IMG/VR virus record: IMGVR_UViG_3300036760_000504
Location: 1 to 53,893 of that record
Reading direction: 5' to 3' (one strand)
DNA: 53,893 nt
DNA from: a virus
Below are positions 1-53,893 of this stretch, piece by piece. The translations under genes and the position numbers were made by a program. Each line of letters opens with the position of its first letter. Positions within the stretch are counted from its first letter, which is position 1. Below the pieces are notes generated by a model. It searched no databases. It worked only from the letters and a program-made list of their open reading frames with translations, and had not been told where the DNA came from.

Positions 1-127
1 GATTTCCTCCAGCGACGCCTATGAGGCGGTAAGTCAATTCGCCAGTCATGGCCTGGATCCTAGTAAGTTGCAGGCTATTGCCTTGGCAGCTCGGGATTTG
101 GCGGTAGCGGCCGGCAAATCTCCCCAG
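1..127. repeat. Terminal direct repeat, left copy
   Basis: These 127 bases are identical to 53767-53893. A reading frame continues without a break from the right end into the left end through this repeat, so it is best read as the overlap of a circular (or circularly permuted) assembly. The length 127 is a common largest k-mer of short-read assemblers. It is unlikely to be a biological terminal repeat because it lies inside the tape-measure gene. Confidence 0.93.
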
Positions 128-2338
128 GAGATGTTCAATCTCCTCATCGACTCTATTGTCACCGGTACTCCCCGGGCCTTAAAGCAGGCCAAGATTCCTA
201 TCAAGGATTTTCAAGATACGGTTCTGGCAGAAGGCAAGAATCTGGATGACAACCTGAAGCTCTCTGCCCAGGAACGCTCCAAGGTAATGATCGATTTGAT
301 CATGAAATACGCCAAAACCGTGGAAGGGGTCTCAGAATCGACCGCGGGGGCATATTCCCGCCAACTGGGCCAGATCAAATACATGTCCACGGAGGCCAAA
401 GAGGCTTTATGGGACTTCATGGAGCCGCTGCTTACCGCTATCACCGGCGCGAAAATCAAGGTTTGGAGCGATTTGCTGGGATGGCTCAAGGCCAACCGAG
501 AAGAATTGAAACAATGGGGCACGATTATCGGAGAATTTGTCAAGCAGATATGGGGAGTGGTGTCCTCCGTCGTGAAGTGGACAGTTGAAAATGGGAGTCT
601 GCTTAGGTCCTTGGTCGAATTGGCAGTGGCCTTCAAACTTGCCGGCTATGCCATAACTCTGGCGGGTGCCTTGCAAACCGCGGGCGCTGCTGCTGCGGCT
701 TCCGGGTCCATGGCCATGGCGGCAGTGGCCGGGTGGGCGGCGCTGGCCGGGTCTATAAAATTAGCCGCCGCCGCTATAGCGATATATTCCATCTACAAAA
801 CCTTCAAGGAGCCCGGGCAGCTTACCGGCCCAACCGCTTCCGGCGACCCGTTCGCCGACGTGGCCGGCGGAGCCAGGGAAAGCGATTTGGTCTCCGGGCG
901 CAAGCTAACCGTCCCCACGGAGCAGGAGAAATTCCAGAACTTTACCGCGGCCGAAAGACAGAAAGAGATCGATGCGGCAATAGCGAAATGGATTAAGGAT
1001 TTTGGCGACAAGCCCGTGTCCGGCAAGGGCGGCGGCGCTGGCGCCAAGGAAACCGCCGACAACCTCCTGGCCCCCATGCTGGCCATGTTCAAAACTAAGC
1101 GAGAGGCTGAACTTCATGACGCCCAAAACTCCCTGGACTTGCTCAAGTCCACCAATAATAAGAAGAAAGCCGAACTGGAAAAAAACCTGGCTGAGGGGCT
1201 GATCGACGGTCGGACTTATTATCTGCGCCTCCAGGAACTTCAACAGGCCGAAACCACCGCTGCCCTGGCCATGATCGAACGGAAAAAGTCGGCCCAGGTC
1301 AAGGCCTACCAGGAATCCTTAACCCAACTGGAAGCCGATCAGAAATTAAGCCCCGAGGCCAAGGCCATTGCGGAGCAGAAATTAGCGGCCGAGAATCATA
1401 AGGCCCTGGCGAAACTGGACACCGAAGCGGCCCAGGCCCGGCTTGACGGTGAGGTCAAGATCACCAAAGAACTTGAGCGCCAGGCGGAGGTCCGCCGTCA
1501 ATACCAGGAAAAGACCGAAGACCTGAACCTGGAAACCGCCCAACTCCTGGGGGCTATCACCGAACAGGAGGCCAAGTTGCAGAGGCTCGTCATCGACTGG
1601 CAACGGGAAAAGGATAAGGCCATTAAGGCTGAGGCCGGTCCAGAATATTTTACCGCCCTCGACGCCAATCTCGCGGCCAAGCAATTTGACGCTAAATACG
1701 GCGAGTCCATGCGGGGGATCAGCAGCGAGTTTAGCTCCGGCGTGGTCAACATCATCAATGGTATCCGCCAGGGGTCTTTCGATATTGGCAATGCGCTTAT
1801 CCAGATGTTCAATAACATCATGATGGCGGCCCTGAAGCCCGGGTTTGACGCCCTGGGGCAGGTCCTCACCAACGCCGTCAAGGGGCTGCTACAAAGTGCG
1901 GCCTCAGCTATGGGCATCTCATGGGGGGGGGGTCCAGGCACTTCCGGTTACGATTATCAACCCGGGGGATACGGTTTTATGAACTGGGCGCACGGCGGCG
2001 CCTTTTCCCGCGGTGTTCGCATGGCCTTTGCCGGGGGCGGCATTGTCACCCGGCCAACCCTGTTCCCCCTAGCTGGGGGCGCCGGGCTTATGGGCGAGGC
2101 GGGGGAGGAGGGTATCCTGCCCCTCTCCCGGGTAGGTGGCGACCTGGGCGTCAAGGCCCTGCTCCCCTCTTCCGGCCCGCCTGTAGTGAATATCATCAAC
2201 AAAACCGGCACCGAGGCCCAGGGCAGCGCCCAGCAGAATGATGATGGCAGCCTAGATGTTTTCCTTGAGAAGAAGGTCGTCAGTTATGCCTCACGCGGCC
2301 CCTTGAACCAACTGATTAAGGCTATTTCAAAAAGTTAA
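2..2338 (+). CDS. Tail tape-measure protein, C-terminal part
   Basis: This is the larger part of the tail length-determining protein. The frame is already open at base 2 and is the continuation of the gene that starts at 53432; joined across the circle it gives 890 residues, which by the usual rule of about 1.5 angstrom per residue suggests a tail of roughly 130 nm. A long alanine-rich hydrophobic stretch (about residues 315-380 of the full protein) is followed by a charged, coiled-coil-like region rich in E, K, A and Q (about 480-660) and a glycine-rich C-terminus. This layout is typical of siphovirus tape measures. It follows the two chaperone genes and precedes tail-tip genes, as expected. 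The TTG at 68 is an internal codon, not the start. Confidence 0.93.
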   Translation: MSSSDAYEAVSQFASHGLDPSKLQAIALAARDLAVAAGKSPQEMFNLLIDSIVTGTPRALKQAKIPIKDFQDTVLAEGKNLDDNLKLSAQERSKVMIDLIMKYAKTVEGVSESTAGAYSRQLGQIKYMSTEAKEALWDFMEPLLTAITGAKIKVWSDLLGWLKANREELKQWGTIIGEFVKQIWGVVSSVVKWTVENGSLLRSLVELAVAFKLAGYAITLAGALQTAGAAAAASGSMAMAAVAGWAALAGSIKLAAAAIAIYSIYKTFKEPGQLTGPTASGDPFADVAGGARESDLVSGRKLTVPTEQEKFQNFTAAERQKEIDAAIAKWIKDFGDKPVSGKGGGAGAKETADNLLAPMLAMFKTKREAELHDAQNSLDLLKSTNNKKKAELEKNLAEGLIDGRTYYLRLQELQQAETTAALAMIERKKSAQVKAYQESLTQLEADQKLSPEAKAIAEQKLAAENHKALAKLDTEAAQARLDGEVKITKELERQAEVRRQYQEKTEDLNLETAQLLGAITEQEAKLQRLVIDWQREKDKAIKAEAGPEYFTALDANLAAKQFDAKYGESMRGISSEFSSGVVNIINGIRQGSFDIGNALIQMFNNIMMAALKPGFDALGQVLTNAVKGLLQSAASAMGISWGGGPGTSGYDYQPGGYGFMNWAHGGAFSRGVRMAFAGGGIVTRPTLFPLAGGAGLMGEAGEEGILPLSRVGGDLGVKALLPSSGPPVVNIINKTGTEAQGSAQQNDDGSLDVFLEKKVVSYASRGPLNQLIKAISKS

Positions 2339-2347
2339 GGAGATGGT

Positions 2348-2701
2348 ATGCCAGCCTGGCCTGCTACGCTTCCACAGGAACCTAACAACGGGGAGTATAA
2401 AGAAACACCCCCCCATGTCCTGATACAGGATGATAACCAGGAGGGACCAGCCAATGCCCGCCGCCGGCTCGGGGTGCGCAAACTCTCGCTGCCATTTCGC
2501 TTCGACGCAGTGCAGACCGATATTTTTGATGCATGGCTGGATACTGACATAGCGGGCGGGGCATTGTCCTTCGATTTTTCCTGGCCACCGGCCCCTCGGG
2601 CTACCCAGAACGTGTCCGCCCGGATCACGGCGATCCCCACATATGAACATAAAGGCGGCGGGGTTCACGATGTAACTTTGGAGATGATTATTTTGCCATG
2701 A
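2348..2701 (+). CDS. Minor tail protein
   Basis: A 117-residue protein directly after the tape measure and before the DUF1833 gene, the place where lambda/HK97-type phages encode small distal-tail proteins. The N-terminal half has the pattern of prolines, a polar patch and an arginine triplet (ARRRLG) often seen in such proteins, and the middle is rich in aromatic residues. AAGGAG precedes the ATG with good spacing. Its end overlaps the next start by 4 bp (ATGA), so the two genes are translationally coupled. The function rests mainly on position. Confidence 0.75.
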   Translation: MPAWPATLPQEPNNGEYKETPPHVLIQDDNQEGPANARRRLGVRKLSLPFRFDAVQTDIFDAWLDTDIAGGALSFDFSWPPAPRATQNVSARITAIPTYEHKGGGVHDVTLEMIILP

Positions 2702-3168
2702 CCGAAACTGACGCCTTCCGCCGAGCTATCAATGCCCAGGAAACTGGGGAACTTTTCCACATCCTGGTGACTATTGAACACCCGGATCTGATAGCTCCGC
2801 TCCGTCTGAATGCCGGGCCGGTTAATGTTGTGAGCCGGGGAGAGACTTTCCTGGCCAGCTTTGTGGAGGCTACGATCATTGACCAGGACCCCACCAGGTC
2901 ACCCCAGGCGCAGTTGACCTTTAGCAATGTCAACCGAGAGACGGTGATCGCCCTACAGAGCACGCCGACGCCGTGCATAGTCACCATGGAGATTGTCAAG
3001 GGCAGCGACCCGGACACGGTTGAGCGGAGCTTAACCAACTTAGAGTTGCGGAATGTGGAGGGGGACGAGATATCGATCCGGGGGGACCTGACCCCGGCGC
3101 GGTGCAAGCCTAAGAAAGCCGTAGATTACTATTTCACCCCGACTACGGCGCCAGGGCTTTTTCAGTAG
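2698..3168 (+). CDS. DUF1833-family tail protein
   Basis: A 156-residue protein with the typical DUF1833 start (AFRRAINAQETGELF) followed by a beta-rich body that contains VTIEHPDL and LTFSNVNRE. In many siphoviruses this family sits between the minor tail protein and the NlpC/P60 tail protein and probably belongs to the tail tip. The start overlaps the upstream stop (ATGA). The gene is convergent with the leftward lipoprotein gene that begins on the other side of a 6-bp gap, with no obvious terminator between them. Confidence 0.85.
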   Translation: MTETDAFRRAINAQETGELFHILVTIEHPDLIAPLRLNAGPVNVVSRGETFLASFVEATIIDQDPTRSPQAQLTFSNVNRETVIALQSTPTPCIVTMEIVKGSDPDTVERSLTNLELRNVEGDEISIRGDLTPARCKPKKAVDYYFTPTTAPGLFQ

Positions 3169-3174
3169 GGGAGG

Positions 3175-3618
3175 CTAACTTTCAAGCCGCATTTTAAGGT
3201 TTTGCAAGGCTTGATAAATTTCATAAGCATCTTTGCTGTGATTGCGGTTCTCTAATTTTTCTAAGCCGGTGCCGGGGTTGGTCACGATGAAAAGATTGAT
3301 TAAAATCCTCACCCCCCCTTGCACATCGGTCAATTGAATTTGCAACCTGTGGTTGGGGATAGGGTTCTGATGGGAGCCATAAAAATATGCCATTACCCCT
3401 TCAGCAGGTTTGTCAAGGATTATTAAGTTTGGAGCGGAGCTCACCAACATGAATCCTTTGCTAGAAGTGTCATTGATTATTTCATTCGCCACTTTTTCTT
3501 TGGTCGTTTTATGAATGATAATTTCTGGTTTGCCGCTTTCAGTTGGAATGACAGGGATAGCAGCACAACCATCCAACACCAGCAGGGCACAGAGCACAAT
3601 GAACCATGAAATTTTCAT
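3175..3618 (-). CDS. Lipoprotein inserted in the tail operon
   Basis: A leftward gene of 147 residues within an otherwise rightward tail block. It has a signal peptide (MKIS, then a hydrophobic core) that ends in a lipobox LDGC, so it should be lipid-anchored in the cell envelope. The ATG at 3618 is chosen over the one at 3624 because AAGGAG lies 6 nt upstream of the former but directly abuts the latter. The mature part is polar and I do not recognise its family. Phage lipoproteins expressed outside the virion genes are often superinfection-exclusion factors, so this is a moron candidate; that role is an inference from position and signal only. Confidence 0.8.
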   Translation of the reverse strand: MKISWFIVLCALLVLDGCAAIPVIPTESGKPEIIIHKTTKEKVANEIINDTSSKGFMLVSSAPNLIILDKPAEGVMAYFYGSHQNPIPNHRLQIQLTDVQGGVRILINLFIVTNPGTGLEKLENRNHSKDAYEIYQALQNLKMRLES

Positions 3619-3645
3619 GACCATCTCCTTAAAAGGGTTTTTACT

Positions 3646-4098
3646 ATGTTAGCCCAAAACCAGCAGAAAAATATCAAGAAAATGAGCCTGGAAGAATTTG
3701 CGGTCCTGGCCATCGGCGTCCCTTTTCACGACCATGGCCGAGATTTCCAGGGCTGGGATTGCTGGGGCCTGGTAGTCCGAGCCTACCGGGAATGTTTCGC
3801 CGTGGAGTTGCCAGATTACTCCTATATCTCAGCTCTGAATTCTCAGGAGGCCGGGGAACTTCTTGAGGCCCAAATGAAATTATGGATAGAGGTTCCGGCG
3901 CACCAGGAGCGCCCTGGTAACGTGATTCTGCTCCGACATGGCTCATGGCCTTGCCATGTGGGCCTGGTGGTTAAGGCGGGCCTCATGCTGCACGTGGATA
4001 TGGATATTGACACCTGTGTCGAACCCTATAACTCCGGGGCCTGGAGGCACCGGCTCATCGGGATTTATCGCCATGCCGAACTTGCCAGCGATAATTGA
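3646..4098 (+). CDS. NlpC/P60-type tail peptidoglycan hydrolase
   Basis: A 150-residue protein with the catalytic cysteine motif GWDCWGLV near residue 40, a histidine in PCHVGLVV near residue 103 and a second histidine in MLHVD. These are the Cys-His pair and flanking strands of the NlpC/P60 fold. In lambda-like phages a protein of this type (gpK) sits in the tail tip just before the central tip protein and may open peptidoglycan during DNA entry. The 5' end is only 27 bp from the start of the divergent lipoprotein gene; no strong ribosome site is visible, so ATG 3682 is an alternative start. Confidence 0.85.
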   Translation: MLAQNQQKNIKKMSLEEFAVLAIGVPFHDHGRDFQGWDCWGLVVRAYRECFAVELPDYSYISALNSQEAGELLEAQMKLWIEVPAHQERPGNVILLRHGSWPCHVGLVVKAGLMLHVDMDIDTCVEPYNSGAWRHRLIGIYRHAELASDN

Positions 4099-7000
4099 CC
4101 CCCAACCCTTGCGGGTCACAGCCTGCCCTCATCCGTTCAAGGAGGCGAGTGAGACGCGGAGCCTAGCCCCCGGCATATCCCTGGCCCAAGTGCTGCGGGA
4201 AGTGCAGCCCGACCCCGACCTGCGCCGGTATGGTTACGTCTGGGTCAACGATGAGCCTATCCCCCCAAGGGATTGGGAAACCACTTACCCGGAGGCCGGG
4301 GCCAAGATCGACATTCGAGTGGCGCCGGCCGGCGGGATCGGGCGGATCATCGGCACGATTTTTATTGTCATTGCGGCGATAGTGGCAATGGCTGTTTTCC
4401 AACAGTGGTATTTGGCAGGGGCAGCCCCGACAATTTTATCGGGGGCTTTAACGGGTGTGGTTGGCCTCACCGTGGGCATCGTCGGAAACATGGCCCTGAA
4501 CGCTCTGTTCCCGGTCACTGCCAACCCCTCTCGCCAGGCAGCCCTTATGGGTACAGGGGCCATGATTGGTTACGGCGGGTCCGTTTCCAGCTCCCCCACT
4601 TATAGTCTGAACGGCGGCAGTAACCAGGCCAACAAATACGGCCCTATCCCGAAAATCTATGGTATCCACAAGCATTTTCCCAACTACGGGGTGGAAACTT
4701 ATACTGAAATCTTGGGAGAAGATCAATATCTCCACCTCTATTTTGTCTGGGCTATCTCCCGTGCTGACGGCCCTGGTGTGCGTATCCAGGACCTCAAGAT
4801 CGGCGATACGGCCATAGGGGAATTTGAGGGGATTGAAGTCGAACACCGTAACCTGGAACTCTACCTGCATGACCAGACCATCGCTATTGATGTCACGGCT
4901 AAGACCCTGACGCGGACTTCCGGCTCATGGCTGGTAGACGGGATCAAGGTGGGGGATACCCTGACCCTGGGGGGATGTACCACGGAGACCAATAACACCT
5001 CCTACCCAATTTCCGTGGTAACTGCACTTGTCTTGACCTACACCACCAGCACAGCCACCACCACCGAGGCCGGGAATGGGGCGCAGACGGCTATCATCAT
5101 CTTTGGCTCTGGGGATTTAACCCTATATACAAACAGTATTTACGAGGACCCGACAGTTAAGCAAATCCAGTTGTTACAAGGCGAACCGGTAGTGCGAACC
5201 ACTCATGCCGGCCCCCGGGCGATCTCGATTGACGTCAGTTTTCCCAGTCTCTTTGCCAATGACCCACACTCCGGCGCCCGAGGCGATAAAACCGTAGTGA
5301 TCAAGATTGAATATAGGGTCTCCGGTTCTGGGAGTTGGATAACCGCCACGACCTTGACCATCACGGCGGCCAGCAATGCGGCGGTGCGCCGGGGTTTTCG
5401 CTGGGATGTAAATTCCGGCGCTGATCCTGATGTCATCTATGATGTCCGGGTAACTCGCGTAAGTCCCGGGCTGGACGACTCTTTTTCTCAATCCACCTCT
5501 TATTGGACGGCCCTGCGCAGCATCTGGAAAACCAACCCATTTCAGCCGCCGGTGCCCTGTGCGCTTACCGTGATGCGCATCAAATCCAGCAACCAACTCA
5601 GTGGCACCGTGGATCGTTTCTCCGGGATCTGTTCCGGCATCGAACCAGATTGGGATGCAGGAACCGAAACCTGGATCACTCGGATTACCCAGAACCCGGC
5701 CAGCCATTTGCGGGAACTATGCCAGGGGCTGCAAAACCAGGACCCCTACGCCGCCGATGAAATTGATCTTGAGCAACTGAAGTATTTCCATGGATATTGC
5801 ATCGATCTGGGCTGGGAATATAACAAGATCGTCGATTATGATGTGGATTGGGAAGAGATCTGGGCCGAAATATGCGCCGCGGGACGGGCTTCCCTCAGTT
5901 GGCTTGACTCTAAGAGGAGCCTCATTATTGATGAGCCTCAAGAGTTCACCATCGGCCCGGCTTTCACGCCCCGGAATAGCAAGGGCTATTCTTTCCAGAT
6001 TGTGTACCCGGATAAGGTCCACTGCTGGCGCTGCGCCTTCAAAAACGAGTTGAATGATTGGGCCGACGATGAGCGCCTAGTGCTCCTGGACGGTTATGCT
6101 TTACTGGACGCTAATGGCGACAAAGTCGATGCCTGGGGCAACCCGGCTCCTACCCTACCCCTGGCATCGATCTTCGTTTCCCTGCCGATCCTGGGGGTAA
6201 CGCATCCTGATCTGATCTTTAAACATGCCCGGTTCCACGGGGTACAGCTCAAGTTACGATTTATCACCCACCAGTTCGAGGCGCACCTGGACCAACTGGT
6301 GGCCCGGCGGGGGGACAGGTTCAAGTTTTCTCAGGACGTGATTCTGGCGGGGTCTTCATGGGGCCGGGTGAAATCCCTGATTATGGAGACAATCGGAGAT
6401 CCTCCTGTAGAAACGGGATTATTGGCGGGTGTGATCCTAGACGCTGAGTGTCCCATGGAAGAGGGGACTGATTACGCCATCCGCTTCCGCCTGAGTAACA
6501 ATGTCAGTGTACTTTGCACCGTTGTCACGGCCCCAGGAAATCCCAAAGAACTTACGTTTGTTGATCCTATCCCGCCTTATGATCCCGGGCCCCCTCCTAA
6601 AAATTATTGGCCGGCGGTAGGCGACCTATTCATGTTCGGCGAGGCGGGGAAGGAGGCGGTTGATCTACTGCTGAAATCACTCCGGCCAAACAATGATCTC
6701 GGCGCCAGGATTACGGCGGAGTCCTATGATGAGGCAATTTACCTGGCTGATGTGGGGGTAGTCCCGGCCCACGTTCCCTTGGTAACTATCCCGCCGGAGT
6801 GGTGGGTGCCAGATATTGCCTGGGTGCGTTCAGACGGCACGGTCCTGTGGCGGGACAGCGATGGCACTTTGCGGAGCCGCATCTTAATCTCCCTGCGCAT
6901 CCCGGGGGCATTGAAAGCAAATATTACCGGAGTTGAGGCGCAATACTGGCCTACAGATAGCAATGCTGCTCCCATCACCATGCCGGTGAGTCCTTTGTTT

Positions 7001-7879
7001 GACTGGGAAATTTCCATTTTGCCCGTAGAGGACGGGGTTTCCTACGACTTCCGTCTGCGCTACGTCAAAAAAGATGGTTCCCGTGGACCTTGGGGCGCTA
7101 CCGAAACCGAGGTGGTGGAAGGGAAGATTGCTCCGCCAACGAATGTGACCGGATTCTACGTTTACCAGGTGCAGACGATAGTTACGGCAACCTGGACATG
7201 GGGTGCCGATTTAGACCTGGCTGGGTACGAAATTCGATGCGGAGAAATCGGTTGTGCATGGAGTGAGGCGTTCACCCTGAACGGCACCTTTAAAGGTTCT
7301 ACTTTTACCACCACGGAAGTACCCCCAGGATCCTGGGATTTTCTCATCAAAGCCATTGACACCAGCGGGAATTACAGCGAGACAGAGGCGAGGAAAACCT
7401 TCCAAGTCTATTCCTTCTATGAAATCTTGAGTCAAATAGAGCAATGGCCTCTCTGGGCGGGGACCTTGACCAATTATGTACGGAATCCCATAACCGGAAA
7501 CCTGAACCCGGCTGACCAGGCCCTGGCGAATGCTAACAATTTTGAGCTTTTTGACCATTACGTGGTTGATCCCTACCCGGGGTCATCCTACTTAGCCCCG
7601 GAAATTGATCTGGGGGCAGATAAGGCAGTTAGGGCCTACAACAGAATTATCAGCAACTTGGGGCCGGGGGAGAGCGGGAGCAATAGTCCAGGTCTGGAAG
7701 TGGATTATAGTCTCGACACCGGATCACCCCCAGAGAGAGGATACGACGGGTTTGATCCCTGGACCATCGGCTACCTGACTGCGAGATATGTCAAGGCCCA
7801 GGTAGCGAATGACAACACAGTGGGTGTGGTGCGGTTGACCAGATTTCAGCCAGTAATAGACTTGTCAGAGGCAATTTAA
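4073..7879 (+). CDS. Central tail tip protein (gpJ-like host specificity protein)
   Basis: A 1,268-residue protein, the largest in the tail tip. The frame is open upstream to 3938, but ATG 4073 is taken because the extension would lie wholly inside the NlpC gene; this leaves a 26-bp overlap. The first 70 residues look like a beta-grasp (ubiquitin-like) segment, followed by a hydrophobic stretch near residues 88-109 and the motif NQANKYGPIPKIYG, typical of gpJ-type tip proteins. The C-terminal third contains fibronectin-like beta domains (about residues 1020-1110). It should form the tail tip ring and connect to the fibre encoded next. Confidence 0.88.
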   Translation: MPNLPAIIDPQPLRVTACPHPFKEASETRSLAPGISLAQVLREVQPDPDLRRYGYVWVNDEPIPPRDWETTYPEAGAKIDIRVAPAGGIGRIIGTIFIVIAAIVAMAVFQQWYLAGAAPTILSGALTGVVGLTVGIVGNMALNALFPVTANPSRQAALMGTGAMIGYGGSVSSSPTYSLNGGSNQANKYGPIPKIYGIHKHFPNYGVETYTEILGEDQYLHLYFVWAISRADGPGVRIQDLKIGDTAIGEFEGIEVEHRNLELYLHDQTIAIDVTAKTLTRTSGSWLVDGIKVGDTLTLGGCTTETNNTSYPISVVTALVLTYTTSTATTTEAGNGAQTAIIIFGSGDLTLYTNSIYEDPTVKQIQLLQGEPVVRTTHAGPRAISIDVSFPSLFANDPHSGARGDKTVVIKIEYRVSGSGSWITATTLTITAASNAAVRRGFRWDVNSGADPDVIYDVRVTRVSPGLDDSFSQSTSYWTALRSIWKTNPFQPPVPCALTVMRIKSSNQLSGTVDRFSGICSGIEPDWDAGTETWITRITQNPASHLRELCQGLQNQDPYAADEIDLEQLKYFHGYCIDLGWEYNKIVDYDVDWEEIWAEICAAGRASLSWLDSKRSLIIDEPQEFTIGPAFTPRNSKGYSFQIVYPDKVHCWRCAFKNELNDWADDERLVLLDGYALLDANGDKVDAWGNPAPTLPLASIFVSLPILGVTHPDLIFKHARFHGVQLKLRFITHQFEAHLDQLVARRGDRFKFSQDVILAGSSWGRVKSLIMETIGDPPVETGLLAGVILDAECPMEEGTDYAIRFRLSNNVSVLCTVVTAPGNPKELTFVDPIPPYDPGPPPKNYWPAVGDLFMFGEAGKEAVDLLLKSLRPNNDLGARITAESYDEAIYLADVGVVPAHVPLVTIPPEWWVPDIAWVRSDGTVLWRDSDGTLRSRILISLRIPGALKANITGVEAQYWPTDSNAAPITMPVSPLFDWEISILPVEDGVSYDFRLRYVKKDGSRGPWGATETEVVEGKIAPPTNVTGFYVYQVQTIVTATWTWGADLDLAGYEIRCGEIGCAWSEAFTLNGTFKGSTFTTTEVPPGSWDFLIKAIDTSGNYSETEARKTFQVYSFYEILSQIEQWPLWAGTLTNYVRNPITGNLNPADQALANANNFELFDHYVVDPYPGSSYLAPEIDLGADKAVRAYNRIISNLGPGESGSNSPGLEVDYSLDTGSPPERGYDGFDPWTIGYLTARYVKAQVANDNTVGVVRLTRFQPVIDLSEAI

Positions 7880-8049
7880 TGGCAAACATGGTTGATCTTA
7901 TTATGCGGTTGGAACGGCGGCTAATTGCAGTGGAAAATGCCGTGGGGATCAAAGCAGGGACAGCCGACCTAATACATCCCAAAGCATTGGCCCAGGCTGA
8001 CGCAAAGATTGAAGTGGAAAAGGCTGAACTGTTCATCAAGGAGAAATGA
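7879..8049 (+). CDS. Small coiled-coil-like protein between tip and fibre
   Basis: A 56-residue gene that starts on the stop codon of the tip gene (TAATG) and stops one base before the fibre gene. The product begins MANMVDLIMRLERR and is mostly charged helix (AKIEVEKAELFIKEK). It is unknown. The tight packing on both sides and the ribosome site of the next gene inside its 3' end suggest a real gene. It could be a fibre chaperone or linker, which is only an inference from position. Confidence 0.7.
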   Translation: MANMVDLIMRLERRLIAVENAVGIKAGTADLIHPKALAQADAKIEVEKAELFIKEK

Positions 8050-8050
8050 A

Positions 8051-9115
8051 ATGGCTGTCGGGACTTTTGAACAACCCAATTTTGAGACACAGACTGGCAC
8101 CGTCTATAAAACTTCCATCGACAATTCGATCATGGCCCTGGCCCGGATCGGCCAGATGTTCGCCCCCCATGAGGAGGATACTCCTGCCATGACCGTGCGC
8201 CTGGACGCCGGGGCCTTGTGGGTAAGCGGGGCCATAGTCGAAAAGGCGGCCCAGAGCACCGGGACGATTACCGCCCCCACTACGCATCCCCGGATTGATC
8301 GGCTGGTGATCGATAATGCCACCGGCGTGGTATCGGTGATTCCCGGTGAGGAGGCGGATACCCCCTCGCCCCCAGTCATCACGACCGGCAAACTGCCTGT
8401 GGCCCAAGTGCTTCTGCAAACCACCAGCACGGTAATCACCAACGACATGATTACCGATGAGCGGATTCTGGGCGGCGGGGGGGGTGGTGAGGCTTTCCCG
8501 GTGAATAGCGTCTATACCAATCAAGGCACCATTGTTGAATTAGGATATGGAACGTGGGCGCCTTTAATTTGCGTAAATTCTAACTCTGTATATCCTCCAG
8601 CTCAAAACGATACGTATGTTAAAGCAACATCATATTTTTCGACCAACTTTCATCCTTATTATATGACCGATCCAACTAAATCCCTAACAGGTGATTGGAA
8701 CTATAACCAGTGGCTGGCCGGACCCGGGTGGACCACTAACCAGCGATTCCACATAGATTTAGGAACACCGTTAGTAATTGCCAGAATTTACTACGAAAAT
8801 GCTCACAAATATGGTGGGGACCTCGACGCCGGGGCTAAGAATTTTACATTATGGGGTAGTAATGACGCCGCTGCTTTTTCCGAATTAACCTACAATATTG
8901 ATACTGGCTGGACTCAAATAGGCGGTGCTTTTCAGTTTGAGCAGCACATAGCTGCTGACCAGGCAGACCCTAAATTTATTAATGTTGTCCCCAATGGTGC
9001 AGCATATCGCTATTATGCACTAAAAATTGCTGATGGTTGGGGGAGCAGTTACATGGGGGTGAGGCGCATTGAGTTATGGGTTACTGATTGTGTTTTATGG
9101 AAGAGAACAGCATAG
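8051..9115 (+). CDS. Receptor-binding tail fibre with discoidin-like domain
   Basis: A 354-residue protein. ATG 8051 is chosen because AAGGAG lies 7 nt upstream; the upstream TTG at 8009 lies in the preceding gene. Residues 1-140 are GC-rich and resemble a fibre base that binds the tip, ending in a glycine run (ILGGGGGGEA). The remainder looks like an F5/8 type C (discoidin) jelly-roll, a carbohydrate-binding fold, with NQRFHIDLG, ARIYYENAH and YRYYALKIA. Base composition changes to AT-rich at about 8540, exactly at the domain border, which suggests a recently acquired receptor-binding module. Confidence 0.82.
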   Translation: MAVGTFEQPNFETQTGTVYKTSIDNSIMALARIGQMFAPHEEDTPAMTVRLDAGALWVSGAIVEKAAQSTGTITAPTTHPRIDRLVIDNATGVVSVIPGEEADTPSPPVITTGKLPVAQVLLQTTSTVITNDMITDERILGGGGGGEAFPVNSVYTNQGTIVELGYGTWAPLICVNSNSVYPPAQNDTYVKATSYFSTNFHPYYMTDPTKSLTGDWNYNQWLAGPGWTTNQRFHIDLGTPLVIARIYYENAHKYGGDLDAGAKNFTLWGSNDAAAFSELTYNIDTGWTQIGGAFQFEQHIAADQADPKFINVVPNGAAYRYYALKIADGWGSSYMGVRRIELWVTDCVLWKRTA

Positions 9116-9133
9116 CACAGGAGGGCCAAATGG

Positions 9134-9487
9134 ATGACCTACCCCGAAGTCCTGGGCGAAAAAGAGTGTCAGTCGGGCTGGCGCATCAAGGCGGTCCCCA
9201 CCTTGCAGGGCGTACTCAACCTCTCCCGGCAACTCATTTATTTTGTCGGCATGATCCCGGACGGCCCCCCCGATGTGCGGCACTATCCCAGTGAGGCGGG
9301 CGGCGGCGGAGTTGGCGTCCAGGTTTACCAACCTCTGGTGGAATCATGGCTGGTAATCTCCACCTGGCCGGCGCATGGGTTCACCCGGGTGAACCTGTCC
9401 TCCTGCAAGCGGTTCGATCATGGGGCGGTGACCAATTATCTGAGCCGGATGGGGGAAGTGCTGATGGACTGGCATAATAAATTATGA
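9134..9487 (+). CDS. SpeD-like (AdoMet decarboxylase fold) protein
   Basis: A 117-residue protein. AGGAGGG ends 8 nt before the ATG. The C-terminal half contains ESWLVISTWPAHGF and, 15 residues on, an SSCK motif. This aligns by eye with the core of bacterial SpeD (ESHL.IHTWPE.GY...CG), where the Ser after Glu becomes the pyruvoyl group and the Cys is the proton donor. Here the Ser and Cys are kept, but the two histidines next to the cleavage site are Trp and Ser. The decarboxylase activity may therefore be changed or lost. It lies between the fibre and lysis genes. A role in blocking AdoMet-dependent host defence is possible but speculative. Confidence 0.65.
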   Translation: MTYPEVLGEKECQSGWRIKAVPTLQGVLNLSRQLIYFVGMIPDGPPDVRHYPSEAGGGGVGVQVYQPLVESWLVISTWPAHGFTRVNLSSCKRFDHGAVTNYLSRMGEVLMDWHNKL

Positions 9488-9497
9488 GTGCGAACAT

Positions 9498-9518
9498 CCG
9501 CCCCTGCTACCAGGGCGG
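9498..9518 (+). terminator. Stem-loop without U-tract
   Basis: CCGCCC at 9498-9503 pairs with GGGCGG at 9513-9518 around a 9-nt loop, just after the SpeD-like gene. No T-run follows, so it may be an attenuator or RNA-stability element and not a full terminator. Confidence 0.4.
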
Positions 9519-9548
9519 TATTGAGTGAGACCAGGGGAGGGTAAATTG

Positions 9549-9824
9549 ATGGCACCTAATGAAACTGAACCGAGAGTTTGGAGTTTAACCAATACCATCT
9601 TGGCTGCTTTGGGAGGTTTTAATATATTACTCCTGACAGCTGGATTTTGGGGAATAAATAATAAGATAGAAACAGGGGATAAACTCATAAATGAGAGATT
9701 ATCTGAATTGTCTGTGCAGTTACGATCTACCAATGACAAATTCCAAAAGCTCTGTGAGGATGTGTCCAGGATAGATACCTATCAAAAGATCAGGCTTGAC
9801 AGAGAAGGTCGGAGGGAGAAATGA
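9549..9824 (+). CDS. Membrane-anchored coiled-coil protein of the lysis cassette
   Basis: A 91-residue protein. ATG 9549 is chosen because a GGGGAGGG site lies just upstream; the 9525 extension lacks one. One hydrophobic segment (about residues 17-36) is followed by a polar helix (KLINERLSELSVQLRS) with heptad-like spacing. One membrane span plus a coiled coil next to an endolysin resembles XhlA-like or i-spanin-like lysis proteins. It overlaps the endolysin start by 4 bp (ATGA). The assignment is structural, not family based. Confidence 0.72.
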   Translation: MAPNETEPRVWSLTNTILAALGGFNILLLTAGFWGINNKIETGDKLINERLSELSVQLRSTNDKFQKLCEDVSRIDTYQKIRLDREGRREK

Positions 9825-10324
9825 GCCAGGAACCAGACTGGCTTAAAAACCAGGGGAGGATAGGTAAAATGGTTATCGGGCAAGATTTTATTGATCTTAA
9901 CATAACTCGGCTTGGTGAAGAATACATCTATGGAGCCGATGTAGACCTTGACGACCCTGACTGGCATGGGCCCTGGGATTGTGCTGAGAATGTTACTTGG
10001 GTCGTAAAGCAAAAGACCGGGAAAATTTATGGTGCTCTGGATCGTGATTCTGACAATCCTGATCCTTGGACCGGGGCATGGGCCAGCGATGTAAAGAAGG
10101 GGATCGTTAAAACCATCTCTATTAAACAAGCTGCTAAGACTCCTGGGGCTATTCTCCTGCGTTATCGACAAGGAAGTCACCATATCGTATTCAGCGTTGG
10201 TGATGGTCTTCGTACCATAGGCGCTCAGAACAGCGATGATGGAGTTGCTTATGGCAAGGTTGGATACTTATCAAGTTGGGATTACGGCATTTTAATTCCT
10301 GATGTTAAATATGAGGATGTGTAA
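9821..10324 (+). CDS. Endolysin, NlpC/P60- or CHAP-like cysteine peptidase
   Basis: A 167-residue soluble protein with GPWDCAENVTW (likely nucleophile Cys near residue 54) and GSHHIVFSVGDG (likely catalytic His) followed by a beta strand with RTIGAQ. This Cys-His order and spacing match papain-like peptidoglycan peptidases. It has no signal peptide, so export would need the neighbouring holin candidate. It is separate from the tail NlpC/P60 protein at 3646 and does not look like a duplicate of it. The exact family is uncertain. Confidence 0.72.
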   Translation: MSQEPDWLKNQGRIGKMVIGQDFIDLNITRLGEEYIYGADVDLDDPDWHGPWDCAENVTWVVKQKTGKIYGALDRDSDNPDPWTGAWASDVKKGIVKTISIKQAAKTPGAILLRYRQGSHHIVFSVGDGLRTIGAQNSDDGVAYGKVGYLSSWDYGILIPDVKYEDV

Positions 10325-10325
10325 A

Positions 10326-10514
10326 ATGAATCCAACTATCTGGTGGCAATCAAAACAACTTTGGGCTGCAGTTATTGTAGCAGTTGCAACGGCAGTCCAG
10401 GCTAAATATGGATTTGTTATCGACCCTGCTACTCAGGGATACATCGTGAGCGCTATCATGGTCATCTTACGGCTTGTTACTATTGGCCCGGTAGCGGCAA
10501 AGAAGGAACAGTAA
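10326..10514 (+). CDS. Holin-like small membrane protein
   Basis: A 62-residue protein directly after the endolysin. ATG 10326 is taken as start (the frame opens at 10302 inside the endolysin gene). It begins MNPTIWWQSKQLWAAVIVAV, has two hydrophobic stretches and ends in a short charged tail (AAKKEQ). The WWQSK start and an ILR-xVT-xxP motif near the end are common in phage holins and holin-like proteins placed next to endolysins. It should form the inner-membrane lesion for lysis. Confidence 0.75.
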   Translation: MNPTIWWQSKQLWAAVIVAVATAVQAKYGFVIDPATQGYIVSAIMVILRLVTIGPVAAKKEQ

Positions 10515-10603
10515 ATGGAATATGAATACGCTATATAGCAGAGTTTCAGGACTATGTTGATGCCTTGGAGAGAAGGATTGACCAATTAACCTATGACAAG
10601 TAA
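10515..10603 (+). pseudogene. Possible frameshifted small ORF
   Basis: An ATG lies right after the holin-like stop (TAAATG) but runs only 7 codons. One frame over, an uninterrupted helical peptide AEFQDYVDALERRIDQLTYDK ends at the TAA at 10601-10603, just before the AAAGGAG of the next gene. One extra base near 10528 would join them into a 29-residue protein. It may be a decayed coiled-coil gene or chance. Confidence 0.25.
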
Positions 10604-10616
10604 AGGAGAACTTACC

Positions 10617-11018
10617 ATGAAAAGACTTATGGTTATCGGCGTGGTTCTGGCCCTGCTCTTCGCGGGATGTGCTGGATTTGGCAAATTTTCAACCGGGGGG
10701 CAGTCAGCTATCGATTTTGTCTGTGCGCCGACTCCAGAACAACAAACCACAGCCACCACTATGCTTGCGGCCCTGGATGCAGCACAGGCCGCTGGTGCAA
10801 TTTTCTACCCGGCTCTCGGGATTGTCAAGGCGTCTGCCGTGTTGACTACGATTTCAGCCGGCGGATGCTTTCTCTTAACAGAGTTAGCTGAGGCATTCAA
10901 GGCTGTGGATGCTGCGAATGTCAGCACGGCTAAGGCTCGGGCTGCCAAAAGCACCGCCGCGGTTCTGGTATGGCAATTGCCTGAATACTCGCCGCTAAGA
11001 AATTTGCTGAAAAAGTGA
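10617..11018 (+). CDS. Lipoprotein of the lysis region
   Basis: A 133-residue protein. AAAGGAG precedes ATG 10617 with normal spacing. The signal peptide (MKRLMVIGVVLALL) ends in the lipobox FAGC. The mature part is alanine-rich with a second hydrophobic stretch (VLTTISAGGCFLLTELA). Its place after endolysin and holin suggests an outer-membrane spanin-like role, but it is longer than most o-spanins and lacks their proline-rich character. I do not recognise the family. Confidence 0.75.
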   Translation: MKRLMVIGVVLALLFAGCAGFGKFSTGGQSAIDFVCAPTPEQQTTATTMLAALDAAQAAGAIFYPALGIVKASAVLTTISAGGCFLLTELAEAFKAVDAANVSTAKARAAKSTAAVLVWQLPEYSPLRNLLKK

Positions 11019-11037
11019 AGTTACATCGACCCGGGTG

Positions 11038-11062
11038 CTGGCAGACATGAGGTTTCTGCCGG
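11038..11062 (+). other. Stem-loop between lipoprotein and caspase genes
   Basis: CTGGCAGA (11038-11045) pairs with TCTGCCGG (11055-11062), 8 pairs with one G-T wobble and a 9-nt loop. No U-tract follows. It may attenuate read-through from the lysis genes into the caspase-like gene. Confidence 0.4.
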
Positions 11063-11093
11063 TGTCCAGTTGATTGAAAGCGAGGAGAAAATA

Positions 11094-11870
11094 ATGAAGG
11101 ACTTTCTGGCAGTAGGCATAAACCACTTTCTCCGTCCAGGCAACGACCTCAACGGGTGCGTGGCGGATGCGGAAGCGATGTCCACCTTGTTTAAGGATGA
11201 TGTCGGAAAAGCATTCTTAAAAGATTCTCGGGCCACCAAAAAAAGGGTTTGGGATTGCCTACAGAAATTAGTGAATGAATCCCAATTAGGTAGGATATCT
11301 TACCTTGGCTTCTCCTATTCTGCTCACGGCACTCATTACCCCAGGCCAGAGGAAGCAGACGGGCTGGGTGAAGCCTTGTGCTGCTATGACACCGATGAAA
11401 AAGATGGGGACTGGAACCCAAACACTATCATCAAAGATGAGGAGTTGCGGGCCTTATTGAATCAAGTGCCGCTAACCTGCACCGTGGAGGTCTGGCTGGA
11501 TACCTGTTACAGTGGCGGGATGGACAGGGCTTTTGAGAACCATCCGACGCGCAACCGCTATATGCACAATCCGGGTAATACTGACAAGGTGCTCCGTCTA
11601 TCGAACAGTGCCATGAACCAAGGGCTCAACTCCAATATCATCATGTGGACAGCTTGCTCAGAGGCTCAGGAAAGCGCAGATGCTTGGATAAACGGCGGAA
11701 GCCACGGGGCCTTTACATGGTATTGGATTCAGGCTTTCCAGGCTAACCCCAAGGCCAGCCGGGTTGAATTGTTGTTAGCTACTAGGGCAGGATTAAGGGC
11801 TGGTGGGTTTGACCAGTTTCCCCGGTTAAAATGCTGGAACAAAGCAGCGCAGGAGGCGGTTGGAAATTGA
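11094..11870 (+). CDS. Caspase-like (metacaspase, peptidase C14) protease
   Basis: A 258-residue protein with the order of a metacaspase p20 domain: FLAVGIN at the start, NGCVADAEAM, a histidine motif SYSAHGTH (near residue 76), the acidic loop CCYDTDEKDGDW, IIKDEELRALL, and the nucleophile strand WLDTCYSGGM (Cys near residue 137). TACSEAQESAD and GAFTWYWIQAF complete the fold. Both catalytic residues are present. GAGGAG lies just before ATG 11094, which is chosen over 11070. It lies between the lysis genes and the repressor. Caspase-like proteases are rare in phages; it may be a cell-death or anti-defence factor, or act on virion or lysis proteins. A repressor-type promoter points toward its 3' end on the other strand. 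Confidence 0.85.
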   Translation: MKDFLAVGINHFLRPGNDLNGCVADAEAMSTLFKDDVGKAFLKDSRATKKRVWDCLQKLVNESQLGRISYLGFSYSAHGTHYPRPEEADGLGEALCCYDTDEKDGDWNPNTIIKDEELRALLNQVPLTCTVEVWLDTCYSGGMDRAFENHPTRNRYMHNPGNTDKVLRLSNSAMNQGLNSNIIMWTACSEAQESADAWINGGSHGAFTWYWIQAFQANPKASRVELLLATRAGLRAGGFDQFPRLKCWNKAAQEAVGN

Positions 11871-11920
11871 AGTAGCCTACATCTCACCAGATCCCGATGA
11901 TCCAGGGGTAACGCCGATTT

Positions 11921-11940
11921 TCAGGCGGTTTTTAGCCTGA
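11921..11940. terminator. Short hairpin downstream of the caspase gene
   Basis: TCAGGC (11921-11926) pairs with GCCTGA (11935-11940) around GGTTTTTA. There is no T-tract in either direction, so this is a weak terminator candidate between the convergent caspase and repressor genes. Confidence 0.4.
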
Positions 11941-11967
11941 GGGGTGGGGTCGGGGGTCGGGGGGGAG
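11941..11967 (+). other. G-quadruplex-type motif
   Basis: Four G-runs of 4, 4, 5 and 7 bases separated by 1-2 nt (GGGG-T-GGGG-TC-GGGGG-TC-GGGGGGG). This fits the classical G4 rule with very short loops. It lies between the caspase-like gene and the leftward promoter at 11979-12030. Confidence 0.7.
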
Positions 11968-11978
11968 TGCATGAGTTA

Positions 11979-12030
11979 TGGTTAGCACACGCTAAACCAA
12001 AGTGCAAGATATTTTTTCGCACAGGCTAAT
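11979..12030 (-). promoter_or_regulatory. Leftward repressor-controlled promoter P3 with paired operators
   Basis: Read leftward: ATTAGC-N4-GCGAAA (12030-12015), -35 TTGCAC (12007-12002), 17-bp spacer, -10 TAACCA (11984-11979), with a palindrome TTTAGC-N4-GCTAAC (11996-11981) covering the -10. This is the same design, element by element, as the promoters at 12493 and 28317. Transcription would start near 11972, at a leaderless ATG for a 31-residue proline-rich peptide (11972-11877), and run antisense to the caspase-like gene. Confidence 0.65.
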
Positions 12031-12469
12031 TTTTTTTGGATGCTCTAAGAACCAGTATTTTTGTTTGGTATGGGGGTTGGATTAATTTCCTGGAAAGCAG
12101 GATTATCGGGGCTTCAATATATTTTAAATCGCCATCATCCGCAACTTTCAATATCACGTCTGCCAGCTTCATTATAAGGCCCTTCTCGTCTTTGTCCATG
12201 GCTTGGGAAATCCTGGCTATACCAATCTGCTCCGGCTCAACAGTCAACTTACAAGGCGATTTTCCCATAAGGGCGTAGGCTACCTGGAAAATTATTTTGA
12301 ACTGTGGCGCTGTCAATTTATTTCCCTTTTTATGATCAGTAACCGTAGGGGCCGATACTCCAGCCTGCTTCGCCAGATAATTTAGTTTCTGCCCCCGGGC
12401 TGCATATCTATTTAGCGCCTCCTCGTAATCGGCTAAAAATTTCTGGGCGGCTATCTCAGCTTTTGTCAT
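12026..12469 (-). CDS. XRE-type phage repressor (CI-like)
   Basis: A 147-residue leftward gene. ATG 12469 has AAGG 7 nt upstream and is preferred over TTG 12475. Residues about 27-65 form a helix-turn-helix (LNYLAKQAGVSAPTVTDHKK); the C-terminal half is helical and lacks an obvious LexA-type Ser-Lys autoprotease. It is divergent from the Cro-like gene, and four or five operator half-palindromes surround it, including one just upstream of its start (12478-12493) that would allow autoregulation and one overlapping its stop codon. It is the likely master regulator binding DTTAGY-N4-GCTAAM. Confidence 0.82.
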   Translation of the reverse strand: MTKAEIAAQKFLADYEEALNRYAARGQKLNYLAKQAGVSAPTVTDHKKGNKLTAPQFKIIFQVAYALMGKSPCKLTVEPEQIGIARISQAMDKDEKGLIMKLADVILKVADDGDLKYIEAPIILLSRKLIQPPYQTKILVLRASKKN

Positions 12470-12477
12470 GATCAAAC

Positions 12478-12544
12478 CTTAGCATAAACTAAATTAGCGC
12501 GGGCAAAAAAATATCTTGACAAGGCTGTTAGTGGGTGCTAACTA
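12478..12544 (+). promoter_or_regulatory. Rightward early promoter P1 with tandem operators
   Basis: -35 TTGACA (12516-12521), 17-bp spacer and -10 TAACTA (12539-12544). The near-perfect operator GTTAGT-N4-GCTAAC (12527-12542) overlaps the spacer and -10. A second, weaker site ATTAGC-N4-GCAAAA (12493-12508) lies 34 bp upstream, and a third, CTTAGC-N4-ACTAAA (12478-12493), is next to the repressor start. Binding would block rightward transcription and probably tune the repressor gene. Confidence 0.85.
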
Positions 12545-12551
12545 TTTTGCC

Positions 12552-12815
12552 ATGAAACTATATGAATATTTTGAAAAGCATCGCATCACGTACACCGCCT
12601 GGGCCAGTGAAAATAAGTTGCCCGGATCATCTATATGTCTGCATTTGGCCTGGGAACGCGGTCTCTCTACGGGGCGTCGCCTCGGGTTTGATTTGTCCTG
12701 TGAGGCTGTCTTAGCTACCAACGGAGAGGTCACCCTTGCCGACCTGTGGCCAGAAAAGGTTGCGAAGCTGGAGAAAATCCACGGACTACCCCAGCCCGCC
12801 CCCTATGAGAGATAA
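12552..12815 (+). CDS. Cro-like regulator, probably leaderless
   Basis: An 87-residue protein starting MKLYEYFEKHRITYTAWASE; the helix-turn-helix-like segment follows (NKLPGSSICLHLAWERG), and the C-terminus is LADLWPEKV, a pattern seen in phage Cro/YdaS-type proteins. The TTG at 12516 in the same frame is the -35 box and is not a start. The ATG is only 8 nt after the -10 end and has no Shine-Dalgarno, so the mRNA is probably leaderless. It is the first gene of the rightward early operon and should compete with the repressor for the same operators. Confidence 0.78.
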   Translation: MKLYEYFEKHRITYTAWASENKLPGSSICLHLAWERGLSTGRRLGFDLSCEAVLATNGEVTLADLWPEKVAKLEKIHGLPQPAPYER

Positions 12816-12829
12816 CTGGTGTTATGCAA

Positions 12830-12994
12830 CTATGTCTCCCCCTCCCCCTCCGGCGCCAGCCCCGGAAACATCGCCTTGAGCATTTTCAGGGCGGCTTCGG
12901 CCTGGCGGACGCGTTTGTTTCTGGATAGGTGTTTGCAGTGGGGGCAGGTGGCCAGACAACGGATACAGGGGTGCAAGGTGACTGAGATTTTCAT
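12830..12994 (-). CDS. Small cysteine-rich protein
   Basis: A 54-residue leftward ORF: MKISVTLHPCIRCLATCPHC, with CxxC-x3-CxxC followed by a basic helix and an acidic tail. It could be a small zinc-binding protein. No clear ribosome site precedes it and it lies against the direction of the surrounding operon, so it may be a chance ORF. The frame extends to 13117 but the ATG at 12994 gives the most protein-like product. Confidence 0.4.
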   Translation of the reverse strand: MKISVTLHPCIRCLATCPHCKHLSRNKRVRQAEAALKMLKAMFPGLAPEGEGET

Positions 12995-13033
12995 GGCCGG
13001 AATCGTAGTCCCCAAAGGGTTATTTTGCAATGG

Positions 13034-13045
13034 GTAAATATTTAC
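13034..13045. promoter_or_regulatory. Perfect 12-bp palindrome upstream of CII-like gene
   Basis: GTAAATATTTAC is a perfect inverted repeat without spacer, about 90 bp before the CII-like start and close to a TTGCAA element. It could be a binding site for a dimeric regulator; nothing else identifies it. Confidence 0.4.
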
Positions 13046-13133
13046 AAGATTTGGCTCACTGGTTCTCCTGCTTAAACCATAACCGGGAAGGGAAAACACC
13101 CCTATCCTAAAATTCACTTGAACTTAGACACAC

Positions 13134-13463
13134 ATGGATGAATTAGCTGACGTTATCCAGAACCGCCGGGAACTCGTCAAGGGATGGCTATCCCGGACAT
13201 TGCTCAATGCCGGGTCCACCGGGATCACCGTTAGCCGGATTGCCGATGCCATGGGGCTCTCGGAATCCTCGCTTTATAAAAAGGCCAACACCGGCGAGGA
13301 ATCACAAAACCTTCACCTGGCCGATCTGATCCCGCTCTTATCGGAGACGCGGGATTTTTTTATTCTGCATGAGCTGGCCCGGGTGTTCGGGTTCGCACTC
13401 ATCCCTCTGGGTGAGCCGGTGGAGATGCTGCGAGAACTTTTGAAGGCTATGGAGAGGAAATAG
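13134..13463 (+). CDS. CII-like helix-turn-helix regulator
   Basis: A 109-residue protein with a helix-turn-helix in ITVSRIADAMGLSESSLYKK (about residues 31-50) and a helical C-terminus. Size and position (second regulator of the early operon, before replication genes) match CII-type activators or similar phage regulators. It abuts the methylase gene downstream. The ribosome site is weak. Confidence 0.7.
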   Translation: MDELADVIQNRRELVKGWLSRTLLNAGSTGITVSRIADAMGLSESSLYKKANTGEESQNLHLADLIPLLSETRDFFILHELARVFGFALIPLGEPVEMLRELLKAMERK

Positions 13464-14477
13464 ATGGGTAATTCATCACTGGTTATCATAGAAAAGGCCG
13501 CGATGATGTTGGCAGAGGCCGACACTATTCAAAAATGCGTAGAATTGAAATCTTTGTTTCTGACATCCGCCGACTGGGCGCGGCGGAAAGGCATGGGAGA
13601 GACGGTTATAAAAACGGCCCGCAGTTATGCTATTCAGGCTGAAATCAAAATGGGGGAAATGCTGGCCGCCACCGAAAGGGCGAAGGGGGTTAAGGGACAA
13701 CTTAAAGGGAAAACTTCTGGCGGTACCCCCACGGTACTGCCAGAAAAAGACAAGGCAGCCCCCACCCTGGCCGAGATCGGCGTCAGCAAAAAGGAAGCTG
13801 CGGAGGCGCAATTTTTAGCAAAATTGCCTGATGAGATCAAATCTCAAGTAATCAATGGTGACAAATCCAAGGTGCAAGCAAAGCGGGAGGTCAAGGAAGC
13901 CAAACGAGAATCCCGGCGAGAAGAAAACCGCAAGGTTATAACCGAAATGCCTGAGTTGGCCTCTGTAATTGGAAAATTCGCTACCATCGTGATTGACCCT
14001 CCATGGGATTGGGGAGACGAGGGAGATGTAAACCAACTAGGGAGAGCAAAGCCAGATTATGCCACCATGTCACTTGAAGAGCTTTATGATTTCCCTGTAG
14101 GCGAAAAGGCTGACATTGATTGCCATTTATATTTATGGATAACAAATCGGTCGTTACCAAAAGGGTTCGGCTTGTTAGAGAAGTGGGGATTCAGGTATAT
14201 CACTTGCTTAACATGGTGCAAAGATCATTATGGAATGGGTAACTATTTCCGCGGGCAAACTGAACATATTCTTTTCGGGGTTAAGGGTTCACAGTCATTA
14301 AAACGAAAAGATGTGGGAACCTTCTTTAACGCACCTCGCCCCCGCCATGGTCACAGTTCAAAGCCAGATGAGTTCTATCAACTAATAGAATCATGCAGTC
14401 CAGGTCCTTATCTTGATATTTTTGGCCGGAAAGAAAGGATTGGTTGGATTATCTTTGGAGAGACCCTTGTCACCTAA
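13464..14477 (+). CDS. MT-A70 family DNA N6-adenine methyltransferase
   Basis: A 337-residue protein. The N-terminal 150 residues are helical and very charged (QAKREVKEAKRESRREEN) and resemble the DNA-binding half of phage methylases of this type. The C-terminal domain has the catalytic motif IDPPWDWG (near residue 177), LYLWITNRSLP, TEHILFGVKG and APRPRHGHSSKPDEFY, which together define MT-A70 enzymes. GAGAGGAAATAG precedes the ATG. It probably protects phage DNA from restriction. The 3' end overlaps by 11 bp with a gene for a nuclease-like protein, suggesting coupling. Confidence 0.9.
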   Translation: MGNSSLVIIEKAAMMLAEADTIQKCVELKSLFLTSADWARRKGMGETVIKTARSYAIQAEIKMGEMLAATERAKGVKGQLKGKTSGGTPTVLPEKDKAAPTLAEIGVSKKEAAEAQFLAKLPDEIKSQVINGDKSKVQAKREVKEAKRESRREENRKVITEMPELASVIGKFATIVIDPPWDWGDEGDVNQLGRAKPDYATMSLEELYDFPVGEKADIDCHLYLWITNRSLPKGFGLLEKWGFRYITCLTWCKDHYGMGNYFRGQTEHILFGVKGSQSLKRKDVGTFFNAPRPRHGHSSKPDEFYQLIESCSPGPYLDIFGRKERIGWIIFGETLVT

Positions 14478-15141
14478 AACATACGACTTTAAGGATCGGC
14501 TGGGGTTAAGCCATGGCCACAGCCAATCGAAAAATATAAAGGAGATATTGCTTGCCCAAATACCTGGAGCACTGCAAGTAATTCCAGCGCATCTTAAAAA
14601 TGACAAACATGGAACTGATTGGTGGATTGAACACGCCACCGGAAAATTTTTAAGCGTAGACGTTAAGGTACGAGAAGAAGATTTTTCCTTAAAGCCAAAT
14701 GGTGGTGATGATTTAGCCTTGGAAACTTTTTCAGTAGTTGAAAAGCAAATAATCGGGTGGACCCGATCCGTAGACAAACAAACCGATTATATTTTGTGGT
14801 TGTGGATGGATAGTGGAAGATGGTGTCTCGTGCCATTCCCAATGCTATGCAAGGTTTTTGTTGATAATTGGCAAAGGTGGATAAAAATGTTTAGAAAAGC
14901 CACCCAACGAACACCGCAAGGAAATGGATTTTATACCAGTGAATGTATTTTTGTGCCCCGGCGCGAAGTGTGGTCTGAAATTTACCGGGTATATGGTGGA
15001 AATCCCAAAAGCTCCATTAATGGAACAACTGCAAACCAAACTGACCCTAAAATCCAGGAACCACCCCCAACCGAGGCCCAGGCCATGTTCTTTGAAGACA
15101 CCAAAACTCTGGACCAGCGAAACCAAAGGACACTATTTTGA
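14467..15141 (+). CDS. PD-(D/E)XK-like nuclease next to methylase
   Basis: A 224-residue protein. TTG 14467 has GGAG 6 nt upstream and is preferred to TTG 14413. HGTDWWIEHATGKFLSVDVKVR gives a D-x(about 14)-DVK arrangement, the pattern of PD-(D/E)XK nucleases; the surrounding W- and F-rich strands (DYILWLWMDSGRW) support a compact alpha/beta fold. The tight coupling to the adenine methylase suggests a restriction-modification-like pair, but proteins like this are also seen in phages without an obvious methylase. The C-terminal 40 residues are polar and disordered. Function not proven. Confidence 0.6.
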   Translation: MSPKTYDFKDRLGLSHGHSQSKNIKEILLAQIPGALQVIPAHLKNDKHGTDWWIEHATGKFLSVDVKVREEDFSLKPNGGDDLALETFSVVEKQIIGWTRSVDKQTDYILWLWMDSGRWCLVPFPMLCKVFVDNWQRWIKMFRKATQRTPQGNGFYTSECIFVPRREVWSEIYRVYGGNPKSSINGTTANQTDPKIQEPPPTEAQAMFFEDTKTLDQRNQRTLF

Positions 15142-15266
15142 CCCGTCCGCGCCCCGACATCGAATACTACTACCGCTGCCATTGCAGCGCCATCCACTAC
15201 GGCGTTCGGTATCACGCCTGGTTCGTTTGTCTTAACTGTTGCAGGAAGGTTAGGGTGAGAGGGTAA
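15138..15266 (+). CDS. Small zinc-ribbon-like protein
   Basis: A 42-residue ORF starting with TTG that overlaps the upstream stop (TTGA), with AAAGGA 7 nt upstream. The product has CHC near residue 14 and CLNCC near residue 34, a likely zinc site, between aromatic residues (YYYRC). It ends 1 bp before the replication gene. Unknown function; the spacing and coupling argue that it is real. Confidence 0.6.
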   Translation: MTRPRPDIEYYYRCHCSAIHYGVRYHAWFVCLNCCRKVRVRG

Positions 15267-15267
15267 T

Positions 15268-16236
15268 ATGGCGCGCACCAAAACCAACACCGTGGAATAT
15301 TTTCCCCACGTCGCCAAATCCGGGAAAACCCTATTCATTCTTGAAGGGAAATACGGGAATGACGGGTATGCTTTCTGGTTCAAATTATTAGAAATTTTGG
15401 CGTTTACAGAGGACCATTTTTACAACGCAGCAGCCGAAACCGACTGGCAATATTTTGTGGCCCGATCACGAGTAAGTGACATTTCTGCGACAGAAATGCT
15501 ATCACTTCTCGCCAATCTGGGGAATATTGACGCCGACCTATGGAAAAACCACAAAATTATATGGTGCCAGGCCCTAATTGACAACTTAGCGGAGGTTTAT
15601 CGCAAGAGAAAAAGAGATCTACCAACCAAGCCAAAACCACTTAACTGCGACAGAAATGAACATATCTGCGACAGAAATACCACAAGCGCCAACATTTCTA
15701 CCCCAGAAAGTACACAAAGTAAAGTAGAGGAGAGTAAAGGAAAGAACCCCCTTACCCCCTTTCAAAAAATCATCGACGCATGGAACACCCTGAAACCCGA
15801 ACTGCTACCCAAAGCCGAACTCACCGACAAGCGTAAACCGAAAATCAAAGCAGCCTGGAAAGAGCATCCCGACATAGCCTGGTTTGAGTCGCTCTTTGAC
15901 GACATCTCGCTTTCATCCTGGCATAGCCACCGGGACAGGTGGCAAGGATGCAGCTTTGACTGGATACTCAAAAACCGAACCGAGATGCGTGAGAAGCTGG
16001 ACGCCATCAAAAACAGCAACGGCGGGTCCCGGCATCCTCCGGCCAATGCCCCCCCGGATGAACCCAAGGATATTCTGGTGCCAGTCCCCCGGTGCCCCTA
16101 TTGCGGCGGCAAGGGAACTGTCCTGGCGCCCCCCGGGTCCCCTAACAAGTACGACACCTGCAAATGTCTTCACCCGGTAAACGAGGTTAAAAATGAGCCC
16201 AGTCAAGCCAGTCAAGCAACTGCCAGCGCCCAATAA
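15268..16236 (+). CDS. Replication initiator/helicase loader with DUF4373-like N-terminus
   Basis: A 322-residue protein. The N-terminal 110 residues (TVEYFPHVAKSGKTLFILEG, then GNDGYAFWFKLLEIL) match the Lin1244/Lin1753 or DUF4373 domain found in phage replication and DnaD-type proteins. The centre is polar and the C-terminal part contains CPYCGGKG and CKC, a probable zinc finger. It directly precedes the DnaB-type helicase and overlaps it by 44 bp, so it probably recruits or loads the helicase at the origin. Confidence 0.8.
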   Translation: MARTKTNTVEYFPHVAKSGKTLFILEGKYGNDGYAFWFKLLEILAFTEDHFYNAAAETDWQYFVARSRVSDISATEMLSLLANLGNIDADLWKNHKIIWCQALIDNLAEVYRKRKRDLPTKPKPLNCDRNEHICDRNTTSANISTPESTQSKVEESKGKNPLTPFQKIIDAWNTLKPELLPKAELTDKRKPKIKAAWKEHPDIAWFESLFDDISLSSWHSHRDRWQGCSFDWILKNRTEMREKLDAIKNSNGGSRHPPANAPPDEPKDILVPVPRCPYCGGKGTVLAPPGSPNKYDTCKCLHPVNEVKNEPSQASQATASAQ

Positions 16237-17560
16237 CGTCACGCCAATTTCGGCGGCTTACACGCCGCCGGCCAACCCCGAGGCCGAGCAGTCGGTGTTG
16301 GGGGCCATCCTGGTGCGCCCGGGGGTCCTGGACCTGGTGGCGGTGCTTATTACTCCTGCCGACTTCTACCGGGAGGCTCATGGCAACATCTACCAGGCCA
16401 TGCTGGATTTGCGGGACAGCGGCAAACCAGTGGATTTAGTGACCGTCACCGCCCTTTTGAAAGAGCGGGGAAAGCTGGAGGGGGCGGGGGGGCCGGTGTT
16501 CCTGGCCGGGCTCAGTGAGCAGGTGGGGTTTGCCACCAACGCCGAATATTACGCCCGGGTGGTCAAGGACAAGGCGAGGCTGCGGCGCTTCATTGACAAG
16601 ACGCAGGCGGTGACTGGCGCGGCCTTTGGCCCTCAGGAAAACGTCTCAGAATTTTTAGAGACTGCGGCCCAAGAGATTCTTGATTCTACCGGCAGCGCCC
16701 ATGAAAACGAGGCGGTGTCTCTCCAAACGATGGTGGAGACACAAAGCTCAGTAGTGGAGCAGCAGTTTTACGAGAAGGAACCAACCGGGATTCCGGTGGG
16801 CTACCTTGACCTGGGCCGGCTGATTTCATGGGAGCCTGGGGACCTGATCATCTTGGCGGCGCGCCCTAGCATGGGCAAGACCGCCCTGGCGCTCAACTTC
16901 ATGCTCAAAGTGGCGGCGGCCGGGTCCCATGCCGGCATTATCACCCTGGAAACCAGTAAGGAGAAGCTGACCCGGCGCTTCATGTCCATCATCGGCCGGA
17001 TCAACGGGCACCGGATGAACCAGGGGCGCCTTCAGGCCAGCGAATGGGTGCAGTTTGTCAAACTGAGGGAGCAGGTAGAGGGCCTGCCGATCTGGATAGA
17101 TGATACGCCCTCGCTGAACATTGCTGAGATACGGGCCCGGGCCAGGAACCAGCGCAAGGCTGGCCAGCTTGACTTCCTGGTGGTGGACTATCTGCAACTT
17201 GCCAAGCCCTTGAAGCGGGGCCGGAGCCGGGAGGAGGAAGTGGCTGAACTGAGCCGGGGCCTCAAGTCGCTGGCCAAAGAGCTCAACATCCCGGTCCTGG
17301 CGGTGTCGGCACTGAACCGCAAATTCGCCGAGCGGACGAACAAGCGGCCCCAGCGGTCGGATTTGCGGGAAAGTGGCGCCATTGAATTTGACGCTGACAA
17401 GATCATGTTTCTTTACCGGGAGGAGGAGGACAAGCCGAATGACGATAAGGTGCGGGGTATTGCCGAATTGGACGTGGACAAGCACAAAGACGGGCCGACG
17501 GGAAAGGTGAAGCTGGCCTTTCAGAAAGAGTTTTTCCGGTTCGAGGATCTGGCGCAATGA
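16193..17560 (+). CDS. dnaB: Replicative DNA helicase, DnaB family
   Basis: A 455-residue protein with both DnaB domains. The N-terminal helical domain (PEAEQSVLGAIL) is followed by a RecA-like motor: Walker A ARPSMGKTAL (about residues 222-231), Walker B-like LVVDYLQLA, VSALNRKFAERTNKRP and DLRESGAIEFDAD. Length is normal for the family. GAGG lies before the ATG inside the 3' end of the upstream gene. It unwinds the phage replication fork as a hexamer. The stop overlaps an ATGA for the next frame. Confidence 0.95.
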   Translation: MSPVKPVKQLPAPNNVTPISAAYTPPANPEAEQSVLGAILVRPGVLDLVAVLITPADFYREAHGNIYQAMLDLRDSGKPVDLVTVTALLKERGKLEGAGGPVFLAGLSEQVGFATNAEYYARVVKDKARLRRFIDKTQAVTGAAFGPQENVSEFLETAAQEILDSTGSAHENEAVSLQTMVETQSSVVEQQFYEKEPTGIPVGYLDLGRLISWEPGDLIILAARPSMGKTALALNFMLKVAAAGSHAGIITLETSKEKLTRRFMSIIGRINGHRMNQGRLQASEWVQFVKLREQVEGLPIWIDDTPSLNIAEIRARARNQRKAGQLDFLVVDYLQLAKPLKRGRSREEEVAELSRGLKSLAKELNIPVLAVSALNRKFAERTNKRPQRSDLRESGAIEFDADKIMFLYREEEDKPNDDKVRGIAELDVDKHKDGPTGKVKLAFQKEFFRFEDLAQ

Positions 17561-17595
17561 CTTCCCCTGACCGCCGCCGGCCTGAGAGGATTGGT

Positions 17596-19245
17596 ATGAA
17601 AGTCCAGTTGATAAACGCCGATGTGCTGGAGGGGCTGGGAAAATTCCCCGACAATCACTTTGACTCCTGCGTCTGCGATCCGCCTTATGAATTAGGTTTT
17701 ATGGGCAAGAAATGGGATTCAACCGGCATCGCCTATTCGGTGGAGATGTGGCGGGAGGTGCTGCGGGTTTTGAAGCCGGGGGCGCACCTGCTGGCCTTTG
17801 GGGGCAGCCGGACTTATCACCGGCTAGCCTGCGCCATTGAGGACGGCGGGTTTCAAATTCGCGATCAACTGCAATGGATTTTTGGCTCCGGGTTTCCTAA
17901 ATCCCTGGACGTTGGGAAGGCGATTGACAAGGCGGCGGGGGCGGAGCGGACTGAAAAAGTTTGGACTGATCGCTATAAGGATGGGAAAACCCGCCAAAAT
18001 CTTGGGCCGATAGGAAATCTCTGGCCGCATGCGAATGGCAATGAGGCGACCGTCCCGGCCACAGACCTCGCCCGGCAATGGGACGGCTGGGGCACGGCCT
18101 TGAAACCGGCGCATGAGCCGATCGTGGTGGCCCGGAAGCCCCCAGAGGGCACGATCATTCAGAACGTGCTCAAGTGGGGGGCCGGGGCGATAAACGTGGC
18201 GGGGTGCATGATCCCGGTTTCTAAAGAGGATGCGGAGCATACGGCGAGGCCAAACTTAAAAGGTAAAATATCTGCTCCCGGAGGCAAGTTATGGGTAATG
18301 AGAAAATATAAACAAGAACACGATATTTCAAGCGGCCGTTGGCCCGCCAACGTGATTCACGACGGCTCTGATGAGGTGCTGGCGGAGTTTGAGAAATCCG
18401 GGAATAGGCCGTCCGGGGCCATGAAGAAACCCTACACCTATAAGAATAACGGGTTTTCAATGGGTGCGCCTTCTGGCGAGACTCGGGCAAACCATGAATC
18501 GAACACCGGCTCCGCCGCCCGCTTCTTCTACTGGGCCAAAAGTTCACCGGCGGAAAGAAATAAAGGACTTGACAGTACCTATACCGTCAAGTATAATATA
18601 CCCAAAATAGGAGGGGTATTATGCAAAGGCGTGGGTATGGTTCTGGTGGAATTACTGCAAAAGGTTATGTCAGAATCAACCGTGACATGGAGCATAGGCG
18701 AGTCTGGCGAAAGCATTATGGGCCAGTGCCCGTCGGGTTCTTTATCCACCATAAAGACCTTGATAAGCAAAATAACGACATCACAAATCTTGAACTTATT
18801 GACACCCTCACTCATAAACGACTGCATAGCGGGTGCGAACTCAGAGACGGAGAGTGGTGGAAGCCTTGCCGGAAGTGCGGCGAAATTAAGCCAGTCTCAA
18901 CCGAATATTACCAACGGAAGCCAAGCGGAATTAGCCCATGGTGTAAGTCTTGCTGTGTCAGAAATGCTGTCAGTAATAAGCGACGCCGAAAATTGGAAGC
19001 CCTCAAGAAATACCCATAGCACGGTCAAGCCCCTGTCCCTCATGACCTACCTGGTGCGTCTGGTGACTCCGCCGGGGGGCCTGGTGCTGGATTGTTTCTG
19101 CGGGAGTGGAAGCACCCTCATCGCTGCGGCCAAGGAAGGGTTTGACAGCGTGGGGATTGATAAAGAAGCGGCCTACGTTGAAATGAGCCAGAAGCGAATT
19201 GCGGGGGAGATGGGTATGCTGTGCGAGGTGTCCATTGAAGATTGA
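17596..19245 (+). CDS. DNA methyltransferase with an in-frame 144-residue insertion
   Basis: A 549-residue protein. ATG 17596 has GAGAGG 6 nt upstream; ATG 17557 overlaps the helicase stop. Catalytic motif CDPPYELGF is near residue 28, FWAKSSPAERNKGLD-type sequence near residue 320, THSTVKPLSLM near 473, and the AdoMet motif LDCFCGSGST near 500, the order of phage N4/N6 (beta-class) methylases. Between GLD (residue 326) and RNTH (471) about 144 residues of low-complexity S/T/N-rich sequence are encoded by DNA that also carries an HNH gene in another frame. The insertion is a multiple of three and has no stop, so a full methylase with a large loop can still be made. Confidence 0.88.
   Translation: MKVQLINADVLEGLGKFPDNHFDSCVCDPPYELGFMGKKWDSTGIAYSVEMWREVLRVLKPGAHLLAFGGSRTYHRLACAIEDGGFQIRDQLQWIFGSGFPKSLDVGKAIDKAAGAERTEKVWTDRYKDGKTRQNLGPIGNLWPHANGNEATVPATDLARQWDGWGTALKPAHEPIVVARKPPEGTIIQNVLKWGAGAINVAGCMIPVSKEDAEHTARPNLKGKISAPGGKLWVMRKYKQEHDISSGRWPANVIHDGSDEVLAEFEKSGNRPSGAMKKPYTYKNNGFSMGAPSGETRANHESNTGSAARFFYWAKSSPAERNKGLDSTYTVKYNIPKIGGVLCKGVGMVLVELLQKVMSESTVTWSIGESGESIMGQCPSGSLSTIKTLISKITTSQILNLLTPSLINDCIAGANSETESGGSLAGSAAKLSQSQPNITNGSQAELAHGVSLAVSEMLSVISDAENWKPSRNTHSTVKPLSLMTYLVRLVTPPGGLVLDCFCGSGSTLIAAAKEGFDSVGIDKEAAYVEMSQKRIAGEMGMLCEVSIED
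18568..18597 (+). promoter_or_regulatory. Consensus promoter inside a palindrome, for the nested HNH gene
   Basis: TTGACA (18569-18574), exactly 17 bp, then TATAAT (18592-18597), a perfect sigma70 consensus inside the methylase coding sequence. The -35 and spacer form a 24-bp palindrome (18568-18591, 10-bp arms CTTGACAGTA/TACCGTCAAG with one mismatch, CCTA centre). The dyad may be an operator or the edge of the inserted element. AGGAGGGG and the HNH start codon follow. Confidence 0.8.
18621..19019 (+). CDS. HNH homing endonuclease nested in the methylase gene
   Basis: A 132-residue protein read in a different frame from the surrounding methylase. It has FFIHHKDLDKQNNDITNLEL and THKRLH, the HNH motif with its conserved Asn and His residues, and a C-terminal zinc-type region CRKCGEIKPVSTEYYQR ... 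CKSCC. AGGAGG lies just before the ATG and a consensus promoter lies upstream. Free-standing HNH enzymes of this size cut intron- or insertion-less alleles and spread by repair. Here the gene sits in a loop between conserved methylase motifs and its own stop falls inside the THSTVKP motif of the host gene. Confidence 0.88.
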   Translation: MQRRGYGSGGITAKGYVRINRDMEHRRVWRKHYGPVPVGFFIHHKDLDKQNNDITNLELIDTLTHKRLHSGCELRDGEWWKPCRKCGEIKPVSTEYYQRKPSGISPWCKSCCVRNAVSNKRRRKLEALKKYP

Positions 19246-19375
19246 CTGCCCCGGCCCCCTGGATGTGGCCATCGCGATCCTGTCGCCGCTCATCGTGGCG
19301 GTGCTGACGGTGGTGTTTTTGCTGGGGTTTTGGGCGGCGGCGCTATGGCGGTGGGGGAGGGGAGAGGAAATTTAA
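19235..19375 (+). CDS. Small single-span membrane protein
   Basis: A 46-residue ORF starting at TTG with GAGGTG 4 nt upstream, overlapping the methylase stop by 11 bp. The product has a central hydrophobic segment (AIAILSPLIVAVLTVVFLLG) and a basic, tryptophan-containing tail (LWRWGRG). Unknown function. Confidence 0.55.
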   Translation: MKIDCPGPLDVAIAILSPLIVAVLTVVFLLGFWAAALWRWGRGEEI

Positions 19376-19399
19376 CCACAAAACGACAGGAGGGACGCT

Positions 19400-19609
19400 T
19401 TGAAAGAATCGGGCATTGTGAAATGGTTCAACGACGCTAAGGGGTTTGGTTTCATTGAGCGCAAAGGCAAGCCGGACGTGTTCGTGCATTATTCCGGGAT
19501 CGCCAGTAACGGCAAGGGGCGGCGGACCCTTTACAAGGGGAACTCGGTTGAGTTCGAGTTGGGCCAGGGCCCCAAGGGGCTTCAGGCGCTTGGCGTCATG
19601 GTCAAGTGA
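19400..19609 (+). CDS. Cold-shock domain protein (CspA-like)
   Basis: A 69-residue protein starting at TTG behind AGGAGGG. It has the single-strand nucleic-acid-binding motifs of the cold-shock domain: [16 protein letters not shown] (RNP1-like) and DVFVHYSGI (RNP2-like), then [15 protein letters not shown]. Length is normal for the family. It probably acts as an RNA chaperone or anti-terminator during infection. Phages take up such genes occasionally. Confidence 0.93.
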
Positions 19610-19627
19610 GCGGCAAGGAGAATAATC

Positions 19628-19879
19628 ATGGTTAGCTGGTTCTGGATTCCATTGGCGGCGTTCGGAGGCTTCATCTTGGGCGGCAATATCCTGGCGCTTT
19701 TATCATCTGGCCGGGAGGAAGATGCCTATTCTGATGGGTATGTAATTGGGCGTCATGTGGGATTTGAGGCCTGGATTAAGAGCATCGGGGGGGCAGGACC
19801 CGGGGGGCAAGCGGAACCGATATCCACCAACCCGCCGGACAATAATTGGAGTTCGGTTGAAAGGCTGGTGGCCCCATGA
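19628..19879 (+). CDS. Small membrane protein
   Basis: An 83-residue protein with an N-terminal membrane segment (WFWIPLAAFGGFILGGNILALL) and a polar tail with DAYSDGYVIGRHVGFEAW. A GGAG site precedes the ATG. It overlaps the next gene by 4 bp (ATGA). Similar short N-anchored proteins are common in phage early regions; function unknown. Confidence 0.7.
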   Translation: MVSWFWIPLAAFGGFILGGNILALLSSGREEDAYSDGYVIGRHVGFEAWIKSIGGAGPGGQAEPISTNPPDNNWSSVERLVAP

Positions 19880-20565
19880 AAAACTATATCAGCATGGGGT
19901 TTGGGGTTAATTCGGTCGCTCTGTACCTTGACCAGAAAGATAAAGGCGTAGATTTTGAGGCAGTCTATGTCGATCTTGAGTGTGATTGGCCCGAAACAAA
20001 AGAATATGTTGAAATGTTCTGCAATAAATATCCGGTGACAATTATTAAGCCAGGATATGTTAGGGAATCTTTAAGAAAGATTTATGATAATCTTTATGAT
20101 TATTGTATTGACATGAAAATCATTCCATATCGCACGCAAAGATGGTGTACAGCCAATTTTAAGGTTATTCCGTTGCTTCATTATTTCCAAACTCCATGTT
20201 TTGTCTTAATGGGCATAGACGCAGGAGAATCACATAGAGCAAAATTATCAAGCACTAAAGGAACTGAGAACCGTTTCCCCTTGATCGAAGATGGTATAGA
20301 CCGGAACGGTTGTATAGAAATCATTAAATCTCATGGATTGCCGGTTCCAGTAAAGTCAGGTTGTTGGTTTTGCCCTTTTCAACGGGTTTCCGAATTTAGG
20401 AAATTACGCAGATTGCATCCCGATCTATTCTGCAAAGCCGTAGAGATTGAAAAAAACTCTGGTAAATTTTTAGTGGCAACCAATACTTTGTCGAAAATCA
20501 TCAATGAGCCAGATGCCTTCCTTTTCGAGGAACTGGCTTATCCACCCTGCCAATGTGGGCTTTAA
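19876..20565 (+). CDS. PAPS-reductase/ATP-pyrophosphatase-like protein
   Basis: A 229-residue protein of the adenine-nucleotide alpha-hydrolase (PP-loop) type. The P-loop is SMGFGVNSVA in place of the usual SGGxDS. YVDLECDWPETKEYV, PYRTQRWCTANFKV and SGCWFCPFQ are typical of phage PAPS-reductase-like proteins; the cysteines could hold a metal. The gene is AT-richer than its neighbours, pointing to transfer. Relatives include DndC of phosphorothioate systems, so a nucleotide or DNA modification role is possible; alone it does not make a Dnd system. Confidence 0.75.
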   Translation: MKNYISMGFGVNSVALYLDQKDKGVDFEAVYVDLECDWPETKEYVEMFCNKYPVTIIKPGYVRESLRKIYDNLYDYCIDMKIIPYRTQRWCTANFKVIPLLHYFQTPCFVLMGIDAGESHRAKLSSTKGTENRFPLIEDGIDRNGCIEIIKSHGLPVPVKSGCWFCPFQRVSEFRKLRRLHPDLFCKAVEIEKNSGKFLVATNTLSKIINEPDAFLFEELAYPPCQCGL

Positions 20566-20566
20566 C

Positions 20567-20683
20567 ATGAAAAGACCTTCCAAAATCTTGAACAGAATCG
20601 TGGATAAGGTGCTGGCCTACAAGCCCAAGCCTAAAACCAAAAAGGCTAAGGATTCCAAGGATGAAGAACCAAATAGGGACTAA
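20567..20683 (+). CDS. Very small basic protein
   Basis: A 38-residue ORF starting MKRPSKILNRIVDKVLAYKP followed by a lysine-rich tail and an acidic end (DSKDEEPNRD). It starts 1 bp after the preceding stop. Tiny proteins with an MKRPSK-type start are frequent next to lysozyme-like genes of phages. Function unknown. Confidence 0.5.
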   Translation: MKRPSKILNRIVDKVLAYKPKPKTKKAKDSKDEEPNRD

Positions 20684-20734
20684 AGTATATAATTCCCTTA
20701 TTTTTGTACTCAAGCAAGCCTGGAGGCAGGAGGC

Positions 20735-21145
20735 ATGACCGGCCTGGCTATGGCGCTTCTGTTGGCCTGGATGCGGGTCTGCTCCCTGCACTATGGGGTG
20801 GAGCCGGAATTTGCTCTGGCGGTTGCCCGGGTGGAATCTGGGGTGCCAGGGGGCCCGGCGCTCCGGTGCGGACCCCTGGGACGATCGGGCAAATATTATG
20901 GGCCGTTCGGCTTACATCGGGACTTTCTGCGGCGCTGGCCTATTGACAATCCGTTTGTCAACGTCGAGATCGGAGTCAAGGCGCTTCGGGGCCAGGATAA
21001 GCTCCGGGTGCTGAGACGGTATAATCCTACACGATTGAACCGAGCTTATGAGCAGGCCGTGATGAGGCTCTATCGTCAAGAGAAGGCCAGGAGGCAAACC
21101 AATGAAACCGGCGACATGCGGGTTTTTTCATCCAAGCGCCATTAA
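20735..21145 (+). CDS. Lytic-transglycosylase-like protein
   Basis: A 136-residue protein behind AGGAGGC. It has an N-terminal hydrophobic stretch (TGLAMALLLAW) that may be a signal anchor, and the motif FALAVARVESG with the expected catalytic Glu of soluble lytic transglycosylases, followed by a glycine-rich loop and RRYNP near the C-terminus. The domain is short. It lies far from the lysis cassette, so it may act in DNA entry or serve as a second muralytic enzyme. Confidence 0.7.
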   Translation: MTGLAMALLLAWMRVCSLHYGVEPEFALAVARVESGVPGGPALRCGPLGRSGKYYGPFGLHRDFLRRWPIDNPFVNVEIGVKALRGQDKLRVLRRYNPTRLNRAYEQAVMRLYRQEKARRQTNETGDMRVFSSKRH

Positions 21146-21284
21146 CCCGAATGTCTGCGCCAAATGGATTAAACCCCTGGAACCCGGGAAGCCGCCTTTC
21201 TGCCTAGCCGATGAGGAGTGTCGGACCCAGGGGTTACGCTGGGCACCGCGGGCCGACTCGGATGATGATGGTGAGATTGACTAA
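21102..21284 (+). CDS. Small cysteine-containing protein
   Basis: A 60-residue ORF that overlaps the transglycosylase gene by 44 bp; AGGAGG lies 7 nt before its ATG. The product has four spaced Cys residues (TCGFF, NVCAKW, PFCLAD, EECRT) and an acidic tail (DSDDDGEID), suggesting a metal-binding mini-protein. Function unknown. Confidence 0.6.
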   Translation: MKPATCGFFHPSAINPNVCAKWIKPLEPGKPPFCLADEECRTQGLRWAPRADSDDDGEID

Positions 21285-21294
21285 GAGGGAAAGG

Positions 21295-21600
21295 ATGGCA
21301 AAGCCTCAGAAACCCGAAACAGCCTTGAAAAGGTCGTGCTCCCAACTCTTGCGAACGTTCGGGGGATTCTCTATCCCTATCCCTGGCGGCGCCTATGGAA
21401 TGCCAGGCGCCCCCGACCGGATAGTATTTTTTCAGGGGCAGGCTTTCGCAACTGAGTTTAAGGCGCCCGGCAAAAACCTGGGGCCAAAGCAAGTTGAGAT
21501 CAAAGAGCGCATTGAGGCCACCGGTTGCCCATACCTGCTCATCCGGTCGGTAAGGGATTTCGTGCAGGCCCTGGGCCTGCCAGTGAGGGGGCTGTTCTGA
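21295..21600 (+). CDS. VRR-NUC domain nuclease
   Basis: A 101-residue protein. ATG 21295 follows AGAGGGAAAGG and is preferred to the upstream frame opening at 21211. GMPGAPDRIVFFQGQAFATE followed by FKAPG gives the PD-x(n)-ExK site of the VRR-NUC family, and the length is that of the stand-alone domain. Such phage nucleases probably cut Holliday junctions or flaps during recombination and packaging. The stop overlaps the next start (TGATG). Confidence 0.85.
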   Translation: MAKPQKPETALKRSCSQLLRTFGGFSIPIPGGAYGMPGAPDRIVFFQGQAFATEFKAPGKNLGPKQVEIKERIEATGCPYLLIRSVRDFVQALGLPVRGLF

Positions 21601-21800
21601 TGCCAGGGCCACCACTCGCCACCATCATAATCCAGAAGATCGAGTTCTGGCGGGGCGTGCCGGTCATAGCCCAGGCCCTGGGGATGCACGAGCGCACGGT
21701 GCGGAGGCTGATAGCGGCGGGCAAGCTCCCGGTAAAGCGCGATGAAACCGGGGCATGGGTGCTTAATTCGCTCGACTATTACCGTTCGCTCCAAGGGTAG
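21600..21800 (+). CDS. Helix-turn-helix protein (HTH_17/excisionase type)
   Basis: A 66-residue protein with a winged helix-turn-helix (GVPVIAQALGMHERTVRRLI, then AAGKLPVKRD) and a short C-terminal strand. ATG 21600 overlaps the nuclease stop. It directly precedes a terminase-nuclease-like gene, so it could be a small terminase-type DNA-recognition protein. An excisionase or regulator is equally possible. Confidence 0.72.
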   Translation: MPGPPLATIIIQKIEFWRGVPVIAQALGMHERTVRRLIAAGKLPVKRDETGAWVLNSLDYYRSLQG

Positions 21801-21804
21801 GTGA

Positions 21805-22392
21805 GTGGAAGAACCAAAACCCAGATTTTATGCGTCGGTGAAGTGGGGAATCGAAAACCCGACCGTTATGCTGGTCGCCGTGTACACGCCGCCGCCAACA
21901 GACCACCTTCATGTCTTTCGGGAGTTGTATGAGGAGGGCTTTTACTTTGATGACCTCCTGCCTATTGCTAAGGCCTGGGCCGCAGAATTTAACATCAGGA
22001 AGTTTTTCGCAGACCCCAAGGAGCCGGAGTTTATCAAACGGATGCGGCGGCAACGGTTGTGGGCGGTGGAGGGCCGGGATGAGCTGGCTCTGGCCCGGAA
22101 TCTGATAGGCAAAAGGATGAGGCAATCAATAACAATAGCGGCGGCATTCAAGGGGGAGCACGACCCGGCCAAGCGGTCGGTGCTTATGAAGAGCATTGTC
22201 GGGGGGATCAGTTTTTCCCAGGACTGCCCCCGGACGGTGCAAGAGTTTTTCCATTATCGGATGCCGGAGAAAAATCCCAGGAAGCCGTCTCGGGACAAGC
22301 CCTTGGATATGGACAATTTCGGTATTGGGGCACTGCATTTTCTGGTTTTGGGGTTGGCGAGCGAGGTAACGCCGCGGGTGAGGTGGTTGTGA
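21805..22392 (+). CDS. Terminase-nuclease-like (RNase H fold) protein, first acid lost
   Basis: A 195-residue protein starting at GTG. RFYASVKWGIENPTVMLVAV matches the first strand of the large-terminase nuclease (usually G-D-W-G-x-x-N-P) but with Lys in place of the metal-binding Asp. The second and third acids seem present (FADPKEPEF and DMDNFGIGALHFL). It lacks any ATPase domain. It may be a decayed or regulatory copy of the nuclease encoded at 22977. Together with the preceding helix-turn-helix protein it forms a pair parallel to the genes at 22977 and 23611. Confidence 0.65.
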   Translation: MEEPKPRFYASVKWGIENPTVMLVAVYTPPPTDHLHVFRELYEEGFYFDDLLPIAKAWAAEFNIRKFFADPKEPEFIKRMRRQRLWAVEGRDELALARNLIGKRMRQSITIAAAFKGEHDPAKRSVLMKSIVGGISFSQDCPRTVQEFFHYRMPEKNPRKPSRDKPLDMDNFGIGALHFLVLGLASEVTPRVRWL

Positions 22393-22428
22393 CAATAAAT
22401 AGGGTGAATCATTGAAGGAGGTCAAGTA

Positions 22429-22614
22429 ATGGCTGAGGTAGTTCTGTCTGATGGGGAACAGCGGGAAGTAAAAGAGCTGAGGAAAGCTTTGGATAAGCTG
22501 GATGCGATCTACGACCAGGACCCCGAGGACCTTGAACTGATCGTGCCCACCGCCAAGGTTATGCGGCATCTGGCGCGTCTATTTCTGTGGGCGCATAAGG
22601 AGGGCAGAATCTGA
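22429..22614 (+). CDS. Small acidic helical protein
   Basis: A 61-residue protein behind GGAGG (7-nt spacing). It is mainly helical and charged (EQREVKELRKALDKLDAIYD) with a hydrophobic C-terminal half. It starts a run of small overlapping genes that ends with the terminase nuclease. Function unknown. Confidence 0.65.
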   Translation: MAEVVLSDGEQREVKELRKALDKLDAIYDQDPEDLELIVPTAKVMRHLARLFLWAHKEGRI

Positions 22615-22718
22615 TGGCATACGATCCGAGCAAAGACGTGGAGTTGAAGGCGTGGCGCATCCCATTCCGACCATGGCAGTATTGGGAGGCTTTGAAGTGC
22701 TCAAAGGCAACGGGCTGA
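22614..22718 (+). CDS. Possible 34-residue ORF
   Basis: Starts on the stop codon of the upstream gene (TGATG) and would encode an aromatic-rich peptide (AWRIPFRPWQYWEALK). It overlaps the next ORF by 67 bp in another frame, so only one of the two may be functional over that stretch. Confidence 0.3.
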   Translation: MAYDPSKDVELKAWRIPFRPWQYWEALKCSKATG

Positions 22719-22825
22719 TCATCCCCGACGGCACCCTGAATCACTTGGTGGAAACCTTGCTCCAGAAGGAGGCAGCGGGGGCCTTCATGAACAAGCTGGG
22801 ACTCAGACCCGGAGACCTAAAATGA
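22652..22825 (+). CDS. Small unknown protein
   Basis: A 57-residue ORF. GTG 22652 has GGAG 8 nt upstream and is favoured over ATG 22673, which has no ribosome site. It reads HPIPTMAVLGGFEVLKGNGL with a helical second half (LNHLVETLLQKEAAGAF). The stop overlaps the next start (ATGA). Function unknown. Confidence 0.5.
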   Translation: MAHPIPTMAVLGGFEVLKGNGLIIPDGTLNHLVETLLQKEAAGAFMNKLGLRPGDLK

Positions 22826-22980
22826 TGCTCTTCGGCCCGCCACCCAAGGACGGCTTCGTTACCTACGTGGATGCCAGGAAGGTGCGTTCTACAAACCCCG
22901 GTTACTGTTTCCTCAAATCCGGCTGGCGCCGGGTGGGGAAATCAAAGAGTGGGAAAATCCTGTTACAGGCAAACCAATGA
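22822..22980 (+). CDS. Small unknown protein before terminase nuclease
   Basis: A 52-residue ORF beginning MMLFGPPPKDGFVTYVDARK with a conserved-looking NPGYCFLKSGWRRVG segment. It overlaps both neighbours by 4 bp (ATGA at each end), so it is translated as part of a coupled chain. It is directly upstream of the terminase nuclease and could assist it, but I do not recognise the family. Confidence 0.6.
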   Translation: MMLFGPPPKDGFVTYVDARKVRSTNPGYCFLKSGWRRVGKSKSGKILLQANQ

Positions 22981-23489
22981 GCCGCAACCTTGCCGTTTTT
23001 GACTACCGCCCCGACTGGCCCCTCTTCCTGGCCCTTGATTTCGGCTGGTGGAACAACTTCACCGGCTGGGTGCAGCCGTCGGGAAACGGTGATCGGGTGA
23101 TCGTGCTCTACGGCCACTATCAGGAGATGCGAACCAATGAGGAAAACGCCAAGCTGGCCCTGGCCATTCACCAGGCCCGGGGTTACGGCCAACTCACCGG
23201 CGGCTGGGGCGACCCTTCCAAGCCGGAAGCGTTGCGTTCATATTCTCAGGTGTTCGGGGCCTTAATCCTGGGGGCCGGGGGCCGGGTAGAAGATGGCCAT
23301 GAACTAGTGCGCCGGTGGCTCAAGGCGGCGCAGATGACCCGGGGCGAGTCGGGACTGGTGTTCTCCCGGCATTGCCCGGCCCGGCTGTTCAAAGAGTGGC
23401 GAGACTACCGGGAGCATCGGCCGGGTATCGGGGCACATCATAGCTGTGACGCGGTGCGCTACTTTCTCAAGGGCTGGACGGGGCGATGA
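22977..23489 (+). CDS. terL: Large terminase, nuclease half (separate gene)
   Basis: A 170-residue protein with the RNase H-like nuclease of large terminases but no ATPase. It starts with DYRPDWPLFLALDFGWWNNF, the usual linker and first catalytic Asp, continues with GWGDPSKPEAL (second acid) and ends in HHSCDAVRYFLKGW (third acid). The matching ATPase half is at 27292-28248. The two lengths (170 plus 318) add up to about a normal TerL of 490 residues. The product should cut concatemeric DNA in a complex with the ATPase. Confidence 0.8.
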   Translation: MSRNLAVFDYRPDWPLFLALDFGWWNNFTGWVQPSGNGDRVIVLYGHYQEMRTNEENAKLALAIHQARGYGQLTGGWGDPSKPEALRSYSQVFGALILGAGGRVEDGHELVRRWLKAAQMTRGESGLVFSRHCPARLFKEWRDYREHRPGIGAHHSCDAVRYFLKGWTGR

Positions 23490-23610
23490 GAGCACGCTGA
23501 GCGATCCGCCCATGCAATGTGTAGGGTGTGGGGGAGTTCGGGGCAAGGCGGGGCACAAACTGATTTGAGACTTAATCTGTCCACAAGCGCCGGGAGGAGC
23601 GGCACGGCAT

Positions 23611-24093
23611 ATGGGTAAGCGGGAAGAAACCGATAATCTGGCGATGGAGGTCTATTCGCTAACTTTGCAAAACATGAGCAAGGTGCAGATCGCCAAATAT
23701 CTTGGTATCGACCGGAAGCAGGTTTACCGCCTGATTAAGCGCTACAAAGCCATCCTCCGGTGGCTCGCTGACCATATCGACGGCGCGCTGCACCTGGGGG
23801 AAACCCTTGTCGGCCTTAAACAGTTATACCGGGATGCCCTGGAAAACATTGGGAAGTCGGACCCCGGAAGCGCGGTTGCCGTGGGCTGGGCGAGGGTAGC
23901 CCTGGACGCCCTGAAGGAAATGAAGAAACTCCTGCAAGAGTGCGGGGCGGTGTTCAAAATGCCGGAGTCGGTAGAGGACGGGATACCGTTCGATGACCCG
24001 GAGATTCGGAGAGATTACATGGAACTTCAGGCGCGGGCTTGGGCCAAGGGCAAGGTACTGGCCGGGGGGAAGGAGGGGAGCGGGGATGAGTAA
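23611..24093 (+). CDS. terS: Probable small terminase subunit
   Basis: A 160-residue protein with an N-terminal helix-turn-helix (MSKVQIAKYLGIDRKQVYRL, about residues 27-46), a helical oligomerisation-like centre and an acidic C-terminus (GKEGSGDE). This is the domain order of many small terminases, and it follows the terminase nuclease gene. A plain DNA-binding regulator cannot be excluded. It overlaps the ParB-methylase gene by 8 bp. The 120 bp upstream hold only a possible 18-codon ORF. Confidence 0.6.
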   Translation: MGKREETDNLAMEVYSLTLQNMSKVQIAKYLGIDRKQVYRLIKRYKAILRWLADHIDGALHLGETLVGLKQLYRDALENIGKSDPGSAVAVGWARVALDALKEMKKLLQECGAVFKMPESVEDGIPFDDPEIRRDYMELQARAWAKGKVLAGGKEGSGDE

Positions 24094-25285
24094 GAAGCCG
24101 GTGGGATTGAAGGATTTCAAAACTGAAATGGTGGCGGTGGCGGACTTGATCCCCTATGTCAACAATCCAAAGGCGCACCCGGCCGGCCAGGTGGACAAGA
24201 TCGCCTCGTCAATCAAAAATTTCGGCTTCCTGGTACCCCTGGTAGTGGACGGGGGAAATGAAATCGTGGCGGGCCATGGGCGCTATGAAGCAGCGCAGAA
24301 GCTCGGCCTGGGGGTGGTGCCATGCGTCCGGGCGGATAATCTCACGCCTGGTGAGGTCAGACTTTTCAGGATTGCTGACAACCGCACCGCCGAAAGCGCC
24401 TGGTTCCCCGAATCGCTGGCACTCGAACTCAAGGCCCTGGAGGAAATGGACTTTGATTTGGGGTTGACCGGGTTTGACCTTGATGAGCTTGAGGAAATGG
24501 GAATCGGCGCGGGCAACGACCCTTCCCCGGAAGACCCCGGCCCACAGATTGACCGGGCCGCGGAGTTGCAGGAGAAGTGGGGGACGAAGCGGGGCCAGAT
24601 ATGGCAGGTCGGGAGACATAGGGTTACGTGCGGAGATAGTAATAAGCAATCCGATGTTAATTTATTATTAGGAAATAATAAACCAGATACGTTAATTTTT
24701 GATCCTGAATGGGATCAGATGAATGGAATTATAAAATATAACTGCGAATATTATAAGTCAGTATTGGCTTTTACCGATGCAAGAAGAATCGGGGAATCTA
24801 TAAAAATATTCGGAATACCTACTTGGTTATTTGTTTGGGATGCTCAAGCATGTTGGTACACCCCAAATAGACCATTACAGAGGGCTAAATATTGTTTGTG
24901 GTATGGAGATATTACTAAATATAACTTCGATGGGGCACATTATGGGGAGCCATTAGAATCGAAAACAGTGAGCAATACCCGCGGCACATATAATTATAAA
25001 TCAGACCCAAGAGGCAAACACTTAGCTGACATTTACTGTGAACAACTTACGAAAGTTCACAAAGAAAGCGGCCACAGCCATAGTAAACCTTTAGATTGGA
25101 TGCGGTGTTTAATCGGTTGCTGTGGAATTGGTGATGTTTTTGATCCTTTCCTTGGAAGTGGTGCAAGCCTTGCAGCTTGCGAGAAATTAGATAGGATTTG
25201 TTATGGAATAGAAATTAATCCGGCATTTATAGCCGTAGCCTTGGATTTGGCCGAACAAATGGGCTTGCAACCGGAGTTATTATGA
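24086..25285 (+). CDS. ParB-like domain fused to a DNA methyltransferase
   Basis: A 399-residue protein. Residues 1-110 are a ParB/Srx-type nuclease or CTPase domain (GFLVPLVVDGGNEIVAGHGR and PGEVRLFRIADNRTAES). Residues about 180-399 are an AdoMet methyltransferase with VFDPFLGSGASLAACE near residue 350. The catalytic motif IV reads FDPEWDQ in place of DPPW/Y, so the usual Pro is a Glu. From about 24640 the DNA becomes strongly AT-rich, coinciding with the methylase domain, which suggests domain replacement. The 3' end overlaps the leftward radical SAM gene by 85 bp. ATG 24086 is chosen; the frame opens earlier inside the upstream gene. Confidence 0.85.
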   Translation: MSKKPVGLKDFKTEMVAVADLIPYVNNPKAHPAGQVDKIASSIKNFGFLVPLVVDGGNEIVAGHGRYEAAQKLGLGVVPCVRADNLTPGEVRLFRIADNRTAESAWFPESLALELKALEEMDFDLGLTGFDLDELEEMGIGAGNDPSPEDPGPQIDRAAELQEKWGTKRGQIWQVGRHRVTCGDSNKQSDVNLLLGNNKPDTLIFDPEWDQMNGIIKYNCEYYKSVLAFTDARRIGESIKIFGIPTWLFVWDAQACWYTPNRPLQRAKYCLWYGDITKYNFDGAHYGEPLESKTVSNTRGTYNYKSDPRGKHLADIYCEQLTKVHKESGHSHSKPLDWMRCLIGCCGIGDVFDPFLGSGASLAACEKLDRICYGIEINPAFIAVALDLAEQMGLQPELL

Positions 25286-26013
25286 GCCGCCCGCAAATCC
25301 TTTTTGATCAGATAGGGCTTCCCGAGTCTTTCCAATTGGGCAATGGCCCTCTCCCGGAATCCAGGCCAGTCAATTTCTTTGGCCAGGGGATGATAGTTCA
25401 GTTTTCCCACTTTGAAGAAATCCACAAGGGGGGCCGTGGCATCCAGGAGTCGGTACACCGCTTCCGGGTCAATGACGGGCTCAAAGGAAACCCACGTTTT
25501 GATACCAGCATCATGGGCGATCCTGAGAGATTCAATCCGGTCTGCCGGGAGAGCGGCGCCGGGTTCCCACTCCACGCTGACAACCGGGTCGTCATGGGTC
25601 AAGGTTACGCTCCAGGCGTTGAGGGGGTTCATCTTGAGCAGGTCCATATCTCGGATGATTCCCCAGGAGCCGCCTTTGGTAAGAATGGTAGCCGTGAGTT
25701 TGTTTTCCATGAGGGTTTTCAGGGCCATGCGGGTGATCTTTTTGGTTTTCTCACAAGGCTGGTAGGGGTCACTGGTGAAGCTCAAAAGGATTTCCCGAAG
25801 GTCACCGGCCATCTTTGGGGCTTCGTTAAACAGTGCGGTCAGGATGCCGGGCCGGGCTTGAATGTAATCCGGAGAAGAGAATTTCTTCCGGTCGGTAAAT
25901 GTGGCAGATGGTGCAAAACAGTAAACACAGGCATGGGAACAGCCTTTGTAGAGATTCAGGGCCAGGGGAGAATATTCTTTAGCCTTGCCACGGGGTTCAT
26001 AGATTGCTGGCAT
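25201..26013 (-). CDS. Radical SAM protein, SplB/photolyase-like family
   Basis: A 270-residue leftward gene. LNLYKGCSHACVYCFAPS holds the CxxxCxxC 4Fe-4S motif that binds AdoMet, followed by LSFTSDPYQPCEKT and LTATILTKGG, typical of the Rv2578c/SplB-like group often called DNA-repair photolyase. Length fits. The enzyme may repair or modify nucleic acid by radical chemistry. It is the last gene of the leftward cassette and overlaps the XRE gene by 17 bp at its start. The last 28 residues are encoded antisense to the methylase gene end. Confidence 0.88.
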   Translation of the reverse strand: MPAIYEPRGKAKEYSPLALNLYKGCSHACVYCFAPSATFTDRKKFSSPDYIQARPGILTALFNEAPKMAGDLREILLSFTSDPYQPCEKTKKITRMALKTLMENKLTATILTKGGSWGIIRDMDLLKMNPLNAWSVTLTHDDPVVSVEWEPGAALPADRIESLRIAHDAGIKTWVSFEPVIDPEAVYRLLDATAPLVDFFKVGKLNYHPLAKEIDWPGFRERAIAQLERLGKPYLIKKDLRAAHNNSGCKPICSAKSKATAINAGLISIP

Positions 26014-26182
26014 TAGATTTTTCCTCCAGACAGGTAAGAAATTTAGAAACCCAATCAGGGATATTGCGATATCCCTGTTCCCAGTCCTCCACCCGGCGCA
26101 CCGTGACCCCCAGGGCGGCGGCTAAATCCTGTTGCCGCCAGCCCTTAGAGTTTCGTAAATCTTTGAGGTCAGCCGGAGACAT
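25997..26182 (-). CDS. Small XRE-family regulator
   Basis: A 61-residue leftward protein that is almost only a helix-turn-helix domain: GWRQQDLAAALGVTVRRVED (about residues 15-34). GGAGG lies about 12 nt upstream of the ATG. It sits between the acidic protein and the radical SAM genes. The promoter of this cassette carries a perfect palindrome TCCCG-N5-CGGGA between -35 and -10, the likely autoregulatory operator of this protein. Confidence 0.85.
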   Translation of the reverse strand: MSPADLKDLRNSKGWRQQDLAAALGVTVRRVEDWEQGYRNIPDWVSKFLTCLEEKSNASNL

Positions 26183-26183
26183 A

Positions 26184-26858
26184 TTAATCTTCAGCCTCCA
26201 TTGCGGCCAGGATTTGTTTCACCTGTTCCAAATCAGATTTTTTGCAGAACAGGGCCACCGTCTCACTCTGCTCATCCGTAAATTTTTCAATCAATTTATC
26301 AAACGGGTCGGGGTTTTCCTGGATTTGCTCAAACTGCTCTCTGGAGAGTACCCCGTCATTATAGCCGCCATTATCATTCCAGGCCAACATGACCCAATCG
26401 GGATTCACGGTATCGGAGTCGATCATCCGCCATTCGTCCACAACCCTATAGGTGATGGTGCCCCAGGGATAGGTTTTAATGTCCGGCTCAGAGCAATAAT
26501 GCTCGCTCCGCAGGGGGATAAAAAACTGATGATTGTTGCCGTTCCAAACGTTACCAGTGATTTCCGAGAGTTGCGCTCGGTGCAAACTGCCCTCATTGGA
26601 GATCATGTCGTAAATTTCGTTTTCATTGTCCTCAGTAATCTCGATTTTGGTTCCATCATCGGTAATGAGGGTGATGATGGTTTCGCCCCGACCGATGTTA
26701 CCAAAACAGCCCCGAGTGTCGATGCGCCGATATTCCGCCCAATCCAGCATGTAGGCCAGATTTGCCCTGGTGGCATCCATTTCCTCTGGGACCGCCCACG
26801 CGTCCCGATCACTGCGGTAAATGCCCTCGGCCAATTCGGTGATCATTTGAATTTTCAT
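26184..26858 (-). CDS. Acidic protein of unknown family
   Basis: A 224-residue leftward protein. The ATG at 26858 lies 7 nt after AGGAGG and is chosen over that at 26864. It is rich in Asp and Glu (EITEDNENEIYDM, QEQ-type tail with AAMEAED) and in Trp, with no membrane segment or known catalytic motif that I can see. The high negative charge invites a DNA-mimic or anti-restriction idea (ArdA-like size), but this is an inference. It is first in the leftward cassette, translated with the XRE and radical SAM genes. Confidence 0.7.
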   Translation of the reverse strand: MKIQMITELAEGIYRSDRDAWAVPEEMDATRANLAYMLDWAEYRRIDTRGCFGNIGRGETIITLITDDGTKIEITEDNENEIYDMISNEGSLHRAQLSEITGNVWNGNNHQFFIPLRSEHYCSEPDIKTYPWGTITYRVVDEWRMIDSDTVNPDWVMLAWNDNGGYNDGVLSREQFEQIQENPDPFDKLIEKFTDEQSETVALFCKKSDLEQVKQILAAMEAED

Positions 26859-26888
26859 TGTCATGCCTCCTGTAGATTTGTTAAATAT

Positions 26889-26917
26889 AGATTAATCCCG
26901 GTTTGCGGGAATGTCAA
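26889..26917 (-). promoter_or_regulatory. Leftward cassette promoter with operator
   Basis: Read leftward: TTGACA (26917-26912), 17-bp spacer, TAATCT (26894-26889). The spacer contains the perfect palindrome TCCCG-N5-CGGGA (26910-26896). AGGAGG and the start of the acidic protein follow. The palindrome differs from the main repressor operator, so the cassette has its own control. Confidence 0.82.
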
Positions 26918-26961
26918 GAAAAAAAGAGAAGGTAAGTGAAAAATAATTTCGAGGCCCCCCC

Positions 26962-27288
26962 ATGCGCAAAATAGCCCTCATCCGCTCATCCCCCACGCTC
27001 TACCGGTTGGCGCTCGCCTGGCCCGCGGTGGATAGGGAGGATGTCACCCCGGCCCTGGATGCCCCGGCGGACCCCTGGGCCTGCATCCGGTTCGACTTCA
27101 CCCGCCTGGCATATCTGGCCGATGTGTCCGCCGGAGTTGCCCTCGCTGGGTTTGACCGGCTCAAGGCCCATGGGATCATCACCCCTGATGGCGGCCTGGC
27201 CCCTACGGTAGAGAAGTATTTCCGGGCTGAGGGGCTGGCCGGGTTCGGGGTGAAGGTGAAGCCGCCAAAAGCCCCGGCAGCCGAGTAA
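26962..27288 (+). CDS. Winged-helix-like protein before terminase ATPase
   Basis: A 108-residue protein. FTRLAYLADVSAGVALAGFD followed by RLKAHGIITPDGG resembles a helix-turn-helix plus wing, and the C-terminus is a short basic tail (VKVKPPKAPAAE). It ends 3 bp before the terminase ATPase gene. It may be a second DNA-recognition subunit for packaging, or an unrelated regulator. Confidence 0.6.
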   Translation: MRKIALIRSSPTLYRLALAWPAVDREDVTPALDAPADPWACIRFDFTRLAYLADVSAGVALAGFDRLKAHGIITPDGGLAPTVEKYFRAEGLAGFGVKVKPPKAPAAE

Positions 27289-27291
27289 CCC

Positions 27292-28248
27292 ATGTTCACC
27301 GCCGACAACCGCCGCCTGATTGAGCACTATCGCCAGCACCCATTTTCCAATGACGCTGAGCTCCTACTGTTCGTCAAGGCCCTGTTTAAGGGGAAGGCCA
27401 GCGAACCCCTCAGCATCCCCCAGGCCCAGGTATGCCCCGAACATGATTCCCCCGCCCAATATTTCTGCGACGCCGTCTTTGAACGCACCCTGAACGCTAT
27501 CTGCTGGGCGAACCGGGGCGGCGGCAAGACCCTCCTGGGGGCGCTGGTGACTTGGCTGGATACGGTATTCAAGGCGGGCTGCTCCACCCAAGTCCTGGCC
27601 GGGTCCCTTGAGCAGAGCAACCGCATGTACGAACACATGACCGGCGGGGGGGATGGCTGGGGCCTGGTGAACGAAAACTTCTATCACCTGCTCGCCTCAG
27701 CCAAACAAATGCGCCGGGGGAAAACTGACAAAGACGGCGAAATGCTCACCCGGTCGATGGTGCTGAAGAACTTCTCAAGCATCAACCTGCTTACCGCCTC
27801 CCCCAAGAGCGTCCGGGGCGCACATCCCCAGAAAGTCAAGCTCGATGAGATTGACGAAATGGACCCCCGGATTTATGAGGCGGCGCTGTCAACCCCGATG
27901 ACTAAGGGCGGGCACCAGGCCAGTACCCACATTTACAGCACCATGCACAAGACTTACGGCCTTATGCAGCGGGTCGTAGAAGAGGCCCCGGCACGGGGCT
28001 ATCGGCTTTACAAGTGGTGTGTTCTGGACGTCTTGGAGCGGTGCAAGGGTCGGGAATGCACCGGGTGCGATCTGTACCCCGAATGCCAGGGCCGGGCCCG
28101 GGAAGCAGACGGCTACTATTCGATTGAAAACGCTATCACCAAAAAGCGCCAGGTGTCTGAACAGACGTGGCTTTCGGAGTACCTGTGCCAGATTCCTAGC
28201 AGTGAAGGGTTGATTTACCCTGAGTTCGATATGTGTCTTGTGGTCTGA
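27292..28248 (+). CDS. terL: Large terminase, ATPase half (separate gene)
   Basis: A 318-residue protein with the packaging motor only. Walker A is CWANRGGGKTLLGAL (near residues 72-85), Walker B is VKLDEIDEMD (near 182-191), and STHIYSTMHKTYGLM is like the coupling motif. A cysteine cluster (CKGRECTGCDLYPEC) may bind zinc. It ends SEYLCQIPSSEGLIYPEFD plus five residues, exactly where other TerL proteins continue into the nuclease. That nuclease is encoded 4 kb upstream (22977). No nuclease remnant follows the stop codon. Confidence 0.88.
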   Translation: MFTADNRRLIEHYRQHPFSNDAELLLFVKALFKGKASEPLSIPQAQVCPEHDSPAQYFCDAVFERTLNAICWANRGGGKTLLGALVTWLDTVFKAGCSTQVLAGSLEQSNRMYEHMTGGGDGWGLVNENFYHLLASAKQMRRGKTDKDGEMLTRSMVLKNFSSINLLTASPKSVRGAHPQKVKLDEIDEMDPRIYEAALSTPMTKGGHQASTHIYSTMHKTYGLMQRVVEEAPARGYRLYKWCVLDVLERCKGRECTGCDLYPECQGRAREADGYYSIENAITKKRQVSEQTWLSEYLCQIPSSEGLIYPEFDMCLVV

Positions 28249-28316
28249 GGTACACCCCCCTCGCTAACCACCCCCGTTATTCGCTCCGATTAACCCCCCC
28301 TGAGAATTAAAAAAAA

Positions 28317-28372
28317 ATTAGCGGACGCAAAATAAAACTTGACATAACCATTAGCGTGTGCTAACCTATAAT
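28317..28372 (+). promoter_or_regulatory. Rightward promoter P2 with tandem repressor operators
   Basis: -35 TTGACA (28339-28344), 17-bp spacer, -10 TAACCT (28362-28367), with a TATAAT at 28367-28372 overlapping. Operator ATTAGC-N4-GCTAAC (28350-28365) overlaps the -10; a second site ATTAGC-N4-GCAAAA (28317-28332) lies 33 bp upstream. This matches the promoter of the Cro-like gene. Transcription would begin near 28374 and enter the non-coding RNA region. A (CAAT)-type run follows at 28375-28390. Confidence 0.85.
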
Positions 28373-28960
28373 CAACCAATCAATCAATCATAATCAAACC
28401 AGGAGGTTAGCGCCAACCGACAAAAAACCAAAAAAATCAGGGCGGGGGTGGCCAGGCTCACGGCGGCCAGTAAAAAAAAGCAGAAACCGGACCCCAGCCA
28501 ATCAGAGACGGGATAACAACCGTAGAGGGTAGCGCCTCATAAAAATTGCAAATAGAGCGCAGGAGGCCCCAGCGGCCCCGAGGCTCCCCCCGGAAACCAG
28601 ATCGAATCTGGCAGTTGCGGGTAGGCGGCACGACCGAAAGTGACCTGGCGGCAAGCGCCAAGGTGATGAGCCTGAATCTTGAGACAATTTAGGGGAGCAC
28701 GGCCCCGGCAACCGTGGCGAAGCTAAAAACCGGAAACGAGGCGAACCAGAGGCGGCGCGACGTAGGGAAACCCCAGGTAAGGCCGGCAGAGTAGCCCAGG
28801 CGGTGAAGTGTAGGCCGGGGAGTATCCGAAAGCGCCAAGCATGGAGAGCAGCCGGGAAGGGCGACGGTGGTGATGACCTTTAACTGAAGCAAGGCTCTGA
28901 ACGGGGTTCGGGAGTTCTGGCGGATTCCTGGACCTTCTTGAGCGCACTTGCTCAAATCTA
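28372..28960 (+). ncRNA. Candidate large structured non-coding RNA (about 590 nt)
   Basis: This stretch between promoter P2 and the next gene has no plus-strand ORF with a start codon and ribosome site, and the minus-strand ORFs lack ribosome sites. It is full of clean hairpins: GGA-GCC/GGC-TCC (28562-28587), CCAGAT-CGA-ATCTGG (28597-28611) enclosed by CCCG/CGGG (28589-28592 with 28618-28621), ACCTGGCG/CGCC-AGGT (28643-28664), CCTGAA/TTTAGG (28671-28693), CACGG/CCGTG (28698-28716) and TTGAGC/GCTCAA (28938-28955). The linkers are A-rich, with GGAAAC, CGAAAG and GGGAAACCC, as in ornate RNAs. Length and phage context recall the ROOL and GOLLD classes, but I cannot tell if it belongs to either. 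Confidence 0.6.
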
Positions 28961-28979
28961 AAAACTTGGAGTCAAGATC

Positions 28980-29114
28980 ATGCAAAGCACAGTTCAGCGA
29001 ATCCACCCAGAAGCGAACCAGAAACCCGAACTCAACCCCTTACCTGGGAAGCACTCATGTTACGTCTGCGCCGATAATCAGGGTTGCAAACCAGGCCCCA
29101 AAAGGAGGTCGTGA
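28980..29114 (+). CDS. Small cysteine-containing protein
   Basis: A 44-residue ORF with GGAG 8 nt before its ATG. The product has a polar first half and then HSCYVCADNQGCKPGP, three cysteines that could bind metal. Its TGA overlaps the ATG of the zinc-ribbon gene (TGATG), so the two are coupled. It is the first coding sequence after the candidate RNA. Confidence 0.6.
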   Translation: MQSTVQRIHPEANQKPELNPLPGKHSCYVCADNQGCKPGPKRRS

Positions 29115-29296
29115 TGCCCTTATACAAATATCTCTGCGTGGATTGTGGAGAGGAGGACTCCCGAATTGCCGGGGTTGACGACTACACGGCCCTGTGCATT
29201 GAGTGCGGCGGTCCCATGCTGAGGCTGGACGAGGATATTTGGGCGCCGTTGTGGTCGGAGCAAGAGGCCGAGGCGGTGCAGGAGGTGGAACCGTGA
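29114..29296 (+). CDS. FmdB-like zinc-ribbon protein
   Basis: A 60-residue protein starting MPLYKYLCVDCGEEDSRIAG with a second pair CIECGG, the two CxxC knuckles of FmdB-type zinc ribbons. The C-terminus is acidic. AAAGGAGG lies just upstream of ATG 29114. Probably a small DNA- or protein-binding regulator of the early operon. Its stop overlaps the next GTG start. Confidence 0.8.
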   Translation: MPLYKYLCVDCGEEDSRIAGVDDYTALCIECGGPMLRLDEDIWAPLWSEQEAEAVQEVEP

Positions 29297-29391
29297 ACGA
29301 TTTAATCAAGGAAATCGGGCGATTCATTTTTTTTCTGCTCCTGGTGAGCGGGTGGACGTATTTTCTGCTTTTACTGGCGGCGAGCCGGTAA
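29293..29391 (+). CDS. Tiny membrane protein
   Basis: A 32-residue ORF starting at GTG (overlap GTGA with the upstream stop), with AGGAGGTGG upstream. After a short polar start (NDLIKEIGR) almost all residues are hydrophobic (FIFFLLLVSGWTYFLLLLAA). It should insert in the inner membrane. Unknown role. Confidence 0.6.
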   Translation: MNDLIKEIGRFIFFLLLVSGWTYFLLLLAASR

Positions 29392-29409
29392 GGGTAAGGA
29401 GGGTTTTTT

Positions 29410-30474
29410 ATGGCGATTAAGGGACTTACACCGCAATTGGCAGAGAGGGGTAAAATAAAAATAGGCGGTCTGGGAGATGAACGGAAAAAGCGGGATGGCT
29501 CCGGGACATACATGCTTCCAATCAAGTACGACCACTTCGTCATTACCACCATGCAGCGGGACGCGGCCGGCCGGTTCATGCCGGATGACGCTCTGATGAA
29601 AATGGTGAACCCGGGCGGCACTAAGCTGGTGGAACTCCCGGTGCAGCTCCTGTACGACGACATTGACCTCAATTTTATGACCCGGTACTCCGCTTATCAG
29701 GGCTCCCGGTGCTGGTGTTCTGGGGACGGTGAAGAAGCTCAACGGCTTACCGGCGACAATGGGAAGTATGCCCCGGTCCCCTGCCCCTGCGAACGGTTAG
29801 CGGCGGATTACAAAGGGCAACCGCGCTGCAAACCCCTGGGCACCCTGCAAGTGCTCCTGGAAGGAGTTGACCGGGTGGGCGGCGTCTGGAAATTCCGTAC
29901 TACATCGTGGAACAGTGTCAACGCTATCCTGTCCAGCCTGGCACTCATCAAAACGATCACGGGTGGTCCTCTGGCCGGGATTCCCTTGACGCTGGTGCTC
30001 TCGCCCAAAACGGTCACGGCCCCAGATGGCAAGAGCATGGTGGCATTCATCGTCTCCATTGAGTTTCGTGGTCCAGAGCAGAAGTTGGCCGAGATCGGTT
30101 ACGAGATCGCCATGCGGCGTATTGAGCGCCGGGTGAAGATGGAAACGGTAGAAGCCGAAGCCCGAAAACTATTGTTGCTCCCACACATGGAACCCCCCCC
30201 GGATCAGGAAGATACCGCTGCGGAGTTCTACCCGGTAGAATTGGGACCGGGGGCAAAGCCGGCCTCACCAGACCCCGCCCAGGGCAAGAAAAAGGCCTCC
30301 CCTACCCAACCACCTACCCAGGCCCCGGAAGTTTCAGCAGCGGGAGGGACGCAAAACCAGGCCCCCGGAAACGGAGGGGAGCAGGAGGCCCCGGAACCCA
30401 ATGAGATCGTCACGGCCCCTCTTCCCCAACCCAAAGGAAACGCGGGGCAGGGCGCTCGTAAGTCTCTATTTTAA
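29410..30474 (+). CDS. Phage recombination-directionality-factor-like protein (gp3-like)
   Basis: A 354-residue protein of a family related to the phiC31 gp3 recombination directionality factor. It shows the family hallmarks: MAIKGLTPQLAERGKIKIGG at the start, KYDHFVITTMQRD, LLYDDIDLNF, GSRCWCSGDGE, CPCERL, KFRTTSWNSVNAILSSLA and ITGGPLAG. The cysteines probably bind zinc. The last 110 residues are proline-rich and disordered. No serine integrase is present in this genome, so its role here is unlikely to be excision; members of the family are common in phages without one. AAGGAGG precedes the ATG. Confidence 0.85.
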   Translation: MAIKGLTPQLAERGKIKIGGLGDERKKRDGSGTYMLPIKYDHFVITTMQRDAAGRFMPDDALMKMVNPGGTKLVELPVQLLYDDIDLNFMTRYSAYQGSRCWCSGDGEEAQRLTGDNGKYAPVPCPCERLAADYKGQPRCKPLGTLQVLLEGVDRVGGVWKFRTTSWNSVNAILSSLALIKTITGGPLAGIPLTLVLSPKTVTAPDGKSMVAFIVSIEFRGPEQKLAEIGYEIAMRRIERRVKMETVEAEARKLLLLPHMEPPPDQEDTAAEFYPVELGPGAKPASPDPAQGKKKASPTQPPTQAPEVSAAGGTQNQAPGNGGEQEAPEPNEIVTAPLPQPKGNAGQGARKSLF

Positions 30475-30480
30475 CCTATA

Positions 30481-30515
30481 GGTAAAGGGGTCCATACCCG
30501 GGCCCCTACCTTTTT
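30481..30515 (+). terminator. Rho-independent terminator-like hairpin
   Basis: GGTA-AA-GGGG (30481-30490) pairs with CCCC-TACC (30503-30510) around a 12-nt loop and is followed directly by TTTTT. It lies just before the ribosome site of the next gene, so it may attenuate rather than stop transcription. Confidence 0.65.
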
Positions 30516-30527
30516 GAAGGAGGCACC

Positions 30528-31643
30528 ATGGCAACCCCCAAAAAGCCCCCGGGCTATTCATTTTCAGCCCTGGATTTGTTTGATCACTGCCCTTGGGCGT
30601 ACAAGTTGGTACGTCTCGACCGCATCCCCCGCGGCGAATCCGAACCCCTGATCATCGGCGCCACAATTCACCGGATTGTGGCGGACTATCTGAATCGGCT
30701 GATCCTCAATCGGCTGTCCACCGATTGGCAGTGGGCCGAGGAAGCAGGGAATTTCATCGACGTGCCCGCCGATGTCCTGGAAATCTGGGAACGGTTCTAT
30801 CAAACCTTCGTGCTTCCTCCCGGCATTGAAGACCCCGGCATTGAAAAAAAGCTGGCTTTTGACCGCAACTGGCAGCCGACAGAGTTCTTTTCCGCAGATG
30901 CCTATTTCCGAGCTGTCGTGGACTTCACCTTCCGGCAGGGGGGGCTGGTGGCGGTTGTTGATTGGAAATCTAACTACATGATCTATGAGGTTGAGAAGAA
31001 CCTCCAGGCCAAAATCTACGGATGGGCGGTGCGCCGGGCGATTTACCCCGATGCCCAGGAGATTCTACTGCGACTCCACTTCCTGCGCTACGGCGCCGAA
31101 CGTGAAATCCTCCTGCTCCCGGAGGACCTGGACACCGTGCCGGCGGAGCTTGAAGCCAAGATCGCCGTCATCGAAGCCGAGAAGCATTTTGACCCACGGC
31201 CCGGGTCTTACTGCTCGTGGTGTGGTGTCCAGAGCCACTGTCCTGTCATGCAGTCGGCCCTGGTCCCCGTAGAGATCATGGCCCCAGCGACCCGGGAACA
31301 AGCCGAGAAAGCGGCGACATTGCTCCTGGCCGTGCGGGAAATGGACAAGATGATCACCGGGCGGCTCAAGGAATACGTGCAGGCGAACGGCCCGGTTCAG
31401 GTAGGAGATCAAATCTATGGCCCTTCCCTGTCCACCAGCTACAACCTGGACCCCCGGGGCGTGACCGAACACCTCCTGGCCGAGGGCCTGGAGGTTGACC
31501 AGGTGTGGGGGATGCTGAACCTCACAAAGACGGGGTTGGAGCGGGGCCTCAAGAAGTTGAAGCGCAAGGACCTGCTCGATGCGATCCTGGCCGGGGCTCC
31601 GAGTACTCAGACCGAACGGATCGGATTTGCCAAGGCCAAATAA
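30528..31643 (+). CDS. Cas4/RecB-like PD-(D/E)XK nuclease with Fe-S cluster
   Basis: A 371-residue protein. FSALDLFDHCPWAYKL holds the first cysteine; GATIHRIVADYL, FRAVVDFTF and VAVVDWKSN form the H-D-DxK active site; YCSWCGVQSHCPV gives the other cysteines. This is the RecB/AddB/Cas4 type of PD-(D/E)XK nuclease with a 4Fe-4S cluster. About 130 C-terminal residues are extra. It probably processes DNA ends for recombination together with the Rad50-like ATPase downstream. Confidence 0.88.
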   Translation: MATPKKPPGYSFSALDLFDHCPWAYKLVRLDRIPRGESEPLIIGATIHRIVADYLNRLILNRLSTDWQWAEEAGNFIDVPADVLEIWERFYQTFVLPPGIEDPGIEKKLAFDRNWQPTEFFSADAYFRAVVDFTFRQGGLVAVVDWKSNYMIYEVEKNLQAKIYGWAVRRAIYPDAQEILLRLHFLRYGAEREILLLPEDLDTVPAELEAKIAVIEAEKHFDPRPGSYCSWCGVQSHCPVMQSALVPVEIMAPATREQAEKAATLLLAVREMDKMITGRLKEYVQANGPVQVGDQIYGPSLSTSYNLDPRGVTEHLLAEGLEVDQVWGMLNLTKTGLERGLKKLKRKDLLDAILAGAPSTQTERIGFAKAK

Positions 31644-31799
31644 TTTGCACCTCGCGCCCCCAGTCTCCACCGCTGCTCGCTGAGGCGGGACACGCCGGGA
31701 TGCTCTTTTTGAAGTCAAGAGTTAAACCGCCGGGGGCAAGCCATATCATCATCTGGCGGTAATTCCGAGCACCAGGCGCTGGCCCCGAGCGAGAGAGGG

Positions 31800-32064
31800 G
31801 CACTTGGAACGGGGCGAGGCCGGGCCGGGCACGGCCGGGCAAGGCGGGGCGGGGCCGGGCGAGGCTTGGAACGAGTCCGGGCATGGCGCGGCCTGGCGAG
31901 GTAAGGCTTGGAACGCGGCATGGTATGGCAGGGAACACGGCTTGGCAGGGCCGGACCAGGCGGGGCGTGGCATGGCTGGGCGAGGAACGTGGCATGGCGG
32001 GGCAGTGCCTGACAAGGCAGTGCGCGGCTTGGCAGTGCAAGTCACGGCGAGGCAAGGAACATGG
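31800..32064. repeat. Degenerate GGCNN pentanucleotide array, copy 1
   Basis: About 260 bp with a 5-nt period, consensus GGCNN (for example GGCAT GGCTT GGCAG GGCGG), keeping one register over long stretches with rare shifts after GGAAC. All frames encode low-complexity peptide, so it is not a gene. The 155 bp before it (31644-31800) hold no convincing ORF or terminator; a 20-codon ORF at 31700 lacks a ribosome site. The array ends about 30 bp before the next gene. Confidence 0.85.
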
Positions 32065-32095
32065 TAGTTAAAATTAAGGAACACGGAGGAAGCAA

Positions 32096-32764
32096 ATGAA
32101 ACCGAAAACGTACGCAGTGGAACTGATTGGCGAAACCCCCTTACTGATGCATCATGACAACCTGTCATGGACCGAAACGATGAAGCTATGGGAAAAGGAC
32201 CCGGCAAACCAGGCGATCTCCGTTAAGGGTGATGACAGGTCCCCCGCTTGGCGCTGGATCGGCAACCTGTATGTCGAAGCTGGCCGCATCGTGATCCCCA
32301 GCGACAACCTGATGACTATACTCCGGGAAGGCGGCAAGCGGTGCCCGACTGGTAAAGGTCAGACCACCTTCAAGTCGCAGACTCAAAGCGGTTTGTTAGT
32401 GAACCAGAGTTCCTGGCCGCTAAATGTAAACGGGGGAGCGGAAATCCCCTACGCCCCCATCAAAGCGCTCATCGAGGAGCCGGAGTTTCCTCTGCACGAG
32501 ATGCAGGTGCAGGACCTGGGATTCAACCTGTTTGTCAAACGGGCCAAAATTGGCCAGACCAAGCATGTGCGAGTTCGGCCCCGGTTTGACCAGTGGTCTT
32601 GCAAGGGGACCATCACCATATTCGATGAGACGATCTCACGCGATATCCTGGCGAATATCCTGACCTTTGCCGGCACTTACGCCGGTATGGGCGATTGGCG
32701 TCCCTCATCCCCGAAATCACCGGGGCCCTGGGGCAAATTCACCGCCAAGATCAAGGAGGTGTAA
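32096..32764 (+). CDS. Conserved phage protein of the recombination region
   Basis: A 222-residue protein behind GGAGG. It begins VELIGETPLLMHHDNLSWTE and ends TYAGMGDWRPSSPKSPGPWG plus KF; this start and a glycine-rich end are recurrent in a family of phage early proteins. KHVRVRPRFDQW lies in between. The basic, glycine-rich end recalls RAMP-type nucleic-acid-binding folds, which is only a suggestion. It lies between two GGCNN arrays and between recombination genes, so a single-strand binding or annealing role is plausible. Confidence 0.7.
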   Translation: MKPKTYAVELIGETPLLMHHDNLSWTETMKLWEKDPANQAISVKGDDRSPAWRWIGNLYVEAGRIVIPSDNLMTILREGGKRCPTGKGQTTFKSQTQSGLLVNQSSWPLNVNGGAEIPYAPIKALIEEPEFPLHEMQVQDLGFNLFVKRAKIGQTKHVRVRPRFDQWSCKGTITIFDETISRDILANILTFAGTYAGMGDWRPSSPKSPGPWGKFTAKIKEV

Positions 32765-32765
32765 C

Positions 32766-33236
32766 GTGAGTACAGTGAAATTTGGCTTTGGCGGAATCCC
32801 CACTGACATTGATGTTAGGAGGTTGCAGGAACAGTTCGGCATACCAAAACCAGGAGAGGTCGTGTCCTACGCAGCTATTTCTGAGTGCATAGGCAATTCC
32901 AAAACTGAATCCAGATTTTGGTCGGTTACAAATGCGTGGCGAAAACAGCTTTTCCGGGAAAACAATCTCGTGACAGAGGCCATTCGCAATGAGGGTTTTG
33001 AGTTTCTTGACGCCCATAAGCGGGTTGGGCATTCGGTCGGCAAGTTTAAGCAGGGCCTACGGAGGGTGAGTAAGGCCTCTATGGTCGCAGCGAGCACCGA
33101 CCGGAGAGATTTGACCCCCGAAGAAAACCGTGTTTGCGACCATATACAGAACACGGGGGCCCAGATCAGACTTGCAGCGGCGACAGCGGCCCGGCAATTA
33201 ACTTATGTGGACCCGGTGAAAGTGCCGTTGCCGTAA
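32766..33236 (+). CDS. Unknown protein with DNA-binding features
   Basis: A 156-residue protein starting at GTG 32766, 5 nt after AGGAGG; the upstream ATG of the frame lies inside the preceding gene. IPKPGEVVSYAAISECIGNS may be part of a helix-turn-helix; the rest is helical and basic (FKQGLRRVSKAS). It ends where the second GGCNN array begins. I do not recognise the family. Confidence 0.6.
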   Translation: MSTVKFGFGGIPTDIDVRRLQEQFGIPKPGEVVSYAAISECIGNSKTESRFWSVTNAWRKQLFRENNLVTEAIRNEGFEFLDAHKRVGHSVGKFKQGLRRVSKASMVAASTDRRDLTPEENRVCDHIQNTGAQIRLAAATAARQLTYVDPVKVPLP

Positions 33237-33302
33237 CGTGGAACGCGGCATGGCTTGGCAGGGCTTGGCCGGGCATGGCAGGGCCGGGCCTGGCAAGGCA
33301 CG
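33237..33302. repeat. GGCNN pentanucleotide array, copy 2
   Basis: A short, nearly perfect array in one 5-nt register (GGCAT GGCTT GGCAG GGCTT GGCCG GGCAT ...), starting at the stop codon of the upstream gene and running into a terminator hairpin. It is the same unit as the array at 31800 and begins with the same GGAAC boundary. Confidence 0.88.
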
Positions 33303-33304
33303 GA

Positions 33305-33337
33305 GGGGGCCGCTCACCCCGGCCCCCTAATTTTTTT
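33305..33337 (+). terminator. Rho-independent terminator
   Basis: GGGGGCCG (33305-33312) pairs with CGGCCCCC (33320-33327) around a 7-nt loop, then TAA and seven T. It follows the second pentanucleotide array and precedes the lipoprotein gene by 17 bp. Confidence 0.85.
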
Positions 33338-33354
33338 AAAGGAGGGAAAAATCA

Positions 33355-33588
33355 ATGAAGACTATCATGCTTATTGTCACGTTGTTAATGTGTTCCGGGT
33401 GCGCTTCGACGCCCATGAATGTCGTCATGACCAACCCGGGAACCGGCAAGTCGATCTACATCGCGCATTATTCGTATGGGGTCGGATTTGGAGCTATAGG
33501 CCCCGCCATCGTAGCCGAACAACAGCAGAAAAAAGCCATCGAGGCTGCCAAGATGATGGGGTTCACTGAAATGCAGGTGGTGAAATGA
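33355..33588 (+). CDS. Small lipoprotein
   Basis: A 77-residue protein behind AAAGGAGGG. The signal peptide MKTIMLIVTLLM ends in the lipobox CSGC. The mature part has NPGTGKSIYIAHYS, a glycine-rich turn and a helical tail (EQQQKKAIEAAKMMG). It overlaps the Rad50-like gene by 4 bp (ATGA), an unusual partner. Could be an early membrane-linked exclusion factor; function unknown. Confidence 0.75.
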   Translation: MKTIMLIVTLLMCSGCASTPMNVVMTNPGTGKSIYIAHYSYGVGFGAIGPAIVAEQQQKKAIEAAKMMGFTEMQVVK

Positions 33589-35417
33589 AAATTCAATCCA
33601 TCGAAATCCACAACGTACTCGCCCTGGAGCAGGTGACGCTTGAACTCCAGGCCCCCATAAACCTACTTATCGGCCCTAACGAGGCGGGCAAGTCCAGCAT
33701 TAGGGATAGTCTGCAAGTCGCCCTCACGGGCCAGGCCCGGGGCTTAAAGAAGCACGAGGATCAAGCATACCTCATCCGGGAGGGCGCCAAGGCCGCGGAT
33801 ATCAAGATCATCCTGGCGGACGGCCAGGACCCGATAACCTGGCATAAGACCCCCAAGGTAGCGGCCACCAGAACCGGCCCGATCCCCGATGACGCGGTTA
33901 TGATGAGCATCCTGGCGGACCCCATGCACTTCCTTTCTCTGGAAGATAAGGCCCGGCGGGAGGTGCTTTTCCGGTTGATACCCGGACTTTCCCCCACCTC
34001 CGGCGCCCTGGCAAAAGAGCTGGCAGCGGTCCCCGGGGTTAAAGAAATCATCGGGGAAGAGGTGCACCCGGCCTGGCAAGCGGTTTCCGGCCTGGGTCAC
34101 ATGGCCGCGACTGAGGGTTTTCAGAAAGCCGAAAACGAAGCCATAATCCGACGTCGCCTCGCCAAACGCACCCGAGACGAGGCCCAGGTGAAGGACCCCG
34201 CAACCAAGGCCACCATCGGCGGGGTGCTCCGCATCCTTCCCGACATTCAGTCGGCGGACGTGGAGGCCGGGCTGTCCACGATCCGGGCCGAACGGGACAA
34301 ACTGCAGCGCACCCGGGGCAAAGTAGAGGCCCAGGCCGACCAGCTCCCGGAGTTGGAAGCGGCCCTGGTATCCCTGGAAGCCTCCCCCCCGGAGGCCCCG
34401 GACCCCGACCGCCCGGTGGAGGACTTTGTCAAGGCACTGGAAATCAACCAAGGCATCCTGGTAAAGTGTCGGGCGAAAGTGGCGGCGATGACTGAGGGTC
34501 AGGACCCGCAGAAGTTCCCGGCCCTGTGCCCGGCTTTTAATATCGGGTGCCCCAGCGCCGGGAAGGAGGCCATCAAGGGCACGAAGCCCAAGGACGTGGA
34601 CCCCAAGGCCCTGGCTAAGGCCCAGGCCGACCTCCAGGAGCAGGAAAAGGAAGTCGGGCTGATCGAAGCCGACCTTGCGGCCGCACGGCTGGCCCAGGCC
34701 ACCTATGATGATTACACGAAGCAGCGCCAGGCCCTGGTGGACAAGATCGCCAAGATTAAGGAGGCTCAGGGTCAGGCCGTGGACGCGGCCACCATCGACG
34801 AACAGATCACCGCCCTGGACCAGCGCATGGTTATCGGCCACGAACTGCTGGACGCGGTGCGGGAGTTCTGGCGCAAGAAAGATGCGGCGGACCAGGCGGC
34901 CGGCAAGTTGGCTGAGGTCGAAAAGGAGATTGCCCTGTACGATGCTTTGGCTAAGGCCCTGGCCCCGGATGGTATCCCGAGCACCTTGATCGCTGAGGCC
35001 CTGGGACCGGTGAATGAACGGTTGGCCTTTGCCTCCGGGTATCTATTCCCGGACATTGACGAACATGAACCCCTGCACCTTACGCAAGATCTGGAGGTTT
35101 ACCGGGGGATCACCCCCTATGCGCTTTTATCGAAGTCCGCCAGATACAGAACCGGGATTGCTTTTCAATTTGCCCTGGCCGTTCTATCCGGGGCAAGGAT
35201 CATGATGATCGATGAAGGCGACATCCTGGACCCTCCGAACAGAGCCAACCTCATTGATTTTCTCCTGGCCATCCGTCAGGATTTCGACACGATCCTCGTA
35301 TTCGCCACTAGTGACCATGCCGACCCTTCACCTATCCCGGAGCTGGCAGTCTGGTGGTTGGAGGAGGGGAGGATCAGCCCGGTGGTGATGCAGGAGATGA
35401 AGGAACAGGCCGCCTGA
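33585..35417 (+). CDS. Rad50/SbcC/RecF-like AAA ATPase
   Basis: A 610-residue SMC-type ATPase. Walker A is IGPNEAGKSSIRD (near residues 28-40). A coiled-coil middle (LEAALVSLEAS, KAQADLQEQEKEV) contains a zinc-hook-like CPAFNIGCPS near residue 313. The signature region LLSKSARYRTGIAFQ is near 513-527, and Walker B ARIMMIDEGDIL near 536-547. The arms are much shorter than in cellular Rad50. It should work with a nuclease, probably the Cas4-like protein at 30528, in end processing or recombination. It is the last gene before a strong terminator. Confidence 0.88.
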   Translation: MKIQSIEIHNVLALEQVTLELQAPINLLIGPNEAGKSSIRDSLQVALTGQARGLKKHEDQAYLIREGAKAADIKIILADGQDPITWHKTPKVAATRTGPIPDDAVMMSILADPMHFLSLEDKARREVLFRLIPGLSPTSGALAKELAAVPGVKEIIGEEVHPAWQAVSGLGHMAATEGFQKAENEAIIRRRLAKRTRDEAQVKDPATKATIGGVLRILPDIQSADVEAGLSTIRAERDKLQRTRGKVEAQADQLPELEAALVSLEASPPEAPDPDRPVEDFVKALEINQGILVKCRAKVAAMTEGQDPQKFPALCPAFNIGCPSAGKEAIKGTKPKDVDPKALAKAQADLQEQEKEVGLIEADLAAARLAQATYDDYTKQRQALVDKIAKIKEAQGQAVDAATIDEQITALDQRMVIGHELLDAVREFWRKKDAADQAAGKLAEVEKEIALYDALAKALAPDGIPSTLIAEALGPVNERLAFASGYLFPDIDEHEPLHLTQDLEVYRGITPYALLSKSARYRTGIAFQFALAVLSGARIMMIDEGDILDPPNRANLIDFLLAIRQDFDTILVFATSDHADPSPIPELAVWWLEEGRISPVVMQEMKEQAA

Positions 35418-35450
35418 TAGGTGGCAGTAAAATACTTACCAAACTCAGCG

Positions 35451-35486
35451 CCGGGGTCCCTTCGGGGGTCCCGGCTCTTTTTTTTG
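35451..35486 (+). terminator. Strong rho-independent terminator ending the early operon
   Basis: GCCGGG-GTCCC (35451-35461) pairs with GGGGT-CCCGGC (35466-35476) around a TTCG tetraloop, giving an 11-bp stem with two G-T pairs, followed by TCTTTTTTTT. This is a textbook terminator and separates early recombination genes from the late structural operon. Confidence 0.93.
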
Positions 35487-35527
35487 CTCAAAATCTGCTA
35501 CGTCAATATTCATGCCAAAAAACCGCA

Positions 35528-35672
35528 GTGGCCGCAAATGCCATGCCTGTGTCACCCCCTAAAAATGCTTTGCCGTGAATAAATAAATACTTAGCCCCTC
35601 TCACAAAAAATGCACGTGGCCACAAATGCCCGGTTGCATTATTGAATTGGTAAGCTGACAATTCTGTAAGAT
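35528..35672 (+). promoter_or_regulatory. Late-operon leader with 15-bp direct repeats
   Basis: The 186 bp between the terminator and the portal gene hold no ORF. GTGGCC-R-CAAATGCC occurs at 35528-35542 and 35616-35630 with one difference. A weak TTGAAT (35642) and TAAGAT (35667) with 19-bp spacing could be the late promoter. The repeats may bind a late activator or mark another site; no consensus sigma70 promoter is visible, so the late genes may need a phage-encoded activator. Confidence 0.5.
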
Positions 35673-38600
35673 ATGGGACTCATACGCCGAGGATTGGAAT
35701 ATGTGCAGCGATTGGGTGGCCTCTTGGGGAGGGGTTCGGACGACGGGCGTGATATAGTGATGCGCCAGGCCGATCCCATCTCCCCCACCTTCGGGGCCGT
35801 CGAACAGAGGTTCATGGCCGGCTCTTTTAGCCTGTCAAACCTCTTGCCCGGCGTGACAAAACCATACACCCAGCACGTCTGGGTCTATGCCTGTGTCAAT
35901 GCCATCGCCCAGAACATCGCCGGGGTCCCCCTGAATTTCTACTCCGGCACGAAAAAGAACAAGCGCCTGATAGAGTCAGGTCCCCTGGTCAAGTTATTTG
36001 AAACCCCGAACCCCATGATGAGCGGGTATCAGCTCATCGAAGCCACGCTCATTTTCCTGGGGATCACCGGGGAGGCGTTCTACATCCTGGACCGGCCCAA
36101 TATCACCGCCCTGCCGAGAGAAATCTGGACCTTTCACCCTAGCCGGTTTGAGCATGTGCCAGCGAAGAATGGCGGAGGCCAGGGGTGGATTTACAGCAAG
36201 GGCAGCCAACGAATCCCCCTGGAACCGTATGAGATGGTCCATTTCAGGCGGTTCAATCCCTACGATGATTACCGCGGCCTTTCTCCTATTGAGGTGGCCC
36301 GGCTGAGTCTTGAACAGGATAACTATGCCGCGCAATACAACCGCAATTTTTTCATCAATGGCGCCCAGCCCGGCGGGGTCCTGGAAAGCAAAGAGAACCT
36401 GATGCAGGAGGAGTTTGACCGCCTCCTGGCGCAATGGAATGACCGGCACCAGGGCATCGACAAGGTCCACCAGATAGCCCTCCTGGAAGGCGGAATAACT
36501 TACAAGCAAACCAGCCTGTCTCAATCAGACATGCTCTTCCTGGAAGGCCGGAAGCTGAATCGGGATGAAATCCTGGGCGGGATTTACAAGGTCCCCCTGG
36601 GTGAACTTGGGCTTAATGAAGATGTGGGATCTGAAGCGCGGGAAAAGGTGCGCCGGAAACAGTTCTGGGAGACATGCCTTGACCCCCAGATGGTCCTCCT
36701 CGAGATGGGGTTATGGAGCCAGCTATGTCGTGACCTCACCGGCCCTGAAGTATGGCCGGAGTTTGACCGCAAATCCGTCCCGGCCCTTCAGGAAGACCGG
36801 GACCTGCTCTTGGGGCAGGCGGGGAAACTTTGGGCCATGGGCTATCCGGCCAACGTGGTCAACGAATATCTGGATCTGGGGTTGCCTAAGATTGAGGGCG
36901 GCGATACTGGCTACCTCCCCTTCAATTTGCAGCCGGTAGGGTCCGTCGCTTCCGCTCCCTCGGCTACTGAACCGCAGAAAGCTACGGTCATCTCAATTCA
37001 GGATGCTCCGCTAAAATCCCTGCCCGCCCCAGCCAAGGCCAAGCATGACCCTAAGACATATTGGCAGGAATGGAACAAACTGCGCTCTGCTCTGGAGGAA
37101 AAGGCCCACAGCAAAATCAAGAGATTTTTCTATGAGCAGCGCAAGGTCCAACTCAAACTCCTGGCCGACAAGCTGGGCGGGAAAGCGGTCTTCAAAGAGT
37201 TTGTGGACGACCTCCTGTTCCCGGCGGCCGAAGCCAACGAGCAACTCCAAAAGACATTATCCGGTCTTTACCTGAACATCGGCCAGGCCGCCGGTGAAGA
37301 CCTCTACGCCGGTCTGAATTTTGACCCTTCGGACTTTGTTATGGCCGACAGCGACGCCATTTCCGTTCTGCTGGAAAAGCTCGTGCAGAAGGTGGTGGAT
37401 ATTAACGAGATCACCCGCAGTCAACTCCGGGACGCTATATCTGAGGGCCTGTCGAAAGTTGAGTCTGTCGGCAAAATTCAGGACCGGGTGCGAGAAGTCT
37501 TCAACTCCTATGAGCACCCTGACAAAGGATCGTTTTCCCGTAGTTTGACCATTGCCCGAACGGAAACGGGCCAGGCCATGGCAACGGCTCGGGATTCGGC
37601 CATGGACCAGTTGAAGGTGGAGAAACTTGAGTGGGGCACGGCGGGGGACGGGGAAGTCAGGGAATCCCACGCGGCCCAGGATGGGATGATAGTGCAGCGC
37701 GGTGAAACCTTCCCGAACGGCTGTCGTTATCCCTGCGATCCGGCGGGGGAGGCGGGGGAAGTGATCAACTGCTTTCTGGACCACCAGGTTCCTATTTTCA
37801 CTACTGAAGGTTGGAAACCCATTGGCAAGATTCGGCCTGGCGACATGGTGCTTACTCATAGAAACCGCTTCCGGCCTGTTTTAAGGCTGTCACCCCAGCC
37901 CACTTATGCCGGCAAAGCAGTCAAGTTGGTCCTGTCTGGTACTACAGGGAACGGACGCCGCGGCATCTTGATTACCCCGAACCACAAATTTTTAATGGCG
38001 GGGGGTTCATGGAAGCGGGCACAGGACATTCGGGCTGGCGAGTCTGTGCAGGTCATGGCTTCTTTTTGCGGGTATTGCGGCACCCCCATCCCCTACTGGC
38101 GGAAATACTGTGACCATTCCTGCTTGAGCAAAGCCATTACCAAAAAGCAATGGAGCAACTCGGCCCACCGGGAAAACATCAGCCGCAAGGCCAGTGCGCA
38201 GATGATAAGGGAATATGCGGCGGGGATAAGAGACCCGAAAGAAATTGTCAAAAAGGCCCGGAGGGTTTGCTTCGAGAAGTATGGTGCCGGTGGAATTTTT
38301 GCAATAGCGGATCGGTCTCCAGGGACGCCGTTTCGAGAAAGCATAGAGGCCGGAATCACCAGGAAATGGGGGTCTCGTCTGGCAATGCTCAAAAAGACGG
38401 CCTTCGTTGGTTGCGGCAAGGCAAGTTGGCATGGCTCAAGTTTTGACCGGAAGCTGAAAGCAGTGTTAGACAAGGAAGGCAGAGGATACATTCAACAGTT
38501 CCGGGTAGGTAAAAGGCGAGTCGATTTTTACCTGCCTGATGAAAAGCTCTTCATTGAATGTGACACCCCTATCTATCACGGCCCAGAAAGCGTGTTTGGC

Positions 38601-38903
38601 TACCATAGAAACGAACGGAAAAGAGACCTCGAAATTCTTACTCAATACCCAGACCACAAAATAGAGCACATAATTTTTGACGGCAATGCTCCCCCCCGCC
38701 ATAAGACCTTCGACCTGCTCACTTTAAATCATGCCGGAACTTACGCCCAAATTAAAGTTGAAATATCCGAGGCCGACATTGTTGAACTCAGGAAGCCCCG
38801 GCGCACCTATAACTTCGCAGTAGAAGAGGATGAAAGCTATATAGCCAAGGGGTTTGTCGCATCGAACTGCCGGTGTGTCAGCATTCCCGTACTGGAGGGT
38901 TGA
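35673..38903 (+). CDS. Portal protein fused to a MuF-like head protein, interrupted by an intein
   Basis: A 1,076-residue precursor. Residues about 1-430 are an HK97-type portal (HVWVYACVNAIAQNIAGVPL, ETPNPMMSG, GLSPIEVARL). Residues about 450-710 after splicing are a Mu gpF-like minor head domain (SLTIARTETGQAMATARDSA, RESHAAQDGMIVQRGE, FPNGCRYPCDP). The MuF signature VINCRC is interrupted after VIN by a 366-residue intein (37770-38867). The spliced protein would have 710 residues. It forms the DNA entry ring and a minor head component. No Shine-Dalgarno precedes the ATG. Confidence 0.93.
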   Translation: MGLIRRGLEYVQRLGGLLGRGSDDGRDIVMRQADPISPTFGAVEQRFMAGSFSLSNLLPGVTKPYTQHVWVYACVNAIAQNIAGVPLNFYSGTKKNKRLIESGPLVKLFETPNPMMSGYQLIEATLIFLGITGEAFYILDRPNITALPREIWTFHPSRFEHVPAKNGGGQGWIYSKGSQRIPLEPYEMVHFRRFNPYDDYRGLSPIEVARLSLEQDNYAAQYNRNFFINGAQPGGVLESKENLMQEEFDRLLAQWNDRHQGIDKVHQIALLEGGITYKQTSLSQSDMLFLEGRKLNRDEILGGIYKVPLGELGLNEDVGSEAREKVRRKQFWETCLDPQMVLLEMGLWSQLCRDLTGPEVWPEFDRKSVPALQEDRDLLLGQAGKLWAMGYPANVVNEYLDLGLPKIEGGDTGYLPFNLQPVGSVASAPSATEPQKATVISIQDAPLKSLPAPAKAKHDPKTYWQEWNKLRSALEEKAHSKIKRFFYEQRKVQLKLLADKLGGKAVFKEFVDDLLFPAAEANEQLQKTLSGLYLNIGQAAGEDLYAGLNFDPSDFVMADSDAISVLLEKLVQKVVDINEITRSQLRDAISEGLSKVESVGKIQDRVREVFNSYEHPDKGSFSRSLTIARTETGQAMATARDSAMDQLKVEKLEWGTAGDGEVRESHAAQDGMIVQRGETFPNGCRYPCDPAGEAGEVINCFLDHQVPIFTTEGWKPIGKIRPGDMVLTHRNRFRPVLRLSPQPTYAGKAVKLVLSGTTGNGRRGILITPNHKFLMAGGSWKRAQDIRAGESVQVMASFCGYCGTPIPYWRKYCDHSCLSKAITKKQWSNSAHRENISRKASAQMIREYAAGIRDPKEIVKKARRVCFEKYGAGGIFAIADRSPGTPFRESIEAGITRKWGSRLAMLKKTAFVGCGKASWHGSSFDRKLKAVLDKEGRGYIQQFRVGKRRVDFYLPDEKLFIECDTPIYHGPESVFGYHRNERKRDLEILTQYPDHKIEHIIFDGNAPPRHKTFDLLTLNHAGTYAQIKVEISEADIVELRKPRRTYNFAVEEDESYIAKGFVASNCRCVSIPVLEG
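37770..38867 (+). mobile_element. Intein with an atypical (Vsr/DUF559-like) homing endonuclease
   Basis: Residues 700-1065 of the portal-MuF precursor. Block A starts at Cys (CFLDHQVPIFTTEGWKPIG), block B is ITPNHKFLM, and the C-terminal blocks read YNFAVEEDESYIAKGF-VASN followed by the extein Cys. The penultimate residue is Ser, not the usual His. Between the splicing blocks are a zinc-finger-like CGYCGTPIPYWRKYC and a nuclease fold with RRVDFYLPDEKLFIECD and YHG, which resembles the Vsr/DUF559 or EDxHD type and not LAGLIDADG or HNH. Splicing restores VINCRC exactly. Confidence 0.88.
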
Positions 38904-38907
38904 GGCC

Positions 38908-39183
38908 ATGACAATCAAGATAGGCGTGCGATTCTCGCCAAGGGTTTTGGAGATGCTGATGAGAGTTGGAACCAGGATTACCGGCGAGCATGGGTTTGCT
39001 GTTCGCCTTACCGAAGACGGTATCCCGGAGAATTTCAAACTGCTCAATAGCGGGGTGGACCCGGAGACGGGTGAATTTTTCCTGGTGTTCAGCGAAGGTG
39101 GCCAGAAGTCGCCCGATCCGGTGCAATGGCAGTCCCCAATTTACGAGAAAGTGAAGGAGGCAAGCAATGGAACTGATTCATAA
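38908..39183 (+). CDS. Small unknown head-region protein
   Basis: A 91-residue protein; ATG 38908 follows GGAGGGTTGAGG. It begins MTIKIGVRFSPRVLEMLMRV and is a mix of strands and polar loops. It overlaps the prohead protease by 17 bp. Position between portal-MuF and protease is compatible with a head assembly accessory protein. Confidence 0.65.
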   Translation: MTIKIGVRFSPRVLEMLMRVGTRITGEHGFAVRLTEDGIPENFKLLNSGVDPETGEFFLVFSEGGQKSPDPVQWQSPIYEKVKEASNGTDS

Positions 39184-40483
39184 GACCATAGATTTTCAAG
39201 TCCGCGAGGTGGGCGATCCAACCGACCGGGTTTTGGAATTTGTCGGTTCTACCGCTGACGTGGATCGCTACGGCGACATCATCGAAGTGGAAGGCTGGGA
39301 CCTGAAGAACTTCAAGAAAAACTCCCCCTTTCTCTGGGTGCATAATTACGTGGCCCCCCCGGTCGGCACGGTGGTTAAGGCATTTACCGACGAGAGGGGT
39401 TTGATCTGCCACACCTATTTCCCCACAGATGAGGAAATCGCCGTCCAGGGCTGGCCCAGCAATATCCCGACGCCGGAAACGGTTTACCGGCTTTATAAAA
39501 TCGGCTCACTCAAAGCGACCTCCGTTGGGTTTGCCGGACTGGAGCGGGAACCGATCATCGACAAGAAAAACGGGGGCCAGCAGACCGGCTGGCGTTATCT
39601 CAAATCCGAGCTTTACGAGCTCTCGGCTGTCCCCGTCCCCGCCAACCCCTATGCGGTGATCCAGCAGGCGGTCCAAAAAGGGGTCATCTCGGAAGAGCAG
39701 GCCCGGGTCTTTCAGGCCAGCGATCCTCTGGAAGAGAAGGGCATCATCCCCTACAAGGAATACCCCACCGATGAACCCGGGGCAGCTTGGGATGGGCCGG
39801 CAGAGATTAAGGCTGCGGAGGTTTCTGACCTCAAGAAAATGTGCGCCTGGTTCGACTCCGAGAACCCCGATATCAAGAACTCCTATAAACTCCCCCACCA
39901 CCGGGCCAAGGGATACAACACCGTATGGAAAGGTGTCTCGGCGGCCATGGGTGCTCTTCTGGGGGCCAGAGGCGGGGTGAATATCCCTGATGCTGACCGT
40001 AAGGGGGTCTATAACCACCTGGCAAAGCATTATGCCCAGTTTCAGAAGACCCCGCCAGAGTTTAAGAACTACATGGAGATAATCGAATCCCTCGAAGCCG
40101 AATTGGCCGAGGCCAAAGCCCAGGCCCCCAAGCCCCTCACAATGTCCCTGATCCTGGATGAAAAGCAGCTTGAGGCGATCCGGCAGGATGTGGCGAAACA
40201 ATTCGATTTTGATGCCCTCACCAAAGCCGGCGCCGTCCTCAGCGCCAAAAACAAGGCCGCCCTGAAAGATGCCCAGGCCTTGATTCAGCAGGTCCTGGAT
40301 GCAGCCGAACCCGTCGGCAATGAAGGCAAGGCGGCTACCTCCAAAAAGAGCATTTATTCTCCCGCGTCAAACCCTGGCCCTGAGCCTGAAGGGGAGAGAC
40401 GAGCGGAGAGAGTTGAAGTCGATATGACTGAAATCCGAAATCTTACCAAAAACCTTCATACAAGCATGTGCCCTGACAAGTAA
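39167..40483 (+). CDS. Prohead serine protease (HK97 U35 family) with extended C-terminus
   Basis: A 438-residue protein. Residues 1-170 show the protease: EFVGSTADVDRYGDIIEVEG, FLWVHNYV (likely catalytic His), GSLKATSVGFAG (likely catalytic Ser) and AVPVPANPYA. Residues about 210-300 hold an added helical domain (WFDSENPDIKNSYKLPHHRA) seen in several phage proteases. The last 140 residues are helical and charged and may serve as scaffold. AAGGAGG precedes the ATG. It should mature the capsid. Confidence 0.9.
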   Translation: MELIHKTIDFQVREVGDPTDRVLEFVGSTADVDRYGDIIEVEGWDLKNFKKNSPFLWVHNYVAPPVGTVVKAFTDERGLICHTYFPTDEEIAVQGWPSNIPTPETVYRLYKIGSLKATSVGFAGLEREPIIDKKNGGQQTGWRYLKSELYELSAVPVPANPYAVIQQAVQKGVISEEQARVFQASDPLEEKGIIPYKEYPTDEPGAAWDGPAEIKAAEVSDLKKMCAWFDSENPDIKNSYKLPHHRAKGYNTVWKGVSAAMGALLGARGGVNIPDADRKGVYNHLAKHYAQFQKTPPEFKNYMEIIESLEAELAEAKAQAPKPLTMSLILDEKQLEAIRQDVAKQFDFDALTKAGAVLSAKNKAALKDAQALIQQVLDAAEPVGNEGKAATSKKSIYSPASNPGPEPEGERRAERVEVDMTEIRNLTKNLHTSMCPDK

Positions 40484-40501
40484 CGGGGCAAAGGAGCAAA
40501 T

Positions 40502-41767
40502 ATGCCGAACACTGCACTGGCAGAAGAGATAAAGGCGATGTTGGCCGATGTCAAGGGCCAGCTCGAAACCAAAACTGAGGACGGCCAGGTCATCAAACTG
40601 ATCGACCTCTTTAAGATGTTCCCGGTGCTCCAGGAGAAGTACACCTCCCTGGAAATCCGCCTGCAAGAGTTCGAGAAGCAGGCCAAGAGCCGCAAGTGGG
40701 CGGGGCTGCCCGGGCTCGAACTGGACGCCGACAAGTTTTCCATCCTGCGGGCGCTGCCCTACATCAAGAACAACGTCCCCATGGACAACTGGAAGAACGC
40801 CGAGTTTGAGGCCGACGTGTTCCGGCAGACGGCACAACAGCGCACTATGGGAACCACGGATGACGCGACCGGCGGTTATCTCGTGCCGGCCCAGGCCATG
40901 CCCGACTTCATCGAAATGTACCGGGCTGAGTCGGTCTGCGTGAGCATGGGGGCCCGGGTCCTCTCCGGCCTCACCGGAAGCCCGGTGACCTTCGTCAAGC
41001 AAACCGGCGGATGCACTGCCTACTGGGTAGGTGAAGGCGGCGCCATCACCCCGTCTGACCTGGGCACTGGCCTGATCAAGATGGTTCCCAAGAAACTGGC
41101 GGGGCTGACCTACATCAACAACGAACTGATCCGGCGCGGGTCCCCGTCGGCTGAGGCCCTGGTGCGCCAGGACTTCGCTATGGCCTTGGGCCTGGCCCTG
41201 GACCTGGCTATTCTCCGCGGCTCTGGTTCGGAAAACCAGCCCCTGGGGATCGCCAATACGGTCGGGATCAACACCGTCACTCTGGGGACCGGGTCCGGTG
41301 CGGTACCGGATTGGGTCAACCCCTGGCCGCAAATGCGGTATGAACTGGCGGTGGACAACGCCCTGCGCGGCAAACTGGGGTTCGTGTTTCACCCGGCCAT
41401 CTCCAATGTGCTGCGCAAACTGCGGAATCCGTACTTCTCCGGGGATACCGGCGGGGAATACCCGCTCCTGCCCTTGACCGACCCGCAGATCGCCGCGGCA
41501 ATCGGTTATCCCTTCGCCGAAACCACGCAGCTCCCCATCAATCTGGTGGCCAGCGGCTCCACCAACTGCACCGAGATTTATTTCGGCAACTGGCTGGAGG
41601 TGCTGATCGGCGAATGGATGGGGTTTGAGGTCCTAGCCTCGAACGTGGCCGGGACCGCTTTCTCCACCGACCAGACTTGGGTGCGGATTCTCACGGAAGT
41701 TGATACGGCGCTGCGGCACGCCGAGAGCTTCTGTCTCTGCAATACCGCCCGGATCGCTGCGGCGTAA
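40502..41767 (+). CDS. Major capsid protein, HK97 fold
   Basis: A 421-residue protein. The N-terminal 100 residues are a helical, acidic delta domain likely removed by the protease. The HK97 core follows: GTTDDATGGYLVPAQAMPDF, SVCVSMGARVLSG, TAYWVGEGGAITPSD, LAGLTYINNELIRRGSPSAE, RGSGSENQPLGIANT, and FHPAISNVLRKL. GGAG precedes the ATG. The most strongly expressed protein of the operon is followed by a stable RNA hairpin. Confidence 0.95.
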   Translation: MPNTALAEEIKAMLADVKGQLETKTEDGQVIKLIDLFKMFPVLQEKYTSLEIRLQEFEKQAKSRKWAGLPGLELDADKFSILRALPYIKNNVPMDNWKNAEFEADVFRQTAQQRTMGTTDDATGGYLVPAQAMPDFIEMYRAESVCVSMGARVLSGLTGSPVTFVKQTGGCTAYWVGEGGAITPSDLGTGLIKMVPKKLAGLTYINNELIRRGSPSAEALVRQDFAMALGLALDLAILRGSGSENQPLGIANTVGINTVTLGTGSGAVPDWVNPWPQMRYELAVDNALRGKLGFVFHPAISNVLRKLRNPYFSGDTGGEYPLLPLTDPQIAAAIGYPFAETTQLPINLVASGSTNCTEIYFGNWLEVLIGEWMGFEVLASNVAGTAFSTDQTWVRILTEVDTALRHAESFCLCNTARIAAA

Positions 41768-41783
41768 CCTGAAACCCTGACAT

Positions 41784-41811
41784 GGGGGCCAGGGTCTTAG
41801 GGTTCTGGCCC
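41784..41811 (+). terminator. Stem-loop after the capsid gene
   Basis: GGGGCCAG (41784-41791) pairs perfectly with CTGGCCCC (41804-41811) around a 12-nt loop. There is no U-tract. It probably stabilises or partly terminates the capsid mRNA, a common arrangement after major capsid genes. Confidence 0.6.
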
Positions 41812-41833
41812 CGTTACCATAAGGAGAAATGAC

Positions 41834-42256
41834 ATGCCGAAAAGAACTGCTTCTCAAGAAATGGTGCCCAAGGTGCTCCACACCCCTATAGCCCAGGCCG
41901 CCGGGACCGTCAATGGCACCGGGATTGACTGCATGGGGTATGATGAGTCCCTTATCCTCCTGGCCCTGGGGACCATCCCCAGTACCGGGACGGTTGACGT
42001 GAAAATTCAAGAATCCAGGGATAACGGCGTGGCGGACACTTTCACCGACATCACCGGCGCGGTCTTCACCCAAAAGGTTGCGGGCACGGGTGCCCTAACC
42101 TACGTGGGCCGGATCAACCTGCACGGGCGGAAACGCTATCTGCGCTCTGTCGTGGTGGTGGCGAACCAGACTGTCCCCATGGGCGTCCTGGCGATTCTCT
42201 CCCAGGCCCAGGTGAACCCGGTTACTCAGGTCAACGCCGTGGCTTTTAACGTCTAA
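41834..42256 (+). CDS. Putative capsid decoration protein
   Basis: A 140-residue, mostly beta protein (GIDCMGYDESLILLALGTIP, then VDVKIQESRDNG) right after the major capsid gene with AAGGAG upstream. The high Val, Thr and Gly content and the place are typical of decoration or stabilising proteins. The family is not certain. Confidence 0.65.
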   Translation: MPKRTASQEMVPKVLHTPIAQAAGTVNGTGIDCMGYDESLILLALGTIPSTGTVDVKIQESRDNGVADTFTDITGAVFTQKVAGTGALTYVGRINLHGRKRYLRSVVVVANQTVPMGVLAILSQAQVNPVTQVNAVAFNV

Positions 42257-42275
42257 CGCATCGAACGGAGTGGCA

Positions 42276-43886
42276 ATGGAAGCAACGGTTTACCGAGTTC
42301 GGCCGGGATACATCATTCACCTGCCTTTCAAGCAGATGCTCCGGGGAGGGGACCTTTTGGAGAACCCCTCCCCCGAGCTGGTTACGAATAATGCCTGGAA
42401 GCTGGAGCAGCTGTACTCAGTTACCACTCCGCCTACTGACATTTTAGAGAGACAGAAATGGGAGGAAGAGACTCATCGGCAATGGGAAGCAGAGACGGCT
42501 AAAAGTATTGACAGCAAACCAGACCGTCAAGCTCCCGTGGTTGATCTGACTCTCACATCGAACCGCGCATGGCAGGGGCGTCGCTGCTTTATCATCGGTG
42601 GCGGCCCGAGCCTTGCCGGGTTCGACTTCTCTCAACTCCGGGGCGAGCTGGTGATCGGGATTAACCGGGCATTCGAGAAGATTGACCCGGCAGTTATTTT
42701 CTCAATGGACAGCCGGCTTTATACCTGGATCAAAAACGGGATGCTTGGCCAGGAAGCATTCGAAAAATACGAAAAGTCAGCCGCGCGCAAAATTTGGGTG
42801 GACACCCACAGCTTTAAGTTTGGCCCAGAAGTTTTAACCGTGCCGCGCCTGGAAGGAGTCGGGATCGGGCGGTCTCTATCCGGCGGGCTTTACACCGGGT
42901 CCAACTCCGGCCTGGCTGCGTTGAACCTGGCCGTGGTGCTGGGGGCCAACCCGATTTACCTCCTGGGGTTTGACCTCATCTCCCGGGACCAATTTCAGCA
43001 GTGGTGGCATGACGGCTACCCAACGGTCCAACGGGACAAGGTTTACCAGACCTTCAGGGAAGAATTTGAAGAGGTGGCGCCGGCGCTGAAAAAAATGGGT
43101 GTGAGCGTGATCAACCTCAACCCGAAATCGGGTTTGACATGCTTCGATTTCGGCAAGATGCCGGAGACCCCGCAGCCCGTTGAAGACAAGGTGACGGTCG
43201 TCACCCCCACCGGGGACCGGCCCGAGGCCCTGGAGCTTTTGAGGCGCTGGATAGCCTCCCAGACCCGGAAGCCTGACCAGTGGCTCATCGTTGACGACGG
43301 GAAGCATCGCATCAAGCCCCGGAGAATACCTGAGGCAACGGTGGTCCGCCGGAAGCCGCGGCCCGATGATCCGCCCTGCACCCTGGGGAAAAACCTCGAG
43401 GCCATCTTGCCCCTGGTTGCCCATGACAAGGTGCTGATCATGGAAGACGATGATTGGTACGGGCCGGAGTACATCGAAACCATGGCGGCACTCCTGGACG
43501 CCCACGAGCTGGTGGGAATCTCAGGCACCAAATATTATCACCCGGGCATTCCTGGGTTCAGGGAGATGGGCGGGGGAGACCATGCTTCCCTGTCGCAGAC
43601 CGGTTTTCGCAAGTCGGCAATCCCGGAGGTGCTTAAGGCTATCCCGGGGGACGGTGTGCTCCCGGATTGCTCGGTTGACCTGCGGCTCTGGCAAAATTGC
43701 CACGGCCAGGGGCAACTGATCCCCGGTAAGGGGCGGCAGCTTCATTGCTCGATCAAGGGCCTGCCCGGGCGTCCAGGGGCAGGTGTGGGGCACGACAAGC
43801 GGTTCTACACCCAGGACAACAACCTGAGCAAGTTCAGGGAATGGTGCGGCGACGTGGAGGCCTATCGTGGCTTTATCAAAGGCTGA
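42276..43886 (+). CDS. DUF115-like plus GT2-like glycosyltransferase
   Basis: A 536-residue protein with two parts. Residues about 90-290 contain RRCFIIGGGPSLAGFDF and LYTGSNSGLAALNLAVVLGA, the DUF115 (MptE-like) sugar-transferase type. Residues about 300-500 look like a GT-A transferase: VTVVTPTGDRPEALELLRRW, QWLIVDDGK and MEDDDWYGPEYIE (acidic metal motif). ATG 42276 with GGAG upstream is preferred to GTG 42270. First of three sugar-transferase genes within the head operon. Confidence 0.8.
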   Translation: MEATVYRVRPGYIIHLPFKQMLRGGDLLENPSPELVTNNAWKLEQLYSVTTPPTDILERQKWEEETHRQWEAETAKSIDSKPDRQAPVVDLTLTSNRAWQGRRCFIIGGGPSLAGFDFSQLRGELVIGINRAFEKIDPAVIFSMDSRLYTWIKNGMLGQEAFEKYEKSAARKIWVDTHSFKFGPEVLTVPRLEGVGIGRSLSGGLYTGSNSGLAALNLAVVLGANPIYLLGFDLISRDQFQQWWHDGYPTVQRDKVYQTFREEFEEVAPALKKMGVSVINLNPKSGLTCFDFGKMPETPQPVEDKVTVVTPTGDRPEALELLRRWIASQTRKPDQWLIVDDGKHRIKPRRIPEATVVRRKPRPDDPPCTLGKNLEAILPLVAHDKVLIMEDDDWYGPEYIETMAALLDAHELVGISGTKYYHPGIPGFREMGGGDHASLSQTGFRKSAIPEVLKAIPGDGVLPDCSVDLRLWQNCHGQGQLIPGKGRQLHCSIKGLPGRPGAGVGHDKRFYTQDNNLSKFREWCGDVEAYRGFIKG

Positions 43887-44568
43887 CAGGCTGGTGGTTT
43901 ACACCGCCATCGCCGGGAGCGGGCGGGATGCACTCCTTGACCCTACCCCCGCCCCTGGGGTGGACTATGTTTGCTTCACTGACCAGCCTTTGGTCTCCCA
44001 AGTCTGGGATATTCGCCCTTTTGAATATGTGCATCCAGTCGAAGCTGTGCGTACCGCCAAGCACCCCAAGGTGTTGCCCCACAAATATTTTCCCGGCCAT
44101 GGCATGAGCGTCTGGGTGGACGGGAATATCACCCCCGGGGCTGACATTGCCTGGATCGCGCGGGAATATCTGGCCCAGCGCGACATAGCTGTTTACCGGC
44201 ATCCAAGGCGGACTTGCCTCTATAAAGAGGCTGCCCTGGTAGCCAGCCAAAAAAATGACTTCCCGGAGTTGATCGAAACCGTTGTGCAGCGGTATTTCGC
44301 AGCCGGAGTCCCGCCGAGGGCCGGTCTTTATGAGTGCGGCGTGCTCTTTAGGCGCCACCAGGCCCCGGCAGTCAAGGCGGCCATGAAACTCTGGTGGCAG
44401 GAACTCAGCACCGGGACGCAATCGGATCAAATCTCCTGGGCTTACGTCATGTGGAAAACCGGTCTGGGGGCAAACGTCATCGAGGGCGACCTGAGAAAAA
44501 GCCCGCACTGGGCTTACCGCCCTCACGAGATGATCAAATGGGGAAGGACTGCATGTTCCAACTCGTGA
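43867..44568 (+). CDS. DUF616-like glycosyltransferase
   Basis: A 233-residue protein starting at GTG 43867, overlapping the preceding gene by 20 bp. VVYTAIAGSGRDALLDP, DYVCFTDQPL, HPKVLPHKYFPGHGMSVWVD followed by GNI fit the DUF616 transferase family, where the WVDG motif is the acidic metal-binding site. It overlaps the next transferase by 16 bp, so three transferases are co-translated. Confidence 0.8.
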   Translation: MALSKADRLVVYTAIAGSGRDALLDPTPAPGVDYVCFTDQPLVSQVWDIRPFEYVHPVEAVRTAKHPKVLPHKYFPGHGMSVWVDGNITPGADIAWIAREYLAQRDIAVYRHPRRTCLYKEAALVASQKNDFPELIETVVQRYFAAGVPPRAGLYECGVLFRRHQAPAVKAAMKLWWQELSTGTQSDQISWAYVMWKTGLGANVIEGDLRKSPHWAYRPHEMIKWGRTACSNS

Positions 44569-45320
44569 CCTACATCATAGCGACCTGGAACCGCAAAGAC
44601 GCCTTGAAGCGGCACCTTGACCTGTTGATGCAGCAGACCTGGCCGCATTGGTTCGAGGTGATCGTTTGCGATGACGGGTCCACTGATGGAACCCAGGAAA
44701 TGTTGGGCGAGTTGAAGAACACGCACAAATATACCATCCAGTGGTTCGACACGGGGAACGTCGATAAGGCCTGCCCCGCTCAGTCCAGAAACAACGGCAT
44801 CCGGGCGGGCAAGGGCGAGATCATCATAATGGTTGACGATGACTGTCTGCCTCATAACCGGCTCATCGAATCTTTTGCCGGGAACTATGATCCGCGAGAA
44901 GTTCAATGCGGCCACAAGTCGAACCATGAAAGCTATTTGTCTATGCCCCTGCCGGTCCCCATTGAAGAAGGGCAAATGACCATCTGGTGGAATGACTGGC
45001 AGGCCGGGCGATTCGGCCATTTTCAGACCAATAGTTGCTGCATGTCGGCCAAGGCCGCCCGGACCCGGGCCAAAGATGGGAGTATCGGGTTTGACGAGCG
45101 GTTTGTGGGTTACGGGCATGAGGATACGGAGTTTGGGCTCCGCCTCTATTCCGCAGGCTACAAGCCCGTTTTCAATCCTGACGCGGTGGTCTGGCACATG
45201 AACCCATCCCTTGCCCCACAACAGGATCACCCGTGGAAGGAAGCTGAGAAGATCAAAAGCCAGGACTTAATGAGAAGAATCTTAGCGGAACCCTGGCCGG
45301 TCTATCCTGCACCGGCATGA
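44553..45320 (+). CDS. GT2-family glycosyltransferase
   Basis: A 255-residue protein. ATG 44553 with GGAAGGA upstream is chosen. It has the GT2 pattern VTYIIATWNRKDALKRHLDL, VIVCDDGSTDGTQEML, IIIMVDDDCLPHN (DxD metal motif) and a C-terminal FVGYGHEDTEFGLRL, the ED acceptor motif of galactosyl-type transferases. Probably uses a nucleotide sugar to modify a virion protein, or the cell envelope or DNA. Confidence 0.88.
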   Translation: MFQLVTYIIATWNRKDALKRHLDLLMQQTWPHWFEVIVCDDGSTDGTQEMLGELKNTHKYTIQWFDTGNVDKACPAQSRNNGIRAGKGEIIIMVDDDCLPHNRLIESFAGNYDPREVQCGHKSNHESYLSMPLPVPIEEGQMTIWWNDWQAGRFGHFQTNSCCMSAKAARTRAKDGSIGFDERFVGYGHEDTEFGLRLYSAGYKPVFNPDAVVWHMNPSLAPQQDHPWKEAEKIKSQDLMRRILAEPWPVYPAPA

Positions 45321-45326
45321 TCGGTC

Positions 45327-45611
45327 ATGGCCGACATCGAAGCATGGCTCCCGAAGACAGTCAAGATGATCGCGGGCCATGATTATGAGGCAAAGCAGCA
45401 CCCCGGCGTAGTCCAGGCAGTTGACGAAATGTTCGTCGGTGCCCATGGCCTTGTTGATACCATCTGGTTTGTGAGATTGGAACTCATGAAAGAGAAACCC
45501 GAAGATAAAGATGGCACTGAAGGCAAGGCCAATGCCAGGGAGATTAAGCGCCCGCCCCAGGACCGCATGATTAAGGAACCGCCGGAGAGAAAGGATTATA
45601 AGGATGCGTGA
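45327..45611 (+). CDS. Unknown small protein
   Basis: A 94-residue protein with a compact N-terminal half (MIAGHDYEAKQHPGVVQAVD) and a very charged, probably disordered C-terminal half rich in K, E and P. It follows the glycosyltransferases. No family recognised. Confidence 0.6.
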   Translation: MADIEAWLPKTVKMIAGHDYEAKQHPGVVQAVDEMFVGAHGLVDTIWFVRLELMKEKPEDKDGTEGKANAREIKRPPQDRMIKEPPERKDYKDA

Positions 45612-45613
45612 CC

Positions 45614-45748
45614 ATGCAAGCTCTGGTGAATGAAGCTGAGGCCCTTGAATCTGGTAAAGACCCTGACAATGAGGTTTATCAGAAGATCATTGCAGACTTA
45701 CTGGCGGGCGAGTGCACCTGGTTTGGAAAGCGCCCGGGGGTTAAATAA
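45614..45748 (+). CDS. Tiny unknown protein
   Basis: A 44-residue ORF 2 bp after the preceding stop; its own stop overlaps the next start (TAATG). The product (DNEVYQKIIADLLAGECTWF) is helical. Coupling on both sides suggests that it is expressed. Confidence 0.55.
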   Translation: MQALVNEAEALESGKDPDNEVYQKIIADLLAGECTWFGKRPGVK

Positions 45749-48216
45749 TGGCCACTTATACATCAACTCAAGCTGGTGATTGGAATGATCCCGCCACTTG
45801 GGGCGGCGGCGGATACCCCTCAGCTGCCGGAGACCTGGCTGTCATCGGCCATGCGGTTAATTATAACGTTTCTCACGCCTTTGTAGATATTGACGGTATG
45901 ACGAAGGCCAACCCCGGCGTAGTGTCTCAAACCGCACACGGGTTTCTATCGGACGACATTATTCAATTCCGTGGGATAACCCAGGACCCGACTCTCTCTA
46001 CCCAATGGGTGGCGATGAATAACCAGGGATATATTGTCGTAAAAATTGACAATAATTCCTATTCCCTGAAAACCTTGGCAGGAGTTGCGGTAGACACCTC
46101 CACTTTTACGAACGCCCTCGCCGCCGGCGATCCTGGCCAGGTACGGAAGCTGATACCATTAGGCACCGGCACCAGTGATGCGATTACCATTAATTCAGGC
46201 GGCGTGCTTAGTTTTGATAAAACTATGAACACCGATTTAACCCTGGCTCATAATGATATTAAAACTAATAACGGAGGCGAGTTCAGAGTTGGCAGTTCCG
46301 GCGGAAACAAAATCCCGAAACAATTCCTCGCTGAGGTTATGTTTATCAACACGGCGGATAACGCCAAGGGGTTAAATTTTGCTGATGGCGGCAAATTCAC
46401 CGCCTACGGCGACCCAAGTTACTTTGGGTCTGACTATCACTCAGTCCTCAAATATGGCGATATTGGAGGGTTAACCAGCACCTCGCCGGTAACCGTTACC
46501 TGGACCGGACATGGCCTTAGCAACGGGGACTATGTCTCTTTTGCTAATATTGCTCAGGCCGATTGGTCAACGCTTAATCAAGTAGCTTTCCAAATCACAT
46601 GGGTTTCTGCTGATACGTTTACTATTGTAAAAAATGCCGCTGCTTATGCTGCTTACAATACTGCCGACCCCGGCCTTGTGGGGTATGCTGCGGTTATCCC
46701 TGCCGCCGGAAATTCGGTTACTCTCAGGATTGCCGGAGACTTCACCACCAAATGGATTGCAGGTCAAGAACTCCTGGTACACAAAGGCGGGAACTACGCT
46801 AATGTCAGCAATGATTTTTGCCGTCTGGCCATTACCTCTGTTGCTGCCAATGGAAGCAATACTGATGTAGCTTGCACCGTCACTGAAAGGCCCGCTGCGT
46901 CATTAACCTGTTTAGTTAGCGCCGATGTGCTCAACGTCAGCCGCAACGTCATGTTTTACAAACTTGGCTACAATCCCAACCTTGGCCAAATTCAGACAAT
47001 TCGCCCAAGATTAGCCAATGCCAATGCGGCTGGAACCAGCAACATGAATATTCACGATGTTATGTTTGGCGGATGGTATACTGCTATTAGTGGAAACAAT
47101 GTGATATTTGAAGGCGTTATCAGAAACGGGTTTAGAAATGGTGGTACATTATGTACAATAACTGGAATAATAATGGCACATAGTGATGCCTTTTATGGTT
47201 TAATAAATTCATCATTTAATGGTTATATTGTAAATGGTGGTACAATTCAGGGTGGTAGAGAAGGCAGTGTGTCAGGAAATATTTATGGTTGCAATACTGC
47301 ACTCAATGCTCCTATGAACCATATATATGCCAACGTCTATTCTTGTTCAGTTGGATTGGCAAGTGGTGACGGAGCAATAATGACTGGAAATCTGGGCTTT
47401 AATGGAGCCGGGATTGCAATGGCAAATGCCACTACTTTAAACTTTGGCGGTGGAGGTGTAAGTAATGCCAGTCCAATTCCTGATGCAATCTTGATAAATA
47501 GTAAGACGCCAAGCACATTAGTAATAACAAATCGCAATAATCTCATATATGTTGGCCGGTATAGATTTGAGCACTACCAGCAGGTAGCCAATACCCATTA
47601 TATCTGCAATGCCTATGGGGATGTTTTCAAAGTGCCAACTGGCGGCGTAGGCCCGGACGGCGTAAACGATAACCCAACCCAGCGAAGCGGTGGTAACGCC
47701 GATGTCATAAAAGCCTGCAATATACAGACCAACTGCTCTGCCTCTAACTATTTGGAACTTTTCAATATCCGCCTATGGGCCGAAGCAAGTGTTAGCAAGA
47801 CCTATCGCTTCTATGTGCAAACCACCTATGCCACAGGAAGCCCCCCTCTGCCAACCGCCTCTTTCAAGCTCTACGGCGAATATCTTGACCAAGGAAGCGG
47901 GGGACGCCTGGCCACGGTTTCCTCAACTCAGGATATTGCTACCAGAGCTAACGCCGCCGATTGGACTCAGTATGTAGAAGTGACAATTAATCCGGCGCAG
48001 ACAGGATATATCAACCTTTATCTCCGGCTCATGGAGTATGAATCAGGCAATAAGGTGTGGATAGACCCGATGGTCGCCATAACTGGCGGCAATGCCGTAA
48101 CCGTAACGCCGAGATGGAGTTATGGAGAGGTGCAGTTAGATATTGACCCGGTGGGCGGAGGTGGAGGTGGAGGTCTGTTAACTCATCCTGGGATGAGAGG
48201 AGGATTAAACGGATGA
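45748..48216 (+). CDS. Large beta-rich virion protein with G8-like N-terminus
   Basis: An 822-residue protein. The start (STQAGDWNDPATWGGGGYPS) resembles the G8/CEMIP-type beta domain. Residues about 430-610 look like a right-handed beta-helix (repeated short strands with Asn and Gly: GNNVIFEGVIRNGF) and are encoded by AT-richer DNA (about 47040-47560). The C-terminus ends in a glycine run. Asn, Ser and Thr content is high. Its site between head and connector genes suggests a head fibre or spike, and it might be the target of the neighbouring glycosyltransferases. Confidence 0.72.
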   Translation: MATYTSTQAGDWNDPATWGGGGYPSAAGDLAVIGHAVNYNVSHAFVDIDGMTKANPGVVSQTAHGFLSDDIIQFRGITQDPTLSTQWVAMNNQGYIVVKIDNNSYSLKTLAGVAVDTSTFTNALAAGDPGQVRKLIPLGTGTSDAITINSGGVLSFDKTMNTDLTLAHNDIKTNNGGEFRVGSSGGNKIPKQFLAEVMFINTADNAKGLNFADGGKFTAYGDPSYFGSDYHSVLKYGDIGGLTSTSPVTVTWTGHGLSNGDYVSFANIAQADWSTLNQVAFQITWVSADTFTIVKNAAAYAAYNTADPGLVGYAAVIPAAGNSVTLRIAGDFTTKWIAGQELLVHKGGNYANVSNDFCRLAITSVAANGSNTDVACTVTERPAASLTCLVSADVLNVSRNVMFYKLGYNPNLGQIQTIRPRLANANAAGTSNMNIHDVMFGGWYTAISGNNVIFEGVIRNGFRNGGTLCTITGIIMAHSDAFYGLINSSFNGYIVNGGTIQGGREGSVSGNIYGCNTALNAPMNHIYANVYSCSVGLASGDGAIMTGNLGFNGAGIAMANATTLNFGGGGVSNASPIPDAILINSKTPSTLVITNRNNLIYVGRYRFEHYQQVANTHYICNAYGDVFKVPTGGVGPDGVNDNPTQRSGGNADVIKACNIQTNCSASNYLELFNIRLWAEASVSKTYRFYVQTTYATGSPPLPTASFKLYGEYLDQGSGGRLATVSSTQDIATRANAADWTQYVEVTINPAQTGYINLYLRLMEYESGNKVWIDPMVAITGGNAVTVTPRWSYGEVQLDIDPVGGGGGGGLLTHPGMRGGLNG

Positions 48217-49772
48217 TTTTACCTCCTGGCGTTACCTCAGTTATAAAACACGTTTTCCTCCAAGACAGCACTGTTACAACCGGGGCCGGCAAGACCGCCC
48301 TGGCCTTTGGAGACATCACCGCCTACTACGTCCGGGCTGGGGGGACGTTGACCGCATTAACACTGGAAACCATTGCCACCCTCGGTACCTGGGCCTCTGG
48401 TGGAGATAACCATCTTGGCTTCAAAAAATTAGACGATACCAATGCGCCTGGGGTCTATGAGATCCACCTCCCGAACAACATCCTGGCGGCCGGTGCTAAT
48501 CAGGTCACTATCCAGTTGAGAGCGGCTGGTGCTGCTCCCTGCAACATTGAAATCCAACTCAGAGCAGTGCCCGCTCAGGTAACAAGCCAGGACAACATCG
48601 ACTTCGGTGCCCTTCAAAAGGCTTCTCTAAACGCCGCAACCCCGGCCAGTGTGCAAAATATCCCAGCGACAGGTTCTGGATTTACGGCGCTGGGGGATAC
48701 CCGGATTGCCAACCTGGATGCGGCGGTGAGCAGCCGGTCAACTTTGACTGCCCAACAGGTTTGGGAATATACCACCCGCACATTAAGCAGCTTCGGGACA
48801 TTAGCAGCTGATGTAGCAACGGCGGTTTGGGGAGCAGGAGCCCGCACCCTTACCAGTTTCGGCACCCTGGCAGCTGATGCGGCGGCAGCGGTGTGGGCGA
48901 GTGTTACCCGGAGCCTAACCGATAAGGCCGGATTTACTATCTCGGGCGCCAAGACGACCTTGGATGCCCTACAAGATTTATCTCAGGCTGGAGCGCAGGC
49001 GGGTTCGATGGCGGCCCTCAATGCTTATGACCCCCCAACTAAGGCTGAAATGGAATCTGCGGTGTCTCCTCTGGCCTTGGAGGCCACTCTGACCGCCATT
49101 AAAGGAGGAGGCTGGAGCACTCAAACCCTGGTGGCTATATCCGCCCTGGTGGACGACCTGGAGGGGCGTCTGACGGTGGCTCGGGCCGGCTACCTGGATG
49201 AACTGGCCCCGGCAAATATCCCGGCTGATATTGATACTCTTTTGGCACGGTTGACAGCACCCCGGGCCGGGTATCTGGATAACCTCTCAGCCGGCCCGGT
49301 AGCCCTGGAAGCAAATGTCCAGACCCACGCGGCTGCGGCTCTGACCGCCTATGATCCGCCCACCAAAGCCGAGTTGGATGATGCCCAGGCAGCCATCGAG
49401 ACCGCAATCAATCACATAGTCGTACCCCCTCCTGAGGGAGTAGCCCTTGAGACCACCCTAACTGCCATGAAGGGTGCCGGGTGGACGGACGAAACTCTCA
49501 AATCAATCAAAGCAGCCGTACTTGCCCAGGCGGGCAGCGGGACCGGGGCCATCACCTGGACCTATACCCTGACCCGATCAGATAATGGCCTGCCTATTGC
49601 CGACGCGGAGGTGTGGGTAACGACGGACCTGGCAGGGGTAAACGTCATCGCCTCGGGGCGCACCGATCAGAACGGGGTATTGACTTTCCGCCTGGACGCC
49701 GGGCCGGTTTATGTCTGGCGGAAAAAAACCGGATTTAATTTCGTCAATCCAGATTTAGAGGTGGTGAGCTAA
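48213..49772 (+). CDS. Repetitive fibre-like virion protein
   Basis: A 519-residue protein, coupled to the previous gene (ATGA). An N-terminal beta domain (about 1-120) is followed by alanine- and threonine-rich repeats; the unit SFGTLAADxAxAVW occurs twice (encoded about 48790-48900), and LxRLTAPRAGYLDNL- and YDPPTKAELD-type units also recur. The C-terminal 85 residues look like an Ig/transthyretin-type domain (DNGLPIADAEVWVTTDLAG). Likely a trimeric head-attached fibre. Stop overlaps the next start. Confidence 0.72.
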   Translation: MILPPGVTSVIKHVFLQDSTVTTGAGKTALAFGDITAYYVRAGGTLTALTLETIATLGTWASGGDNHLGFKKLDDTNAPGVYEIHLPNNILAAGANQVTIQLRAAGAAPCNIEIQLRAVPAQVTSQDNIDFGALQKASLNAATPASVQNIPATGSGFTALGDTRIANLDAAVSSRSTLTAQQVWEYTTRTLSSFGTLAADVATAVWGAGARTLTSFGTLAADAAAAVWASVTRSLTDKAGFTISGAKTTLDALQDLSQAGAQAGSMAALNAYDPPTKAEMESAVSPLALEATLTAIKGGGWSTQTLVAISALVDDLEGRLTVARAGYLDELAPANIPADIDTLLARLTAPRAGYLDNLSAGPVALEANVQTHAAAALTAYDPPTKAELDDAQAAIETAINHIVVPPPEGVALETTLTAMKGAGWTDETLKSIKAAVLAQAGSGTGAITWTYTLTRSDNGLPIADAEVWVTTDLAGVNVIASGRTDQNGVLTFRLDAGPVYVWRKKTGFNFVNPDLEVVS

Positions 49773-50377
49773 TGGGCGGCGCAGGGACCGGGACTCCAGC
49801 TTCAGGGGCTTTTGCTTTAACTACTCTCGCCAGCGTTACGCAACTTCTCGGCGAAACCGAAGCCCTGGATGTTGACGTGCAGGCGCAACTGGAAGCTAAG
49901 ATCACTGAGATTTCGGCTCGGGCCGCACAGTTTTGTAATCGTGAGTTCGAACTGGTGGAGAGGGTATCCTATCACGACGGCGGGGGCCGGTTTCTCTTCC
50001 TGACCGAAGTGCCGGTATCCGAGGTCGCCAAAATTCTCTATTCCTACACCTGGGAATGGGAAGCGGCAACCGAGTATGGCACCTCTGACTATGCCCTGGT
50101 GAACGCCGCGGCCGGGATGATCGGGTATAAGGGCGGGGGGTGCTGGCCAGGCGGAAGCAAGGCTTACCAAGTAACCTACACCGGGGGATATGCCACTATC
50201 CCGGCGGACCTTGAAGGGGCTGTCTGTCAGCAGGTCGTCTATGAATGGCGCCGGCGCAACGACCCGGGCCTGAGTGCTGTTTCCCTCCCAGATGGCACGA
50301 TCAACAAGATGCAGGTGGGCGAATGGCTTGAGTCAGTGAAGGCCACCCTTAACCGTTACCGCGTGAGGCCTGGGTGA
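49772..50377 (+). CDS. Head-tail connector (gp6/gp15-like adaptor)
   Basis: A 201-residue protein with helices ISARAAQFCNREFELVER, a strand with LTEVPVSEVAKIL and a C-terminal helix that begins PADLEGAVCQQVVYEW; this is the pattern of phage gp6/gp15-type adaptors that sit under the portal. It begins on the upstream stop codon (TAATG) and ends on the next start (TGATG). Confidence 0.82.
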   Translation: MGGAGTGTPASGAFALTTLASVTQLLGETEALDVDVQAQLEAKITEISARAAQFCNREFELVERVSYHDGGGRFLFLTEVPVSEVAKILYSYTWEWEAATEYGTSDYALVNAAAGMIGYKGGGCWPGGSKAYQVTYTGGYATIPADLEGAVCQQVVYEWRRRNDPGLSAVSLPDGTINKMQVGEWLESVKATLNRYRVRPG

Positions 50378-51009
50378 TGGCTGAGAAAGACGCAATTCAG
50401 AACATTGATAAGATGATCCAGACTATCATCCCCAAGGTGATCCAGGCGGTTTCCCGCACGGCCACGAAGGTTGAGGAGAAGTTGCTACGGCAGCACATGG
50501 CGGGGGCCAGCGATCATTCTCTCGCCAAGCGCACCGGGACCGCCGCCAGGAGTTTGAAGGCGGAGCCCGCCACGGCACAGGGAACCATTGTTACATCTAA
50601 GATCACCAGCGGGGTCGGTTACTTGAGGATCCATTTCACCGGCGGAACCATCAAAGCCACGAAAAAGTTCCTGACCATCCCGACTGACTTCGCCAAAACT
50701 AACGCCGGAGTCGCCAAGGGGCGGATGATTAAGGAAGGCAACACCTGGACCTTTTTGGGGATGCCGACCTTCATAGCCAAAGGGATCATTTTCGGCAAGG
50801 TCGGCGGGGCGCTGAGACGCTCTGAAGGTATCCGGCAGCGCCGGACGGCGGGGGAGAAGATGGCCCAAGGGACAATCATCCCCCTGTTCATCCTCAAGAA
50901 CTCGGTGGTCATCAAGCGCCGGATTGATCCACAGGTGGACATCGTGCAGTGGGCCAAGCCGGTTTTAACGGAGGAGCTTAAAAAGGCCGGGCTTCTCACG
51001 GTTGGGTAA
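50377..51009 (+). CDS. Head-tail joining protein (HK97 gp10-like)
   Basis: A 210-residue basic protein with helical N-terminus (QAVSRTATKVEEKLL), SLAKRTGTAARSL and a C-terminal helix (WAKPVLTEELKKAGL). Size and order between adaptor and tail terminator fit gp10-type or related morphogenesis proteins. GTG 50374 is an alternative start. Confidence 0.7.
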   Translation: MAEKDAIQNIDKMIQTIIPKVIQAVSRTATKVEEKLLRQHMAGASDHSLAKRTGTAARSLKAEPATAQGTIVTSKITSGVGYLRIHFTGGTIKATKKFLTIPTDFAKTNAGVAKGRMIKEGNTWTFLGMPTFIAKGIIFGKVGGALRRSEGIRQRRTAGEKMAQGTIIPLFILKNSVVIKRRIDPQVDIVQWAKPVLTEELKKAGLLTVG

Positions 51010-51012
51010 ATC

Positions 51013-51474
51013 ATGGCGGATACCATTCAGACGCAGTTTATGAAAACCCTGGAAACGGCCCTGACAGCCGGGGTCGCCGGAGTTGAAAAAGTGCATCGTC
51101 GCGACCCCCAAGGGACCGATTTGGAGAAGATTAAGCGGGCTCAGCTATTTTTTTACGAGGCTGATCCTGCTACCCGGGAGCGCGGCAACCGCCATGCTGA
51201 AGGGAAATTATCTATTGAAATGGTGGCCTGGGTTCGTCTCAAGGCCGACAAAGATTATGGCTATCCAACCTTCTACGACAAAGCGGAAGAGATCGCCGCC
51301 CAGGTGTACACGGTGATGTTCGGCGCAACGGTCCTGGTCAGCCCGGTAAAAAAGGTTGAAGAGGAACTGAAGCGCCCGGCTATCGGAAATGAGTCGTTTG
51401 GCGAACTGGTCCTGCGTTACCGGGTCACCTACGGTCACGCCCTTAATAACCCCTTTACCGTCACATTAACTTAG
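51013..51474 (+). CDS. Tail terminator-like protein
   Basis: A 153-residue protein with an N-terminal helix (TQFMKTLETALTAG), beta strands (LSIEMVAWVRL) and VTYGHALNNPF at the end, located directly before the tail tube. This matches the position and mixed alpha/beta pattern of tail terminator proteins that cap the tail tube. Confidence 0.72.
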   Translation: MADTIQTQFMKTLETALTAGVAGVEKVHRRDPQGTDLEKIKRAQLFFYEADPATRERGNRHAEGKLSIEMVAWVRLKADKDYGYPTFYDKAEEIAAQVYTVMFGATVLVSPVKKVEEELKRPAIGNESFGELVLRYRVTYGHALNNPFTVTLT

Positions 51475-51486
51475 GAGGATTGAACC

Positions 51487-52653
51487 ATGTCAACCCCGCC
51501 GAGCTTAAACAATATCACTGTCCCCGGTGGTATCAGCCTGCATTTCGATACTGGCACCGGGATGCGCGACCTGGGGGAAATTGTTCCCGATAGCGTGAAG
51601 ATTAAACAGAAAACCGATGAGCTGCGGATTGATTCGCAGCGGTCAGGGAAACTCCGGCTCATGGACATCATCTCCAAACGGGAAGAGTTCTCCCTGGAAT
51701 TTACCCTGATTGACCCGGTGATCGACAACCTGCGGCCTTTCCTGAAGGGCGGGGCCGTCACTGTGGTTGGCGAAGGCACCGATGCCATTGTGGACCAGAA
51801 AGCCACACTGTCCGGCATCCTGCTTACCTCCCTGGGGAAATACGGCCTCACGGCGGTCACGGTGCGCCAGTTCCTGGACAAGTGTTTCGTCTATGACGGG
51901 GCGGCCTACACCGACCGCTCGGCGGAGGCGGACACCCTGGCCGGCACCCCCTTCACCACCCTTACCGATGCGAATGACGTGCTTTATCTGGGCAAGCTCA
52001 CCCCGTTTACCGAGGTGTATTTCGACTTCGCGGTGAACGGGAATTATGGAGCCGTGGTGGTGAAATACTGGAACGGCAGCACTTGGGCGGCAGTAACCAA
52101 TCTGGGCGGCCCGGCAGCGGCCTTGGCGGCGGACGGCAAGATGTACTGGGATTTGCCAGCCGACTGGGCCACTACCATCGTCAACAGCTCTGATGCGATG
52201 TACTGGATCATGATCACGGCCACCACGCCCTGGACTACTCCGGCCACCATCAACTGCATCCGGCAAAACGCGGTCCAAAACACCGACTACATCCTGGACC
52301 CGGGCCAGGTCACCGGCGGGCTGTACACGGGCCGGGTTGGCCGGCTGGCCGGCGGGTTCCTGGCGGATGGCGAAGAGGTCATGGTGAGCTTCACCTACGC
52401 CACCTGGGAAAGCTTGAAGTTCCCCATCGGGGCAGCAGATTTTCAGCAGGGTTCGGCCCGGATGGACTTCTCTCCGGATGTCGGGCTGTCGGGAAAGTGC
52501 CATATCCACAAGTGCCGGATAAAGCCGAATGGGGATCTGGATTTTAACCCGGATAAGGAATTGCGGCTCCCAATGGTTTTGGAAGCCCTGGACAACTACG
52601 CGATCACGCCTACGTCTCCGTATGCGGATTGGGAAGCCCTGAGTGAGTCGTGA
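51487..52653 (+). CDS. Major tail tube protein with inserted domain
   Basis: A 388-residue protein behind AGGAGG. Residues 1-130 (MRDLGEIVPDSVKIKQKTDE, then LRIDSQRSGKLRLMDIIS) and about 280-388 form the tube fold. Between them about 140 residues (YLGKLTPFTEVYFDFAVNGN to NCIRQN) look like a jelly-roll domain facing outward. Length is therefore above the usual 200-250. It precedes the tail assembly chaperones. Confidence 0.85.
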   Translation: MSTPPSLNNITVPGGISLHFDTGTGMRDLGEIVPDSVKIKQKTDELRIDSQRSGKLRLMDIISKREEFSLEFTLIDPVIDNLRPFLKGGAVTVVGEGTDAIVDQKATLSGILLTSLGKYGLTAVTVRQFLDKCFVYDGAAYTDRSAEADTLAGTPFTTLTDANDVLYLGKLTPFTEVYFDFAVNGNYGAVVVKYWNGSTWAAVTNLGGPAAALAADGKMYWDLPADWATTIVNSSDAMYWIMITATTPWTTPATINCIRQNAVQNTDYILDPGQVTGGLYTGRVGRLAGGFLADGEEVMVSFTYATWESLKFPIGAADFQQGSARMDFSPDVGLSGKCHIHKCRIKPNGDLDFNPDKELRLPMVLEALDNYAITPTSPYADWEALSES

Positions 52654-52671
52654 GCCGGGGCCGGAGGGTTA

Positions 52672-53088
52672 ATGGCTACTGGAAAAGATAAGACGGCAGC
52701 GCCGAAGGGGCCGGATGAACTTGACGTCCTACTTTCGGAAGTTGAGATCGGCCCCTATTCGATCAAGCCCTGGTCTTTCGGGCGGTTCAAAAAGGTCTAT
52801 CCGGTTTTGGTTGGGATGATCCCTGCCTTCCAGGGCCTGGGCCTGACTGCGGATAACCTTCAAGAGGAACTGACAAGCCGGGGTCTGGAAATTGTCGGGG
52901 CGGTCTTGCCGGTTGTTTCGCCCTTGGTTGCGGCCACACTGGACATCCCGGAAACGGAAGTCGATGAGATGGACTTTGAGCGAGCCGCGGTCATTGGTCT
53001 GACTATCATCGCCCAGAACGTGGGCCGGATAAAAAACTCCTTGCCCCTGATCATGGGTCAGTTCAAGTCGATGGTCAGGGCGGCTTAA
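52672..53088 (+). CDS. Tail assembly chaperone, short form (gpG-like)
   Basis: A 138-residue protein between tube and tape measure. YSIKPWSFGRFKKVYPVLVG is followed by helices. Near the 3' end the frame carries the slippery heptamer A AAA AAC at 53031-53037; a -1 shift there opens the frame that continues to 53429 without a stop. The normal product ends at 53088. Confidence 0.87.
   Translation: MATGKDKTAAPKGPDELDVLLSEVEIGPYSIKPWSFGRFKKVYPVLVGMIPAFQGLGLTADNLQEELTSRGLEIVGAVLPVVSPLVAATLDIPETEVDEMDFERAAVIGLTIIAQNVGRIKNSLPLIMGQFKSMVRAA
53031..53037 (+). other. Programmed -1 frameshift site (A AAA AAC)
   Basis: The heptamer is in the right phase of the chaperone frame (codons ATA AAA AAC). After a -1 slip the reading continues CTC CTT GCC CCT and stays open to 53429. 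This is the classical X XXY YYZ type used for the G-GT chaperones of long-tailed phages. Confidence 0.9.
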
Positions 53089-53429
53089 ACTTTACCCGGG
53101 CACTTGAGGTGCTATCCAACCGCGGCCACAGCCTCAAGGCCCTGCTGCATGAATACCCTATGGACTTGGTAGCAAATCTCTACCGGGCAGCCATGGAAAA
53201 CCGGCGGGACGAGATCAAGGCCGAGGTATTGGGGCTGACAGTCGCGGTCACGAATGCCATAGACGTAACCATCGGCGGCGGTAAGGGGAACATCTTGAAC
53301 GACTGGTTCAAGGCAATGGACGATCCTGGGAGAGAACGGCTGCAAGAGCCCAAGCCCAAGCGGTCAAAACTCTCCCCGGACGCCATAGCGTTTTTTAGCG
53401 GCCTACCCACGAAACCCAAAAAGGATTGA
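53037..53429 (+). CDS. Tail assembly chaperone, frameshift extension (gpT-like)
   Basis: About 130 codons read in the -1 frame, giving a fusion with the first 122 residues of the gene at 52672 (about 252 residues in total). The extension has QGGLNFTRALEVLSNRGHSL, then a helical domain with LVANLYRAAMENRRDEIKA and a proline-lysine tail. The only in-frame start (GTG 53109) has no good ribosome site, so the frameshift is the likely route. The long form should bind the tape measure, encoded next. Confidence 0.85.
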   Translation, partial: LLAPDHGSVQVDGQGGLNFTRALEVLSNRGHSLKALLHEYPMDLVANLYRAAMENRRDEIKAEVLGLTVAVTNAIDVTIGGGKGNILNDWFKAMDDPGRERLQEPKPKRSKLSPDAIAFFSGLPTKPKKD

Positions 53430-53431
53430 CC

Positions 53432-53893
53432 ATGGCTGACAATGAAGCCCTTGGAACCCTGATATCTAAATTAGTGGTTGATGTAGCCGACTTGAAGAAG
53501 GGACTTCAAGATGGCCGCAATGAGCTCACTGCTTTTAAGTCTTTCAGTAGCGACCTGTCTGCCAAGATTAAGACCGCTTTAACCTTCACCGTGGGAATCC
53601 TGGGCGTTAGCGCCCTGATAGGCGAACTCAAAAGTCTGACTGAGGATGTGGTCAGCGTCGGGTCCAAACTGCAAACCCTTAAACTGGCGGCTTATGCCGT
53701 GGGTCAGAACTTCGGCTATACCGCCGGGGTAATCGACTCTTTTGTCGTGGACCTGAAAAAGCTCAGGATTTCCTCCAGCGACGCCTATGAGGCGGTAAGT
53801 CAATTCGCCAGTCATGGCCTGGATCCTAGTAAGTTGCAGGCTATTGCCTTGGCAGCTCGGGATTTGGCGGTAGCGGCCGGCAAATCTCCCCAG
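53432..53893 (+). CDS. Tail tape-measure protein, N-terminal part
   Basis: The start of the 890-residue tape measure. ATG 53432 follows AAGGATTG. The first 112 residues (LISKLVVDVADLKKGLQDGR, then a hydrophobic FTVGILGVSALIG) lie before the repeat; the frame continues at base 2 of the window. Confidence 0.93.
   Translation, partial: MADNEALGTLISKLVVDVADLKKGLQDGRNELTAFKSFSSDLSAKIKTALTFTVGILGVSALIGELKSLTEDVVSVGSKLQTLKLAAYAVGQNFGYTAGVIDSFVVDLKKLRISSSDAYEAVSQFASHGLDPSKLQAIALAARDLAVAAGKSPQ
53767..53893. repeat. Terminal direct repeat, right copy
   Basis: Exact copy of bases 1-127 and in the same orientation; marks the end of the circular assembly. Confidence 0.93.

Follow-up and report, generated by a model that had tools for sequence, protein, structure and literature searches.

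A conserved structured leader RNA of about 600 nt at the head of a lambda PL-like phage recombination operon, and its possible role in antitermination

We analyzed the viral record IMGVR_UViG_3300036760_000504 from position 1 to 53,893 (53,893 nt, one strand, 5' to 3'), hereafter called the window. The locus considered here follows an ORF (27292-28248, +) whose 318-aa product is a TerL-type ATPase with recognizable Walker A (GGGKT) and Walker B (LDEIDE) motifs, which the Pfam model Terminase_6N matched only at E = 0.02. The ATPase motifs were all that we could recognize in this TerL-like protein; we saw no nuclease domain within this reading frame, and the terminase may therefore be split. On the other side lie genes for a Gp3-like recombination factor, a PD-(D/E)XK exonuclease and an SbcC-like ATPase, and in its content this operon corresponds to the PL operon of lambda. 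The placement between a packaging ATPase and a recombination operon, as described in the original prediction from the sequence, is therefore correct. Further downstream, positions 35673-38903 (+) encode a portal protein fused to a Mu-F-like domain, with an intein-like insertion of HNH-type similarity near the C-terminal part. The features of the locus are listed in Table 1.

Table 1. Features of the leader RNA locus and its operon in the window
Feature	Position	Strand	Basis or remark
Operator-like site TTAGCGGACGCAAA, 1 mismatch	28318..28331	.	enriched motif, also found around the repressor-like ORF at 12 kb
Early promoter: -35 TTGACA 28339-28344, -10 TAACCT 28362-28367, 17-nt spacer	28339..28367	+	layout common to relatives
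Palindromic operator TTAGCgtgtGCTAA within the promoter	28351..28364	.	enriched motif
Large structured leader RNA, ~600 nt	28372..28979	+	blastn homology with L002/L003, full-length nhmmer matches, covariation
H-type pseudoknot PK1 (TGGCC/GGCCA; GCT/AGC; A-rich crossing loop)	28449..28481	+	same topology in 25 RNAs
Hairpin H1: near-invariant octaloop RAYAGCAA on a 4-bp stem that changes; copy in the window ACGG-GATAACAA-CCGT	28508..28523	+	8 paired stems; z = -4.1
GGTAGG motif and hairpin H2, loop NACCGAAA	28620..28645	+	5 different stems, all paired
H-type pseudoknot PK2 (GGGG/CCCC; CACGG/CCGTG)	28692..28716	+	25 RNAs
Hairpin H5 position; window copy a GGCC/GGCC variant	28781..28816	+	11 distinct stems in 22 other RNAs
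boxA-like ACCTTTAAC upstream of the 3' hairpin (a lead only)	28876..28884	+	
3' module: helix X closing hairpin Z	28889..28951	+	double-sided compensation; z = -4.3
Alternative hairpin Y (TTGAGC/GCTCAA), overlapping helix X	28938..28955	+	weaker support, from 3 doubly changed pairs
First ORF of the operon, 44 aa, preceded by SD TTGGAG	28980..29114	+	apparently a shorter version of the ~100-aa protein of L003, L004 and L020
Intrinsic terminator within the operon	30486..30507	+	
Intrinsic terminator within the operon	33304..33328	+	
Strong intrinsic terminator between operon and portal gene	35447..35478	+	

The promoter and the phage's own operators of the original prediction were found. In addition to the TTGACA at 28339-28344, the window contains eight TTAGCNNNNGCTAA-type sites, against 0.94 ± 0.90 expected, a count that none of 100 shuffles reached; two of them lie at the leader promoter (28318 and 28351), and another five surround an ORF at 12029-12475 with a weak HTH match. 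Beside this repressor region, the ORF at 11070-11870 (+) has a Caspase domain (Pfam Peptidase_C14, E = 9e-18) and possibly encodes an abortive-infection or regulatory protease. As the -10 element we consider TAACCT more likely than TATAAT, because the 17-nt layout is kept in the relatives L003, L004, L116 and L020; the alternative would give a 22-nt spacer. Transcription is predicted to start near 28374, and the block conserved in blastn with L002 and L003 begins at ~28373, about the predicted start of the transcript. While the relatives keep this layout, they differ in their palindromes: L003 and L004 have different ones at the operator position, and the site of L116 is of the window's type, which suggests that promoter control is conserved and that the operator varies by phage. 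In ten loci (L158, L160, L162, L163, L164, L166, L167, L171, L173, and L176) there is an AT-rich stretch upstream of the RNA, and it ends in a palindromic promoter-like GCACTTAGGCATACTGAGTGCATC..TATTAT, that is, another repressor type.

Scans based on the terminase and Gp3 gave relatives; pattern and profile searches, together with a covariance model (R1) built on the 3' end, extended the set of copies, and the best match in a reversed-sequence control of the search had E = 1.8. We obtained 28 distinct full or nearly full copies, located in phage contigs and prophages, with pairwise identities down to 46%, lengths of ~600-730 nt and at least six structural elements. Segments appear to have been exchanged among them in a mosaic fashion, as some pairs are alike in one half and unlike in the other. 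The host genomes that carry the RNA are Deltaproteobacteria metagenome bins (labeled Deltaproteobacteria, Syntrophobacterales or Syntrophales); it occurs in 8 of the 29 genomes examined of the host class, and in a sample of 395 genomes of the phylum, the matches outside that class were limited to G001 and a partial remnant in G342. Some smaller variations were also seen. An insert of ~60 nt (TGGTTTTTGGGTGGGCCGATAACGAACCC...) just 5' of the 3' hairpin is common to L009, L110, L169, L171, L158, L176 and L159; solitary, decayed-looking pieces of the 3' part occur in host genomes (L178:1626-1507 and L168:1766-1657, minus strand); and a group II intron domain (L163:3322-3469; Rfam group-II-D1D4-7, 126 bits) lies near a prophage copy, not within the leader RNA.

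The longest plus-strand ORF in the window copy has 48 codons, and when we looked for a conserved reading frame on both strands of 26 homologues, neither ORF position nor ORF length was kept. A protein-coding reading of 28372-28979 was rejected, in line with the original prediction of a region devoid of usable ORFs. The same prediction spoke of many well-formed hairpins, which could not be demonstrated from one sequence, as folding of the window copy was no better than that of shuffles (z = -0.21), but became clear from the homologues. H1, H2, helix X and hairpin Y were located by their loop or an anchor and not by complementarity. At the position fixed by the loop, H1 shows its eight different paired stems in a set that includes three stray regex matches, which are unpaired. 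For the 3' module, 91% of cells pair in 24 copies and the double-change cells number 53, compared with 20 ± 3 for shuffled data (0 of 500), while sliding the partner by one column lowers pairing to ~54-59%. RNAalifold independently found 22 consensus pairs in this module, 11 of them with double-sided compensation. Wobbles are mostly G-U (95 cells versus 12 for A-C), and since G-U far exceeds A-C, it is the plus-strand RNA on which selection acts. Helix X and hairpin Y overlap, so that a switch between the two is possible.

PK1 and PK2 were read by eye, and the strands of PK1, PK2 and H5 were picked by complementarity, for which reason their near-100% pairing is not evidence alone. In the place of PK2, however, a strict rule of 4+4 bp was satisfied by 20 of 25 RNAs, compared with 0.8% of segments after shuffling and 2.4% of windows taken elsewhere in these RNAs, and its stem 2 occurs in ten or more different sequences. 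The crossing loop of PK1 is 65% A versus 29% overall; stem 2 of this pseudoknot is short in the window copy (3 bp). H5 is 98% paired in the 22 other RNAs, with strands so chosen, and the window variant stands outside that table. RNAalifold gave poor structures on whole MAFFT alignments of 10 and 12 sequences, which we attribute to alignment slips, and succeeded on the shorter modules. An all-pairs G-test with a simulated null returned only four pairs at E ≤ 0.2, all four canonical; these E-values are rough, because the null under-simulates change (2.9 versus 4.3 steps per column). With compensatory changes present and a conserved ORF absent in the relatives, the anticipated large, repressor-controlled, structured non-coding RNA is well supported, and 28372-28979 is almost certainly a conserved leader RNA of this kind.

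To what family might it belong? A search of Rfam 15 with positions 28200-29150 at E ≤ 10 gave as its sole match a chance lncRNA on the opposite strand (E = 5.8), and at gathering thresholds no match over the leader RNA was found in 20 homologous loci. The group I and group II intron covariance models did not match it in these Rfam searches, and there are no tRNA genes in the window. Blastn against 50,697 phages and 72,556 plasmids yielded no genuine match, which places the family outside those collections, and no paper describing the RNA was found in the open-access literature, subscription journals lying beyond that search. The suggested identity with ROOL or GOLLD was accordingly not upheld by Rfam, and the other branch of the original prediction survives: the RNA appears to be a member of none of the known families tested and would represent a new class. 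ROOL is likewise phage-encoded, ~600 nt long, rich in pseudoknots and without an ORF (PMC12286853); the leader RNA, in contrast, has no tRNA neighbors, heads an mRNA and has no Rfam match. In phages ROOL often lies near tRNA islands, and it forms a homo-oligomeric nanocage. With GOLLD our RNA shares a large size and a phage origin. GOLLD combines a conserved 3' region with greater variability at the 5' end; in the leader RNA, the best-aligned part is the 3' module, which suffices to find most genome homologues, but the 5' pseudoknot is kept as well. GOLLD, however, often exceeds 800 nt and is found near tRNAs, whereas our RNA is an early-operon leader that Rfam does not match. The decamer GCGAACCAGA is present at 28741 and 29013 as reported, but it does not qualify as a feature of the RNA because a third copy lies at 42161 and the nearest relative, L003, does not keep it.

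The RNA is closely coupled to the operon that follows. Its structured part ends at ~28971, and the transcript runs on into the mRNA of the small ORF at 28980-29114. In the copies with sequence that far, the 3' module is followed by an SD and a start codon, usually within ~30 nt, and in those with sequence beyond the 3' hairpin we found no T-run that could make a terminator of its own. Lacking such a terminator and having SD and ATG at once, the RNA is read as part of an mRNA. That it is a leader joined to a gene and not a free RNA had gone unseen before, and it changes the likely function. The first gene behind the RNA differs between phages, yet L003, L004 and the RNA-less L020 share one and the same first protein. 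Its gene comes directly after the promoter in L020, so the leader is optional (insertable or deletable) and not needed for making the first protein. Portions of the 3' module are found again ahead of later operon genes in L116, L005, L161 and L172. Copies of the module or of the last hairpin were located at 7703-7790 and 8073-8140 on the reverse complement of L116, at L005:3884-3963 and at L172:295-385, and one of the L116 copies is fused to an intrinsic terminator.

Downstream of 26 RNAs we counted 35 strong intrinsic terminators in 102 kb (0.34/kb; shuffled expectation 2.0), and upstream, on the same strand, 5 in 90 kb (0.06/kb), so that they are 5-6 times denser behind the RNA. Several are found 60-630 nt behind it (L077 at +280, with a 14-bp stem; L121 at +295; L116 at +581), L191 has them at +246, +537 and +840, and in L171 and L158 the one at +58 lies within an ORF. 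In the window, three terminators lie in the RNA-led operon and none in the 15.7 kb of co-directional genes tested at 12,541-28,250. Such a density suggests that something must let polymerase pass. On the other hand, no terminator was seen in the 4-7 kb examined of L003 and L110, both of which have the RNA, and RNA-less relatives also have terminators (L025, one in 10 kb; L022, three in 10 kb).

In L005 and L161 the leader is short: only the 3' part of the RNA is kept, and a boxA-like YTCTTTGACAACC stands right after the promoter. This element resembles the host-type boxA of the rRNA operon in genome G004, TGCTCTTTGACAAGTG. The short leaders with the host-type boxA CTTTGACAACCAAATAAAGG span L005:3371-3590 and ~2020-1800 on the minus strand of L161. 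As the two are close kin, the replacement amounts to one or two events. The canonical boxA (YGCTCTTTRACA) is matched or nearly matched in L005 and L161, whereas the window copy has an 8-base boxA-like core only, and the canonical form was not found in the large RNA copies. A boxA-like YCTTTRAC precedes the 3' hairpin by 14-22 nt; the exact motif occurs in 6 of 26 script-found copies and in the window copy, against 0.02-0.3 expected with kinship uncontrolled, and it is absent from the large RNAs where the insert sits. A pattern search of host genomes for boxA beside 'GAACAGC' gave nothing.

Based on the terminators behind the RNA, the boxA in L005 and L161 and an analogue at the same position, putL of phage HK022, we consider cis-acting processive antitermination of the PL-like recombination operon the likeliest function, with a confidence that falls somewhat short of even. 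Once the repressor leaves, RNA polymerase would transcribe the leader first, and the nascent RNA would fold into two pseudoknots, several hairpins with near-invariant loops and the long 3' hairpin. The folded leader, alone or with host Nus factors, would then stay with the polymerase and convert it to a terminator-resistant form, allowing expression of the genes behind the operon's intrinsic terminators. The mode would be that of the HK022 put RNA or of a lambda/rRNA nut (boxA) site, in an RNA ~8 times larger than put. Against this proposal, the early right (PR-like) operon of the window has neither a copy of the RNA nor terminators, and 600 nt is far above the size that known antiterminator RNAs need. 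Early operons of temperate phages, moreover, often contain terminators irrespective of an antiterminator.

The leader RNA would be the first element transcribed from the repressor-controlled promoter, predicted from sequence, of a PL-like operon, as putL is. The put RNAs, too, are non-coding, lie directly behind repressor-controlled early promoters and, as putL, head a PL-type operon with terminators, and the early lambdoid genes lie behind terminators (PMC9378689). They measure ~70 nt, however, and consist of two stem-loops, in contrast to ~600 nt with at least two H-type pseudoknots, and they occur at both early promoters, whereas the window record has one copy of the leader RNA; no sequence relation between them was found. 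The put RNA suppresses termination in cis and needs no phage protein for this. With the rRNA and lambda nut sites (boxA, boxB; NusB-NusE) the link is the host-type boxA at the same place in two short-leader relatives, along with the YCTTTRAC followed by a hairpin in some large RNAs; the large RNAs are nevertheless without a canonical boxA, and their bulk has no nut counterpart. Processive antitermination is also known for the EAR (epsC) RNA of Bacillus. EAR is a structured 5' leader as well, but it has ~120 nt and belongs to cellular exopolysaccharide operons, and our RNA has no Rfam match; a description of the epsC motif is given in PMC2864571.

The main rival to antitermination is that the leader is cut out to become a stable trans-acting 'ornate' RNA, perhaps oligomeric and functionally similar to ROOL and GOLLD. 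Its ~600-730 nt, multiple pseudoknots, phage origin and missing ORF do recall ROOL (659 nt) and GOLLD (PMC12286853), and the long 3' hairpin with its alternative fold could be a processing site. We nonetheless regard this as unlikely, given that the RNA leads into an SD and start codon within ~30 nt, that its own terminator, tRNA neighbors and an Rfam match are all absent, and that a 3' module recurring before other operon genes fits a cis element. The solitary modules before other genes would suit a cis element that controls translation or mRNA stability of the operon, acting like a riboswitch or through a bound phage protein, in which the 3' module would switch between X and Y; the SD follows the module at a short distance, and both overlapping elements show compensatory changes. 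But the SD lies outside both X and Y, the variety of first genes among the phages is atypical of a riboswitch, and the large upstream body would be left unexplained, making this a rather improbable reading.

The RNA might instead counter host defences as an optional early product made at lytic onset, for instance by acting as a decoy for a nuclease or an RNA-sensing system of the host; this would account for the early expression expected from the promoter, for the presence or absence of the RNA among relatives and for the mosaic exchange of segments. We give it little credence, since it has no known partner, nothing specific was found, and the RNA is strongly coupled to the operon and its terminators. 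The terminase ATPase gene adjoins the RNA in the loci examined, as would be expected if conservation were at the DNA level, in a packaging (pac/cos) or replication site. This is very improbable: compensatory changes and the asymmetry of G-U over A-C bespeak strand-specific selection on RNA, and conservation begins at the promoter. The least probable alternative, a decayed gene or chance conservation with no structured RNA, would agree with the ordinary single-sequence folding energy (z = -0.21) but is already refuted by the comparative data, in which covariation is far above shuffles and no conserved frame exists.

Returning to antitermination, we propose, more tentatively, that this ~600-nt RNA represents a new class of phage RNA that acts in cis as an antitermination machine, is many times the size of put or EAR and may stand in for boxA/Nus at the head of a PL-type operon. 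ROOL and GOLLD are large phage RNAs of unknown function whose contexts give few hints, and they remain a standing puzzle. The leader RNA family matches them in size and complexity, but its context is informative: fixed promoter control, a fixed operon, terminators, natural deletions and the boxA of two relatives allow one concrete function to be tested directly. Should the RNA prove to be an antiterminator, RNA-based control of polymerase can use a scaffold of ribozyme size; otherwise, it would still constitute a new large phage RNA family, with pseudoknots that suit structure determination.
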